Shown: positions 1 through 49,635 of the stretch, one piece after another
How the letters are laid out: the number at the start of each line of letters is the position of its first letter
How positions within the stretch are numbered: position 1 is the first letter of the stretch
Origin: Candidatus Eiseniibacteriota bacterium
GTDB lineage: Bacteria; Joyebacterota; Joyebacteria; Joyebacterales; Joyebacteraceae
Direction: 5' to 3'
Length of the DNA stretch: 49,635 nucleotides
NCBI GenBank assembly: GCA_030595835.1
Contig: JAUVLG010000010.1
Location: 1-49,635, forward strand
Translations under genes and position numbers: made by a program
The notes under the pieces: model-generated
Seen by the model: the letters and a program-made list of their open reading frames with translations, nothing else
Told to the model about the DNA's origin: nothing
Databases searched by the model: none

Positions 1-453
1 AAGGGTTGGTACTACACCTTCCTGCCCGGGACCTACTGGGTCAGCGTGTACAGCAGCGAGTCCGAACCCTGGGACTTCGTCCTCTACGACTTCATGCTCG
101 AGACGGACGAGCCGTGCCGCGACGATGCCTTCGAGGACAACGATTTTATCGAGGAGGCCGTGCAGACCCAGGCGAACGAGAACTACGATCTCACGGGGTG
201 CATGGTCGACGCGGACTACTTCTGGGTAGATCTCACGCAGGGCCAAACGCTGACCGTGACGGCCACGACCAACAGCTCCACCAACCGCCGCCTGAGACTG
301 TACGACACCTCGCAGGTCCAGGTGGCCTATTACAACGGCACGGAGGACCCAGCCTCGGTGAGCTACACCGCGACGGGCTCGGGCACGCACTACATCATGA
401 CGATGTTCTGGACCGACGGCACCGAATACGAGATGGACGTCGTCGTGGAGTAA
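1..453 (+). CDS. C-terminal part of a secreted protein with a pre-peptidase C-terminal (PPC) type domain, 5' truncated
   Basis: The reading frame is open from base 1 to the TAA at 451-453, so the gene starts outside the window. The visible 150 residues are acidic and rich in Tyr, Thr and Asp. The stretch from about residue 40 (DDAFEDNDF) through DADYFWVDLTQGQTLTV to the end has the look of a PPC beta-sandwich (PF04151 type), a non-catalytic domain that often ends secreted peptidases and surface proteins. The first 30 residues (YYTFLPGTYWVSVYSSES) resemble the end of a preceding copy of the same domain. No FlgD-type sorting domain follows. The catalytic part, if any, is not visible. Confidence 0.75.
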   Translation, partial: KGWYYTFLPGTYWVSVYSSESEPWDFVLYDFMLETDEPCRDDAFEDNDFIEEAVQTQANENYDLTGCMVDADYFWVDLTQGQTLTVTATTNSSTNRRLRLYDTSQVQVAYYNGTEDPASVSYTATGSGTHYIMTMFWTDGTEYEMDVVVE

Positions 454-482
454 CGGGCGAGAACAGCAGGTGCAGGAGGAAT

Positions 483-500
483 CGAGGGGCGCGTCCCTCG
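483..500. terminator. Small hairpin between convergent genes, possible bidirectional terminator
   Basis: CGAGGG (483-488) and CCCTCG (495-500) form a 6-bp stem with a 6-nt loop in the 48-bp gap between the end of the first gene and the end of the metH-like gene. The plus-strand tail is pyrimidine rich (TCTACTTCT). The stem is short, so this is tentative. Confidence 0.4.
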
Positions 501-501
501 T

Positions 502-2904
502 CTACTTCTGAAGGAGTTCGTTGACCATGGTCACCGCACCCGCGGCGTCCTTAGCGTAGCCGTCGGCGCCTATCGAGGCGGCGAACCTCTTCGTCACGAC
601 CGCTCCGCCAACCATCACGAGACACTTCAGTCCGGCTTGACGGAGCTTCCCGATGACCACGGGCATCTGACCAACCGTGGTCGTCATGAGAGCGGACAGT
701 GCGACAACGCCGGCGCCCTCGTCCCGTGCCACGTCGACGATACGCTCCGCCGGGACGTTCTTCCCGAGATCGACGACGCGGTACCCGTGGTTCTCCAGCA
801 TGCTCGCCAGGATGTTCTTGCCGATATCGTGGACGTCGCCCTCGACCGTCGCCACTACGACGGTGGCCCGGGCGGACGCCTCCTCCCCTTTCGGGAAGAG
901 CGGCTTCAGCTTCGCGAACGCCCTCTCGACCGTCTCGGCCGCGAGCATCATCTGCGGCAGGAAGCAGTCTCTCTTCTCGAAGCGCCTCCCGATCTCTTCC
1001 AGGGCCGGGATGAGAACGCCGTCGTTGATGGCCCGCGCCTCGAGGCCCTCCGCGAGCGCGTCGTCCACCATCGCCTCGATGCCATCAACGTTGCCGTCAA
1101 TGACTGCGCGCTCGATCCTGGTCTCGATACCATCCTGCGCCCTGGGCTCGGGTTCGCTCTTGCGCTTCTTGCGCCGCTTCATGTGCTCGCGGATATAGCC
1201 GGCGGAATCGCGGTCTCTGAGCGTCAGAACGGATGACGCCCGGAGCGTCGCCATCATGGACTCGTCCATGGGGTTCATGATGGCCGCGTCGAGCCCGCGC
1301 GCCATCGCCATCGCGAGGAAGCTCGCGTTCAGCACGCCGCGGTCGGGCAGGCCGTGGGACACGTTGGATACACCGAGTATCGTGGGAAGCCCAAGCTCGG
1401 TCCGCGCCAGCTCGACGGCCCGCAGCGTCTCCGGTACGCGCTCCTGCTCTGCCGAGACGGCGAGCGTGAGGCAGTCCGCGATCAGATGTTCCCTCGGGAC
1501 GCCGTGCCTGTCGGCGGCGTCCACCATGCGCCTCAGAATCGATATGCGGTCTTCGGCCGACGCCTTGATGCCGGTCTCGTCCATTGCGAGGCAAACGACC
1601 CCGGCGCCGAATCGCGCGGCCAGAGGCAACACTTGGTCCAGTTTGTCCGGTGCGCCGGTCACGGAGTTCAGAAGCGGCTTGCCGGCGAGCGCGGCCAGGG
1701 CGCCCTCGAAGGCCGCGGGGTTCATCGAGTCTATGGAGAGCGGCGCGGCGATCGAGTTCTCGAGCGCCACCGCGGCGCGCGTCATCATCGGAGCCTCGTC
1801 GACCCCCGGCACTCCGATGTTGACGTCCAGCACGTGCGCGCCGCTGACGTACTGCGCCCGCGCGTCGTTCACGATGATCTCCGTGCGCCCCTCGAGTACC
1901 TCCTGGGTGAGATCCTCGCGGTTCGTCGGGTTGATCCTCTCCCCCACAACCGCGAACGGGAGATTCTTCCCGATCTCGACGGTGCGCATCCTGCTCGAGA
2001 GCCGAAGCGCGGGTGGAACGTCACGCGACACGGGACGCACACCCCGAAGCCGTTCCCGCAGCAGCTCGATGTGCGCGGGACCGGTGCCACAGCAGCCTCC
2101 CACCAGACCGGCACCGACCGTGACCAGCTTCTCGGCATGGGACACGAACTCGTCCGGCCCCAGCCGGAAGACCGTCCTGCCGTCCACGAGCTCGGGCATG
2201 CCGGCGTTGGGCTGAACCAGAATGGGCGCACCGGTCACCTGCGCCATCCTGCCTACGACCTCGACCATCCGCTCCGGCCCCGTGGAACAGTTGGCCCCGA
2301 CCGCGAACGCTCCCATCGACGCCAGGACATTGGCGGCGGTGGCGGGGTCCGTGCCGGTCGGCGTGACGAACGTCTCGTCAAACGTCATCGTGATCATCAC
2401 GGGAAGCCCCGTGGCCTCGCGCGCGGCCAGAAGTGCCGCCTTCGCCTCCCTGAGGTCCGACATTGTCTCGATCAGAATGAAGTCGACTCCGCCCGCGGCC
2501 AGCACCTCCGCCTGCGCGCGGAACGAGTCGTAGGCGTCCCAGAACGACAGGTCACCCAGGGGCTCGACGAGCCTCCCGGTGGGTCCCATGTCGCCTGCGA
2601 CGAGAACCCCGTCGCGGGCGGCCTGCTTCGCCAGCCGGACGCCGGCGGCATTGAGTTCCTTGACGCGTTCGGACAACCCCACGGCACCGAGCTTGATTGA
2701 GGTGCCCCCGAACGTGTTCGTGCAGATGACATCGGCGAGAGGTACGTAGGCGCGGTGAATGCCGAGGACCTCGTCGGCATGGTCAACGTTCAGAAGCTCG
2801 AGGGCGTGACTGCCCGGTACCGCTTCCTGCAGCATGGTACCCATGCCGCCCTCGAAAATGACGACCCGTCCGTCGAGGAACGCGTGAAGCTCGGTATGCG
2901 TCAC
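502..2904 (-). CDS. metH: Cobalamin-dependent methionine synthase-like protein without reactivation domain
   Basis: Transfers a methyl group from 5-methyl-tetrahydrofolate through cobalamin to homocysteine, giving methionine (cytoplasm). Domains in order: homocysteine methyltransferase barrel (about 1-290) with zinc ligands C206 and C271-C272 (GGCCGTGP); pterin-binding barrel (about 310-580, VVGERINPTNRE, then DVNIGVPGVDE); helical B12 cap (about 600-675); B12 domain with DVHDIGKN, H692 being the expected lower axial cobalt ligand. At 800 aa it ends right after the B12 domain. The AdoMet-binding activation domain of E. coli MetH is missing, as in the short MetH of Thermotoga, where a separate protein does reactivation; none is seen here. 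The GTG start overlaps the metF stop (GTGA) and has GGAGG upstream, so the two are translationally coupled. Confidence 0.92.
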   Translation of the reverse strand: MTHTELHAFLDGRVVIFEGGMGTMLQEAVPGSHALELLNVDHADEVLGIHRAYVPLADVICTNTFGGTSIKLGAVGLSERVKELNAAGVRLAKQAARDGVLVAGDMGPTGRLVEPLGDLSFWDAYDSFRAQAEVLAAGGVDFILIETMSDLREAKAALLAAREATGLPVMITMTFDETFVTPTGTDPATAANVLASMGAFAVGANCSTGPERMVEVVGRMAQVTGAPILVQPNAGMPELVDGRTVFRLGPDEFVSHAEKLVTVGAGLVGGCCGTGPAHIELLRERLRGVRPVSRDVPPALRLSSRMRTVEIGKNLPFAVVGERINPTNREDLTQEVLEGRTEIIVNDARAQYVSGAHVLDVNIGVPGVDEAPMMTRAAVALENSIAAPLSIDSMNPAAFEGALAALAGKPLLNSVTGAPDKLDQVLPLAARFGAGVVCLAMDETGIKASAEDRISILRRMVDAADRHGVPREHLIADCLTLAVSAEQERVPETLRAVELARTELGLPTILGVSNVSHGLPDRGVLNASFLAMAMARGLDAAIMNPMDESMMATLRASSVLTLRDRDSAGYIREHMKRRKKRKSEPEPRAQDGIETRIERAVIDGNVDGIEAMVDDALAEGLEARAINDGVLIPALEEIGRRFEKRDCFLPQMMLAAETVERAFAKLKPLFPKGEEASARATVVVATVEGDVHDIGKNILASMLENHGYRVVDLGKNVPAERIVDVARDEGAGVVALSALMTTTVGQMPVVIGKLRQAGLKCLVMVGGAVVTKRFAASIGADGYAKDAAGAVTMVNELLQK

Positions 2905-3788
2905 AGCCCTGCCTCCTCAACGATTCGCGGGGTGATCTTTTCCCACATGACCGGCATCAGATGGACGCCCGCGACGCCGTCGATATCACGCAGCTCGCGG
3001 ATGAGCTCGCACGCGAGACGGACGCCCTCTTCCGCAGGGTCCGCAGCACCTTCCAGACGCCGGATGGTATCGTCCGGAATCATCATTCCGGCGACCTCGT
3101 CTTTCATGTACTTGAGCGCACGAACCGACCGCGTGGGCAGGACGCCCGGGAGTATCTTCACCTTTGTGTGAAGGCCGAGGTCGCGCACGCCGTCCATCCA
3201 TCGCCGGAACCGCGCGACGTCGAAGACGGCCTGTGTCTGGATGAAATCGACACCCGCCGCGACCTTCTTGGCGATTCGGACGAGTCGAAGCCCCATGGGC
3301 TCCGCGAACGGATTCGCGGCCCCGCCGAGCAGCACGTCGGGGGGCCTTTTCAGTTCGGCGCCGTTCATGAGGTGGCCGTCACGCATGCCGTGGGCTACCG
3401 AGATAAGCTGGACCGAATCAAGATCGAACACCGGCCTGGCGTCGGGCTGATTCCCCATGACCATGTGGTCACCGGTCAGAAGCAGCAGGCTCCTGACACC
3501 CAGCGCCGCGGCGCCGAGAATGTCGCTCTGAAGCGCGATGCGGTTACGGTCGCGGCACGTCATCTGGACGACGGGGTCTAGCCCCTCGTCCAAGAGCAGC
3601 TTCGCGGCGGCGATGGACGACTGCCGGACGATACCCGTCTGGTTGTCGGTGACGTTGACCGCATCCACGCCACGGAAGTGTTCCGCCTTCTTCCGAACGA
3701 GGTCCGGAGACGCGCCGAGCGCCGGACCCAGTTCACCGGTGACGATGAAGCGTCCGCTGTCGATGGCTTCCTTGAGAGTTCGCTCCAA
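2901..3788 (-). CDS. metF: 5,10-methylenetetrahydrofolate reductase
   Basis: Reduces methylene-THF to methyl-THF, the substrate of the downstream metH-like enzyme. The protein is one FAD-binding TIM barrel; visible family signatures are TGELGPALG near the N-terminus, NVTDNQTG, TCRDRNR and LLLTGDH. The frame is open upstream to 4007 but would run into metV. I chose the TTG at 3786-3788 because GGAG lies 9 nt before it and the product (295 aa, beginning ERTLKEAIDSGRF) has normal MetF length. The next gene on the strand, metV, encodes the zinc/iron-sulfur partner found with MetF in acetogens, which suggests a MetFV-type enzyme rather than a plain NADH-dependent MetF. Confidence 0.9.
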   Translation of the reverse strand: MERTLKEAIDSGRFIVTGELGPALGASPDLVRKKAEHFRGVDAVNVTDNQTGIVRQSSIAAAKLLLDEGLDPVVQMTCRDRNRIALQSDILGAAALGVRSLLLLTGDHMVMGNQPDARPVFDLDSVQLISVAHGMRDGHLMNGAELKRPPDVLLGGAANPFAEPMGLRLVRIAKKVAAGVDFIQTQAVFDVARFRRWMDGVRDLGLHTKVKILPGVLPTRSVRALKYMKDEVAGMMIPDDTIRRLEGAADPAEEGVRLACELIRELRDIDGVAGVHLMPVMWEKITPRIVEEAGL

Positions 3789-3868
3789 CGGATAGGTCTC
3801 CTGCAGTTCGCGTTCGTCCGAGCGAGGGCAAGCGCCACGGCTCTCGATCGTCCGCGCGAGGGTAAGCG

Positions 3869-4396
3869 CTACGGTTTGCGCTCTTGTCGGACGCGCTTCG
3901 CCACGTCTAGATCGAGCCTTCGCACGATCCGGGCGACGCGCCACGTGGGGGCATCTTCCCGCCCGCGGAACACGTTCAGCCAGGTGGATGTGTGTTCGAG
4001 ATCCCAACGGTGCGCCGCGAGCATCTCCGTCAGCATAGGGACGCGACCGAGCAATCGCGACCTGGCGTAGATGGCGTACCAGATGCAGCGCTTCTCAGGG
4101 AAAACCTCGCAGTAGCCCCCGGGCCTTGTGCCGCCGCAGGCTCCGTTACGGAGGCGCTTGGGACAGCGCTGCGAACAGATGAAAGCGGTGTGGCTGAGAA
4201 CACAGTCGCCACACCGCTGACATTTGAACATCGGTATCTTGATGAGGTTCTCGAACAACAATCCCAGGCCGGAGACACAACGCTCCAGCGACGGCCTCGC
4301 TGACAGGAAGCCGTCCAGCCGACTGCTGAATCTGGAGATCTCGCGTTCGCTCATGTGCCCAGCGCCCGAGTTCCGGTCCGGCTTCCCAACGGTCAC
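3869..4396 (-). CDS. metV: MetV-like protein, methylenetetrahydrofolate reductase C-terminal (cysteine-rich) family
   Basis: The core (CQRCGDCVLS, then CSQRCPKRLRNGACGG and GYCEVFPEKRC) is the cysteine-rich signature of the MTHFR_C family (PF12225), the small subunit that pairs with MetF in the Wood-Ljungdahl methyl branch of acetogens and some other anaerobes. It is thought to link MetF to electron donors other than NADH. The GTG at 4394-4396 lies 2 nt after the stop of the panB remnant and neither it nor the alternative ATG at 4352-4354 (MSEREISRF) has a clear Shine-Dalgarno, so the start is uncertain. The gene ends about 80 bp before the metF TTG. Confidence 0.85.
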   Translation of the reverse strand: MTVGKPDRNSGAGHMSEREISRFSSRLDGFLSARPSLERCVSGLGLLFENLIKIPMFKCQRCGDCVLSHTAFICSQRCPKRLRNGACGGTRPGGYCEVFPEKRCIWYAIYARSRLLGRVPMLTEMLAAHRWDLEHTSTWLNVFRGREDAPTWRVARIVRRLDLDVAKRVRQERKP

Positions 4397-4398
4397 CT

Positions 4399-4715
4399 CT
4401 AGTCGACGTCGATTCCCAACTTCTCGAACTCTTCCTTCGACATCTTGTAGCAGTGCTCAGGCTGCGGGAAGTCTTTCGACTTCACGTCCTCGATGTACTG
4501 ACGGAAGGCTCCATCGAGTACCTCCGTCAGGTCGACGTACTTCCGGACGAACTTCGGGCGGCACGCACTCGACCAGCATGCCCCACACTCCGGCCTCCTG
4601 GAGAGCGATGGCATCCTCGACGAGCTTCTGAGCCGCGTCGGCGGTCTTGCCCTGCACCCGGTATCCTCCGAGCGCGGGCGCCGACCGGCTTCCCGTGTGC
4701 GAGGTTCTTTCTCTA
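4399..4715 (-). pseudogene. panB: Decayed C-terminal remnant of panB (ketopantoate hydroxymethyltransferase)
   Basis: Two frames hold adjoining pieces of PanB. The frame ending at 4457 reads LGGYRVQGKTADAAQ ... EAGVWGMLVECVPP, the conserved centre of the enzyme. The frame ending at 4399 reads KFVRKYVDLTEVLDGAF ... VKSKDFPQPEH, its C-terminal helices. They meet at about 4545-4560. The segment that should lie between them (TIGIGAG and the following loop, roughly 40 residues in the family) is absent, and the catalytic N-terminal half is not found upstream. The gene has therefore lost its 5' half, carries an internal deletion and a frameshift, and cannot make an active enzyme. PanB also uses methylene-THF, which fits its place ahead of metV-metF-metH. 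Confidence 0.8.
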
Positions 4716-4745
4716 CCAGTATCGCCCAGCCTGTGGTGAACCAAG

Positions 4746-4775
4746 AGTCTATCAAACCAGCGGGGCCGTTTTCAA
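4746..4775 (-). promoter_or_regulatory. Possible sigma70 promoter of the panB remnant-metVF-metH cluster
   Basis: Read on the minus strand: TTGAAA (4770-4775), 18-bp spacer, TAGACT (4746-4751). It sits downstream of the terminator of the preceding operon and upstream of the panB remnant. The -10 matches 4 of 6 and the -35 matches 5 of 6. Confidence 0.4.
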
Positions 4776-4836
4776 CTCGAATCGGGGACAGGAAGGCCAG
4801 ACACCCCGGAGGCCGCTCACCGACGCGATCCAGGAA

Positions 4837-4872
4837 CCAGCAAAGAACAGCCCGGGCACAAGGCCCGGGCTG
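4837..4872 (-). terminator. Intrinsic terminator of the rex-mbx operon
   Basis: A perfect 10-bp stem, CAGCCCGGGC (4848-4857) and GCCCGGGCTG (4863-4872), with a 5-nt loop. On the minus strand it is followed by TTCTTTGCTGG. It lies about 60 bp beyond the stop of the last gene of the operon. Confidence 0.8.
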
Positions 4873-4934
4873 CCCACGTGAGCGAGGCCGCTGGAAAGGC
4901 AGCGCTCTCACTCGTCGATGTACTTGAACGAGAT

Positions 4935-6785
4935 CTACTTACTCTGCATCCACCTGTGGATACCCTCCGACGCGATCTTCGCGTCGGCGATGGCCGTGAC
5001 GGCGTCCAGGTTGATGTTGACGATGTCGCCCCCGGCGAAGACACCCGGCAGAGAGGTCATTCCATCTTCGTCCACACTGACCTTCCTCATCGCGGTGAAC
5101 TCCATCTTCTCGAACTCGCCCTCGGGGACGAATGAGAAGTCCGGACCCTGCCCGATCGCCTCGATAATCATCGTTCCCTCGAGGACCATTTCCTCGTCCT
5201 CACGGAACGTCGGCGCGAACCGGCCTTCATCGTCGAACACGGACTTCACCTTCATACACAGAAGCCCCTTGACGTTGCCTCCATCGTCGAGCAAGACCTT
5301 CTTGGGACCCCAGGCCGGGTTGAACTCGATCCCTTCCTCCCGGGTCTCCTCGATCTCCTCGGAGGTGGCGGGCATCTCGTCCCAATCCTCGAGTGACACC
5401 ATTCTGGTAACGGTCTTCTCGCCGGGATGCTGGATCTGCTGGAGCCGTAGAGCCTCCCTGGCCACGTCCATCGCCACGTTCCCGCCGCCTATGACGACGA
5501 TCTCCTTCGTGACCGCGGTCGGCCGGTCCGTCTTGTTCTTGCGGAGGAAGTCGAGCGCCAACCCGCACTTCTCTGAGTTGTCGACCCCGGTGGACCGGCT
5601 CTTCGTCAGGCCGACTCCCAGGTAGACCGCGTCGAACTCCTGCCGCAGCCCTTCGAAGCTCACGTCCTTCCCCACTCGCGTGTTGAACCGGAAATCCACG
5701 CCCAGTGAAGCGATGTAATCGACGTCCTTGTCGATGCTCGCGAGCGGCAGCCTGTAGCGCGGCGGCCCCACTCGGATCATGCCGCCTCCGCCCTCGAGTT
5801 CATCGAACACGACGACCTCGTGCCCCATCAGCCTCAGGAAGTAGGCCACGGACAGACCACCGGGCCCCGCTCCCACGACCCCCACCTTCTTGCCGGTCGG
5901 CTGCCCCGGCGCCTGCTCCAGCACCGTCTTGTAATCACGGATGGAGTCTGATACGAACCTCTTCAGCCACCTGATGGCGACGGGCTCGCCCCTCAGGCGG
6001 AGTGCGCAGGCGTCCTCGCAGTGCTTCATACAGAGCCTGCCGCATATGGCGGGGATGGGATTGTCCTCGTATATCTTCCTGAGAGACTCCTCGGGCTCGT
6101 CGTTGTAGACCGCCAGGATGTAGTCCGAAATCTTCATGTGGGCCGGGCACGCGTCCTCACAGAGACCGCACCCGAGACACCTCGCGGCTTCGTGCACCGC
6201 CTCCTCTTTGCTGTACCCGATGACCTGCTCGACGAACGACAGCTTGCGCTCCGTCGGCGGAATCTCCGGCATCGGTACTCTCTCGGGCTCGAAGAGCGCA
6301 TAGTCCAGATCGGAAGAGAACCCCTCGTAGTTGCGCTTCCGGTGAGACAGGCTGGCCTTGAGAACCGAGTAGCTCTCGTCGGGAACGAACTTCTCTTGGT
6401 CGGCCTTGTCATCCCTCGGCGTGAAGACGAACGTGTCAGTGTCGAAATGGGTGTGAAAATAGTCCCTGGAGAGCCTCAGCGAACCGGGCGGGCAGATGTC
6501 GACGCAGAGCCCGCAGAAACAGCACCTGCCGTAGTCCAGTCGCGGACGCTCGTTCTTCATCCCCGGAACGGACTCGAGCTCCGCGATCTCTATCATCTCG
6601 ATGGCGTCGTTCGGACAGATCTCGGCGCAGTTGCCGCACCCCGTGCACGTGTCCCAGTCGTTCAGGTGGAAGCCCCTGTACCGGAGCGCGGGTTCCTTCG
6701 GCGTGAACGGATAGCAGGTGGTCTTCGGCTTGCCGAAAAGATGCTTGCCGACACTCAGTGAGTTGAGAAAGCCCCTCTTAGACAT
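4935..6785 (-). CDS. NuoI/MbxN-like two-cluster ferredoxin fused to a GltD-like FAD/NAD(P)-binding oxidoreductase
   Basis: Residues 1-110 are a NuoI-type subunit: C47-x2-C50-x2-C53-x3-C57P and C88-x2-C91-x2-C94-x3-C98P would hold two [4Fe-4S] clusters. From about 190 the protein becomes like the glutamate synthase small subunit GltD/NfnB: a further cysteine set (ARCLGCGLCEDACP, CGRLCMKHCEDAC), an FAD dinucleotide fold (VVGAGPGGLSVAYFL, about 300), an NAD(P) fold (VVIGGGNVAMD, about 415) and a closing FAGGD motif. No glutamine amidotransferase or glutamate synthase large subunit is nearby. As last gene of the Mbx-like operon it fills the MbxN/NuoI slot. The fusion suggests that the flavin module docks permanently on the peripheral arm and exchanges electrons with NAD(P)(H) there; direction and cofactor preference are inferred. 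Confidence 0.9.
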   Translation of the reverse strand: MSKRGFLNSLSVGKHLFGKPKTTCYPFTPKEPALRYRGFHLNDWDTCTGCGNCAEICPNDAIEMIEIAELESVPGMKNERPRLDYGRCCFCGLCVDICPPGSLRLSRDYFHTHFDTDTFVFTPRDDKADQEKFVPDESYSVLKASLSHRKRNYEGFSSDLDYALFEPERVPMPEIPPTERKLSFVEQVIGYSKEEAVHEAARCLGCGLCEDACPAHMKISDYILAVYNDEPEESLRKIYEDNPIPAICGRLCMKHCEDACALRLRGEPVAIRWLKRFVSDSIRDYKTVLEQAPGQPTGKKVGVVGAGPGGLSVAYFLRLMGHEVVVFDELEGGGGMIRVGPPRYRLPLASIDKDVDYIASLGVDFRFNTRVGKDVSFEGLRQEFDAVYLGVGLTKSRSTGVDNSEKCGLALDFLRKNKTDRPTAVTKEIVVIGGGNVAMDVAREALRLQQIQHPGEKTVTRMVSLEDWDEMPATSEEIEETREEGIEFNPAWGPKKVLLDDGGNVKGLLCMKVKSVFDDEGRFAPTFREDEEMVLEGTMIIEAIGQGPDFSFVPEGEFEKMEFTAMRKVSVDEDGMTSLPGVFAGGDIVNINLDAVTAIADAKIASEGIHRWMQSK

Positions 6786-6814
6786 CGTCCCTGTTGTCTC
6801 CCTGCCGCATGCGG

Positions 6815-7912
6815 CTATCTGTCGATCTCCGGGGCCACCACGTACATGCTCATCATGATGTTGCCGACATCCGCGATGTTCGCGCCCACGAGCGTCTTCT
6901 CGAGAATGGCGAGCCCGTGGGCGTAAGATGGGGTCCGGAAGTGCACCCTGTGCGGTTTCTCCCCGCCGTCACTCACGAGATAGAGTCCCAGTTCCCCGCG
7001 CGACGACTCGCAGCGGACGTAGGCCTCACCCGCCGGGATCTTCCACTTAAGCGGGTTCGGAACCCGATTGTAGACGTCGCCCTCGGGCATCGCGTCGATA
7101 AGGTTAAAGATCATGTGAACGCTCTCGATCATCTCGTCCCGGACCACGCATATCCTCGAGTACGCGTCCCCGTCATCCCGGGTGTGAACCTCCCACGGAA
7201 CTCTGTCGTATGCCGCGTAGGGATCGACCTTTCTCACATCGTACTTCATGCCGGTGGCCCGGATCACCTGGCCGACACCACCCATCGCCAACGCCTCCTC
7301 CCGAGAGACGACTCCGACTCCCCTGGCTCTCTCGGAGAACAGCTTGTTGTTGAAAAACGTGGTGTCGTAGTCCGGAACGCAACCGCCGATCGAGTGAAGT
7401 GTGCTAACCATCCTGTCCGTGAAGCCCTCGGGGAAGTCCCTCCTCACACCGCCCGGCCAGACGTATATGTGGTAGACCCGACCTCCGGTCAGCTCCTCAA
7501 ACAGGTCCAGCACGAGGTCCCTGTGGTACATGGCCCAGTTGGAGACCGTGTCGAAACCGAGCATGTTCGCGTAGGCCCACAGACCGAAGAGGTGCGAACT
7601 GACCCGCGCGAGCTCCAGGTAGATGCTCCTGACGAACTGGGCTCTCTCGGGCACCTCGATCCCGGCGAGCTTCTCCACGCCCATGGCATAGATCATCTCC
7701 ATGTGGTCGGGATCCACCAGGTTGATCCTGCACACCATGGGGAAGTTCTTAATCCAGGAGCGCCCTTCCATGAGCTTCTCAAAGCCCCTGTGCAGATAGC
7801 CGGGATTGGCCGTGGCCTCGAGGATGCGGTCCCCCTCAACCTTCAGCGTAATGCTGAAGTTGCCGACCATTCCCAGATGCTGGGGACCGAAATAGAGCTC
7901 GAGCTCTCGCAT
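6815..7912 (-). CDS. nuoD: NuoD/MbxL-like 49-kDa subunit lacking Ni ligands and canonical quinone-site residues
   Basis: Family identity is clear from GPQHLGMVG, VEKLAGIEVPERAQF and the C-terminal VVAPEIDR. In [NiFe] hydrogenases two CxxC pairs hold the metal. Here the first pair reads C61-RI-N64 and the C-terminus has no cysteine, so a Ni-Fe site is excluded. In complex I the chamber has a His in 'HPSTHG' and a Tyr in 'DYVS'; here these positions read Val (HLGMVG) and Leu (NLVD). The protein therefore resembles the Mbx (MBS) type, where the former active site has been remodelled. 365 aa is normal for the short hydrogenase-related forms. GGAAGG precedes the ATG; 6 bp separate it from the nuoC stop. 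Confidence 0.9.
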   Translation of the reverse strand: MRELELYFGPQHLGMVGNFSITLKVEGDRILEATANPGYLHRGFEKLMEGRSWIKNFPMVCRINLVDPDHMEMIYAMGVEKLAGIEVPERAQFVRSIYLELARVSSHLFGLWAYANMLGFDTVSNWAMYHRDLVLDLFEELTGGRVYHIYVWPGGVRRDFPEGFTDRMVSTLHSIGGCVPDYDTTFFNNKLFSERARGVGVVSREEALAMGGVGQVIRATGMKYDVRKVDPYAAYDRVPWEVHTRDDGDAYSRICVVRDEMIESVHMIFNLIDAMPEGDVYNRVPNPLKWKIPAGEAYVRCESSRGELGLYLVSDGGEKPHRVHFRTPSYAHGLAILEKTLVGANIADVGNIMMSMYVVAPEIDR

Positions 7913-7918
7913 GAGTTC

Positions 7919-8428
7919 TTAGCCTTCCTCGTCTATCGGCGGAACCCTGTCGAATACGTCCGCCACGTACTGCTTCGTGTCGAAGTCCTTCCTGAACGGA
8001 GGGATCTCGTAGTCCCTGTCCAGGAAGAGAGGAGTGAGGCGCGGGTGGCCCTCGAAGTGGATCCCGTACAGCTCGTGGATCTCCCGCTCGTGTGGCTCCG
8101 CTATCGCGAAGACACCTGTAGCGGTCGGCGCACTCGCCTGCTCTCTGGGCACGGTCGCCTTGAGCAAAACCTCCTGCTTGCCTCCGTCCCGACCAACCTC
8201 GTCCTCGGTGTAGAAGGACAGCAGATACACGAGCTCGAACTCACCCCGGTCGATCCAGTCCACACACGAGATGAGCTGGAGGTAATCGTATCCATCTTCC
8301 TTCAGAAAGGTCAGGACCGGCACGATTGCTTCCCTCGGAACAACGACGGCAAGCCGGCCGTCGACTCCCGACCTCAGCTCGACACCCTTGAAGGTCGCGT
8401 CCAGTCTTGTACCAAGCGGGTTCGTCAT
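7919..8428 (-). CDS. nuoC: NuoC/MbxK-like 30-kDa subunit
   Basis: A peripheral-arm scaffold subunit of complex I-type enzymes. The signature EPHEREIHELYGIHFEGHP is intact. The frame is open upstream to 8629, but the ATG at 8426-8428 overlaps the nuoB stop (ATGA) and gives 169 aa, the usual size of the stand-alone subunit. It is not fused to NuoD as in some bacteria. Confidence 0.9.
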   Translation of the reverse strand: MTNPLGTRLDATFKGVELRSGVDGRLAVVVPREAIVPVLTFLKEDGYDYLQLISCVDWIDRGEFELVYLLSFYTEDEVGRDGGKQEVLLKATVPREQASAPTATGVFAIAEPHEREIHELYGIHFEGHPRLTPLFLDRDYEIPPFRKDFDTKQYVADVFDRVPPIDEEG

Positions 8429-9003
8429 CCTTCTCTCTCTGTTATGGCCGTCGCGACCTCTGTCTGGAAGATGGGCGGCCATTCCATCTCGCCCAGAATC
8501 ATCTCCTGGTTCGCCCGGTAGGCCGCGTAGTTCTTCCTGTAGCGCTTGTAGCCGTCCGCCATGTCCTTGTCTATGAGAGTCCAGAGGTGGGTCACCGCGA
8601 CGAAGATCGCCTCCGGCCTCGGCATGCACCCCGCGATGTAGCCGTCAATGGGAATATACTTGTCCAGCTGGTTGATGGTGTTGTAGGAGTCCCAGTACAT
8701 TCCGCCGTTAATCGTGCAGGAGCCGAACCCAACCGTGTACTTGGGCTCCGGCATCTGCTCATACGTTCTGATGATGGCCCTCAGGGTCTTAACCGAGACG
8801 TAGCCGGTTATCAGGAAAAGGTTGGCCTGCCTCGCCGTTGCCGTGGGGACCACGCCGAACCTCTCGGCGTCCCACCGGCTTGTTATCGTCGGCGGCACCT
8901 CGATGACTCCGCAACCGGTGCAGAAGTACACGGCGTTCAGAGAGTACTTGTGCGCCATCTTCGTCGGAGCCTTGATCCACTTCATCAGCTGGTTGCGGTC
9001 CAT
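8425..9003 (-). CDS. nuoB: NuoB/MbxJ-like 20-kDa iron-sulfur subunit
   Basis: Carries the [4Fe-4S] cluster next to the active-site chamber (N2 position). The ligand set is C28-x2-C31 (FCTGCGVIEV), C96 (GFGSCTINGG) and C126 (AGCMPRP). The CxxC arrangement is that of hydrogenase-type small subunits; true complex I has two adjacent cysteines at this point. This agrees with the Mbh/Mbx affiliation of the operon. 192 aa; the gene begins 3 bp after the nuoH stop. Confidence 0.92.
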   Translation of the reverse strand: MDRNQLMKWIKAPTKMAHKYSLNAVYFCTGCGVIEVPPTITSRWDAERFGVVPTATARQANLFLITGYVSVKTLRAIIRTYEQMPEPKYTVGFGSCTINGGMYWDSYNTINQLDKYIPIDGYIAGCMPRPEAIFVAVTHLWTLIDKDMADGYKRYRKNYAAYRANQEMILGEMEWPPIFQTEVATAITEREG

Positions 9004-9006
9004 CCG

Positions 9007-9912
9007 TTATCTCCCGATCGTAGCTACGAGAATCAGACCGACGAACGCGATCAACGTCGGCCACCTCCAGAGGTATCGAACCGCCTGCTCCACTCTCAGG
9101 CGCGGAAACGCCGCGTTCACCCAGAAGCCGAACGCGAACACCACGAGCATCTTGAGGAAGAACACCACGGGGTTCGACGCCCCACCCCAGAGCAGGTTCA
9201 CGAAGAGCGAGATCCCGATGAACATCGTCAACCCGTGCTGAATCGTAGCAAGGGCCAGGTAGGGTCCCCCGTACTCCGCCGCCGGACCGGACGATATCTC
9301 CTGTGCGGCGCCGACGACCTCGAACGGCCTGACACCCAGCATTGCCGGCAGGATGAGCAGGTATGCGATTCCCGAGAACACCAGGGGGAAGCTCGCGATG
9401 GCGCTGGCCGATTCACGCTGAGCCGCGACGATCTCCCCGATGGAGATGGTCCCGTAATACGTCATCAGAGCCAGAACGATCATCAGAAACGGAACCTCGT
9501 AGCCCACCGCAAGAATGAGCTTCCGTGAGATACCGATGCTGACGTTCGGGTTGGCCGCCTCGCCTCCGCTGAGCGCGATGCCGAGCGGGCCCAGCAGCAT
9601 CAGGTAGAGCACCGCGAGAAGTCCACCGGAGCTGCTGAGCGGGGCCGTGCCACCCAGCGGCATGAAGAGCACGACGATGAAGGAACTCGCCAGCGAGAGG
9701 ACGACACCAAGATCGAACAGCGGGCCGTGGCTCACGCTCTTCTGAGTGAACTGCCGGAGGATGTCGATTAGCGGCTGGTACAGAGGAGGACCGACCCGCC
9801 ACTGGATCCTGGCCATGAACCTCCTGGACAACCCGAGGAAGAACAGGCCGACCGCGAGCGCCATGAGCGGTGAGAGAACGAACCACAGAATCCGCATTAC
9901 CAAGGACTCCAC
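9007..9912 (-). CDS. nuoH: NuoH/MbxM-like membrane subunit
   Basis: Connects the peripheral arm to the ion-pumping arm. About eight hydrophobic segments are visible, with the conserved early loop RFMARIQWRVGPPLYQPLIDILRQ-type sequence that forms the entry of the chamber in complex I and Mbh. 301 aa, normal for the family. Its start overlaps the preceding gene by 16 bp. Confidence 0.92.
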   Translation of the reverse strand: MESLVMRILWFVLSPLMALAVGLFFLGLSRRFMARIQWRVGPPLYQPLIDILRQFTQKSVSHGPLFDLGVVLSLASSFIVVLFMPLGGTAPLSSSGGLLAVLYLMLLGPLGIALSGGEAANPNVSIGISRKLILAVGYEVPFLMIVLALMTYYGTISIGEIVAAQRESASAIASFPLVFSGIAYLLILPAMLGVRPFEVVGAAQEISSGPAAEYGGPYLALATIQHGLTMFIGISLFVNLLWGGASNPVVFFLKMLVVFAFGFWVNAAFPRLRVEQAVRYLWRWPTLIAFVGLILVATIGR

Positions 9913-11753
9913 GCTATCTGGACGAAGATCAGAACTGCCAGGAACACCAAGATGTACATCACGTAGTCACCGACGTAGCCGGTGTAGATACGTCTCAGGC
10001 CGTCACCGAGCCCGCGGACCCATCCAGCGAGCCGCATGTAGAACGAGTCAACGAAATCCTTCAGGTACGGAGCCATCATCCGACGAAGTGGGGCGTAGAA
10101 TCGGACCGAGTACTGGTACTTGTCGCGAGGCACCGCCGCTCCCGCGGCGTAGCTGTCCGCCTGCCCGACGGACACGCTTCTCGCTCCCGACCTGAAGACG
10201 CACCAAACCACGACGAGGCCCACCAGGGCGGCCACGAGCATGTTGACCGTGTTGAGCGCACCGGTGTCGGACGCGATACCCCACGGCGTCACGTGAAGCG
10301 ACTCGAACCCGAAAGAGACGCCGATCGTATCGATAACCGCGAGCGGAATGCCGGGTAGCACGCCGAACAGGACGACCACCACCGAGAGGATCGTCATCGG
10401 GAGGAGCATCGTGAACGGTGCCCTCTCCATGTCCTCGTATCTCTGCGGCAGCTGCCCCAAGAATATGTTGTGAAGGAACTTGTAGCTGTAGAGAATCGTC
10501 CCCCATGTTCCGAACAGGGCGGCGAACGCGAGGAACGGGGATCGCTCAAGGATCAGCGTCTTGTAGATGAGCCACTTGGAAACGAACCCGTTCGTCAGCG
10601 GCACGCCGATCAGACCGCACACGCCAATCACCGCGACGATGAACGTGACCGGCATCCTCTTGATGAGCCCGCCCAGGGAATCAAGATCCCTGACGCCGTT
10701 GGTCCGGTACTCGACCGCGCCCACGACCATGAAAAGGAGAGCCTTGAACACGGCGTGATTGAGGAAGTGGAACATGCCTCCGGCGACACTCAGGCTGGTG
10801 CCAAACGAGATTCCCAAGATGATGTAGCCCGCCTGGGCCACGGTGGACCAGGCAAGCAACCGCTTCGCATCGTTCTGGAAGATCGCAATGAACGTGGGCA
10901 GCAGTATCGTGATGGCCCCGATAATCGAGAGAACGGTGTGGAACTCGATGCGGCCCACACCCAGTGACAGGAAGGTCCTGAGGCCGACGATCACGAACAT
11001 GAGGAGGAGGAACCCGTAGACACCCATCTTGATGAGTATGCCTGAGAGCACGGCGCTGAACGGTGAGGGCGCCTCCGAGTGCGCAGGCGGCAGCCACGCG
11101 TGGAACGGCCAGATTGCGTTCTTCGTCCCGAAGGCCACGCCGAAGAGGACCAGGATGGCGAGAACATAGCCGGGGGACGCCGAGGACATCCCGGCGGCAA
11201 CTCCGGTGAACTCCAGCGTCCCGAAGCTCCCGTGGAGCGTGAGCACGCCGGCAAGCATCGCCAGCGAACCCACGAAAGACATCACGAAGTACTTCATGCC
11301 CGCCGCCAGGGCCGGGCCGCCGTTGTAGCTGATCAGGAGGAAGGTCGACCAGCTCATGATCTCCCAGAAGATGAAGAGCGAGAGCAGGTCACCGGACAGC
11401 ACGACTCCCAGCATCGCGGCGATGACCAGAAGCAGCATCGAGTAGTAGAAACTGGTCCTCTCCTTCCCCTTCATGTAGCCAAGAGAGAACACGACGGAAA
11501 GGCATCCGAGGACGGACGCGGCGATGGCAAAGAGCCACGACAGCCCGTCGATCCTCAGCACCAGGGGCATCCCCAGGAAGCCTCCGTAGAATGGGACCCG
11601 GAACGCCTTCCCGTAGAGAGAGGCGACCATCACCACCAGTGCCAACGAGATGAGCACGGCGAATGCGTCCCGAGTCCTCGCCGAGACTTTCCCGAGAAGA
11701 TACGTGAGCAGTGAACCGCCGAACGCGACTATGAGCAGAAGTCCCAGGCTCAT
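9897..11753 (-). CDS. Large antiporter-like subunit (NuoL/NuoM/MbxH' type)
   Basis: A 618-aa proton/sodium-channel subunit with about 14-16 membrane segments. Channel signatures are present: the Glu of FIFWEIMSWSTF, the Lys of GTKNAIWPFHAWLPPAHSEAPSP, and NDAKRLLAWSTVAQAGYI. A C-terminal extension after about residue 500 includes a hydrophilic stretch and one or two more helices. It is the second large antiporter in the operon, immediately before nuoH, the position of mbxH' in archaeal clusters. Two such subunits suggest at least two ion channels besides the small Mrp subunits. Confidence 0.88.
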   Translation of the reverse strand: MSLGLLLIVAFGGSLLTYLLGKVSARTRDAFAVLISLALVVMVASLYGKAFRVPFYGGFLGMPLVLRIDGLSWLFAIAASVLGCLSVVFSLGYMKGKERTSFYYSMLLLVIAAMLGVVLSGDLLSLFIFWEIMSWSTFLLISYNGGPALAAGMKYFVMSFVGSLAMLAGVLTLHGSFGTLEFTGVAAGMSSASPGYVLAILVLFGVAFGTKNAIWPFHAWLPPAHSEAPSPFSAVLSGILIKMGVYGFLLLMFVIVGLRTFLSLGVGRIEFHTVLSIIGAITILLPTFIAIFQNDAKRLLAWSTVAQAGYIILGISFGTSLSVAGGMFHFLNHAVFKALLFMVVGAVEYRTNGVRDLDSLGGLIKRMPVTFIVAVIGVCGLIGVPLTNGFVSKWLIYKTLILERSPFLAFAALFGTWGTILYSYKFLHNIFLGQLPQRYEDMERAPFTMLLPMTILSVVVVLFGVLPGIPLAVIDTIGVSFGFESLHVTPWGIASDTGALNTVNMLVAALVGLVVVWCVFRSGARSVSVGQADSYAAGAAVPRDKYQYSVRFYAPLRRMMAPYLKDFVDSFYMRLAGWVRGLGDGLRRIYTGYVGDYVMYILVFLAVLIFVQIAWSPW

Positions 11754-13219
11754 CCCAGCACGCTCCCGATGTAGTTGGCCCTCTCAAGAAGCTCCGAAGC
11801 ACCGGACTCGAGGACGTCGGTGATCAGGTTCGGGTACACGCCGATTACGACGATGAAAGCGACGAAAACGAACATGGAGAGCAGGGCCATGGGGGGAGCG
11901 TCCTGCCTGGCCTCTTGCCCTTCCTCCTTCTTGAAGTAGACGGTCTGAATGACCCTGAAGAAGTAGGCTCCCTCGATCACCGTCGCGAGCAGGACCAGCC
12001 CAATGAGCACCTGCAGCAGCACGCCCTGCTCAGCAAGCGCGGAGCGCACTATCAGGAGCTTGCTCGGGAATCCGATGAACGGAGGCAACCCAACGAGCGA
12101 GAAGACCCCAATCGTGAAGGCGAACGAGGTAAGGGGCATTCGCCTTCCCATGCCCTCGAGCGAGGAGATCTCCAGTGATCCACTGCGGTAGACCATGTAG
12201 CCCACGGCGAGGAAGAGCAGTGCCTTGCTCAGCGTGTGGCTGACCATCTGAAAGAGGCCCCCGGTGACGGAGCCGGTAGTCGCTATCGCCAGCGCGAACA
12301 TGATGAGACCCATCTGTCCGATGCTGGAGTAGGCAAGCATCCTCTTGATGTTGTTCTGGGCGAAGGCGCACAGCTCTCCGATCAGCAAAGTCAGGAGCCC
12401 CAGGAACACGAAGAACAGGAGCACGCTCGAGGCCCCGAAGACCGTGAAGACCATTCTGACGACGGCGTAGAGCCCGACCTGAATGGCAATGCCGGAGAGT
12501 ATGGCGCTTATCGAGGAGGGGGCGGACGAGTGCGCATCGGGCAGCCAGGCGTTCAGCGGGAATATCGCCGCCTCGACCCCCAACCCAACAACGATCAGAG
12601 CCATGGCAACGAAGACCGGGACGGAATCCACCGAGTCTATCCGCGCCGCGATGTCAGCCATGTTGAGCGTTCCGAAGAGCCCGTAGAGGAGCCCGATACC
12701 GATCAGAAGCAGGGCGGAACCCAGCGCGCCCTGTATAAGGTACTTAACAGAGGCCTCGATGCCGGCCCTGTCTCCCACGTAGGCAACAAGGGCGTACGAC
12801 GAGATACAGAGGATCTCGAAGAAGACGAACAGGTTGAACACGTCCCCCGTCAGGACGACCCCGGTGGCCCCAACAAGGAGCAACATATAGAGAGTGTGAT
12901 ACCTGACCGTGGGGCCCGTCTTTATGTACGAGAGCGCGTAGAGTGACACGACCAGTCCGGCCAGAGCTATGAGGGCCGAGAGCAGCATACCGACCGGACC
13001 CGCGAAGAGCGTGATCCCGAATGGCGGCGGGAACCCACCGAGATTCGCGACGATCGGCTCTTCGAGCACGGTCGGGAGCAGCCGTATCGAAACCACGAGA
13101 TTGAACAGGCTCGCGATCACGGGTACGAACCCGGCGGCCCTGCGGGAGACCCTCCCGACAAGCGGCACACACAGGGCGAGCCCCAGAGGCACCGCCAGCA
13201 GCAGTACGGGGCTTACCAT
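11750..13219 (-). CDS. mrpD: MrpD/MbxH-like antiporter subunit
   Basis: 489 aa, about 14 membrane segments, homologous to MrpD/MnhD and NuoN/NuoM. Conserved elements include LTGDVFNLFVFFEILCISSY, AIFPLNAWLPDAHSSAPS and NNIKRMLAYSSIGQMG. It belongs to the Na+/H+ antiporter module of Mbh/Mbx complexes. Start and stop overlap the neighbours by a few bases, so the whole run is translationally coupled. Confidence 0.9.
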   Translation of the reverse strand: MVSPVLLLAVPLGLALCVPLVGRVSRRAAGFVPVIASLFNLVVSIRLLPTVLEEPIVANLGGFPPPFGITLFAGPVGMLLSALIALAGLVVSLYALSYIKTGPTVRYHTLYMLLLVGATGVVLTGDVFNLFVFFEILCISSYALVAYVGDRAGIEASVKYLIQGALGSALLLIGIGLLYGLFGTLNMADIAARIDSVDSVPVFVAMALIVVGLGVEAAIFPLNAWLPDAHSSAPSSISAILSGIAIQVGLYAVVRMVFTVFGASSVLLFFVFLGLLTLLIGELCAFAQNNIKRMLAYSSIGQMGLIMFALAIATTGSVTGGLFQMVSHTLSKALLFLAVGYMVYRSGSLEISSLEGMGRRMPLTSFAFTIGVFSLVGLPPFIGFPSKLLIVRSALAEQGVLLQVLIGLVLLATVIEGAYFFRVIQTVYFKKEEGQEARQDAPPMALLSMFVFVAFIVVIGVYPNLITDVLESGASELLERANYIGSVLG

Positions 13220-13572
13220 CTCAGCTCCTTTGCCTTGCGGAGGTCCAGCGTGCCGTAGGTCTTGTAGAAGCGCACGGCGAGCGCCAGCGCCAACGCCAGG
13301 ATCGCGACACCGATCACAATGGCAGTCAGCACGAGCGCCTGAGGAACGGGGTCCACCATGCCGTCAGGCTCCAGTCCGGGCCTCGAGAATATCGGCGCCG
13401 TCCCGCGGCGGATGTAGCCGACGGAGATCAGGAACATGTTCACGCCGGTATCGAGAATGCTGAGGCCGATGATCAGCTTGATGAGATTCCGCTTCACCAA
13501 GATGATCAGCAGGCCGATAGCCACGAGCCCGAACGCCCCGATGTAGTAGACGTAGTCGTGCAGGAAGCTCAT
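13213..13572 (-). CDS. mrpC: MrpC/NuoK-like subunit
   Basis: 119 aa with three hydrophobic segments, the second containing GLSILDTGVNMFLISVGY, typical of MnhC/MrpC and NuoK. It is part of the Mrp antiporter module and overlaps both neighbours. Confidence 0.9.
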   Translation of the reverse strand: MSFLHDYVYYIGAFGLVAIGLLIILVKRNLIKLIIGLSILDTGVNMFLISVGYIRRGTAPIFSRPGLEPDGMVDPVPQALVLTAIVIGVAILALALALAVRFYKTYGTLDLRKAKELRW

Positions 13573-14258
13573 TCCGTCTCCTCCATCAGGTTGTCCACGA
13601 CGCCGGCCAGCTCGGACCCGACCTTGAGACCGATCGCGCAGTAGATGACCGGGATGATGCCCGCGCTGAAGAGCGTGTTCAAAGCACCCTTGGGCAGGAA
13701 GTTGGCCAGGAAGTAGTGGGTTCCGTGAGTCAGGCCCAGAAGTCCTATCGCGACGAACACCAGTCCACTCACAGACTCCGTGAGACTGGCGCCGCTTTCG
13801 TTGATCCTCTTGCCTGGAGAACTCAGGTAGACCAGCAGGAAGGCCGAAGCGATGACGGCTCCGCCCTGGAAGCCGCCGCCCGGCGTGAGATGTCCGTGTG
13901 TGAAGATGTAGGCGCCGAACAGAAGTATCAGCGGGAAGAGAAAAATGTTCCCCGCGGAGAGAATGAGGCTCGCCGGCTCGACGCCGGACCTGCCGCGCTT
14001 GCCACCGGCGGTCGCCAGCACGGCACCCAGTCCCAGGGCGGCCACGAAAAGGACTGTCACCTCACCCAGAGTGTCGAAGGCACGGTAGCCGACGACGACG
14101 GATGTCACGACGTTGGTCGCCCCCGTGTCCTCCCGCGCGTTCTCGATGTAGTAGTCACCGATCTCTGTCTTCGGGGCGCCGAACGGGATCGCGAGCAGCG
14201 AGATACCGACGCCGACACCTATGACCGCAAGCAGGATCAGGCCTACCGTGGCTCTCAT
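13569..14258 (-). CDS. mrpB: MrpB-type subunit with MbhE-like N-terminal segment
   Basis: 229 aa. The C-terminal half (ILLFGAYIFTHGHLTPGGGFQGG) is the MnhB/MrpB/MbhF domain. The first 80 residues (one helix, then GYRAFDTLGEVTVLFVAALG) match the short MbhE segment that in true MrpA forms part of its C-terminus. E and F are therefore fused here, in line with archaeal mbx clusters, which have no separate E gene. Confidence 0.88.
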   Translation of the reverse strand: MRATVGLILLAVIGVGVGISLLAIPFGAPKTEIGDYYIENAREDTGATNVVTSVVVGYRAFDTLGEVTVLFVAALGLGAVLATAGGKRGRSGVEPASLILSAGNIFLFPLILLFGAYIFTHGHLTPGGGFQGGAVIASAFLLVYLSSPGKRINESGASLTESVSGLVFVAIGLLGLTHGTHYFLANFLPKGALNTLFSAGIIPVIYCAIGLKVGSELAGVVDNLMEETE

Positions 14259-14494
14259 TCCTCGTACCTCTTAGTCCGCCTGATGGCGATCACGAAGATC
14301 GCAGTGACAAGTGCCGCGCCGATGGACGCTTCCGCCATAGCCACGTCCGGCGCCTGAAGAAAGAAGAACAGGATCGAGGCGAGCAAGCTCACCAGACACG
14401 AAGCGATGACCGCACTCAAAAGATCCCTGTAGATGAGGGCCGCCACGGCAGCAGTGAGCATCGCGAGCACCAGCAGTGATACGATGATGATCAT
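14255..14494 (-). CDS. MbhD-like subunit (MrpA C-terminal / DUF4040 type)
   Basis: 79 aa, three hydrophobic segments, with FFFLQAPDVAMAEASIGAAL, the hallmark of the MrpA C-terminal domain that stands alone as MbhD. The open frame reaches 14551, but the ATG at 14492-14494 overlaps the mrpG stop (ATGA) and is the natural start. Confidence 0.85.
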   Translation of the reverse strand: MIIIVSLLVLAMLTAAVAALIYRDLLSAVIASCLVSLLASILFFFLQAPDVAMAEASIGAALVTAIFVIAIRRTKRYEE

Positions 14495-14829
14495 GGTCTG
14501 CCCTCGTATCCGTCGAATTCCTGCGCACGATCGACAACGCTGCGCTCGCACAGGGGAATACCGCTCTTCCGAGAGGCTCTGCCGAGGGCGTGGTTGGATA
14601 TGGGATTAGTAAGGAGGATGAACACGGCGATCACCAGGGTCTTCCAGAACCACGTCGGCTCGATGATGCCTACGCCGATGGCGATGAGGAAGGCGCCCAG
14701 GGTCGTGCACTTCGTACCCGCCTGAAGTCGGTTGTACACGTCCGGCATCCTGAATACACCAAGACAGCCGACGAACAGGAACAGGGCCCCCGCGAACGTT
14801 ACCACTGTGCCCAGAACGACACGCAGCAT
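14491..14829 (-). CDS. mrpG: MrpG-like antiporter subunit
   Basis: 112 aa, three membrane segments. GVFRMPDVYNRLQAGTKCTTLG is the family signature, followed by TNPISNHALGRAS. The hydrophilic C-terminal tail of about 30 residues is usual for MnhG. Start 1 bp from the mrpF stop. Confidence 0.92.
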   Translation of the reverse strand: MLRVVLGTVVTFAGALFLFVGCLGVFRMPDVYNRLQAGTKCTTLGAFLIAIGVGIIEPTWFWKTLVIAVFILLTNPISNHALGRASRKSGIPLCERSVVDRAQEFDGYEGRP

Positions 14830-15090
14830 CTAGATGCCTCTCTCCAGGTATCTGGCAATTGCAACCAGTCCCATGAACGTCAAGAGCGCGTACACCAGAG
14901 CAACATCGAGGTACACGGAGCGCTCGAAAAACAGAGCCAGCAGTACAAGCAGCGCGGTGGTCACCGTGCACGCCGTGTCCATTGCCGCCGCCCGATCAGG
15001 CGCCGTCGGGCCCTTGAGCAGGCGCAGCAGACACAGCAGTATGCCGGCCGTGATGATGCCCGTCAGAGTCAGAATCACTGTCCCGCTCAT
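14830..15090 (-). CDS. mrpF: MrpF-like antiporter subunit
   Basis: 86 aa with three membrane segments and the GPTAPDRAAAMDT motif of the MnhF/MrpF family. Overlaps the mrpE stop by 4 bp. Confidence 0.92.
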   Translation of the reverse strand: MSGTVILTLTGIITAGILLCLLRLLKGPTAPDRAAAMDTACTVTTALLVLLALFFERSVYLDVALVYALLTFMGLVAIARYLERGI

Positions 15091-15608
15091 GCGAAGACCG
15101 CCTTCAGGTGCTTCTCGAATCGACCGGCTATCAGTCTCGTCGCCTCGGCCGTGTCCTCCGACCTGACGTTTATCCAGTGGATCAGCAGCTTGTCTCCCTG
15201 GATATCCAGCGTGAAGGTACCGGGAGTCAGTGTGATCGAGTTCGCGAGTAGGACCTTGGCAACGTCCTGCGAAAGCTCTGTCGTGATGATCACGATGCCG
15301 GGGTTGATGGGAAGCCTGGGGTGCAGCACGCGGTAGGCGACGTCGATATTGGCCTTCACCACCTCAGCGAAGAGCACCAGGAAGTAGACGCCCAGACGCC
15401 ACAGCCGGACGAGCGAGAGCGGAGGCAGTCCAAGCCTGGCGTAGCTCCTTGCGAGGAAGAGTGCCAGGACCAGGCTGAGAAACGCGCCCGTGGTAACTTC
15501 CTGCCAGTGCAGGCTCGACGTCAGCATGAGCCATGTGATGAGGAGGACAAGGAACAGATAGACGATGTCTCTCGCCCTTGAGCCCGTCCTGTCTGCCTTC
15601 TCAGTCAT
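15087..15608 (-). CDS. mrpE: MrpE-like antiporter subunit
   Basis: 173 aa, membrane protein of the MnhE family: two or three N-terminal helices, then VVKANIDVAYRVLHP and NSITLTPGTFTLDI, both characteristic. It is the first structural gene of the complex, 12 bp after the rex stop. ATG at 15606-15608. Confidence 0.92.
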   Translation of the reverse strand: MTEKADRTGSRARDIVYLFLVLLITWLMLTSSLHWQEVTTGAFLSLVLALFLARSYARLGLPPLSLVRLWRLGVYFLVLFAEVVKANIDVAYRVLHPRLPINPGIVIITTELSQDVAKVLLANSITLTPGTFTLDIQGDKLLIHWINVRSEDTAEATRLIAGRFEKHLKAVFA

Positions 15609-15620
15609 GCGCTGCGATTC

Positions 15621-16313
15621 CTAGGTTGTGGTGCCGACCCTCTTCCGACTCGAGCCTGTCTTCTCGCCGGACCCATTCTTCTTCTCGAAGTACGAGTGGT
15701 ACACGAGTCGAGCCATTGCGACGCTCAGGTCCACGCAAATCACGTTGACGTTGTCGGGCATCGTGAGTTCGCAAGGGGCGAACGAGAGGATGGACTTCAC
15801 GCCCGCGTTCCCCAGCCTCCGTGCAACATCCGCCGCAGACGGCTCCGGCACAGCGAGAATGACCAGCTCAATGCCCTCTTCCTTCACTCTCTTCTCGATG
15901 CCGGCTATGTCCTCAACAGTTATGCTGCCTATCGTCAGACCGATCTTGTCGGGAGCACTGTCGAAAGCGGCGATGATATGGAAGCCCTCCGACTCGAAGG
16001 TCGAGTGCTCCAGTAGCGCCGTGCCGACATTGCCGATGCCGACCACCGCGACGCCGGTGGCGTCGTCGAACCTCAACGCCTTGCGTATTTCCGTGACGAG
16101 TTCATCGACCTTGTAGCCCACGCCCCTGGTCCCAAGCCTGCCGAAGAACGAGAGGTCCTTCCGGACCGCCGATGCGTTCACGTGGCAGACGTCGGCCAGC
16201 TCGCGGGAAGAGGTCGTGTCCTTCCCCTCCCTCTTCAGGCACGTCAGGGCCCTGAAGTAAACGAACAGGCGGTCAATCGTCTCTCTGGGAATCTCTCGGG
16301 ATTGCAGTACCAT
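15621..16313 (-). CDS. rex: Redox-sensing transcriptional repressor Rex
   Basis: Rex binds DNA when NAD+ dominates and releases it when NADH rises. The 230-aa protein has the N-terminal winged helix (RELADVCHVNASAVRKDLSFFG, then RGVGYKVDEL) and a Rossmann domain with VVGIGNVGTALL. The open frame extends to 16418, but ATG 16311-16313 gives the family's normal N-terminus (RETIDRL) and has GGGAG 12 nt upstream. The C-terminal 20 residues are a charged tail beyond the usual end. It is the first gene of the Mbx-like operon, with its own operator just upstream, which indicates autoregulated control of the operon by NADH/NAD+. Confidence 0.93.
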   Translation of the reverse strand: MVLQSREIPRETIDRLFVYFRALTCLKREGKDTTSSRELADVCHVNASAVRKDLSFFGRLGTRGVGYKVDELVTEIRKALRFDDATGVAVVGIGNVGTALLEHSTFESEGFHIIAAFDSAPDKIGLTIGSITVEDIAGIEKRVKEEGIELVILAVPEPSAADVARRLGNAGVKSILSFAPCELTMPDNVNVICVDLSVAMARLVYHSYFEKKNGSGEKTGSSRKRVGTTT

Positions 16314-16320
16314 GCTGTGA

Positions 16321-16338
16321 TTGTGCTCCCATTCACAA
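16321..16338 (-). promoter_or_regulatory. Rex operator (ROP box)
   Basis: TTGTGCTCCCATTCACAA on the plus strand, that is TTGTGAATGGGAGCACAA on the minus strand. It has the 18-bp TTGTGA-N6-TCACAA architecture with one half-site perfect and one mismatch in the other. It begins 7 bp upstream of the rex ATG, contains the probable Shine-Dalgarno GGGAG and lies just downstream of the -10 element, where a bound repressor would block initiation. Confidence 0.85.
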
Positions 16339-16349
16339 GGCCAAACGCT

Positions 16350-16378
16350 AGAATGCCATGACCCCATGTCAGTGTCAA
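16350..16378 (-). promoter_or_regulatory. Promoter of rex and the Mbx-like operon
   Basis: Minus strand: TTGACA (16373-16378, perfect), 17-bp spacer, CATTCT (16350-16355, weak). The expected start of transcription, about 16343, is a few bases before the Rex operator. Confidence 0.6.
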
Positions 16379-16458
16379 GCTGTTTCTCCGCACGCTCGCA
16401 CACACTCAGGCGGATCACGATGTACCCATGCGTTCCCTCTTCGGACGTCCCTCACGGC

Positions 16459-16487
16459 TTTACACCACCTCGCCAACTCGTTAGAAT
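16459..16487 (+). promoter_or_regulatory. Promoter of iorAB
   Basis: TTTACA (16459-16464), exactly 17 bp, TAGAAT (16482-16487); both hexamers match sigma70 consensus at 5 of 6 bases. The leader to the iorA ATG is about 100 nt. The 281-bp gap between rex and iorA otherwise holds only the rex promoter and operator; no second Rex box was seen next to this promoter. Confidence 0.7.
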
Positions 16488-16595
16488 ACGCAGTTCGCTG
16501 CAACGCACACTACACACCAGTATGGAAACGAGCAGTCCCGGGGGCCGGCAGCCCCGCATCTACCGGGAGACATACCGAACCGTCAGGAGCAACTC

Positions 16596-18338
16596 ATGCG
16601 CGTACTTCTGTCAGGCAACGAGGCCGTGGCGCGAGGGTGCTACGAGCACGGCGTCAAGGTCGCGACCGCCTACCCGGGAACTCCGAGCACGGAGATCCTG
16701 GAGAACATCGTCCGTTACAAGGACGACATCTACTGCCAATGGTCACCGAACGAAAAGGTGGCCTTCGAGGTGGCGATGGGCGCCGCGTTCGGCGGTGTCC
16801 GAACCATGGTGGCGATGAAACACGTCGGGCTCAACGTGGCGGCGGACCCGCTCATGACGTCGACGTCGGTGGGTGGTGACGGTGGCTTTGTGATAGTGAC
16901 CGGCGACGACCCCGGCATGCACTCGTCACAGAACGAGCAGGATAACCGCTACTACGCGAAGTTCGCGAAGATCCCGCTCGTTGAGCCCTCCGACTCCCAG
17001 GAAGTCAAGGACTACGTGGGCGCCGCGTTCGAGATCTCGGAACGGTTTGGAACACCGGTCCTGTTCCGCCTCACGACGCGGCTCTGCCACGCCAAGACGC
17101 CGGTCGAACTCGGCGAGCGGACGGAGGTCGAGCGCAAGGAGTACGAGAAGGACACGACGCTGAGAGTGGTCATTCCCGCGCACGCGCGCAGGCTCCACGT
17201 CAAGGTGGAGGGCCGCCTGAAGGAGATCGCGAAGTTCGCGGAGACGTCTCCCCTGAATCGCGTCGAGGAGGGCGATCCCTCCGTGGGCGTTATCTCGAGC
17301 GGCATCGCCTACCAGTACGCGCGCGACGCGTTCCCGGACGCGACGTTCCTCAAACTGGGTCTCAGCTTCCCCTTCCCCATCGAGCTGGCCCGGAAGTTCT
17401 GCGCGCGCTTCGAAACGGTCTACATCGTCGAGGAGAACGAGCCCTTCGTCGAGGAACAACTGCGCTACGCCGGCATCACGAATGTCGTTGGCAAGGAGAA
17501 GGTGCCGCTCTGCGGTGAACTGAACCAGAGCATCGTCGCGCGCTCGTTCGGCGGAGGCGAGGAACCGGACAGGGCCGCCGTCGCTCCGCGACCGCCGGTT
17601 CTGTGCCCCGGCTGTCCGCACCGCTCGACGTTCTTCACGCTGAATCGTCTGGGGATAGGCGCGACCTCTGACATCGGCTGCTACACCCTGGGCGTGATGC
17701 CTCCCCTGAACGGCATCGACACGACGATCTGCATGGGCGCGTCGATCGGCAACGCCCTGGGCTTCGAGAAGGCCATCGGAAGAGACTTCGCGAAGAAGAT
17801 GGTCGCGGTCATCGGAGACTCGACGTTCGTGCACTCCGGCATGACCGGACTTGCGGACGCGGCCTACAACAAGGGTGCGACAACGGTCATAATCCTGGAC
17901 AATTCGATCACCGCGATGACGGGCCACCAGGACCACCCGGGTACCGGCATGACGCTCATGGGCGAGCCCACGACGAAGCTCGACTACATCGCGCTCGCCA
18001 AAAGCATGGGCGTGAAGGACGCGCGGCGAGTGGACGCGTTCGACATGGAAGCGGTCAAGGTAGCCATCAAGGATGCGACCGACAACCCGGAGACATCGCT
18101 TCTGGTGATGGAAGGACCATGCGCGCTCATGGTCAGGAAGACGTGGACGAAGGCCTTCGTTGTCGACACGGAGAAGTGCACGGCGTGCGGCATGTGCCTC
18201 AGGCTCGGATGCCCGGCCATCAGCAGGGACGAGGATGGGAAGGCGGTCATCGATCCGCTCTTCTGCGTCGGGGAAGTGTGCGGGATGTGCGCTCAGGTGT
18301 GCCCGGTCGAGTGCATCTCGGCGCCCGCCAAGGCATAG
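16596..18338 (+). CDS. iorA: Indolepyruvate:ferredoxin oxidoreductase, alpha subunit
   Basis: Oxidatively decarboxylates aryl pyruvates from aromatic amino acids (and sometimes other 2-oxoacids) to acyl-CoA, reducing ferredoxin. In order: pyrimidine-binding domain from the start (GNEAVARGCYEHGVKVATAYPGTP), middle domain, TPP-binding domain (VIGDSTFVHSGMTGL ... DNSITAMTGHQDHPGTG, about 405-450) and a C-terminal two-cluster ferredoxin (CTACGMCLRLGCP; CGMCAQVCP). 580 aa, normal for IorA. AGGAG sits 6 nt before the ATG. iorB follows after 33 bp. Reduced ferredoxin from this enzyme is a plausible substrate for the divergently encoded Mbx-like complex. Confidence 0.95.
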   Translation: MRVLLSGNEAVARGCYEHGVKVATAYPGTPSTEILENIVRYKDDIYCQWSPNEKVAFEVAMGAAFGGVRTMVAMKHVGLNVAADPLMTSTSVGGDGGFVIVTGDDPGMHSSQNEQDNRYYAKFAKIPLVEPSDSQEVKDYVGAAFEISERFGTPVLFRLTTRLCHAKTPVELGERTEVERKEYEKDTTLRVVIPAHARRLHVKVEGRLKEIAKFAETSPLNRVEEGDPSVGVISSGIAYQYARDAFPDATFLKLGLSFPFPIELARKFCARFETVYIVEENEPFVEEQLRYAGITNVVGKEKVPLCGELNQSIVARSFGGGEEPDRAAVAPRPPVLCPGCPHRSTFFTLNRLGIGATSDIGCYTLGVMPPLNGIDTTICMGASIGNALGFEKAIGRDFAKKMVAVIGDSTFVHSGMTGLADAAYNKGATTVIILDNSITAMTGHQDHPGTGMTLMGEPTTKLDYIALAKSMGVKDARRVDAFDMEAVKVAIKDATDNPETSLLVMEGPCALMVRKTWTKAFVVDTEKCTACGMCLRLGCPAISRDEDGKAVIDPLFCVGEVCGMCAQVCPVECISAPAKA

Positions 18339-18371
18339 ACACACGGACTCCCAGGAAAGAGGTAAGACACG

Positions 18372-18944
18372 ATGCAGCGAACCACGAACGTGTTCATCTC
18401 AGGAGTCGGCGGGCAGGGTATTCTGCTTGCGAGCGAGATACTGTCTGACGTAGCGCTGGCACACGGGCTGGACGTCAAGAAGAGCGAGGTGCACGGGATG
18501 GCGCAGCGGGGCGGCTCCGTCGTCAGCCACGTGAGGTTCGGGGAGAAGGTCTACTCACCCGTCATCGCCGAGCGCGAGGCCGACCTGCTCGTATCGTTCG
18601 AGAAGATGGAAGCGCTCCGCTGGATCCATTACATAGCCCCCGAGGGGACGGTCGTAGTCAACGACCAGGAGATCGTCCCGAGCGGGATGGAACGGTATCC
18701 GGAGGACATCGACGAGGGCCTCTCGAGGCGCGCCCCGAACGCGCACATCATTGACGCGCTCGCGCTGGCCAACGAGGCCGGGAACGCCCGGGCCGTCAAC
18801 ACGGTGATGCTCGGCGCGTTCTCGAACTACCTGGAGTTTGCGGAAGAGGACTGGAAGAAGGCCATCGAGGCGCGCGTGCCGCCCAAGACCGTTGAGATCA
18901 ACCTGAAGGCCTTCGCGCTCGGTCGGGAAGCCGGGGCGAGGTAG
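18372..18944 (+). CDS. iorB: Indolepyruvate:ferredoxin oxidoreductase, beta subunit
   Basis: 190 aa gamma-type domain of 2-oxoacid:ferredoxin oxidoreductases. The signature FISGVGGQGILLASEIL at the N-terminus, then KKSEVHGMAQRGGSVVSHVRFG, is complete. It forms the catalytic heterodimer with IorA. GAGGTAAG precedes the ATG. An imperfect inverted repeat begins at its stop codon. Confidence 0.95.
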   Translation: MQRTTNVFISGVGGQGILLASEILSDVALAHGLDVKKSEVHGMAQRGGSVVSHVRFGEKVYSPVIAEREADLLVSFEKMEALRWIHYIAPEGTVVVNDQEIVPSGMERYPEDIDEGLSRRAPNAHIIDALALANEAGNARAVNTVMLGAFSNYLEFAEEDWKKAIEARVPPKTVEINLKAFALGREAGAR

Positions 18945-19050
18945 TTGCCACGTTGGTTCGCTGTAGGGGCCCTACCCCGGCGCTCAGACACACGGCGCGC
19001 AGCACCCGAACTCGCGGCGGGGTAAGGGCCTCCAGCGATTCTATGGCAAC
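18944..19050. repeat. Long imperfect inverted repeat between iorB and nth
   Basis: Arm 1 (18944-18981) and arm 2 (19015-19050) are reverse complements over three blocks: GTTGCCA/TGGCAAC, TCGCTG/CAGCGA, and a GGCCCT-ACCCCG block against CGGGGTAAGGGCC. The intervening loop is about 33 nt. The RNA could fold into one long hairpin with an internal loop. There is no U-tract after arm 2, so a standard intrinsic terminator is unlikely; it may be an attenuating or stabilising structure between the two genes. Confidence 0.6.
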
Positions 19051-19069
19051 TGCCACTGAGGATCCCCTT

Positions 19070-19819
19070 ATGGCGACGAGGAAACCCACGAAGCCGCGCT
19101 GGTGGCCGGGGCCGCTCAAGGAAACCCAAGAACAGCGGCGCGCACGAGCCCTAAAGATCTTCCAGGGCCTCAAGAAGCAGTACCCCGACGCGCACGTTCC
19201 TCTCAACTACTCCACTCCCCTGCAGCTCATGGTCGCCACGATCCTCTCTGCGCAGTGCACGGACAAGCGCGTCAACGAGGTGACGAAGCCCCTCTTCAAG
19301 AAGTACCGGAAGGCCGCCGATTGGGCCGCCGTCGACCAAGAAACACTCGAGGAGGAGATCCGTACCGCAGGCTTCTTCCGCAACAAGGCCCGGGCGATAC
19401 GAACGACCACCGCAGAGCTGGTCGAGAACTACGGCGGGCGCGTGCCGGACACGCTCGAGGAACTGACCGCCCTCCGGGGCATCGGGCGGAAGACCGCCAA
19501 CGTCATTCTCGCTCACGCCTACGACAAGCAGGGCATCATCGTCGACACGCACTTCATCCGCATCTCGCGGCGCCTGGCGCTGACGAACGAGATCGACCCG
19601 GTCAAGATCGAGTTCGCCACGATGCGCTTCCTCCCTGAGCGTTACTGGTCCGACTTCTCCCTCCTCATCACGTGGCACGGCAGGTTCATCTGCCCGGCGC
19701 GGAAACCCACATGCGGGGAATGCCCGGCGCGGACGCTCTGCCCCGCGGCCGACTCCACCGGCGAAGTAACGTGGAGGGTGAAAACACCGCCCAAACCTCA
19801 GCGCCGAAGGCCTGCCTGA
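19070..19819 (+). CDS. nth: Endonuclease III (DNA glycosylase/AP lyase)
   Basis: Removes oxidised pyrimidines and cuts abasic sites in base-excision repair. The helix-hairpin-helix LTALRGIGRKTANVIL holds the catalytic Lys, and VDTHFIRISRRLAL the catalytic Asp. The C-terminal cluster loop C-x6-C-x2-C-x5-C (CPARKPTCGECPARTLC) binds [4Fe-4S]. I chose the ATG at 19070 (249 aa) because GAGG lies 8 nt upstream; an ATG at 19043 inside the inverted repeat would add nine residues. A basic 25-residue tail follows the cluster loop. Confidence 0.93.
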   Translation: MATRKPTKPRWWPGPLKETQEQRRARALKIFQGLKKQYPDAHVPLNYSTPLQLMVATILSAQCTDKRVNEVTKPLFKKYRKAADWAAVDQETLEEEIRTAGFFRNKARAIRTTTAELVENYGGRVPDTLEELTALRGIGRKTANVILAHAYDKQGIIVDTHFIRISRRLALTNEIDPVKIEFATMRFLPERYWSDFSLLITWHGRFICPARKPTCGECPARTLCPAADSTGEVTWRVKTPPKPQRRRPA

Positions 19820-19847
19820 ACGCCTCGGTGGTCCATCCGAACCACCC

Positions 19848-19876
19848 TTGCAGGCGCCCTTCGTGTCACCTACTAT
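19848..19876 (+). promoter_or_regulatory. Possible promoter of the rubrerythrin-like gene
   Basis: TTGCAG (19848-19853), 17 bp, TACTAT (19871-19876), about 80 nt before the ATG. A hairpin GGTGGT (19827-19832) / ACCACC (19841-19846) lies immediately upstream, after the nth stop, and could serve as a weak terminator. Confidence 0.5.
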
Positions 19877-19955
19877 GGTATCCGTCCTTCGCGGCAGCGT
19901 TCCGCTGCTTGATCCGCATGATCGCCCAGGGAACGGGCATTCCCAGGGAGGCAAT

Positions 19956-20480
19956 ATGCCGGAGCACAACACCGACAGAGAACGAGTCGAGTTCGCGCTC
20001 AAGACGGAGCAGGACGGCCACGAGTTCTATCACATGACCTCAAGGAAGATGACGCATAAGCTGGCCAAGGCCGCGTTCGAGCTTCTGGGCAGGGAGGAGT
20101 TGCGCCACGTCGAGCTGATAGAGGGACTGGGCCAGCAGCTGGGCGGGGAAGACGAGGCGCCCACGATCGAGACGATCACGCGGAAGGACCTGGAGTCGGG
20201 CCTCAAGAGCATCTACGAGAACGCTAAAGAGAATCCCGTTGAGAACGAGATGGACCCCGCGATGGCGTACGAGAAGGCGATAGAGCTCGAGAAACAGACA
20301 ACGAGTCTCTACGCAGAGTATGCGAAGGAGTGCGACGACGACGCGGCCAAGCGTCTCTTCACCGTTCTTCTTCAGGAGGAGGAGCATCACCTCAATCTAC
20401 TCGAGGACATGCACGCCTATCTCACCAACCCAGACGAGTGGTTCATCGACCGCGACGGCATCATGCTCAACGGTGGGTGA
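19956..20480 (+). CDS. Rubrerythrin-like diiron (ferritin-like) protein without rubredoxin domain
   Basis: 174 aa four-helix bundle. Each helix of the pair carries a metal-ligand signature: KTEQDGHEFY, GREELRHVELIEGL, AIELEKQTTSLY and LQEEEHHLNLLEDM, giving the Glu and ExxH ligands of a dinuclear iron site. The family includes peroxide-reducing rubrerythrins; the C-terminal rubredoxin domain (CxxC pairs) is missing, so the electron donor must be separate. GGGAGG lies 4-5 nt before the ATG. Its role is probably oxidative-stress defence in an anaerobe, or iron storage; the sequence alone cannot decide. A terminator follows. Confidence 0.85.
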   Translation: MPEHNTDRERVEFALKTEQDGHEFYHMTSRKMTHKLAKAAFELLGREELRHVELIEGLGQQLGGEDEAPTIETITRKDLESGLKSIYENAKENPVENEMDPAMAYEKAIELEKQTTSLYAEYAKECDDDAAKRLFTVLLQEEEHHLNLLEDMHAYLTNPDEWFIDRDGIMLNGG

Positions 20481-20543
20481 AGGAGTGATGAACACACCAA
20501 CGACTGAACTGTGACAGGGCGCCCGTCCGCGGCGACCATCCAG

Positions 20544-20574
20544 GCCGCGGGTTAGAGAAAAGCCCGCGGCTTTT
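20544..20574 (+). terminator. Intrinsic terminator after the rubrerythrin-like gene
   Basis: GCCGCGGG (20544-20551) and CCCGCGGC (20563-20570) form a perfect 8-bp stem with an A-rich 11-nt loop, followed by TTTT. Confidence 0.85.
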
Positions 20575-20576
20575 CA

Positions 20577-20621
20577 GCAGAAGGGCTCGCCGCAGAAGGG
20601 CTCACCGCAGAAGGCCTCACC
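20577..20621. repeat. Three tandem 15-bp repeats directly before addB
   Basis: Units GCAGAAGGGCTCGCC, GCAGAAGGGCTCACC and GCAGAAGGCCTCACC end 1 bp before the addB ATG. They take the place where a Shine-Dalgarno should be, and none is visible. The unit length is a multiple of three and the frame stays open (QKGSP, QKGSP, QKASP), continuing as MAKSP in addB. Confidence 0.85.
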
Positions 20622-20622
20622 G

Positions 20623-23600
20623 ATGGCGAAGTCGCCCACAGTCAGACATGGCACGAACTCACTCGTGACCGGCGGTTTCCACCCGGCCCTCGAGGACGCG
20701 CTGCTCGCACACCTCGAGGACGCCGTGAGGACCGCCCCGCTGCGTGAAGTCCCCGTCGTCGTCCCGACGAATCTGCTGGGGCTCAGGCTATCCCGCCTGC
20801 TGGCTCACAACCTGCGGGATCACGGCGCCCGCGGTCACGCCAACGTCCGTTTCATGACCATGAAAGACCTCGCTCTCTCTGTCGCGGGAACACCACTCCC
20901 AGATGGACGCGTGCTCCTGCCCAAGGGAGCCGACGAGGTTGCTCTGCGGAAGCTCATGGACGGCGGGCTGGCGCAGGGCGGCTACTTCGAGAGCATCGCG
21001 GACAAACCAGGTCTGGGTGGTGCTCTGCTCGCCGCGATCCGCGACGTCAAGGAGGCGTGCTACACGGTCGATACGCTCGCCGATGCGGCGCGGGAAGCCA
21101 GGCTCCTCCGAAAGGGCCGGGACTGCAAACTGACGGAGTTCCTGCGCATCTGGAGAGCTTACGAGGCCGAGCTGCAAGCGGGCGGATGGGCGGACACGCT
21201 CGACGCCATGGCGGCCGCGGCCGAGCGGCTCGCGGCCGAAGCGGTCACGGTACCGGACCTGCTCACCATCTACGGCTTCTACGATCTCAACTCGCTTCAG
21301 CGCCGCCTCATCACCGGTCACGCGGCGCGGGCGGGTCTTGCCGTCTTCTTCCCGTTCATCAACATCGCAAGCTTCGACTACGCTCGGCCGACGCTCGAGT
21401 GGTTCGAGGGGTTGGGCCTGCCGCGAACGGACCTGCCCATCAAGGATCGACGCGACGTCCCGCTCCCCGATGAGGTGCACATCATCTCTGCGCCCGGCGA
21501 GGCCAGGGAAGCGCGCGAGGACGTGCGCGAGCTGGCGCGGCTGCTCGAGGAGAGGAACGCCTCGCTCCAGAGCGCGGCCGTACTCGCAAGGACTCCCGAC
21601 CGATACTCGGACATCTTCCGGGAAGAGCTCGAGAATTTGGGTGCGAGCCCCTACCTCGAGTCGCCGCCTCCCCTCTCGCGCTCTCGCGCGGGCAGGAGCC
21701 TCGTCAAGCTCGCCGAGGCCGCCGTCGCCGATTTCGCGCGCATGGAGATGATGGAGTTCCTCAGTCTCGCGGACATCGACGCCGGCGAAGGCCATCCTCC
21801 GGTCGCCGACTGGAACAAGGCGACGATACTGGCCGGCATTACCTCGGGGGCCGAGTCCTGGGAAGAGCGGCTCACCAATCTCAGGGACAGGCTCGAGCGC
21901 GCCGACGGGTCGCACCGGTTCGCCGCGGCGCACCGACATCTCCTCAAGCCCATCGAACAGCTCCTCCCTCTAATCGAGCGCATCGTCCGTCCGCTGTCGA
22001 GAACCCACTCGAGGGCGCCGGTCGGCGACCACCTCAATCTCCTCACCAACGTCTTCCGGGACGTGACTCAGCCGTCCGAAGAACGCAAGGTCGTTCTGAA
22101 GGCCGCGGGCGCGACGCGGGCTTTATCGGAGATTGCCGGCGATGTGACGCCGGCGTACTTCCTCGAGCTCCTGCGCGCGCAGCTCGACGAACCCGGCGCC
22201 AAGAAGGAGCGGTTCGGAACCGGCGGTCCGGTCGTTCTCAATCTGATGGCTGCGAGAGGGCTCTCGTTCCCGACGGTCGTTGTTCCTGGTCTGGTGGAGA
22301 AACAGTTCCCCACAGCACATAGACAGGATCCCATCCTGCTCGACGCGGAGAGGGAGCGGTTGAACCGCGCCCGAGGCAACGACCCAATGAGCAGGCTCCC
22401 AATCCGCAGCGCGAGCATCGACGAGGAACGTCTCCTCTACCATCTCGCGGTCGGCTCGGCGGAGGACGTCCTGCTGCTGAGCTTCCCGCGCCTCGACCCG
22501 GCAACCGCGCGGCCCAGAGTGCCGTCGCCGTTCGTGCTGAGGGCGCTCGATGAGCTCACGGGTCTCCGGCACGACTACGAGAGGCTCGAGTCGAGCGAGC
22601 TCGTCACCCGAATACCGCTCTCGAGGCGGTTCCCTGAGAACCGGAGCAGGGCTCTGACGCGCGACGAGTTCGACGGATGCTCCGTGCTTGCGGCACTGAG
22701 CTCGGGCGACCCCGCGGAAATCGCATATCTCGTCCAGAGCGACGGGCCGCTGTCGCGCGGGCTTGAAATGGAGAAGGTCCGCTGGGGCAGCCCGGCGTTT
22801 ACGAAGTACGATGCGGTGCTGACATCACCGGAGGCGATCGCGGCGATCGCGGAGCTCTCCGGGTTCACGCGCGTCACGGAGGAAGGACTGCTCAAGGTCG
22901 CGCCAACGACCCTCGAGCAGTACGCGCGCTGCCCGTTCGGATTCTTCATGAACCACGTGCTGGGGATCGAACCAATGGACGAACCCGAGGAAGCCCTGCT
23001 CCTCTCCCCGCTCGAGAAGGGCAGCCTCTACCATGAGGTGCTCGAGCGATTCATGCGGAAGGCAAAGGAGGACGGGCTTTTCCCCCTGACGGTCGAGGCA
23101 CGCGACACGTTGTTCGAGGTGGCGGCACGCGTCGCCCGAGCAGGCCCGTGGAGCCTCTCGGGCGTCACCGGCGCGAGGGAACTGGCGCTCCGCAACCTCC
23201 TGACGGGGCTCTCTCTCTGGCTCGCCGAAGAAGCGCTCGAGAACTCTGACTACGAGCCCTCGTACTTCGAGGCGCGATTCGGCGGGCGGCTGAGACCAGG
23301 CGACGATGAGACCCTGTCGAGCGAGGAGGGCGTGCCGTTTAAGGCCGCGGGTGGAGTGCGCGTGACCTTCAGCGGGAAGATCGACCGCATAGACGTCAGC
23401 AGGGACGACATGGGCGCGCGCGTCATCGACTACAAGACCGGCCGTGCCCGCACAGGCGGCAGGAAGGTGCTGGACGCGGGGAAGCGCCTGCAGCTTCCGA
23501 TCTACCTGATGGCCGCGTCGCGTCTCCTCGAGAGAACACATCCAGAGGCCCGGGTGGATTCCGCCCAGTACCTCTACGTCGGAGGTAGTGGTGGCCCCGG

Positions 23601-23838
23601 GCGGATGAAGCTGACCAGAGAACAGCTCGAGGGCGCCATGGATGACCTCGCGACAGTGGTGGCGCTCATCGTGCGTGGCATCTCGTCGGGCATGTTCTTC
23701 GCGCCTCCGAGCGACCCCGGCTGCTCCTACTGTGACTACGCCGACGCCTGCGGCTCGACCGCGAGGAAGCTGTCGTCGATCAAGAGCGGAGATCCGAGGG
23801 TCGAGTTCTACACCGAGCTACTGGGCGAGATCAAATGA
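20623..23838 (+). CDS. addB: AddB-like subunit of the AddAB helicase-nuclease
   Basis: Works with AddA to process double-strand breaks for RecA loading. 1071 aa: the N-terminal half is a degenerate UvrD-like helicase fold without a Walker A, and the C-terminal 320 residues are a PD-(D/E)XK nuclease (HEVLERFM, GKIDRIDVS, VIDYKTG near residue 935). Four cysteines (about C770 in ARCPFGFF, and the C-terminal set CSYCDYADAC) match the [4Fe-4S] staple of AddB. The start is uncertain: no ribosome-binding site precedes the ATG, only the 15-bp repeat. The stop overlaps the addA start (ATGA), so the two are one operon. Confidence 0.88.
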   Translation: MAKSPTVRHGTNSLVTGGFHPALEDALLAHLEDAVRTAPLREVPVVVPTNLLGLRLSRLLAHNLRDHGARGHANVRFMTMKDLALSVAGTPLPDGRVLLPKGADEVALRKLMDGGLAQGGYFESIADKPGLGGALLAAIRDVKEACYTVDTLADAAREARLLRKGRDCKLTEFLRIWRAYEAELQAGGWADTLDAMAAAAERLAAEAVTVPDLLTIYGFYDLNSLQRRLITGHAARAGLAVFFPFINIASFDYARPTLEWFEGLGLPRTDLPIKDRRDVPLPDEVHIISAPGEAREAREDVRELARLLEERNASLQSAAVLARTPDRYSDIFREELENLGASPYLESPPPLSRSRAGRSLVKLAEAAVADFARMEMMEFLSLADIDAGEGHPPVADWNKATILAGITSGAESWEERLTNLRDRLERADGSHRFAAAHRHLLKPIEQLLPLIERIVRPLSRTHSRAPVGDHLNLLTNVFRDVTQPSEERKVVLKAAGATRALSEIAGDVTPAYFLELLRAQLDEPGAKKERFGTGGPVVLNLMAARGLSFPTVVVPGLVEKQFPTAHRQDPILLDAERERLNRARGNDPMSRLPIRSASIDEERLLYHLAVGSAEDVLLLSFPRLDPATARPRVPSPFVLRALDELTGLRHDYERLESSELVTRIPLSRRFPENRSRALTRDEFDGCSVLAALSSGDPAEIAYLVQSDGPLSRGLEMEKVRWGSPAFTKYDAVLTSPEAIAAIAELSGFTRVTEEGLLKVAPTTLEQYARCPFGFFMNHVLGIEPMDEPEEALLLSPLEKGSLYHEVLERFMRKAKEDGLFPLTVEARDTLFEVAARVARAGPWSLSGVTGARELALRNLLTGLSLWLAEEALENSDYEPSYFEARFGGRLRPGDDETLSSEEGVPFKAAGGVRVTFSGKIDRIDVSRDDMGARVIDYKTGRARTGGRKVLDAGKRLQLPIYLMAASRLLERTHPEARVDSAQYLYVGGSGGPGRMKLTREQLEGAMDDLATVVALIVRGISSGMFFAPPSDPGCSYCDYADACGSTARKLSSIKSGDPRVEFYTELLGEIK

Positions 23839-26800
23839 TGAGCGATAGACCGACAGTCGACGCGGCGCACAGGGCGCTCGCCAGTGGAAAGGGCGACGGC
23901 CTCGCTCACACCTATCTGGTCGAAGCGGGCGCGGGCACGGGAAAGACGACCGTACTCGTCGACCGCCTGCTGGCCCTCATCCTGTCCGGCGTGGCCATCT
24001 CGCGCATTGTGGCAATCACCTTCACCGAGAAGGCCGCCGGTGAGCTCAAGATACGACTGAGGGCGGAACTCGAGGCCGCCGCGCGCGCGGCTGAAGAGGA
24101 CGAGTCCCGCGCGAACGAGGCCGCGATCCTGACGGGTGCCCTGCACCAGATCGACCGCGCGCAGGTCAGCACGATACACGGGTTCTGCTCGACCCTGCTC
24201 AAGGAGCGGCCCGTCGAAGCGGGTGTCGACCCGAGCTTCGGGGTCACCGACGAGTTCCGACGCACCGTCATCCTCGACGCCGTCTGGGACTCGTGGCTCA
24301 GGGAGCAGTTCTCGGAGCGCCTCCCTGCCTGTGTGGCAGACGCGGAGGCGCTCGGACACGGGCTGGATCGCATCAGAGAGCTGGCACTCGAGCTGGTGGA
24401 TCAGAGGGATCTGCTCGACATGGTGCCGGGTCCCGTCGACGTGGAAGACGTGGGCGCGCTCGCAGCGGACCTGGTCGCGGAGGCCCGCGAGTTCGCGGAG
24501 CTCGCCAGGACGGACTGCACCGATCCCGACGACGGAGCGGTCGGCGATATCGAGGGGTTCGTCAAGCAGGCCGAGATGATCAAACACGTGCCCGACGAGG
24601 GCAGGGCGGCCTACGCGCTCCGACAGGTCAGCCCGCGCCCCGTGGGGCGCGGCAAGCAGGGCAACTGGAGCGACGGCGTCCTCGCGGACATCAAAGCGCG
24701 GGCGAAGGAGCTGCGCGCGCGTCAGGCGGCTCACCTCTCGCTCCTCTCGCACAACGCTTCTGTTGGACTCGTGCAGTGGCTACGTGGATTCCTGGAGGCG
24801 TACGAGCGGGAGAAGTCCCGCATGGGCCTCCTCGACTTCGAGGACCTGCTGGTCAAGGCGCGCGACCTGGTGCGGGACAACCTGGAGGTCCGGGAGGACT
24901 TCAAGCGCGCGTTCGATCACATCCTGCTGGACGAGTTCCAGGACACCGACCCTCTCCAGTGCGAGCTCGCCTTCTTCCTCTGCGAGGTAGAGGGCGGGGG
25001 CGCCGTGTCGTGGAACGACGTCGAACTTGAGCCTGGCAAGCTCTTCCTCGTGGGCGACCCCAAGCAGTCCATCTACCGCTTCCGCCGCGCGGACATCGAG
25101 ACCTACGAACAGGCAAGGGAGATCATCGCTGGTTCGGGCCAGGTCCTGGAACTGGTCGAGAACTTCAGGACACGGCCCGAGATAGTCGAGTCCGTCAACG
25201 CCGTCTTCGAGGGCATCATGCACCGTCCCGAGGACGGGGGCAACTACCAGCCCGAGTACGCCGGCCTGTCCGCGTTCCGCGAACGCGCGCACGTGGGCCC
25301 GGGCGTCATCGTCCTCCCCCCCGCCGGGCCGCTCGACGATCTCAGCGCGGGCGACGTGAGAGAAGCGGAGGCTCGCGCGACGGCCGCGCTCATTACGGAC
25401 GTGACGGAGTCAGGAACGGTGCGGGTGTTCGACAGAGAACTCAAGGACTGGAGACCCGTCGAGCTCCGTGATATCGCGGTGCTCTTCCATCGCACGAACG
25501 CGCTGGACGCCTACGAGGAGGCCTTCGGCGACTACGGGCTCGAGTACCGCGTGGCCGGCGGGAAGAAGTTCTACGCCAGACGCGAGGTCAGGGAGCTGGC
25601 CACCGTCCTCGCAGCCATAGAAGACCCCCACAACCTTGCGGCCGTCGTCGGCGCCCTCAGGACGCCGTTCTTCGGTGCTTCGGACGAGGACATCCTGCTG
25701 CACCGGCACCGTGCGGGAACGCTGCGCTACATCTCGGATGAGTCCAGCGGGATCGCCGCGGTAGACGAAGCGATGGCCATCTTACGGCAGCTCCATCACG
25801 ACAGGAGCTCCAGGGGAACACCGCAGCTCATAAGAGATCTCTTCGGCAAGACGAACGTGCTGGAACTCTTCCTGCTCAAGCCCACGGGAGAGCAGCGGCA
25901 CGCGAACCTGGTCAAGGTCGTCGAGATCGCCGACCAGCTGACGCGCGACGGGGCGCTGTCGTTCGGTGGATTCGTGCGCTGGCTGGCCGACGTGCAGCAG
26001 CTGACGCCGCAGGAGTCCGAGTCGCCGATGTCCGAGGAAGGTGACGACTTCGTCCGCATGCTGACCATTCACAAGGCCAAGGGACTGGAGTTCCCCGTGG
26101 TCGTGCTCGCCGACCTGGCCCACTACCGCGCTCGCGACGACAGTATGATCATCAACAGAGACATCGGCAACCTCGAGTTCGGCCTGGGTCCGTGCGAGAA
26201 CAGACTCGCAACGACCCGATACGATGAGTTCCGCGAACTCGAGGCTCACCGACGGGACGCCGAGCTCATACGGCTTCTCTACGTCGGGACGACCAGGGCG
26301 CGCGACGCGCTCATCGTGCCCTGGTTCGCGGGCGGCAAGACGAAGGGCGCCGGTCTGCTTGAACACCTGGAGGTCCTGAGCGAGGGCGCCACGGAACCGG
26401 TCACCGACCTTGCTCGCGCGGCGAAAGAACCGGGACCCGTGGCCTTCGATACCGCGTCGCTCGACCTGGACACCAGGAAGCGGCGCCCCACTCGTCTCAA
26501 GGTGGAGGAAGCGGCCGAGATCGATCCCGCGGGCACGGTGGCCGCGCGAGAGCGCGCCGAGTGGCGCGCGTGGCTCGATGGCTACGGAGGCCGCCACCAC
26601 AGGCCCGCGGCCATAGCCTCGCCGTCTTCAGCCAAATCGGACGAGGAAGCCACGATCGTGAGCCGCTCCGGCGCGGGGGCGGCGTCGACGCTCCCTCCGG
26701 GCGTCACGGGAGCCGACATAGGGACGGTTGTCCACGAGGTAATGGAGAAGCTCGACCTTGCGGACCCCGGCGATGTCGCGGGAATCGCGCGGGCCGTCGC

Positions 26801-27230
26801 ACTCGCGAAGGGACTGCCCTCCGAGATCGCCGACGAGGTCGTACCCGTCATCACGAAGGGTCTCAATAGCGACGTCATGCGCAGGGCTTCCGCCGCGTCG
26901 GAGGTGTGGCGAGAGCTTCCATTCTGCGTCGCACGCGACGGTGGGACCATCGAGGGGAAGATCGACCTCGTCTTCGAGGAAGCGGGCGGTCTCGTCATCG
27001 TCGACTACAAGACCAACGTGCTCGACAACGACGACACGTCGGCGCTCCGTGAGAAGCACCGCGCGCAGGCGGAGGCGTACGGCCTCGCTCTGAGCGCGGT
27101 GTCCGACCAGCCGGTCGAAGAGGTCGTCCTGTTGTTCATGAGGGGACCGTGTGAGGAATCAATCCCGGTAGATTCGGACCCGGAATCGGTCGAGAGAGGT
27201 CTTGCGGCGCTCATCAGCGCCGAGCAGTGA
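23835..27230 (+). CDS. addA: AddA-like helicase-nuclease subunit (RecB-type UvrD family)
   Basis: ATP-driven 3'-5' helicase and nuclease of the double-strand break repair complex. Visible helicase motifs: Walker A EAGAGTGKTT (31-39), Ia ITFTEKAAGEL, II LLDEFQDTDPLQ (about 365), III VGDPKQSIYRFRRAD, V LTIHKAKGLEFPVV, VI LLYVGTTRARDAL. The C-terminal nuclease has EGKIDLVFEEAGGLVIVDYKTN (about 1045-1055) with the catalytic Asp, Asp and Lys. 1131 aa, usual length. It is convergent with the MFS gene 44 bp downstream; no clear terminator lies between them. Confidence 0.92.
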   Translation: MMSDRPTVDAAHRALASGKGDGLAHTYLVEAGAGTGKTTVLVDRLLALILSGVAISRIVAITFTEKAAGELKIRLRAELEAAARAAEEDESRANEAAILTGALHQIDRAQVSTIHGFCSTLLKERPVEAGVDPSFGVTDEFRRTVILDAVWDSWLREQFSERLPACVADAEALGHGLDRIRELALELVDQRDLLDMVPGPVDVEDVGALAADLVAEAREFAELARTDCTDPDDGAVGDIEGFVKQAEMIKHVPDEGRAAYALRQVSPRPVGRGKQGNWSDGVLADIKARAKELRARQAAHLSLLSHNASVGLVQWLRGFLEAYEREKSRMGLLDFEDLLVKARDLVRDNLEVREDFKRAFDHILLDEFQDTDPLQCELAFFLCEVEGGGAVSWNDVELEPGKLFLVGDPKQSIYRFRRADIETYEQAREIIAGSGQVLELVENFRTRPEIVESVNAVFEGIMHRPEDGGNYQPEYAGLSAFRERAHVGPGVIVLPPAGPLDDLSAGDVREAEARATAALITDVTESGTVRVFDRELKDWRPVELRDIAVLFHRTNALDAYEEAFGDYGLEYRVAGGKKFYARREVRELATVLAAIEDPHNLAAVVGALRTPFFGASDEDILLHRHRAGTLRYISDESSGIAAVDEAMAILRQLHHDRSSRGTPQLIRDLFGKTNVLELFLLKPTGEQRHANLVKVVEIADQLTRDGALSFGGFVRWLADVQQLTPQESESPMSEEGDDFVRMLTIHKAKGLEFPVVVLADLAHYRARDDSMIINRDIGNLEFGLGPCENRLATTRYDEFRELEAHRRDAELIRLLYVGTTRARDALIVPWFAGGKTKGAGLLEHLEVLSEGATEPVTDLARAAKEPGPVAFDTASLDLDTRKRRPTRLKVEEAAEIDPAGTVAARERAEWRAWLDGYGGRHHRPAAIASPSSAKSDEEATIVSRSGAGAASTLPPGVTGADIGTVVHEVMEKLDLADPGDVAGIARAVALAKGLPSEIADEVVPVITKGLNSDVMRRASAASEVWRELPFCVARDGGTIEGKIDLVFEEAGGLVIVDYKTNVLDNDDTSALREKHRAQAEAYGLALSAVSDQPVEEVVLLFMRGPCEESIPVDSDPESVERGLAALISAEQ

Positions 27231-27274
27231 TTCGTTGAAGCTGGCGCGCGGCACCAGGCTACTCGATACCCGGA

Positions 27275-28471
27275 TCAGTCGCGTCTCCCCCTAGAACCCA
27301 GAGCATAGAGCAGAAGGCCAACGGCCGAGGCGACGCCGCCAAGGACGAAGGGCCAGCTGTGGCCGCGTTGCCACAACAGGCCTCCCAGGAAAGGAGCCGG
27401 GATCGTGGCCAGGCCACGGATGAGGTAGTAGAAGCCGATGACGCGACCGCGGTGCGACTCCGCGGCAAGATCGACGATCCGTGCCTTCCTCGCTGGTTCC
27501 CCAACTTCACGCAGTCCGGCTATCACGAACGCGACGAAGAGCCAGCCCGTCGGAAGAACAACAAGACCGACGGGGAAGAGCGCGAACAGCGCGAAGGTGG
27601 CAAGAACGAACGGCCTGCGACCGTATCGGTCCGCCAGGCGTGCCGCGGGTATGTAGCAGGCGATGGCAGTCAACATCTGCAGTGAGGTGAGCGCGCCGAA
27701 TTCGAGAGGGCTCTTGCCGCGGACATCGAGGACCAGAAGTACCACGTAGATGGCGGCCAGGTTCGAGCCGAACCGGACCAGGCAGTCCGCCAGAAGCAGA
27801 CGTCTGAGCACGCGGGGCATCATGCCCCACACGGACCTCGCGTTCTCTCCCCGGGGTTCCGGAGCCGGAGGAGGAATGCGGTAGTAGCGGGATTGAAGGT
27901 AGATCGCGGCCAACGCGAACAGAATGGAGATCGCGAACCCGACGTGCATGCCCGACGCGAACCCCAGGCGCTCCATCAGGTACCCACCGATGGGCGGCGC
28001 GAGAACTACGGGGATGCGCTTCCAGATCGACTGGACGCTGAACCCCATCGCCCGTTGCGACGTGCCGAGAGTGTCGCCTATCAGGGCGAAGATTGCGGGC
28101 TGTGACATGCTGCTCCACGCCAGCACGAGCACGGATCCGGCGACGACCACCTCCCAGCGGTCCGTCACCAGATACAACGCATAGCCGGAGGCGGCTATCA
28201 GATTGAACAGGACGAGCGCGCGCTTGCGACCCATCCTGTCGGCAAGCCAGCCGCCCGGATACTGGTAGATCGTCGAGACGATCCGCACGAAGGAGCCATA
28301 CACGCCGATCGCGACGGCGCCGGCGCCCAGCACTTCGAGGTACTTGGGAATGAAGCGGATCCAGAGCTCTTCGCCCATCCCGATCGCCAGGATGGCGCCC
28401 AACAGCACAAGGATGTTGTGCTCGAGCGCGAAGAATTCCCTCAAGGTCCTGACGGATAGCTTCCGCTGCAT
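27275..28471 (-). CDS. Major facilitator superfamily transporter
   Basis: 398 aa with about 12 membrane segments. The MFS loop-2 signature (GGWLADRMGRKRAL) and its second-half counterpart (ARLADRYGRRPFVL) are both present. The substrate cannot be read from sequence; the overall look is that of a drug or sugar efflux-type carrier. The open frame runs to 28597, but the ATG at 28469-28471 begins a typical short cytoplasmic N-terminus (QRKLSVRTL). GGGACGGGA and GGAG lie upstream, the latter rather close. It stands alone on the minus strand between addAB and the exported-protein island. Confidence 0.85.
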   Translation of the reverse strand: MQRKLSVRTLREFFALEHNILVLLGAILAIGMGEELWIRFIPKYLEVLGAGAVAIGVYGSFVRIVSTIYQYPGGWLADRMGRKRALVLFNLIAASGYALYLVTDRWEVVVAGSVLVLAWSSMSQPAIFALIGDTLGTSQRAMGFSVQSIWKRIPVVLAPPIGGYLMERLGFASGMHVGFAISILFALAAIYLQSRYYRIPPPAPEPRGENARSVWGMMPRVLRRLLLADCLVRFGSNLAAIYVVLLVLDVRGKSPLEFGALTSLQMLTAIACYIPAARLADRYGRRPFVLATFALFALFPVGLVVLPTGWLFVAFVIAGLREVGEPARKARIVDLAAESHRGRVIGFYYLIRGLATIPAPFLGGLLWQRGHSWPFVLGGVASAVGLLLYALGSRGRRD

Positions 28472-28504
28472 AACTCCGTGTCCCGTCCCCGGGTCAACGT
28501 TCGA

Positions 28505-28534
28505 GGATAGCTCTACTCGCGGAAGACGGACAAC
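28505..28534 (-). promoter_or_regulatory. Weak promoter candidate for the MFS gene
   Basis: Minus strand: TTGTCC (28529-28534), 18 bp, TATCCT (28505-28510), each 4 of 6 matches. It partly overlaps the tail of the preceding terminator. Confidence 0.3.
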
Positions 28535-28535
28535 G

Positions 28536-28559
28536 GCCGGACCCAAAAGGGTCCAGCCA
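28536..28559 (-). terminator. Terminator after the large beta-helix gene
   Basis: Minus strand: GGCTGGACCC, loop TTTT, GGGTCCGGCC, a 10-bp stem with one G-T wobble, followed by GTTGTCCGTCTTCC. It lies about 70 bp past the stop of the beta-helix gene. Confidence 0.6.
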
Positions 28560-28627
28560 CTGCCCGCCTCACAGAAGCGTGTTCCTGATGCTACCAAACC
28601 ACATGAAACAGCCGGGCTCAGCCGTTT

Positions 28628-28702
28628 CGGATTACTTCAACAACATCATCCTCTTCGTCAGCACCTCTCCCCCGACCTCGAGACGGTAGAAGTAGACGCC
28701 CG
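28628..28702 (-). repeat. 75-bp copy of a C-terminal coding cassette (first copy)
   Basis: This end of the beta-helix gene is nearly identical in DNA to 33217-33291, the end of the next gene: 70 of 75 aligned bases agree by eye. It encodes the last residues, VYFYRLEVGGEVLTKRM-LLK. Confidence 0.85.
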
Positions 28703-31700
28703 ACGGCAGGCTCACACCCTCGTCATCGCTGCCGTTCCACGACACGTGGTGGACACCGCCCGTCTCCCACGCGCCGCTCACAAGGACGCACACCAGCTTC
28801 CCCGAAGCGTCGAAGACACGCAGGTTGACGGTCCCCGGCTCGGGCAGCTCGTAGCTGATCACGGTCCTCGGATTGAAGGGGTTGGGGACCGCGTGGGTCA
28901 GGCGGAGTCTAGGAACCAAATCGTCGATGCCCGTCGAGATCCCGTCGGGCTCCGACGGATCGCTCTCGTTGCCGTTTGTGTCCCATGCCGTGACCACGTA
29001 GTAGACCCCGTGCTGGCTCGCTGGCGGGTCGTTGTCTTCGAAGTAGCCGGTGTACACGTAGGTGAAGGGGGCGATCGGGTCAAAGGAGACGATGGTGTCC
29101 CTGTAGACGGCGTACCGGTCGAAGTCTGGTTCGTTGTTCTCGTCCCAAGTGAGGATAATATGTGACGTGTCGCCCGTCGCCGTCAGATTCTGCGGCGGGG
29201 CGGGCGCGAGGTTGTCGACCGAATAGCCGCTGTCCGACTGTGAGTCGAAGTACACGCTGGCCGATTCCGTCGTCGCCCTGACGAAGAACGTCGACCAGCA
29301 GACGCCGCCCGCGGGCGTGGAATCGCACAGCGTGGGCACCGACACCTCGTAGAGCCACTCCTGCGTCGCCGGGACGCTACCCACGAGATCCCACCCATCC
29401 AGCCTGGTATCCTGACGACGGTAGATCTCGTAGCCCAGGACGACCGGCGGTGTCAGCGCGCCGTCGTACTCTGACCTCCCCCATGTCATGGAGACGCTGC
29501 CTCCCTCGTCGTCTGGCACGTCGGAAACCTCGCCCAAGCCCGGCTCGGCCGCAACGTACGGCCCGAGCGCACCGACGGGACCACAGCCTCCGCCCAGAAT
29601 GCAGGGCGAGCTCCAGAACAGGTGGAAGTCGCCGCCCGGCGCATCCACGAAGTCGGGGTCCTCCTCGAAGTTGCCGGCGACGCCGGCCTGAGCCGCGATG
29701 CAACCGACCCAGTCGCCACCCGCGTTGCCGTAGACATCGGAGCACGCCAGAGTGGCACCGCTTGTGCCGTCGCACGATACCGCCGCGCCGGAGGCGCCGA
29801 AGGCCAGTATCGTGTTCGTGAAAACGGGCCCGGATGACGTGGCTGCCGCAACGGTCGCATCGGGACCCGAGTTACCGTAGAACGTGCAGCTCGTGAACTG
29901 AGGCCCCGAGCCGCCGTTACACGACACGCCGCCGCCCGACCCGATCGCCACATTGCCCGATACGACGCAGCCGGTGATCTCCGGGGACGAGTCCATGAGC
30001 CACAGTCCGCCGCCCACAGTCGCAGAGCCGCCCGTCAAAGTCAGCCCCTCTATCCTCGACATGCCGGGCACCGAGATCAGGCCCATGACACGCCCCAGGC
30101 CACCCGCATCGATCGTGACGCAGTCGGCAGACCCGGTGACGCTCTGGACAGAAACGCCGGGCGGAAGAGCAATGTCGTGCTCGTAGTACGTGCCGCAGTC
30201 GATCACTACAGTGTCGTAGGCGCTCGCCGAGTCCATCGCGGCCGCGATGCTCGGGACACCCGATGGGACGTCCCAGGTCACTGACGCGCATCCCACAGGG
30301 AAGGCGCCCATGTGCACCCCGCCTCCAAGAACGCACGGAGATGCGGAGCACAGGCATAGGTCGAGGGCGTCCCGGTCGCAGAAGCCGGGAATGGCCTCTA
30401 TGTTCCCGTCCGAGCCAAGCTGGGTTGCTATCGCGCCGGTCCAGTTGCCCGAGGTGTATGCGTAGACGTCGGAGTCGGTGAACGCGGCCGACGATGTACT
30501 GTCACAGGACACCGCGGTGCCTGAGCCGTAGGCCAGGATGACCTCGGTGAAGGAGGGAGCGGACACGTTCGTGCAGGCTATCCCGGCCCCGGCCGCATCA
30601 TTGTCGGTGAACGTGCATCGCTCGAACTGCGGACTCGAGCCGCCGGTGCACAGAACGGCGCCGCCCGACACGCCGGCGGAGCATCCGGTGACGACACAGT
30701 CGGAGATGACCGGCGATGAACCGGCCAGGCGGACACCCGCGCCGAAGATCGCGTAGCCGCCGGTAAGCGTGAAGCCTTCGACCTCGGTCTGGGGAGCGGC
30801 CCCATCGAAGTCGAGGACGCGCCCGAGCTCTCCTGCGTCAATGACAACACAATCCGGTTCGCCGGTCTCGCTCTGAAGGCGGACACCGGACGTCACCGCG
30901 ATGTCGTGCTCGTGATACACTCCGGCCTCGACCTCAACCGTGTCGTAGAAGTGGGCCGAGTCCATCGCTGCCCCGATGGTCGGAACATCCGAGGCAACGT
31001 GCCACGTTCGGGAGAGACATCCAACGGGGAAGGCTCCCATGTAATCACCAATCCCAAGGAAGCAAGGCGAGCCGGAACAGATGTGGAAGTCGCCGCTCTC
31101 CGCGTCGCAGAATCCAGGGTCCGCCGAGATATTGCCGTTCGAACCCAGCTGGGAGGCGACGCACCCCACCCAGTCGCCGCCAGCGTTCCCGTAGATATCT
31201 GTGTGGTTGCACCACAGGTCGGCGGTGGCAGTGCAGTAGACAGCCGCGCCAGGGCCGCCGCCAACGATGATTGTGTTCCTCACCGAGGCGTCCCCGCCAC
31301 CACGGTGAGTGATGCCGGAACCGTCCACGGCCTCGTTCTCGAAGAGCGTGCACTGGTACACATGCGGCTCCGAGCTATTGCAGATGAAGATCCCACCGCC
31401 CGACGTCGCGGTGTTCCCCACGATCAGACACCGTTCGATGTCAGGTGACGCATCCCGCAGCAGGATGCCTCCACCGTCGGCCGCGTTCCCTCCCGTGATC
31501 GTGAATCCCGAGATCATTGCCGCGGCGCTGCAGTCGATACAGGAGATCACGCCTGCGGTGCCCTCCGCGTCGAGTATCGTGGAGGCAGCACCTCCTGAGC
31601 TGGTCAGCGTCACTCCTGACCTCGGTCTCAGCGGGAACGACTCCCCGTTCGTTGAGGGAGAGTACGTCCCGGGCGCCACGAGCACTGTGTCACCCCAGTA

Positions 31701-32933
31701 GGCCGCGTCGAGCGCGGCCTGAATCGTGGACGCGTCTCCCGGCACGTTCCACGTCACCGCCGGATCCCATGTCTCCATCAAGACGTCATCGATCATAACG
31801 CCCGCGTCCCCCGCGACACCGGGCCCGCAGCCGTTCATCGTCGTGTACATGGTGAACCGCACGCGGATGCTGTCCGCCGGGAAGAGACCGTGAATCGGAT
31901 GCGCAAGGTCGAGGCCGTTCAGTGCCGTCTGTCCCCACCCGTCGCACGTCTCGAAGTCGCCCCACCATGCGACAATGTCGACGTAGTCGATACCGTTATT
32001 GGTCGCGGACACGGCCACGTAGTCGTTGTCGACCGTCGGGATCGCCAAGTGCATCGCGAACTTCAGCGTGCATACGGTCACTCCGCTGACGTCTACCCAG
32101 GGCGAGATGAGCGAGTTGTTCAGATTGGGTGGAATGAGACCGGTGTCCGCGTCGTCGCCGCACCACCAGGAGTGGCTGTCACTGTAGGCCGGGCAGGCCC
32201 TGTCTATGATGTGCCACCAGTCCCCAGAGGCTGGGACAAGTTCTGGGAAGCACAGACCTCCGCTCTCCACATCATCGTAGAAATAGATGTAGCCGCCGAA
32301 GTAGTCAAAGATTTTGATGTTGTCGACCATGAAGGCGCCGCCGTTTGAGAGGTACAGGCCGTCCTCGTCGGACCATATCGGATCGGAATCGAACAGGAAG
32401 CGGATCTTCAGGGGATTGTCGTAGTTGACCATGATATAGCCGTATGTCCCGATATCGGTCCACGGAGCGACGCCGTCGTAGCCCCCCTGCAGGTTGACGT
32501 ACGCTCCGGCGCTCTCCGCCTGGACAAATGTGAAGTCGTATCCAGTCTCGCTGTCGTGACGGTATGCGTACGTCAGTACGGGGTAGGTCGCCCCGCTGAC
32601 GTCAGTGGGGGGAAGACACAAGGCCTCGAACCAGTCGTTGCCGTACCCGCCATCCGAGTCGTAGTCGAACGTGCCGCACCACCAGGTGTAGTCGCCCTGG
32701 TACGCCATGTACGTGTCGACGTGGAAGTAGGATGTTCCCGCCTGGGCGGCGGTGTTGTCGACCGTCGTCCAGCCGTTCTCCCCGCTCTCCATGTCATCGA
32801 AAAAGATCGGGCGAGGACCTCTTGTAGGCGAGTAGTACTCGTATGAAGGAAGCGCCGTGTCCTTCGGCGAAGATGAGAGAGCTGGCGTGGTGGCGAGGCA
32901 CAGAGTCACAAGCACAATGATGACGCGAGTCAC
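28632..32933 (-). CDS. Secreted multi-domain right-handed beta-helix protein with FlgD-like C-terminal domain
   Basis: The GTG at 32931-32933 (AGAGGT upstream) starts a signal peptide VTRVIIVLVTLCLATTPALSSS; the frame upstream of it is not needed. The 1433-aa product has in order: two MAM/immune-inhibitor-A-like jelly-roll segments (FFDDMESGENGW; FYDDVESGG), three right-handed beta-helix units that each open with a W-x-V-P/A-x-D/G-x-x-T/S-I-x-A-A-x-D motif and contain many GGG-turn coils, fibronectin type III-like modules (PPQNLTATGDTSHIILTWDE), and a C-terminal domain (AVPNPFNPRTVISYELP ... SGVYFYRLEVGGEVLTKRM). The last kind of domain serves as a sorting or anchoring signal in FCB bacteria. 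No catalytic residues recognised; surface polysaccharide binding or adhesion is a guess. Confidence 0.85.
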   Translation of the reverse strand: MTRVIIVLVTLCLATTPALSSSPKDTALPSYEYYSPTRGPRPIFFDDMESGENGWTTVDNTAAQAGTSYFHVDTYMAYQGDYTWWCGTFDYDSDGGYGNDWFEALCLPPTDVSGATYPVLTYAYRHDSETGYDFTFVQAESAGAYVNLQGGYDGVAPWTDIGTYGYIMVNYDNPLKIRFLFDSDPIWSDEDGLYLSNGGAFMVDNIKIFDYFGGYIYFYDDVESGGLCFPELVPASGDWWHIIDRACPAYSDSHSWWCGDDADTGLIPPNLNNSLISPWVDVSGVTVCTLKFAMHLAIPTVDNDYVAVSATNNGIDYVDIVAWWGDFETCDGWGQTALNGLDLAHPIHGLFPADSIRVRFTMYTTMNGCGPGVAGDAGVMIDDVLMETWDPAVTWNVPGDASTIQAALDAAYWGDTVLVAPGTYSPSTNGESFPLRPRSGVTLTSSGGAASTILDAEGTAGVISCIDCSAAAMISGFTITGGNAADGGGILLRDASPDIERCLIVGNTATSGGGIFICNSSEPHVYQCTLFENEAVDGSGITHRGGGDASVRNTIIVGGGPGAAVYCTATADLWCNHTDIYGNAGGDWVGCVASQLGSNGNISADPGFCDAESGDFHICSGSPCFLGIGDYMGAFPVGCLSRTWHVASDVPTIGAAMDSAHFYDTVEVEAGVYHEHDIAVTSGVRLQSETGEPDCVVIDAGELGRVLDFDGAAPQTEVEGFTLTGGYAIFGAGVRLAGSSPVISDCVVTGCSAGVSGGAVLCTGGSSPQFERCTFTDNDAAGAGIACTNVSAPSFTEVILAYGSGTAVSCDSTSSAAFTDSDVYAYTSGNWTGAIATQLGSDGNIEAIPGFCDRDALDLCLCSASPCVLGGGVHMGAFPVGCASVTWDVPSGVPSIAAAMDSASAYDTVVIDCGTYYEHDIALPPGVSVQSVTGSADCVTIDAGGLGRVMGLISVPGMSRIEGLTLTGGSATVGGGLWLMDSSPEITGCVVSGNVAIGSGGGVSCNGGSGPQFTSCTFYGNSGPDATVAAATSSGPVFTNTILAFGASGAAVSCDGTSGATLACSDVYGNAGGDWVGCIAAQAGVAGNFEEDPDFVDAPGGDFHLFWSSPCILGGGCGPVGALGPYVAAEPGLGEVSDVPDDEGGSVSMTWGRSEYDGALTPPVVLGYEIYRRQDTRLDGWDLVGSVPATQEWLYEVSVPTLCDSTPAGGVCWSTFFVRATTESASVYFDSQSDSGYSVDNLAPAPPQNLTATGDTSHIILTWDENNEPDFDRYAVYRDTIVSFDPIAPFTYVYTGYFEDNDPPASQHGVYYVVTAWDTNGNESDPSEPDGISTGIDDLVPRLRLTHAVPNPFNPRTVISYELPEPGTVNLRVFDASGKLVCVLVSGAWETGGVHHVSWNGSDDEGVSLPSGVYFYRLEVGGEVLTKRMMLLK

Positions 32934-33045
32934 GGCGGCACCTCTCTTTCGGTGGGGCGTCGGGCAGTGCGGAAAGCTTGAGGAGCAATCCGCAGTCGCC
33001 ACAAGCTTCCAGCGGACTGCCGACAGCTTTTGATGGTCAGTATCA

Positions 33046-33074
33046 ATTATACCACGCACACAGCGAACTGTCAA
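33046..33074 (-). promoter_or_regulatory. Perfect consensus sigma70 promoter of the beta-helix gene
   Basis: Minus strand: TTGACA (33069-33074), exactly 17 bp, TATAAT (33046-33051). All twelve bases match. Expected start near 33039, giving a leader of about 105 nt before the GTG. The gap 32934-33219 holds this promoter and the terminator of the upstream gene. Confidence 0.85.
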
Positions 33075-33104
33075 TCAGAAACCACCCTCCGCCGCGGCAG
33101 CGGC

Positions 33105-33159
33105 AAACAGAGAGACGGACGACAGTAGAACCCCTGCGGGCTCAACCATCGTCCGTCTC
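33105..33159 (-). terminator. Terminator of the peptidase/VCBS gene
   Basis: Minus strand: GAGACGGACGATGGT (33145-33159) pairs with ACTGTCGTCCGTCTC (33112-33126), 11 perfect outer pairs, 18-nt loop, then TCTGTTTGCC. It lies 60 bp past the stop. Confidence 0.75.
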
Positions 33160-33216
33160 AGAAGAGCGTAGTCCTGCTGGCACTGCACACCCGGAGCAGT
33201 CAGGTTCAGCCCTTGC

Positions 33217-33291
33217 GGATTACTTCAACAACACCATCCGCTTCGTCAGCACCTCTCCCCCGACCTCAAGCCGGTAGAAGTAGACGCCGGA
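33217..33291 (-). repeat. 75-bp copy of a C-terminal coding cassette (second copy)
   Basis: Partner of 28628-28702. Outside this block the two FlgD-like domains are clearly different, so the identity is local. Confidence 0.85.
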
Positions 33292-35988
33292 GGCGACTGC
33301 CAAGCCATCGTCATCGCGGCCGTTCCATGGCGCCGTCTGTCTGCCCGCGTCGAGCAGCTCACCCGCGACCAACGTGCGGACGAGACGCCCGGAGAGATCG
33401 TAGACCGCAAGGTCCACGCGGCCGGCAATCGGCAGCTCGTACTGGATGAGCGTGACGGGATTGAACGGGTTAGGGGAGTTCCCGTGGAGGATGGCTCGAT
33501 CGCCCGCGGCGACCGGGCCCGCTATGCCGGTCCAGAGACCCTCCGTAACCTGCAGGAACTGGTCGGCCGCCACGTCCGTCGCGCGCTCCACCAGCCCCAA
33601 GGGCCAGCGGATCTCCAGCGTATCGACCACCGTGGCTTCGCCCAACCCGAACTCCGCCGGGAGCGAGTTCTGCGAGAAGTTGCCCGACCCGCTCGTGATC
33701 TCCCTGATCTGCGAGGATCCTCCGGCGACGACCCGAACGCGCGCGCCTATCGCCGAGCGGTTCGATGCGGTCCCCTCGAGCTCAACGACGAGCCAGTGGC
33801 TCAGCTCGCCGATCTGGTTCTCGTATAGGGCATTGGCGCCACCGTTCGTCACGTAGACATCGCAGTCACTGTCGCCGTCGTAGTCGGCCCACGCACCGCC
33901 CCATCCGGAGCCGTCGTCGTCGAGCGGGGGGTCTGAAGCATCGGCAAACGCTCCGCCTCCATCGTTCTGAAACAGCCTGTCCGGGTCGTTATAATTGACG
34001 ACATGCAGGTCGAGGTGCCCGTCGTTGTCCGTGTCCACCCACGCAACGGCCATGCCGTCATGGGCGTCTGCCAGGAGCGGGGGCGTCGCGTCTGTGAAGG
34101 CTCCGCCGCCGTCGTTTCTGATGAGCCTGTTGGTGCTCCACATCTTGGTCAGGTAGATGTCCAGGTCGCCGTCGTTGTCGTAGTCGCCCCACGCGGCGCC
34201 CATCGTGATACCTGAATCCGCGAGAGCCGGAACCGTCGCGTCGGTGAAGACTCCCCCACCCTCGTTCCTGAAGAGCCTGGACGAATACACCGCCCTGGTG
34301 AGGTAGAGGTCCTGGTCCCCGTCGTTATCGAAGTCCGCCCAGGCCGCCGTGCGTCCCCTGCGCGCATCGTCCAGGGGCGGCAGTGTGACGTCCGTGAACG
34401 TCCAGGTGGGCGGGCCGTCGTTCTTCAGGAGCTTGTTGGGTCCGTCGTTGACGATGTAGAGGTCAACGTACCCGTCAGAATCGAAATCGGCCCATGAGGC
34501 GCCGTAACCCGCACTCGCGTCCGCCAGCGGGCCCGTCCCCGCACCGTCAGTGAAGGCGCCCGTCCCGTCGTTCACGAAGAGTTGGTTCCGACCATCCTCG
34601 TTGACGAGATAGATATCAAGATCACCGTCGTTGTCGTAGTCCGCCGAAGCCACGGCGGTGCCCGCTCCGGTGTCGCCGAGAAGCGCCGTGGTGGCGTCGA
34701 AAAACACGCCTCCGCCGACGTAGCTGAAGAGCTTGTTGGCCGAGTCATTGTTCGCGACGTAAATGTCGAGGTCACCGTCGCCGTCGTAGTCGCCCCACGC
34801 GATGCCGGCGCCTCGGGACGGGTCCGCGATGACCGGATGGGTGGCGTTCGTCCACGGCGCACCGAGTCTGGCAACGGGCGGCACGACAACGAAGCTCGGG
34901 TCACCCGCGAACCTCATGCACGCGAGCTCGCCGCACTGAGGGAAGTCCGCGTTGGCCTGGTCGTGGGCGTCCTTGACCGTGTAGCCGGCATTCATGTACC
35001 CGAAGAGCGCCGTCTGCCACTGGATTGAGCTTATCCAGCAATCGCCGCAGAACTCCTCGCCCATGTTGCAGTAACCCACGGTCGTCGTCTCGAGCGACGA
35101 GCCCTTGCGGAACTCGAACGACAGGGAGTTGTTGCCCGTATCGCACATCCCGCCGCAGCTGCCGACGAAGGTGAACGGCATCTTCCCGTAGTTGGCTATC
35201 CAGTCCTCTATCTCGCTCGCGGTGGTCGACTCGTAGTCCTGGCCACCGACGCACCCGCTTGCGAACGACGAGCTGCCACCGTGCGCCAGCTCGTAGAACA
35301 TCGCAACCGTGGTGGACTGGATGCGGGCCTTCACCTCATACTCCTCCGGCCAGATGATCTCCTCCGTCGAGTAGCCCATCGTGTTGAACCACGCGGACGC
35401 GTTCCCCGACCACGAGTCCCACGCCCCGCTGCAGGGAGCGTTGTAATGGGGACCCGTCAGCGAAAAGGAGCCGTAGGGCGGCGGCACGCCGGGACCGAGG
35501 TAGGTGCCACGGACGGCGTCGACCACGCTGATGATCTGCGCGCCCGCGTCGGTGACGCTGCGGACGACCCAGCATGGATTCACGGGCGTGGGGTCAAGCG
35601 GGAGCACATCGGACTCCGGCGAGATCATGTAGAGCCGAGAGAAGAGAGGGGTCCCCTCCGCCATTGCCTCGGCGTCTTCGCGAGACAGGCGAACATCGGG
35701 GGCCACGGTGGGCAGGCCGTCTCTCCAGTGCTCCTTCCGGGCAAGCAGTTCTCCTGTCCGGATGTCGAGCTGGTAGACGATGAAGTCCTTCTCGACGGTC
35801 GCCTCCCCGAGCATCCTCTGATGGAAGTAGACGAGCTTCCCGCCTATCTCGGCCTGATGGAATTCCTTCCCGGCATCGCCGTGCTCCAACGCCAGTTCCT
35901 CAAAGGTCACCGCGTGCGCGGCAGAGAGGAACAGGAAAGCAAGCGCGAGCGATACGAGCGCCGACGACGGTCGTCTGCTGTGTCTCAT
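33220..35988 (-). CDS. Secreted clan-CD-peptidase-like protein with seven VCBS repeats, ASPIC/UnbV domain and FlgD-like C-terminus
   Basis: ATG at 35986-35988 with GGGGGAG upstream begins a signal peptide (LVSLALAFLFLSAAHA). Residues 28-170 look like a propeptide region. Residues 180-370 have a caspase/gingipain-like His-Cys pair: FYELAHGGS (H236) and VGSCGGMCDTG (C278), followed by a cysteine-rich stretch. Seven repeats of the form A/W-DYDGDGDLDIYV-type (calcium-binding FG-GAP/VCBS loops) follow from about 380 to 715, enough for one seven-bladed propeller. Then an ASPIC/UnbV-type segment (SNRSAIGARVRVVAGG ... LEIRWPLG) and the sorting-type end (NSPNPFNPVTLIQYELP ... SGVYFYRLEVG). Protease activity is inferred from the dyad only. 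Confidence 0.82.
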   Translation of the reverse strand: MRHSRRPSSALVSLALAFLFLSAAHAVTFEELALEHGDAGKEFHQAEIGGKLVYFHQRMLGEATVEKDFIVYQLDIRTGELLARKEHWRDGLPTVAPDVRLSREDAEAMAEGTPLFSRLYMISPESDVLPLDPTPVNPCWVVRSVTDAGAQIISVVDAVRGTYLGPGVPPPYGSFSLTGPHYNAPCSGAWDSWSGNASAWFNTMGYSTEEIIWPEEYEVKARIQSTTVAMFYELAHGGSSSFASGCVGGQDYESTTASEIEDWIANYGKMPFTFVGSCGGMCDTGNNSLSFEFRKGSSLETTTVGYCNMGEEFCGDCWISSIQWQTALFGYMNAGYTVKDAHDQANADFPQCGELACMRFAGDPSFVVVPPVARLGAPWTNATHPVIADPSRGAGIAWGDYDGDGDLDIYVANNDSANKLFSYVGGGVFFDATTALLGDTGAGTAVASADYDNDGDLDIYLVNEDGRNQLFVNDGTGAFTDGAGTGPLADASAGYGASWADFDSDGYVDLYIVNDGPNKLLKNDGPPTWTFTDVTLPPLDDARRGRTAAWADFDNDGDQDLYLTRAVYSSRLFRNEGGGVFTDATVPALADSGITMGAAWGDYDNDGDLDIYLTKMWSTNRLIRNDGGGAFTDATPPLLADAHDGMAVAWVDTDNDGHLDLHVVNYNDPDRLFQNDGGGAFADASDPPLDDDGSGWGGAWADYDGDSDCDVYVTNGGANALYENQIGELSHWLVVELEGTASNRSAIGARVRVVAGGSSQIREITSGSGNFSQNSLPAEFGLGEATVVDTLEIRWPLGLVERATDVAADQFLQVTEGLWTGIAGPVAAGDRAILHGNSPNPFNPVTLIQYELPIAGRVDLAVYDLSGRLVRTLVAGELLDAGRQTAPWNGRDDDGLAVASGVYFYRLEVGGEVLTKRMVLLK

Positions 35989-36018
35989 CTACTACTCCCC
36001 CTGACTCACGATCTGTCC

Positions 36019-36049
36019 GAAAAGAGAGAGGGGCCGGATAACCGGCCCC
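36019..36049 (-). terminator. Intrinsic terminator of the M14 carboxypeptidase gene
   Basis: Perfect 8-bp stem GGGGCCGG (36030-36037) / CCGGCCCC (36042-36049) with a 4-nt loop; the minus-strand tail is TCTCTCTTTT. Confidence 0.85.
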
Positions 36050-36068
36050 GTCCCTTCCTGAGAGCTAA

Positions 36069-37634
36069 CTACCGTATGTAGACCATCTTCACTTCGTCCT
36101 CGCCCACGTCCGTGATGAGGCGGGCGAAGTAGACTCCCGACGCCGCGGGCTGTCCTGAAAGCCGGCGACCGTCCCAGACAACGGAACTCTCCCCGCTCTT
36201 CTGTAGCACGCCCTCGCACCGCGCGAACAGCTTCCCGGCCGCGGAGTAGATCTCGACACCGGCCAGAGTCGCGCCGGGTGCTACGAAGCTCACGGTGGCA
36301 CTCCCGCTAAAGGGATTCGGCGAGATGCCCGTGATGCGCGGGGCGTCGACCTCGTTCTCCGGCACGCCGGCCCATGACTCGAGCGCGCAATCAAGCGTGG
36401 TCCATCCTGTCGTGTCAACGACGACATCGGTGAACGTCTGCGTGTCATACCCGAAGGCGGAGAACTCCACGGTGTAGATTCCGGCCTTGAGCGGGCGCCA
36501 GTAGCGCCCGTAGTTCGGGTCGGTCGTGCGTGGCGTCAGATCCTCCGACGTGTTCTCCAGGATCTCCACCTCGGCCACGATAGGCGCCCTGGCGACTGCG
36601 TCCGTCACGTGGCCAGTGAGGCCCGGTCCCCCTGCCCTCTCCAACAGATAGTACGAACCCGTCGAGACGCGCTCGCAGATGGCGTCGACCCTGTGGCCGC
36701 CGGGCTGGCAAAGCTGGCTTAGGATCTCCATGGTGAGCCCAATGGTTCCCACAATGCCGTACTGCCAGTTCCTGCACTTGCCGGCGTCGGCGTAGCCGTA
36801 GACCGCCGAATAGGGCACGTCCTCCTCAGTCAGGGTCCGTGCGCACAGCTCGCTCACTATCGGGTAGATCGTGTGGTGATCGGGCGAGAACCCCTGGAGC
36901 GGCCAGTACCATGGGTAGTAAACCAGGTCTCCCAGGGAACTCAGGGGACTGTGGTAGTTGAGTGAGAAGAGCGGCTTGTGCTCGAGACAGAAGTCGCATA
37001 TCAACTGCGTCTCGCTCTCCGAGCCCGCGGAAGGACCACGGTAGTACTCGGAGGCGGGGTTGGTGCTTCCGCCCTGGTCCCAGTTGTAGTCGTAGTTGTG
37101 GTTGATGTCGACGCCATCGTAATCGAGATCGAACTCACCGTTATCGTTGTTGTCGAACTTGTTCTTCCGCCAGATGGTGTCGATCCCAGCCGTGACGATA
37201 TCGTGACCCTCGGGGTTCAGAATGGGTATGAACCATATCTCGAGGTCGTCTATCCACTGTGTCACCGTGTCGTTGACACCGTAGGCCGCGGTCATCTCGT
37301 CGAGCATCCACATGATGACCTCGAGACCCATGACCTCCTCAGCGTGGTGGATGCCGTTGTAGAAAACGACCGGCTCGTCCTCGTCTGTCCCCACGTTGTC
37401 TGAGAGCTTCACACCCCAGATGTCCAGCCCGTCCTGCATCGACTGACCCAGCGTGTCGACCCTGACGATCGCGGGATAGCTCGCGGCGAGCGCGAGGATC
37501 TCCGCGTGGACTTCCTCTTTCGTGTGGTAGCGCTCATCGAGCGCCAGCGCCGGTGCCGCTGCCGCCAGTACGACCAGTGCGACGATCACCAGCAGGATCG
37601 CGGGCCGTAGCGCTGCCTGACTCATGGATCTCAT
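36069..37634 (-). CDS. Secreted zinc carboxypeptidase, M14 family
   Basis: 521 aa with a signal peptide (ILLVIVALVVLAAAAPALA). The M14 fold is complete: zinc ligands in GIHHAEE (H97, E100) and NYHSP (H228), substrate residues in WRKNKF, and the general-base Glu in GLTMEIL (about 309). The position of the carboxylate-binding Arg of carboxypeptidase A, normally in 'DLNRNY', reads INHNY, so Arg is replaced by His (H179). After the catalytic domain come a carboxypeptidase-regulatory-like beta domain (GLTGHVTDAVARAPIVAEVEI) and a FlgD-like C-terminus (GISPNPFSGSATVSF ... SGVYFARL). GGAGG 9 nt before the ATG. Probably degrades extracellular peptides. Confidence 0.9.
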   Translation of the reverse strand: MRSMSQAALRPAILLVIVALVVLAAAAPALALDERYHTKEEVHAEILALAASYPAIVRVDTLGQSMQDGLDIWGVKLSDNVGTDEDEPVVFYNGIHHAEEVMGLEVIMWMLDEMTAAYGVNDTVTQWIDDLEIWFIPILNPEGHDIVTAGIDTIWRKNKFDNNDNGEFDLDYDGVDINHNYDYNWDQGGSTNPASEYYRGPSAGSESETQLICDFCLEHKPLFSLNYHSPLSSLGDLVYYPWYWPLQGFSPDHHTIYPIVSELCARTLTEEDVPYSAVYGYADAGKCRNWQYGIVGTIGLTMEILSQLCQPGGHRVDAICERVSTGSYYLLERAGGPGLTGHVTDAVARAPIVAEVEILENTSEDLTPRTTDPNYGRYWRPLKAGIYTVEFSAFGYDTQTFTDVVVDTTGWTTLDCALESWAGVPENEVDAPRITGISPNPFSGSATVSFVAPGATLAGVEIYSAAGKLFARCEGVLQKSGESSVVWDGRRLSGQPAASGVYFARLITDVGEDEVKMVYIR

Positions 37635-37680
37635 GTGATGTGCCTCCAGGTTGCTCGCGCCATTACCATGGTGCTCTCGG

Positions 37681-37736
37681 TGCCGTGTTCTCAGTGCCGT
37701 GTTCTCGGCGCCGTGTTCTCGGTGCCGTGCTCTCAG
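37681..37736. repeat. Four tandem 14-bp repeats between the C25 and M14 genes
   Basis: Units TGCCGTGTTCTCAG, TGCCGTGTTCTCGG, CGCCGTGTTCTCGG, TGCCGTGCTCTCAG, with decayed half-copies on both sides (37667-37680 and from 37737). They lie in the leader of the M14 gene. The 14-bp period excludes a coding role. Confidence 0.85.
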
Positions 37737-37776
37737 TGCCGGGTCGCCGCTCCTACCGGCCTGCCCGGGTACCTCA

Positions 37777-40700
37777 TCACTTCAGAAGCACCATCTTCGC
37801 CGAGTGCTCCTCGCCAAGCGCGTGCAGGCGCGAGAAGTAGACACCGCTCGCCACGGGCTCGCCGGCGTCGTTCGTGCCGTTCCAGACAACCTCGTGCGGT
37901 CCAGCCTCTACTCTCTCGCTTACGAGCGTCGCTACACGTCGCCCCGCTATGTCGAAGACGGCGAGCTCCGCCACGCCGGCCGCCGGTATCGAAAACGCTA
38001 TCCTCGTCACCGGGTTGAACGGGTTCGGCCGGTTGCCGAGAACCCGCACGCCCAGCGCCGCCGCGTCATCGATTCCCGTGGACGGATATCCGTCAGGCGG
38101 GTCGGTCGTGAACTTGATGGCCCTGCTGTTCGTTAGAGCAGCCGCGTGGTCCGGATACATTCTGAAGAAGCTGTACTCCAGCCCGTCGGTCTGGTTGAGG
38201 TTCTCGATGCCGACGGTCGCACCGTTCGCCGTGTCAGCGTTGGCGATGGTGCGATACTGGAACAGGATCTCCCCGTCGCCCGACGCGGTCGGATAGACAT
38301 CCTGGTCGTAGAGAATGAGCTCGAACGTCTGTTCGTATGGCACGAGGCTGGTTGTATCCACATACGTGGATTTCACGCGGCTCCACTCGACCGCGAACCG
38401 ACCGCTGCCCAGGTTCTTGTAGAGCACCTTGCCACCGGCGTTCGGATCGAGATCGTCCCAGAAGGGCGCAATCATTCCGGCCGGCCCCAGCGGTGCGCCG
38501 ATGGGCGTGTTCCTCGGCTGAGTCTCCCACTCGGGCTGGGACCCCATACCGATATCGCCGTTGCTGCAGATGCCAATGGTGTTGAAGTCCTCACCGTAGT
38601 ACCGGAACGTGAACGGCAGGGCGACGTCGACCATATCGTCGTAGCCCATGCCGAGGTCGGTGCCGCTGCCGCCGTGTGACGGATCGAGCTCGATCCAGGA
38701 GTAGGTCGGTGCCTCCAAGTAGCCCGAGTCCGTGTCGTCGTAGCAGTAGTAGCCGTGGTTGTCCGGACCGCCGGGAGAAGTCGAAGTCGGCGAACCCACG
38801 ACAAGCGGGAAGACGACGAACTGCGCGAGGCCATCGTCGCCGCTGATGTCGATGGCGAGCTCAAACTCGTGACCGACGGCCACGTCTGCCGCCGCCATCA
38901 GGCGGAACCTGTCGCCCATCGTACCTTGCATGCTGCCGCCGCCGGCTATGCTGCCCCAGTACCCGTAATCATCGATGCTCGTCAGACCGCTCGTCGGGAC
39001 CCTGAGTTCGCCGCTGACCGACGTCGCGCCCTGCGGCCCGTTGTTCTTCAGGTAGACGACGAGATCTGCGCTCTCGCCGGGGTCAAGCACGCCGTCGCCG
39101 CCGTCCACCACCACTACCGAGTAGAAGGAGAGCGTCGGCGCTCCGACCACCACCCGCACCTCACTCGTCCACGTCGCCCGCGATCCATCCGAGGCCAGGA
39201 GCTCGAAGAGCAGCTCCTCACCGTCAGGGCACCCGTTCAACACCTCGAACACGAACGGCTGGCTGCCCGACGCGGTGCCGCCACTGGGGATGCTACCGTA
39301 GGTGGCGCTCTGCGGAGTCACGACGCTGACCCAGCACGAATGCTCCGCCACGTCGAACGAGCAGCTTGCGCCTGTGACCGAGGCCATCCCATAGTTCTTG
39401 AGCGTTACGGAGAACTCGATCGTCTCGCCGGGGTTCACGACGCCGTCGCCGTTGCCGCTGCTGAGTCCCGAGCCGTCGTCGTCAATCGCGTCGCCGTAGT
39501 ACCCGACGTACCCCGCAGGCGTACCGACCACGGCCTGGCCGGTGTAGGGCACAAACTCACTTCCGCACACTGTGACGTGCACTGTTCCCGCGGTCTCAGC
39601 CGGCATGGGCATGAGCACCCTGGAATCGCCGGTCAGGACCCGCGACTCGATAAACTCATCCGCCTTGTAGAGGATGACCTCCGCGCCGGGGACGACGTTC
39701 CCGCCGGAATCGGTCACGTTGATCTCGAGGAAGTTCTGTCCGAGGTCAACGGTCGTATCGTGGCTGACCGTGAAGCTGCTCGGCGTGTCGAACCTCATCC
39801 ACAGCTCGGGATCACCGATGACGCTGTAGACGTTGTAGTAGTAGTCGACCCAGTCCTCTCCTACCCGCTCGTCGATGAACCACTTCCAGACCTCGAACTT
39901 GGCGCGCACCAACGCCTGGCCGAAGTGCTCCAGATCCTCGTAGAGCAAGCCCTGGTAGAAACCGCTGCCGATCGCGTTGTTCCAGCGTGTGTGTGTGTTG
40001 AAATCGCTGGGCCCGCACATGACCGGACCACCCCTGAGATTGCCGGGCGAGCCCGAACGAATCCACGCCTCGCCGAAGCACGGGTCGTAGCCCCAGCTCT
40101 CCCAGTTGGCGGTTCCACAGACGAAGCTCGTCATCACCGGCAACATGCCACCGTTCGACAGAGCATTGATGTCCTCAACGTAATACTCGGGGTAGTGCCA
40201 GCCCTGGGCCGCGCCCCATCCGCGGTAGTTGACGAAACCCACGCCCGAGTCAATGATGGAGCCGATCGGATTCGGCGCGATGTAGGGCGGGTACATGACC
40301 GTGTCGACTTGGGCGTAACCGCAGTCCAGCAGCATCTCGCGCACGCGGAGCACGGTCTGGCGCGGAGAAGTCGGTGGTGGCGTGGCGCCGTAGTTGCCCG
40401 CCACCATGAGCGCGTTCTTGTACCAGTCGTTGTTCGCCCCGTCGCAGTCGCGCTCGTACGACATGACCTTGAGCGTCGCGACGGTGGCCTCCGTCGGATT
40501 GTCGACCGACATCCGTCCGACAATGACGTCGGGGAAGTAGTCGCCGCCGGAAAGCTCGGCGTAAGGATGGTCAGCGACTTGGTCGATCGGCACGGCAGGC
40601 ACATACCAGCACGGCATCGTGCCGTAGGTGCCGCTCATGGTGCTGTCCCCGACCAGGAGCACGTAGTCCGGCGGGTTGGGCCACGTATCATAGGCGGTCT

Positions 40701-41562
40701 GAATGTAGTCCTTGATGTCCTGGTTCGTCGGGCTCGCGCCGATCTGCGAGAGCGTCACAAGCGTGGTCTCGATCCCTCGCTGCCGCTTCCACTCGACGAA
40801 GGGTCCCATCGCGGCGGCGTAGTCATCGACGGTAATGACGAGATACGAACCTCGGCGAATTTCGCTTCTTGGAAGCTGGTCGTAGTTGTCGACGACCGCC
40901 GCATAGATAGGCTCGAACGCCGCGGAACGGAAGGGCCTCTCTACGCGCTTCGGGTTGACGCCCTGCTCGCTCGTGGAGTTGAGCCTGAGCTCGAGCCTCT
41001 CCACGACCGAAAGCGTTCGCGTGACGGGGTTGTATCTGACGGGATTGACGCGGACGGATACGAGTCGAAGGTCCCTGAAGACGCCAGGCTCACCCACGGA
41101 AGCGACGTCGGCGGGGTAGAATGCGTCGGTGGCGTAGACGGACGCGTCGGGAACGGCCTCGATCAGCTCACGCCCCTCGAGCGCGAACGGGCGCGCGGCC
41201 GCAACGTCATAACCCTCGAGCACGCGCTCTTCAAGAGCCACAACCTCGAGTTCGACATCACCGTAAGCGGGAATCGCCACAAGATAGGACAGCACGGGCA
41301 GATCGGGCATGCCCGGGTTGCTGAGACTGCGGGCGCCCAGGATAGCCAGGTCGACGGCGCCGGGGAAACCCCTGAGTGCCGGCTCGACGATCATGCCGGG
41401 GATCTCGACCTCGATCACGGTCGTCGAGATATCAGTTGAGACGATCCTGGTCGCCACTTCCTCCGCGACCTGCCCTTCACGGAAGGGCACCCACTCCCTT
41501 GCGGAGGCGAACGAGAAGACCAGAAGCACCAGTAGAACGGCGATTGCAGTTGAGCGTGTCAC
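37777..41562 (-). CDS. Gingipain-like (C25) secreted protein with altered catalytic His, FlgD-like C-terminus
   Basis: The GTG at 41560-41562 has AAGGAG 7 nt upstream and begins the signal peptide TAIAVLLVLLVFSFASA; 1261 aa. Residues about 20-240 resemble the gingipain propeptide (PVLSYLVAIPAYGDVEL, RYNPVTRTLSVVERLEL). The C25 domain follows (YLVITVDDYAAAMGPFVEWKRQRG, DYVLLVGD, YFPDVIVGRMSV). The nucleophile Cys is in place (TSFVCGTANWES, C482), but the motif that should read 'NYxGHG' reads NYRGWG (W449). Two or three Ig-like DUF11-type modules with DPGE/NPGET turns, a domain like those before surface anchors, and a sorting-type end (NRPNPFNPVTRIAFSIP ... SGVYFSRL) complete it. It may be inactive or use the His of GWHYPEY. 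Confidence 0.88.
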   Translation of the reverse strand: MTRSTAIAVLLVLLVFSFASAREWVPFREGQVAEEVATRIVSTDISTTVIEVEIPGMIVEPALRGFPGAVDLAILGARSLSNPGMPDLPVLSYLVAIPAYGDVELEVVALEERVLEGYDVAAARPFALEGRELIEAVPDASVYATDAFYPADVASVGEPGVFRDLRLVSVRVNPVRYNPVTRTLSVVERLELRLNSTSEQGVNPKRVERPFRSAAFEPIYAAVVDNYDQLPRSEIRRGSYLVITVDDYAAAMGPFVEWKRQRGIETTLVTLSQIGASPTNQDIKDYIQTAYDTWPNPPDYVLLVGDSTMSGTYGTMPCWYVPAVPIDQVADHPYAELSGGDYFPDVIVGRMSVDNPTEATVATLKVMSYERDCDGANNDWYKNALMVAGNYGATPPPTSPRQTVLRVREMLLDCGYAQVDTVMYPPYIAPNPIGSIIDSGVGFVNYRGWGAAQGWHYPEYYVEDINALSNGGMLPVMTSFVCGTANWESWGYDPCFGEAWIRSGSPGNLRGGPVMCGPSDFNTHTRWNNAIGSGFYQGLLYEDLEHFGQALVRAKFEVWKWFIDERVGEDWVDYYYNVYSVIGDPELWMRFDTPSSFTVSHDTTVDLGQNFLEINVTDSGGNVVPGAEVILYKADEFIESRVLTGDSRVLMPMPAETAGTVHVTVCGSEFVPYTGQAVVGTPAGYVGYYGDAIDDDGSGLSSGNGDGVVNPGETIEFSVTLKNYGMASVTGASCSFDVAEHSCWVSVVTPQSATYGSIPSGGTASGSQPFVFEVLNGCPDGEELLFELLASDGSRATWTSEVRVVVGAPTLSFYSVVVVDGGDGVLDPGESADLVVYLKNNGPQGATSVSGELRVPTSGLTSIDDYGYWGSIAGGGSMQGTMGDRFRLMAAADVAVGHEFELAIDISGDDGLAQFVVFPLVVGSPTSTSPGGPDNHGYYCYDDTDSGYLEAPTYSWIELDPSHGGSGTDLGMGYDDMVDVALPFTFRYYGEDFNTIGICSNGDIGMGSQPEWETQPRNTPIGAPLGPAGMIAPFWDDLDPNAGGKVLYKNLGSGRFAVEWSRVKSTYVDTTSLVPYEQTFELILYDQDVYPTASGDGEILFQYRTIANADTANGATVGIENLNQTDGLEYSFFRMYPDHAAALTNSRAIKFTTDPPDGYPSTGIDDAAALGVRVLGNRPNPFNPVTRIAFSIPAAGVAELAVFDIAGRRVATLVSERVEAGPHEVVWNGTNDAGEPVASGVYFSRLHALGEEHSAKMVLLK

Positions 41563-41622
41563 TACGCTGCTCCTTCCCCCGGTTGTCGTCACCTTCAGTG
41601 ACAGACTGCGCGCTTGCTTCTT

Positions 41623-42645
41623 CTATTCCTCTTCAGCGACCACCAGACCCCAGTCCCGGTCGGCCACGTACACATACGAACCTGTGACGAACACGTCGTT
41701 GGCGAACGGAGTCTCGAGGAAGCCCGCCGCCCGCGGGTTCGTCGGATCGGTCACATCGAAGACTCGAAGTCCGCCGGTATGTGCGGCGACGTAGACCTTG
41801 CCGTCGCGATACGTGATCCCGTCGGCCATCCCATCCGTGTCCGCGCTCCCGATTATGCTAGGGCTGCTCGGATCGGAGATATCTATGACCTGGAGCCCCC
41901 TTCGCCAGTCGGCGACGTAGGCGTAATCGCCTTCGGCCGCCACCGCTCGCGCCTCGCCGGGCGTGTCAACGGATCCCAGGAAGAACACGTTCCTGACGTC
42001 CGTGGCGTCGTAGATCGACAGCCCCAGTTCCTCGATCGCGAGCAGCGCGAGGTTCCCGTGCAGGCAGATGCCGCGGGCAACGCCCGAGCCACCTTCGTCA
42101 CTGGCCTGCCGGAAGTACCAGGTCTCCAGACCCGCGTACCAATAGCACTCCTGCGCCTTGAGCCCGTAGCCGTCCGCCGTGAGAACCTCGTGGTAGTCAC
42201 CAGGCGTCACCTCACGTGTGACGACGTCCCTGGTGAAGGTCCCCTGCCCGTTGCTCTGCCAGACCGGATTCAGGAGATCGCTCACGTCGTAGACGTATAT
42301 GCCCTGCGCCCCGATCGCCGCGAACGCCAGTGAATCGCTGGCCACGTACGAGCAACCCATCGCCGGGTAGGACGTCTCCCCCGTCGACAAATACTCAGGG
42401 TTCGCGGGGTCGGACACGTCAACCAGCACGAGCCCGCCCTGGCCGGCGGCCAGGACACACAGCGTTCCTGCGACTTCCACGTCCTCGGCGTACCCCGCAA
42501 TCGCGAGCGTACCCACGATCCTGTAGCCGCCGGTGCCATCATCCGGCTCGACAGGGCTGCCCTTCTGGGCACACCCCGCCGCATACACGAGCACGGCCGC
42601 GGCGACCAGCAGCGTCACCACGCCGTGAAGGTGCTTAGTGCCCAT
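41623..42645 (-). CDS. LVIVD-repeat lipoprotein
   Basis: 340 aa. A signal peptide ends in the lipobox LVYAAGC, so the protein is lipid-anchored. The body is built from LVIVD repeats (GGLVLVDVSDPANPEYL, GIYVYDVSDLLNPVW, LSIYDATDVRNV, GLQVIDISDPSSPSI, GLRVFDVTDPTNPRA), which form a beta-propeller. The ATG at 42643-42645 has no evident Shine-Dalgarno but lies 19 bp after the upstream stop, so reinitiation is possible. It ends the run that begins with pgsB. Function unknown; these propellers usually bind proteins or surface partners. Confidence 0.85.
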   Translation of the reverse strand: MGTKHLHGVVTLLVAAAVLVYAAGCAQKGSPVEPDDGTGGYRIVGTLAIAGYAEDVEVAGTLCVLAAGQGGLVLVDVSDPANPEYLSTGETSYPAMGCSYVASDSLAFAAIGAQGIYVYDVSDLLNPVWQSNGQGTFTRDVVTREVTPGDYHEVLTADGYGLKAQECYWYAGLETWYFRQASDEGGSGVARGICLHGNLALLAIEELGLSIYDATDVRNVFFLGSVDTPGEARAVAAEGDYAYVADWRRGLQVIDISDPSSPSIIGSADTDGMADGITYRDGKVYVAAHTGGLRVFDVTDPTNPRAAGFLETPFANDVFVTGSYVYVADRDWGLVVAEEE

Positions 42646-42664
42646 TATACCAGTACTTACGCGT

Positions 42665-44149
42665 TCAGTCAAGGAATCGCTCTCCCTCGAAAATGAGCCG
42701 TATGCCGACCCGGTTCGCCGTGTAGTTCCTGGAAGATCCCAGTTCTTCAACGTAGTCCGACTCAGAGCTCCGCCGCCGGTGCTCGTGGAAAACCTCCAGA
42801 GTCATCCCCTCGGTCAGTTGGTGGGCGCTTCGGGTCGAGAACGTCCAATAGGTGTCCTCCCGGCCCGCGTGATAGGGGTCGTCCTCGACGCTCTTGCTCG
42901 TCTGGTAGAAGCGCACCTGAAGCCTGACTCCGAGCGTCAGGACCGTCGGGACATCCCGCACGCGTCCCACGTCCCACCGCACCTTCAGACCGTACTCATC
43001 CTGCTCGTAGCTGATGTCGCTGTCGTTCGATGCACCCCCGGTCTCACCCACCTCGTCGTAGCCGAGTGCCGTGAGCTTCCGAATGGCGTAGCCAAGATCC
43101 ACGCGGACCCCACGCACCGGCCGCACGATGGCGACCAGTCCGGTTGTCCAGGCATCGGAGTCGTACTCGACGAAGTCCTGGTTGTACCCCATGTAGTCGT
43201 ACTTCAGACGTGCGATGAGATCCACGGGCAGCGACCTGTCGCTGCCGATCTCCAGCCGCGCTGAGTGCTTCCGGAAGTCGCAGGAACGGTACGGGTCGTC
43301 GCCGCCGGCGTCTGCGTCCCACAGATATCGGACGTGGTAGCTGGGAATGGCGTAGTAATCGGCGAGAACGTACGCGATCCCCGTCCTGGTCTCCTTCACA
43401 CGGGCGCCCAGCTTGACGAAGCTCTTCTCCCCGTTTATCACCGCCAGTCGTGCGTCAGCCGAGAGTCTCAACTCCGTTGTGCGCCTGCCCGGTTCCTCTC
43501 TGACGAGCGACAGATCGACCGACGGCTCAAAGCGAACGTCGTCAGCGTACTCAACCGGGTACTTCTCCGCATGCCTGCCGTCCAAGAAGTCGTCAACGTC
43601 GGCGTCCGGGTAGTTGAAGATGTTGCTGACATACGCCGCCCCGAGCTCGCGCCGCCAGGCCAGCCGCCATGGCAGGACATCGGGAGCACGCACGGTAGGA
43701 TTGACGTCGAGGACGCCCAGCGCAGGCGCCACGAGCGTGAGCTCTACGGAGTGTTCTCCGGACGGGATACCGAGCGGCACCCTCACGGCCCTGCCGCCCC
43801 GCCAATCGGGATGCGCGGGGTAGCCGGCCGTTCCCGCCGCCGGCCTGAACACAGAATGCCACATCGCTCTGCCGTCGAGCGTGAACACTACGTCGACGTT
43901 GACGTCCGGCGCACCGTCCTCGAACCTCCAGCGCAGTATCGGCTCGAAGACGGCGGGACCCTCGACGGTGAACGACAGTGGAGAACCGACGGTCAGCGGG
44001 AGGTACGTGTACACGTTCCCGGAGATCTCGAGCTCCACGGACTCGGGCGCACCCACGGGAATCACGCGGGCGGCCGACAGCGGAAGGGCCAACAGAAGGC
44101 AGGTGACAAGAGTCAGTGATGCGAGAACCGCCGTGGCGTTACGGCTCAT
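42665..44149 (-). CDS. Probable outer-membrane beta-barrel protein with N-terminal periplasmic domain
   Basis: 494 aa with a signal peptide (VLASLTLVTCLLLALPLSA). Residues 30-150 form a beta domain (YTYLPLTVGSPLSFTVEGP) that is also found twice in the neighbouring gene. From about 165 to the end the sequence alternates polar and hydrophobic residues in strand-like blocks with many Tyr, Arg and Asp (for example ARLKYDYMGYNQDFVEYDSDAWTTG), as in outer-membrane barrels. The last strand is VGIRLIFEGERFLD. No family recognised. Being in the pgs operon it is a candidate outer-membrane part of polymer export. Confidence 0.7.
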   Translation of the reverse strand: MSRNATAVLASLTLVTCLLLALPLSAARVIPVGAPESVELEISGNVYTYLPLTVGSPLSFTVEGPAVFEPILRWRFEDGAPDVNVDVVFTLDGRAMWHSVFRPAAGTAGYPAHPDWRGGRAVRVPLGIPSGEHSVELTLVAPALGVLDVNPTVRAPDVLPWRLAWRRELGAAYVSNIFNYPDADVDDFLDGRHAEKYPVEYADDVRFEPSVDLSLVREEPGRRTTELRLSADARLAVINGEKSFVKLGARVKETRTGIAYVLADYYAIPSYHVRYLWDADAGGDDPYRSCDFRKHSARLEIGSDRSLPVDLIARLKYDYMGYNQDFVEYDSDAWTTGLVAIVRPVRGVRVDLGYAIRKLTALGYDEVGETGGASNDSDISYEQDEYGLKVRWDVGRVRDVPTVLTLGVRLQVRFYQTSKSVEDDPYHAGREDTYWTFSTRSAHQLTEGMTLEVFHEHRRRSSESDYVEELGSSRNYTANRVGIRLIFEGERFLD

Positions 44150-45050
44150 TCGTCAGATCCCCGCGTGGTATGTAGAACTTGATGGCGAGCCCGCCCGCGA
44201 CCGTGTCAGCGAGCCGGAATTCGTACGTGTGCGCCCCGCGTGGGACCTCAAGCACGAAGTATCTGAGCGCACCGGGAATGACGTCATTTCGATCCCTCAT
44301 GACAACGGTCTCTGACGGCTCCCCGTCGATCCTATAGAGACACTCCGGAACGCCCGGCTCCCGGACACCTATGATGTAGGTCTGGTCACCGAGCATCGTG
44401 GCGTCATAGAGCAGCCTGGTATTGACCTTGATGCTCGTGGGACCGACAACGTCGAGCGCGACGAGCGTGCCCCCTGTCATCAGGTAGTAGGTCAACTCCT
44501 TGTCGCGATAGTAGAGCGTCTCGACCGAGTCGTAGTTCCTGGGTGCTATGGACACCAGCGAGGGCTTCGACTCGGCCGACTCGAAGAGCCGCGCGTCGGC
44601 GGAGTGCCCGCCGACAACCCTGAGGTCGTACCCGTGGCGCCCGGTCGGAACATCGATGTAGATGCGACGGATAACACCTGGGCGGAAGCTGTTGAACGCG
44701 ACGTAGAACGCCGACTCCTTCGGGTAGGCTTCCTTCTCGACCGTCTCCACGTGGACACCGTCCCGCGAGATGGACACGCCGTATTCCACGCTCTCGCGGT
44801 CGTTGGGCACGCGGACGCGCGTCAGGATCTTGACCCGCGTGGGTCCCTCTACGGAGAAGGTCAGAGGTTCGTCGGCCGTGAAGTGGTAGTACGTCCGCTC
44901 CGAGCCTTCGACCCAGATACTGGTCTTCCCCGAGTAGTCGGTCGGCCTGAACGACTTCCAGTTGGCCGCGGCGGAGACCTGCGCCGGCACCACGGCCAGC
45001 ACCGCGGCCAGCACCGCGATCATCACGCCAAGGGTGAGAGCTCTTCTCAT
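44139..45050 (-). CDS. Exported protein with two copies of a beta domain shared with the adjacent barrel protein
   Basis: 303 aa; ATG at 45048-45050 with GGAGG upstream starts the signal peptide LGVMIAVLAAVLAVVPAQVSA. Two copies of one module are seen: RTYYHFTADEPLTFSVEGPT (first) and LTYYLMTGGTLVALDVVGPT (second), each followed by about 90 residues ending in a V-P-x-G-x-H-x-Y-x-x-R-type strand (DVPTGRHGYDLRV; EVPRGAHTYEFRL). Overlaps the barrel gene by 11 bp. Periplasmic location and a role next to PgsBCW are inferred; no known family recognised. Confidence 0.72.
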   Translation of the reverse strand: MRRALTLGVMIAVLAAVLAVVPAQVSAAANWKSFRPTDYSGKTSIWVEGSERTYYHFTADEPLTFSVEGPTRVKILTRVRVPNDRESVEYGVSISRDGVHVETVEKEAYPKESAFYVAFNSFRPGVIRRIYIDVPTGRHGYDLRVVGGHSADARLFESAESKPSLVSIAPRNYDSVETLYYRDKELTYYLMTGGTLVALDVVGPTSIKVNTRLLYDATMLGDQTYIIGVREPGVPECLYRIDGEPSETVVMRDRNDVIPGALRYFVLEVPRGAHTYEFRLADTVAGGLAIKFYIPRGDLTNEP

Positions 45051-45139
45051 TGCGCCTCCGGTCCGAGCTCGTCCGCCCGGATCTCCCGGGCGGCAGTCAG
45101 AACTGCCGCATGCCACGCGGTGGTCAGCGCCGCCACGTG

Positions 45140-46240
45140 CTACCGCGGCTTGCGGAACAGGTAGTGCTTCAGGTCGATCCTGACAACCACGAAGATCAGG
45201 AACCCGTAGAGGACCGCCAGGATCCCCGCGAGCGGGACATTGTACCTGTCTCTGAAGAAGATCCCGCCGGTCCCGATGTCGGGAAGCGGTGTTGGCTCCG
45301 CCGCGAGATCATAACGCTCGATGAAATGGTCGGCGCTGGGCACGTGCAGCACGGGCATGCCCTGCTGAGCCATGCGGACCAGCGTTCCCCGCCTCGGGAA
45401 GTTCTTCGTGCCGAGGTTCCTCGCGAGCCCGGGCCTGAGAAGACGGTAGACCTGCTCGCTTCCGGTGCTGGCCAGACCGCCTCCGACGTTGACGTAGGCG
45501 GCGTAGGCGTCTCCGTCCGCTGCTTCCTCGTATATGTCCATTCTGCGAGCGATGCTCTCGTCCAGCGTCGGCTCGTCAATGAGAAGAACGCCGTTCCTCA
45601 CCGCCGCGCTGTCAACCAGTGCGCGGCCCTCGGGTGTCAGTCCGCGGCCGCGGTCGTCACCGCCACCCCTCGACGCCGCGACGGAGCGGTGCTTCAGGAG
45701 GCCCCCGTCTATCAGCACCGACTCCATGTCCAGCCACGTGAGGTCGGGGTCGTTCGCCCCCCACATCGACGAGCCGACGGAGGTGATGGTCACCGGCGTG
45801 GCGCCCAACGTCTCGATGGCCACCAGCACCGCCGCGTTCAGCATCGGGAACGCCCCCGTGACAGCGACCGCCACCAGGTCGCCCTCTCCAACACGGCCAC
45901 GCTTGAGAAGTTCCACGAACACCGCCGCGAGATTGGGGTCGAGCGCACGGAGCTTCTGATTGTGAGAGCCTTTACTCGAGGTGATGGGCGAAATCTCCTG
46001 ACCTATGAGCCCAGTCTCGTTCGGGTCATTGACGACGTCTATCGGCTCGCCCAACCCCAGCCGTGCCTCCCGAATGGCGTCGAGCCCTGCCCGCGTCAGG
46101 GTCGCCGCTTCCATCTTCTCGTTGAAGTACTGCTGCATCACCGGGCTTTTCGAGCGCTCGGCGACCGCCACAAGCGCCAGCCCGACGACGGTGAGCGCTA
46201 CGAGACTCATTACGTGAACCCTACCAGGCCGGTATTTCAA
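45140..46240 (-). CDS. pgsW: Poly-gamma-glutamate system protein PgsW-like
   Basis: 366 aa from a TTG at 46238-46240, chosen because GGAGGAG lies 7 nt upstream and the N-terminus LKYRPGRVH fits; an ATG at 46208-46210 is the alternative. The start overlaps pgsC by 20 bp. One helix near the N-terminus and one near the C-terminus (GILAVLYGFLIFVVVRIDL) frame a large extracytoplasmic or cytoplasmic domain with GLIGQEISPITSS and AVTGAFPMLN and GSSMWGANDPDLTWLDME. The family is known by its association with pgsB and pgsC; its biochemical role is not established. Confidence 0.88.
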   Translation of the reverse strand: MKYRPGRVHVMSLVALTVVGLALVAVAERSKSPVMQQYFNEKMEAATLTRAGLDAIREARLGLGEPIDVVNDPNETGLIGQEISPITSSKGSHNQKLRALDPNLAAVFVELLKRGRVGEGDLVAVAVTGAFPMLNAAVLVAIETLGATPVTITSVGSSMWGANDPDLTWLDMESVLIDGGLLKHRSVAASRGGGDDRGRGLTPEGRALVDSAAVRNGVLLIDEPTLDESIARRMDIYEEAADGDAYAAYVNVGGGLASTGSEQVYRLLRPGLARNLGTKNFPRRGTLVRMAQQGMPVLHVPSADHFIERYDLAAEPTPLPDIGTGGIFFRDRYNVPLAGILAVLYGFLIFVVVRIDLKHYLFRKPR

Positions 46241-46682
46241 TCGGTACTCCTCCGACGGCGACAATGAGAACGAGTCGGACCAGGACGGCCGCCATCAGCA
46301 TCGCCATGATGGTGGCGACCGCGCCCTGCCTTTCCATCCAGTAGGCGATCAGTCCGGGGATGATGTAGCCGATGGCCTCGAAGCTCACGAACTCCGGGAG
46401 CTCGGGCCGACCGAAGAAGACCCGCGTCATGTGGCCGCAGATGAACCCGACCAGGATGACCATGACCAGGTGCCGCTTCCCATAGAGAAGCATCACCCGG
46501 CCGAGCAGGCGGACGATAAGAAACGTGATGATGGCGGCCCCGATCGTTCCGACGACCCGCCAGGGCTCGGCCATGGCCAAGGCGATATAGCCCGGGACCA
46601 CCATGCCACCCGCCGCGAGCCCGAAGGCCTCCGAGAAGATGAGGCTCATCACAAGCCCAAGGCCTACCGCGATAGGTATCAC
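46221..46682 (-). CDS. pgsC: Poly-gamma-glutamate synthesis membrane protein PgsC/CapC
   Basis: 153 aa, about five membrane helices, with the family's start (GLGLVMSLIFSEAFGLAAGGMVVPGYIAL) and GYIIPGLIAYWMERQG. With PgsB it forms the membrane-bound polymerase of poly-gamma-glutamate. The GTG start overlaps the pgsB stop (GTGA), with GAGGAG upstream. Confidence 0.93.
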   Translation of the reverse strand: MIPIAVGLGLVMSLIFSEAFGLAAGGMVVPGYIALAMAEPWRVVGTIGAAIITFLIVRLLGRVMLLYGKRHLVMVILVGFICGHMTRVFFGRPELPEFVSFEAIGYIIPGLIAYWMERQGAVATIMAMLMAAVLVRLVLIVAVGGVPIEIPAW

Positions 46683-47848
46683 TCTCTCTTGCTCCTCTCT
46701 CGGAACAACGACAGTATCTCGCTACCCGTGCCGCCGATGTTGCCCACGCCCACGACGATCGCGCGTTCGGGCGTCAACTCGACGACCTTCCCGAAGACCT
46801 CCTCGGCGCTCTTCCCGCCGAGGTCGTGGATCTTCTCCGGCGCCAGACCGCGGCCCCTGGCTATCGATTTCACGGGATGGGTCATTCCGCCGGTCAGGAT
46901 GTAGTGATCGGCGGGAAGATCGTCGGCGATGATCTCGCCGAACTGGAAGACGCGGTCCGGGCGGTCGGCGCGCATGCTGGCAATGACGATCACGGTCCGG
47001 CCGGGATCAGAGTGCGGGTTCAGTGCTTTCCAGATAGCCACCGTCGACTCACGGTCGTTCGCCGCGAACGCGCTCACGAACTCGAGCTCCTTGCCGCCCT
47101 CGCGGACCTTGTGAATGAAAAGCGCGCCAGGGTCGGGCATCGCCTCTCGCATGCCTTTCACGGCGGTGTCGGACGAAACGCCAAGATGCTCACAGACGGC
47201 GAGCGCCAGTACGACGTTCTCGAGGTGCTCGACGTACCTGAAACCCTGCGAGAGGCTCTGGTCAGCCGCCTCGGGCAGGACTTCGTGCACCTCGGTGCTC
47301 TGCCCCACTGCCTGCTCCGCGAAGGTCTGGAGCCGCGCGTGCTCGGACGTGAAGAGCGCGCCTCCTGTCGGAACCGTCCCGGCGAGAGCGACCGCCACGT
47401 CGTCCACCGTGGGACCCATGACGTCCAGGTGGTCCGGCCTCGCGTTCGTGATGACGCCCACCGTCGCCTTGACGATCCTCTGCTCGCAGAGCCGCTGAAG
47501 GTCGGGCCGGATGGCCATGCACTCGAGGACGAGCGCCTGCGCACCCTCGCGCCTGGAGCGCCTCACGATACCCAACTGCTCGCGGATGTTGGGTGGACCG
47601 GGCCTTGAGACGGGTTCCTCGGCGCCGTCCGGGTGGATGTACCTGGCGGCGGAACCGGTAGTCTTGGCCACGGTGCGTATGCCCCCTGCACGAAGACCGG
47701 CCGCGATGAGTCGCGCGACGGAGGACTTGCCCCGGGTGCCGTTGACGTGAACACGGATGGGGATTGCACGCAGGTTGGCTAGATGCACGCGGTATTCCAC
47801 GACGCCGTAGATAAGGAATGCCGCGGCCAGCAGGGACACCAGAATCAT
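46679..47848 (-). CDS. pgsB: Poly-gamma-glutamate synthase PgsB/CapB (amide ligase)
   Basis: 389 aa, the normal length. A single N-terminal helix (ILVSLLAAAFLIYGVVEY) anchors it; the ATP-binding loop NGTRGKSSVARLI (37-42) and the Mur-ligase-like NARPDHLDVMG follow. It activates the carboxylate of the growing chain and adds glutamate or a similar acidic residue. The open frame extends to 47914, but the ATG at 47846-47848 has GGGAGG upstream and gives the canonical N-terminus. It is the first gene of the run pgsB-pgsC-pgsW-two exported proteins-LVIVD lipoprotein. No pgsA/capA gene is adjacent. Confidence 0.94.
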   Translation of the reverse strand: MILVSLLAAAFLIYGVVEYRVHLANLRAIPIRVHVNGTRGKSSVARLIAAGLRAGGIRTVAKTTGSAARYIHPDGAEEPVSRPGPPNIREQLGIVRRSRREGAQALVLECMAIRPDLQRLCEQRIVKATVGVITNARPDHLDVMGPTVDDVAVALAGTVPTGGALFTSEHARLQTFAEQAVGQSTEVHEVLPEAADQSLSQGFRYVEHLENVVLALAVCEHLGVSSDTAVKGMREAMPDPGALFIHKVREGGKELEFVSAFAANDRESTVAIWKALNPHSDPGRTVIVIASMRADRPDRVFQFGEIIADDLPADHYILTGGMTHPVKSIARGRGLAPEKIHDLGGKSAEEVFGKVVELTPERAIVVGVGNIGGTGSEILSLFRERSKRE

Positions 47849-47976
47849 GCTTCCGGTCCTCCCCGAGCACGGGAACGAGGTGTCAGCACAAAAGTTGCGC
47901 CGGTTCCCCGTCACCTCGGCGCGGCCTCTGGCCCTCCCAGCTGAGGCGCGCGAAGTGAAACGAAGCCGGCACGAGG

Positions 47977-48005
47977 ATGATACCAGACCGGGCCACCTAA
48001 GTCAA
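47977..48005 (-). promoter_or_regulatory. Promoter of the pgs operon
   Basis: Minus strand: TTGACT (48000-48005), 17 bp, TATCAT (47977-47982), both 5 of 6. It lies about 130 nt before the pgsB ATG. Confidence 0.7.
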
Positions 48006-48015
48006 GTACGCGAAT

Positions 48016-48065
48016 CCGGGCCCGCAGGCGCCAGCCGCTTGAGGCTTAAGCACTTACGGGCCCGG
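48016..48065. repeat. Inverted repeat upstream of the pgs promoter
   Basis: CCGGGCCCG (48016-48024) and CGGGCCCGG (48057-48065) are reverse complements separated by 32 bp, just upstream of the -35 element. Further upstream, GCGCC/GGCGC gives a small hairpin after the stop of the beta-helix gene. It may be a terminator for that gene or an operator for pgs. Confidence 0.5.
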
Positions 48066-48106
48066 TTGCATTCATGCGACGCGCCGTCAGGCGCGTTCGG
48101 TGAGGT

Positions 48107-49372
48107 CTATTCGAACGACGCTTTGATCTTGCCCCAGCTCGAAGGCTCAACGGCCGTGAAGCACTCAACATCCCCGGCGCCGATCAGCTGCCCGCACGAG
48201 CTGTTGGCGGGTGCGCAGGGCGAGGTGTCGTACAGGGTCAGGTCGCCCGAGGGCGCGTCGCAGAACTGCGGCTCCTGCGAGATATTGTCGTTGATGCCGG
48301 TCTGGTCGGACAACTGCCCGCCGTAGTTGCCGCCCACGTTGTCAAAGACGTTGCAGCACGTGATGGCCGCCTCCCGCAGGGGCTCGTACGTGTACCAGAT
48401 ACCCCCTCCCGCGAGGGAGTAGGCCACGATCGTCCTGCTGATGACGGGGTCTGGCGAAGCCAGCCACATGCCTCCCGCGCTGGCGGCCCTGTTCCCCATG
48501 AACGTGCAGCCTGTGATCTCGAGGGCGCTTCCGTAGTCCACTCTCAAACCTCCGCCCGCACCTGACCCGGGCACCTCGTTCCAGAGCACGGAGCAGTAGG
48601 TCAGTACGAACACTCCGGAGCGCAAGTAGATGCCCGCGCCTCCGCCCGCCTCATTATCTCTCACCGTGCAGTTGGTTAGAGTGGCGTCGCTCCGGTCGAA
48701 GTAGACCCCACCACCGTGGTACTTGGCGTAGTTACCCTGGATGTGGCAGTCCGAGACCGTGATGCTCACTCCGGAGTAGCACGCGATAGCGCCGCCCATG
48801 CCGTTGCTGCTTCCCCCTGCGTTGTTCCCGATGAAGAGACAGCCGGTGACGGTCGGCGTGGACGTGCCCGTACAGTAGATCGCGCCGCCCTTGTATTCGG
48901 TTCCGCCTCCGTCGACAGTGTTCGAGCCGAAGACGCACCCACTGATGGTGGGAGATGCCGACTGGCAATAGATGCCTCCCCCATTGCCGGAGACGTATCC
49001 GTTCGTAACCGTCACGTCCTGCAGAACGGACGAAGAGCCCTCCCCTGAATTGAAGACAAAGGCCCTGTGCGACTCGAATTCATCCCCGCCGCAGTCGATG
49101 GTCACGTCCGCGGGGTCACCGCTCAAAGACCGCACGGTGACGGCCTTGCCGCCGAAATCGATGTCGCGGTTGCCGTCACCCTGGAACGTGCCCGCGGCCA
49201 GCTTGATGATGTCGCCAGCGGTGACCGCATCAAGGGCCGCCTGTATGGTCGCGTGATCGCCCGACCCGTTCGGCTCGATCAGATAGGTCGCCGCAGTCGC
49301 CGGTGAACACATCGACAGCAGACTGACGGCGGTCAGAGCTACCGCACACGCAGCTATAGCCACAGACGGCAC
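48107..49372 (-). CDS. Secreted right-handed beta-helix protein ending in a short WGKIK tail
   Basis: 421 aa from the GTG at 49370-49372, which has GGGGAGGG upstream and begins the signal peptide ACAVALTAVSLLSMCSPATAA. The body opens with GDHATIQAALDAVTAGDIIKLAAGTFQG, the start typical of pectate-lyase-like beta-helices, and continues as about a dozen coils with NGGGIYC, GGAIYC, GGGVYF, GGAGIYL turns. Unlike its neighbours it has no FlgD-like domain; it ends in a short tail FTAVEPSSWGKIKASFE. The tail is shared with the next gene. No catalytic residues recognised. Confidence 0.85.
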   Translation of the reverse strand: MPSVAIAACAVALTAVSLLSMCSPATAATYLIEPNGSGDHATIQAALDAVTAGDIIKLAAGTFQGDGNRDIDFGGKAVTVRSLSGDPADVTIDCGGDEFESHRAFVFNSGEGSSSVLQDVTVTNGYVSGNGGGIYCQSASPTISGCVFGSNTVDGGGTEYKGGAIYCTGTSTPTVTGCLFIGNNAGGSSNGMGGAIACYSGVSITVSDCHIQGNYAKYHGGGVYFDRSDATLTNCTVRDNEAGGGAGIYLRSGVFVLTYCSVLWNEVPGSGAGGGLRVDYGSALEITGCTFMGNRAASAGGMWLASPDPVISRTIVAYSLAGGGIWYTYEPLREAAITCCNVFDNVGGNYGGQLSDQTGINDNISQEPQFCDAPSGDLTLYDTSPCAPANSSCGQLIGAGDVECFTAVEPSSWGKIKASFE

Positions 49373-49390
49373 AGTGTCCCTCCCCGTGCT

Positions 49391-49480
49391 GGAGTCTTCA
49401 GGTACTATCGGATCCTTCGGGCAGTATCGGAGCCTCCATGATGACATCGGAGCCTCTCGATAATACTGGAGCCTCCGGAG
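49391..49480. repeat. Five degenerate tandem repeats of about 19 bp upstream of the beta-helix gene
   Basis: GGAGTCTTC (49391), GGATCCTTC (49410), GGAGCCTCC (49429), GGAGCCTCT (49449) and GGAGCCTCC (49468) recur at 19, 19, 20 and 19 bp, several followed by a TATC or ATC-like end. They fill the leader of the gene that starts at 49372. Confidence 0.75.
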
Positions 49481-49489
49481 GCAAAGCAA
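49460..49489 (-). promoter_or_regulatory. Possible promoter of the 48107-49372 gene, spanned by an inverted repeat
   Basis: Minus strand: TTGCTT (49484-49489), 18 bp, TATTAT (49460-49465, 5 of 6). One arm of the 13-bp inverted repeat lies in the spacer. The -35 is weak. Confidence 0.4.
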
Positions 49490-49509
49490 TGCCTGTCTCC
49501 GGAGGCTCC
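49468..49509 (-). repeat. Perfect 13-bp inverted repeat (hairpin)
   Basis: GGAGCCTCCGGAG (49468-49480) and CTCCGGAGGCTCC (49497-49509) with a 16-nt loop. The stem is strong enough to act as terminator of the gene that ends at 49550, but no T-run follows on the minus strand; it could also be an operator. Confidence 0.7.
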
Positions 49510-49549
49510 TGATGATCTCCTGCAGATGTCGCGTGACTGTCCCTGACCG

Positions 49550-49635
49550 CTACTCGAAGCTGGCCTTGATCTTGCCCCAGCTCGAGGACTCCACGGCCGT
49601 GAAGCAGTCCACGTCCTCGGCACCGATCAGCTGTC
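49550..49635 (-). CDS. C-terminal end of a second beta-helix family paralog, truncated by the window
   Basis: Only the last 27 codons are inside the window, ending at TAG 49550-49552. They read LIGAEDVDCFTAVE then SSSWGKIKASFE, almost identical to the end of the 48107-49372 product, so the two genes are tandem paralogs. The rest lies beyond the right edge. Confidence 0.75.
   Translation of the reverse strand, partial: QLIGAEDVDCFTAVESSSWGKIKASFE

Follow-up and report, generated by a model that had tools for sequence, protein, structure and literature searches.

Among solved structures, the nearest relative of the complex reported here is the sulfane sulfur reductase MBS of Pyrococcus furiosus, in which the quinone residues H38 and Y87 are lost and the proximal cluster sits on three cysteines (PMC7684303). 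For bacterial MBX, the published Thermotoga maritima model assumes, by analogy, that reduced ferredoxin is the electron donor (PMC9431562). Thermotogota, T. maritima included, encode PRK13984 proteins, a family without characterised function that resembles the protein studied here in full-length architecture and in its place after NuoD; most of the Thermotogota proteins are ∼40 to 49% identical to it. We know of no activity for any member of this fusion type, and a literature search, which covered few subscription-journal MBX papers and is weak evidence of absence, returned no description of the fusion.

We analyzed a 49,635-nucleotide stretch (the window) of an Eisenbacteria genome (GenBank assembly GCA_030595835.1, contig JAUVLG010000010.1). 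A minus-strand run from 16418 to 4935 encodes Rex, an NADH/NAD+-sensing repressor (15621..16418), at the operon head, followed by 13 subunits of an Mrp-type complex. These begin with MrpE-like (15087..15608), MrpF-like (14830..15090), MrpG-like (14491..14829), MbhD-like (DUF4040-like; 14255..14551), MrpB-like (13569..14258), and MrpC-like (13213..13572) subunits, and continue with two pump subunits, one MrpD/NuoN-like (MbsH-like; 11750..13219) and one MrpD/NuoM-like (MbsH′-like; 9897..11753). A NuoH/MbsM-like membrane anchor (9007..9912) precedes the NuoB/MbsJ-like (8425..9003), NuoC/MbsK-like (7919..8428), and NuoD/MbsL-like (6815..7912) subunits, and the fusion (4935..6785) is last. Rex is also first in the run at six more loci (L002, L005, L007, L011, L015, and L016), which come from Eisenbacteria, Fermentibacteria, Aegiribacteria, Planctomycetes, and one other MAG. 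We saw no NfnA gene in the window cluster and found no NuoEFG within the gene unit of the complex.

The fusion is the last gene common to the loci. Downstream genes vary by phylum, and no conserved partner pointing to an electron acceptor was present in the 20 loci compared. A terminator-like hairpin lies 3′ of the fusion, but the hairpin scan gave no excess over shuffled sequences. In the window, the region 3′ of the complex (502-4396) holds MetV, MetF, and an 800-aa MetH-like protein that stops after the cobalamin-binding part, an arrangement found in close relatives only (L001, L023, and L034). A functional link to these genes was rejected because the neighborhood is absent from other phyla. 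A 170-aa frame at 4399-4911 has a fragment of PanB (ketopantoate hydroxymethyltransferase) at its end; this copy looks like a deletion remnant, because at the same place the near relative L034 encodes a complete PanB of 285 aa as well as a further gene. By eye, HdrA-like, HdrC-like, and HdrB-like genes lie immediately 3′ of the fusion in two MAGs that are related to each other (L024:9347-11183 and L026:11788-15543). On the other side of the window unit, iorA and iorB (indolepyruvate:ferredoxin oxidoreductase; 16596-18944) are divergent from Rex and the complex.

The fusion gene starts with ATG 29 bases past the NuoD stop and encodes, with zero internal stops, a 616-aa protein of PRK13984 architecture that joins a NuoI-like to an NfnB/GltD-like subunit. 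Pfam models match a Fer4 dicluster at residues 43-101, Fer4_20 at 183-284 (E = 7.5e-27), and Pyr_redox_2 at 300-600 (E = 1.2e-20), and separate NCBIfam models for NuoI and GltD match the head and the remainder, respectively. The NuoI/MbsN-like head (residues 1-123; 6417..6785) has two [4Fe-4S] sites, with cysteine quartets at 47, 50, 53, and 57 and at 88, 91, 94, and 98. A linker (residues 124-168; 6282..6416) leads to a complete NfnB/GltD-like module (residues 168-616), made up of the Fer4_20 domain (5934..6239), with cysteines 203, 206, 209, and 213 and 248, 252, 256, and 260, and the FAD and NAD-binding domains (4986..5888). The 16 cysteines in these four sets show no variation across 60 full-length homologues, and an equally invariant lysine, K275, takes the position of the NfnB glutamate that follows the cluster motif. 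In a single-chain AlphaFold model, the C-terminal module is confident, the head moderate, and the linker of low confidence (pLDDT of <50 at residues 126-165); the C-terminal part aligns with NfnL over ∼470 to 480 columns at a TM score of 0.85 to 0.86 (by target length).

The window contig comes from a fragmented genome, and relatives G010 and G011 show frame breaks, both of which could suggest that an assembly error or frameshift has joined two genes. That explanation is ruled out, and we consider it next to impossible, because the same intact join occurs in independent assemblies (L001, 96% identical, and G006), in distant phyla at 41 to 79% identity, and in T. maritima, whose protein matches the family over its full length. 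The gene is a genuine, uninterrupted fusion.

The architecture is already catalogued. A single NCBIfam model, NF010590/PRK13984 (“putative oxidoreductase”), covers residues 1-615 of the fusion (E = 6.7e-207; model positions 6-608 of 611); the score of 688 bits lies below the curated cut-off of 946, so the family architecture is present and the protein falls outside formal equivalog membership. T. maritima gave the sole match among 14 control genomes (E ≤ 1e-120), and its score is above the PRK13984 cut-off, as are those of 51 of the 81 Thermotogota genomes sampled. With the fusion called at E ≤ 1e-110 and the complex called by a NuoD score of >320 bits, 60 of the 81 genomes have the fusion (truncated at a contig boundary in one of them) and 61 encode NuoD of the complex type; all 60 lie within the 61, a near-perfect co-occurrence. 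The sole exception (G120; L096:3501-6547) has the complex, but its NuoI (164 aa) is unfused, and nfnA and nfnB come next. A contig scan added fusions from Eisenbacteria, Fermentibacteria, Zixibacteria, KSB1, Cloacimonadota, Bacteroidota, Planctomycetota, Bipolaricaulota, WOR-3, Armatimonadota, Neomarinimicrobiota, Omnitrophota, Spirochaetota, and others. In complex-bearing loci, the fusion is constantly placed immediately after NuoD. One Omnitrophota fusion (L030:9965-11782) has no nearby complex, sits on a long branch in the tree, and adjoins what looks like a formate-tetrahydrofolate ligase.

A first-pass annotation of this DNA had read one frame joining a NuoI-like subunit to a complete flavoprotein with its own cysteine clusters. 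The neighboring genes, which encode NuoB, C, D, and H and the Mrp subunits, are as it implied, and the domain models, the predicted structure, and the invariant cysteines bear out its account of the protein. It had named a false join as one possible refutation, which the independent assemblies remove, and the survey of other genomes that it proposed finds the fusion in Thermotogota and in more than 10 other phyla. The physical fusion, which it had taken as the notable point, is not new: the architecture is conserved across bacteria, and the window protein is a further example of a known but uncharacterised fusion type.

Several features bear on the kind of complex to which the fusion belongs. 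The nearest solved chains are those of P. furiosus MBS for NuoB (chain J; 216 bits versus 126 for the next), NuoD (chain L; 343 versus 232), and the NuoI head (6u8y_N; 98 versus 55 for the top-scoring chain from complex I). NuoB carries an FCTGCG motif, and its only invariant cysteines in 28 loci are C31, C96, and C126; C28, the equivalent of the non-ligating MbsJ C25, is replaced by Gly or Ala in 8 of the 28. This pattern fits MBS, in which three cysteines hold the catalytic cluster (PMC7684303). In NuoD, Nqo4 H38 and Y87 correspond to V16 and L65, so that the equivalents of both quinone residues are missing from the window protein. A hydrogenase identity was rejected, because the [NiFe] CxxC L1 and L2 motifs are absent from the window NuoD.

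We also considered whether the complex is an NADH:quinone oxidoreductase, that is, a complex I in which the fused module has replaced NuoEFG. NuoD does score well with NuoD models, and 24 of 58 homologues have His at position 16, which means that the loss of this quinone-ligand position is not universal. We judge this reading very unlikely, as all 59 relatives that span the Tyr87 position carry Val, Leu, or Ile there, NuoB does not have the adjacent-Cys motif typical of complex I, and the nearest structures are those of MBS. The window complex lacks both the NuoEFG module and the His-Tyr pair of a complex I quinone site. On its sequence features it is of the MBS/MBX kind, and its NuoD and NuoB residues place it with neither quinone-type complex I nor the hydrogenases.

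The same genome encodes a second Mrp-linked complex, on contig C27, with real [NiFe] motifs (RICGICSASH and DPCYSC) and an unfused NuoI; that cluster (L064:1-9462 and L068:7340-12500) also includes molybdopterin formate-dehydrogenase-like and sulfhydrogenase-beta-like proteins. Of the three PF01512 matches in the genome, one is RnfC, one is the NuoF-like component of an enzyme of the NfnABC/Stn type, and one is PduS-like; because all three belong to other systems, no NuoEFG set is left for the window complex. Contig C172 (L062:1248-6823) carries an NfnABC/Stn-like pair, a NuoF-like protein and a 1,244-aa GltD-like (YRR)/molybdopterin-type protein, which adjoins a 2-oxoacid:ferredoxin oxidoreductase and sucCD. 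On contig C192 (L067:4132-10284), HdrA, HdrB, HdrC, and MvhD-like genes adjoin, by eye, an apparent fumarate reductase/succinate dehydrogenase-type flavoprotein and an Fe-S protein.

The coenzyme is suggested by a single motif. We take the YRR-type motif of NfnB and GltD, at the end of the second NAD-domain strand, to be the site that receives the 2′-phosphate of NADPH. The window fusion carries SLEDWDEMPA in its place, with the acidic E466 (5388..5390) at the expected adenosine-ribose position. This residue aligns with the Glu of Escherichia coli PreT, annotated as an NAD-dependent [NAD(+)] dihydropyrimidine dehydrogenase, and with the Arg of E. coli GltD and of NfnB. From this motif we infer that the window fusion uses NADH rather than NADPH. 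The acidic LE form occurs in 82 of 90 fusions, and the other 8 carry the NADPH-type YRR. These eight come from one Spirochaetia locus and from seven Thermotogota and all lie on the same side of a single branch (SH-aLRT, 97), and the seven Thermotogota are those with a separate GltD/NfnB-like match ≤1 kb downstream, which is nfnA-nfnB in both YRR loci read gene by gene. The separate GltD-like genes that the first-pass annotation mentioned near Mbx clusters do exist: in a single clade of Thermotogota, nfnAB lies just 3′ of the fusion. Because the YRR loci form one evolutionary grouping, their association with nfnAB is suggestive and does not count as independently replicated. None of the seven genomes with YRR is among the 51 Thermotogota genomes above the PRK13984 cut-off, so the T. 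maritima fusion most likely has the SLE form.

Our preferred reading is that electrons enter an ion-pumping complex of the MBS/MBX type through the fusion, which provides the complex with an acquired NADH dehydrogenase of its own; for the full scheme, from NADH to sulfur with pumping, we estimate a probability of about 0.55. NADH would reduce the fused FAD, from which electrons would move along four clusters, two in the Fer4_20 domain and two in the NuoI head, and on to the NuoB cluster with its three cysteines. That cluster would reduce a sulfur compound such as polysulfide, the candidate acceptor suggested by kinship, and the redox step would power the two MrpD-like subunits and the Mrp module to export ions. 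We observe that a pyridine-nucleotide flavoprotein is covalently joined to the subunit at the Fe-S entry and that the set of cluster ligands is unbroken; we infer the direction of flow, the acceptor, and the pumping. That a pump related to complex I takes electrons directly from NADH through the fusion is probable. The conserved place after NuoD and co-occurrence with the complex, the nearest solved relatives, the placement of Rex first in the unit, the acidic SLE motif, the lack of NfnA and NuoEFG, and the MBS-like residues argue for the full scheme. The ferredoxin-donor model of T. maritima MBX, a ferredoxin site that the NuoI head may still have, the His at NuoD position 16 in some homologues, the NADPH-type motif in one clade, and the Omnitrophota fusion without a complex count against it. 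The first-pass proposal that a pyridine-nucleotide module is tied into the complex without NuoEFG agrees with the covalent join at the electron entry and the lack of a NuoEFG set; the FAD/NAD(P) module that it described is present, and the acidic motif would narrow NAD(P) to NAD.

Electrons might also reach the chamber cluster from two sources, reduced ferredoxin docked on the NuoI head and NADH bound at the FAD, where bifurcation might occur. The module has the fold of NfnL, whose FAD bifurcates in Nfn, and in MBS it is the counterpart of the NuoI head that faces ferredoxin (PMC7684303). Such confurcation nevertheless seems unlikely, given that an NfnA-type second flavoprotein is missing from the window and from most loci and that the invariant Lys replaces the NfnB Glu, as in the NfnABC/Stn-type subunit. 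Forward ferredoxin:NAD+ oxidoreduction, an Rnf-like energy-conserving step, would accord with the 2-oxoacid:ferredoxin oxidoreductases beside the complex and elsewhere in the genome, and ferredoxin:NAD(P)+ activity was the suggestion of the first-pass annotation. We find it quite unlikely: Rnf is already encoded in the genome, and flow between ferredoxin and NAD+ could go around the NuoB/NuoD/NuoH chamber, the site where redox chemistry is coupled to pumping. Since coupling should require electrons at the cluster in that chamber, flow from NADH to the chamber is favored over a simple ferredoxin:NAD+ reaction. Rnf and the NfnABC/Stn-type enzyme could exchange ferredoxin, NADH, and NADPH.

NADH input through the fusion may extend beyond the window. 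It is possible, and we propose it tentatively, that bacterial MBX, including that of T. maritima, is an NADH-driven rather than ferredoxin-driven ion-pumping sulfur reductase, with one clade switched to NADPH supplied by nfnAB. If so, a widespread bacterial MBX would be wired to NADH, and the published electron scheme for T. maritima sulfur reduction would change (PMC9431562). The fusion would also represent a second independent route by which a complex I-like machine gained pyridine-nucleotide input without NuoEFG. The split in coenzyme motif inside one family offers a natural contrast with which to test the hypothesis of an NADH-specific MBS-type enzyme.

Parts of this arrangement recur in other described enzymes. 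NfnB/NfnL (4ylf and 5jca) resembles residues ∼168-616 in fold, FAD, and two Fe-S clusters, whereas the window fusion has no NfnA partner, SLE for YRR, and Lys for the Glu cluster ligand. E. coli PreT likewise has an NfnB-like module, in which Glu occupies the coenzyme position, but it lacks a NuoI head and is encoded beside PreA rather than with a membrane complex. In E. coli AegA and YgfT, a ferredoxin-type head is fused to a GltD-like module, as in the window fusion; their head is not known to be of the NuoI type, and the window fusion scores 233 and 179 bits against the AegA and YgfT models, far below the cut-offs of 1,003 and 1,154. The bifurcating Stn/NfnABC transhydrogenases carry a GltD-like module within a larger Fe-S protein and share the Lys, but unlike the window complex they are soluble and have NuoF- and NuoG-like parts. 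P. furiosus MBS (6u8y) shares with the window complex the 13-subunit layout, the three-cysteine proximal cluster, and the lack of quinone or [NiFe] ligands; it differs in using ferredoxin as its electron source, in having MbsL C85 and C385 where the window NuoD has N64 and V359, and in its MbsN (208 aa), which corresponds to the head of the fusion only.
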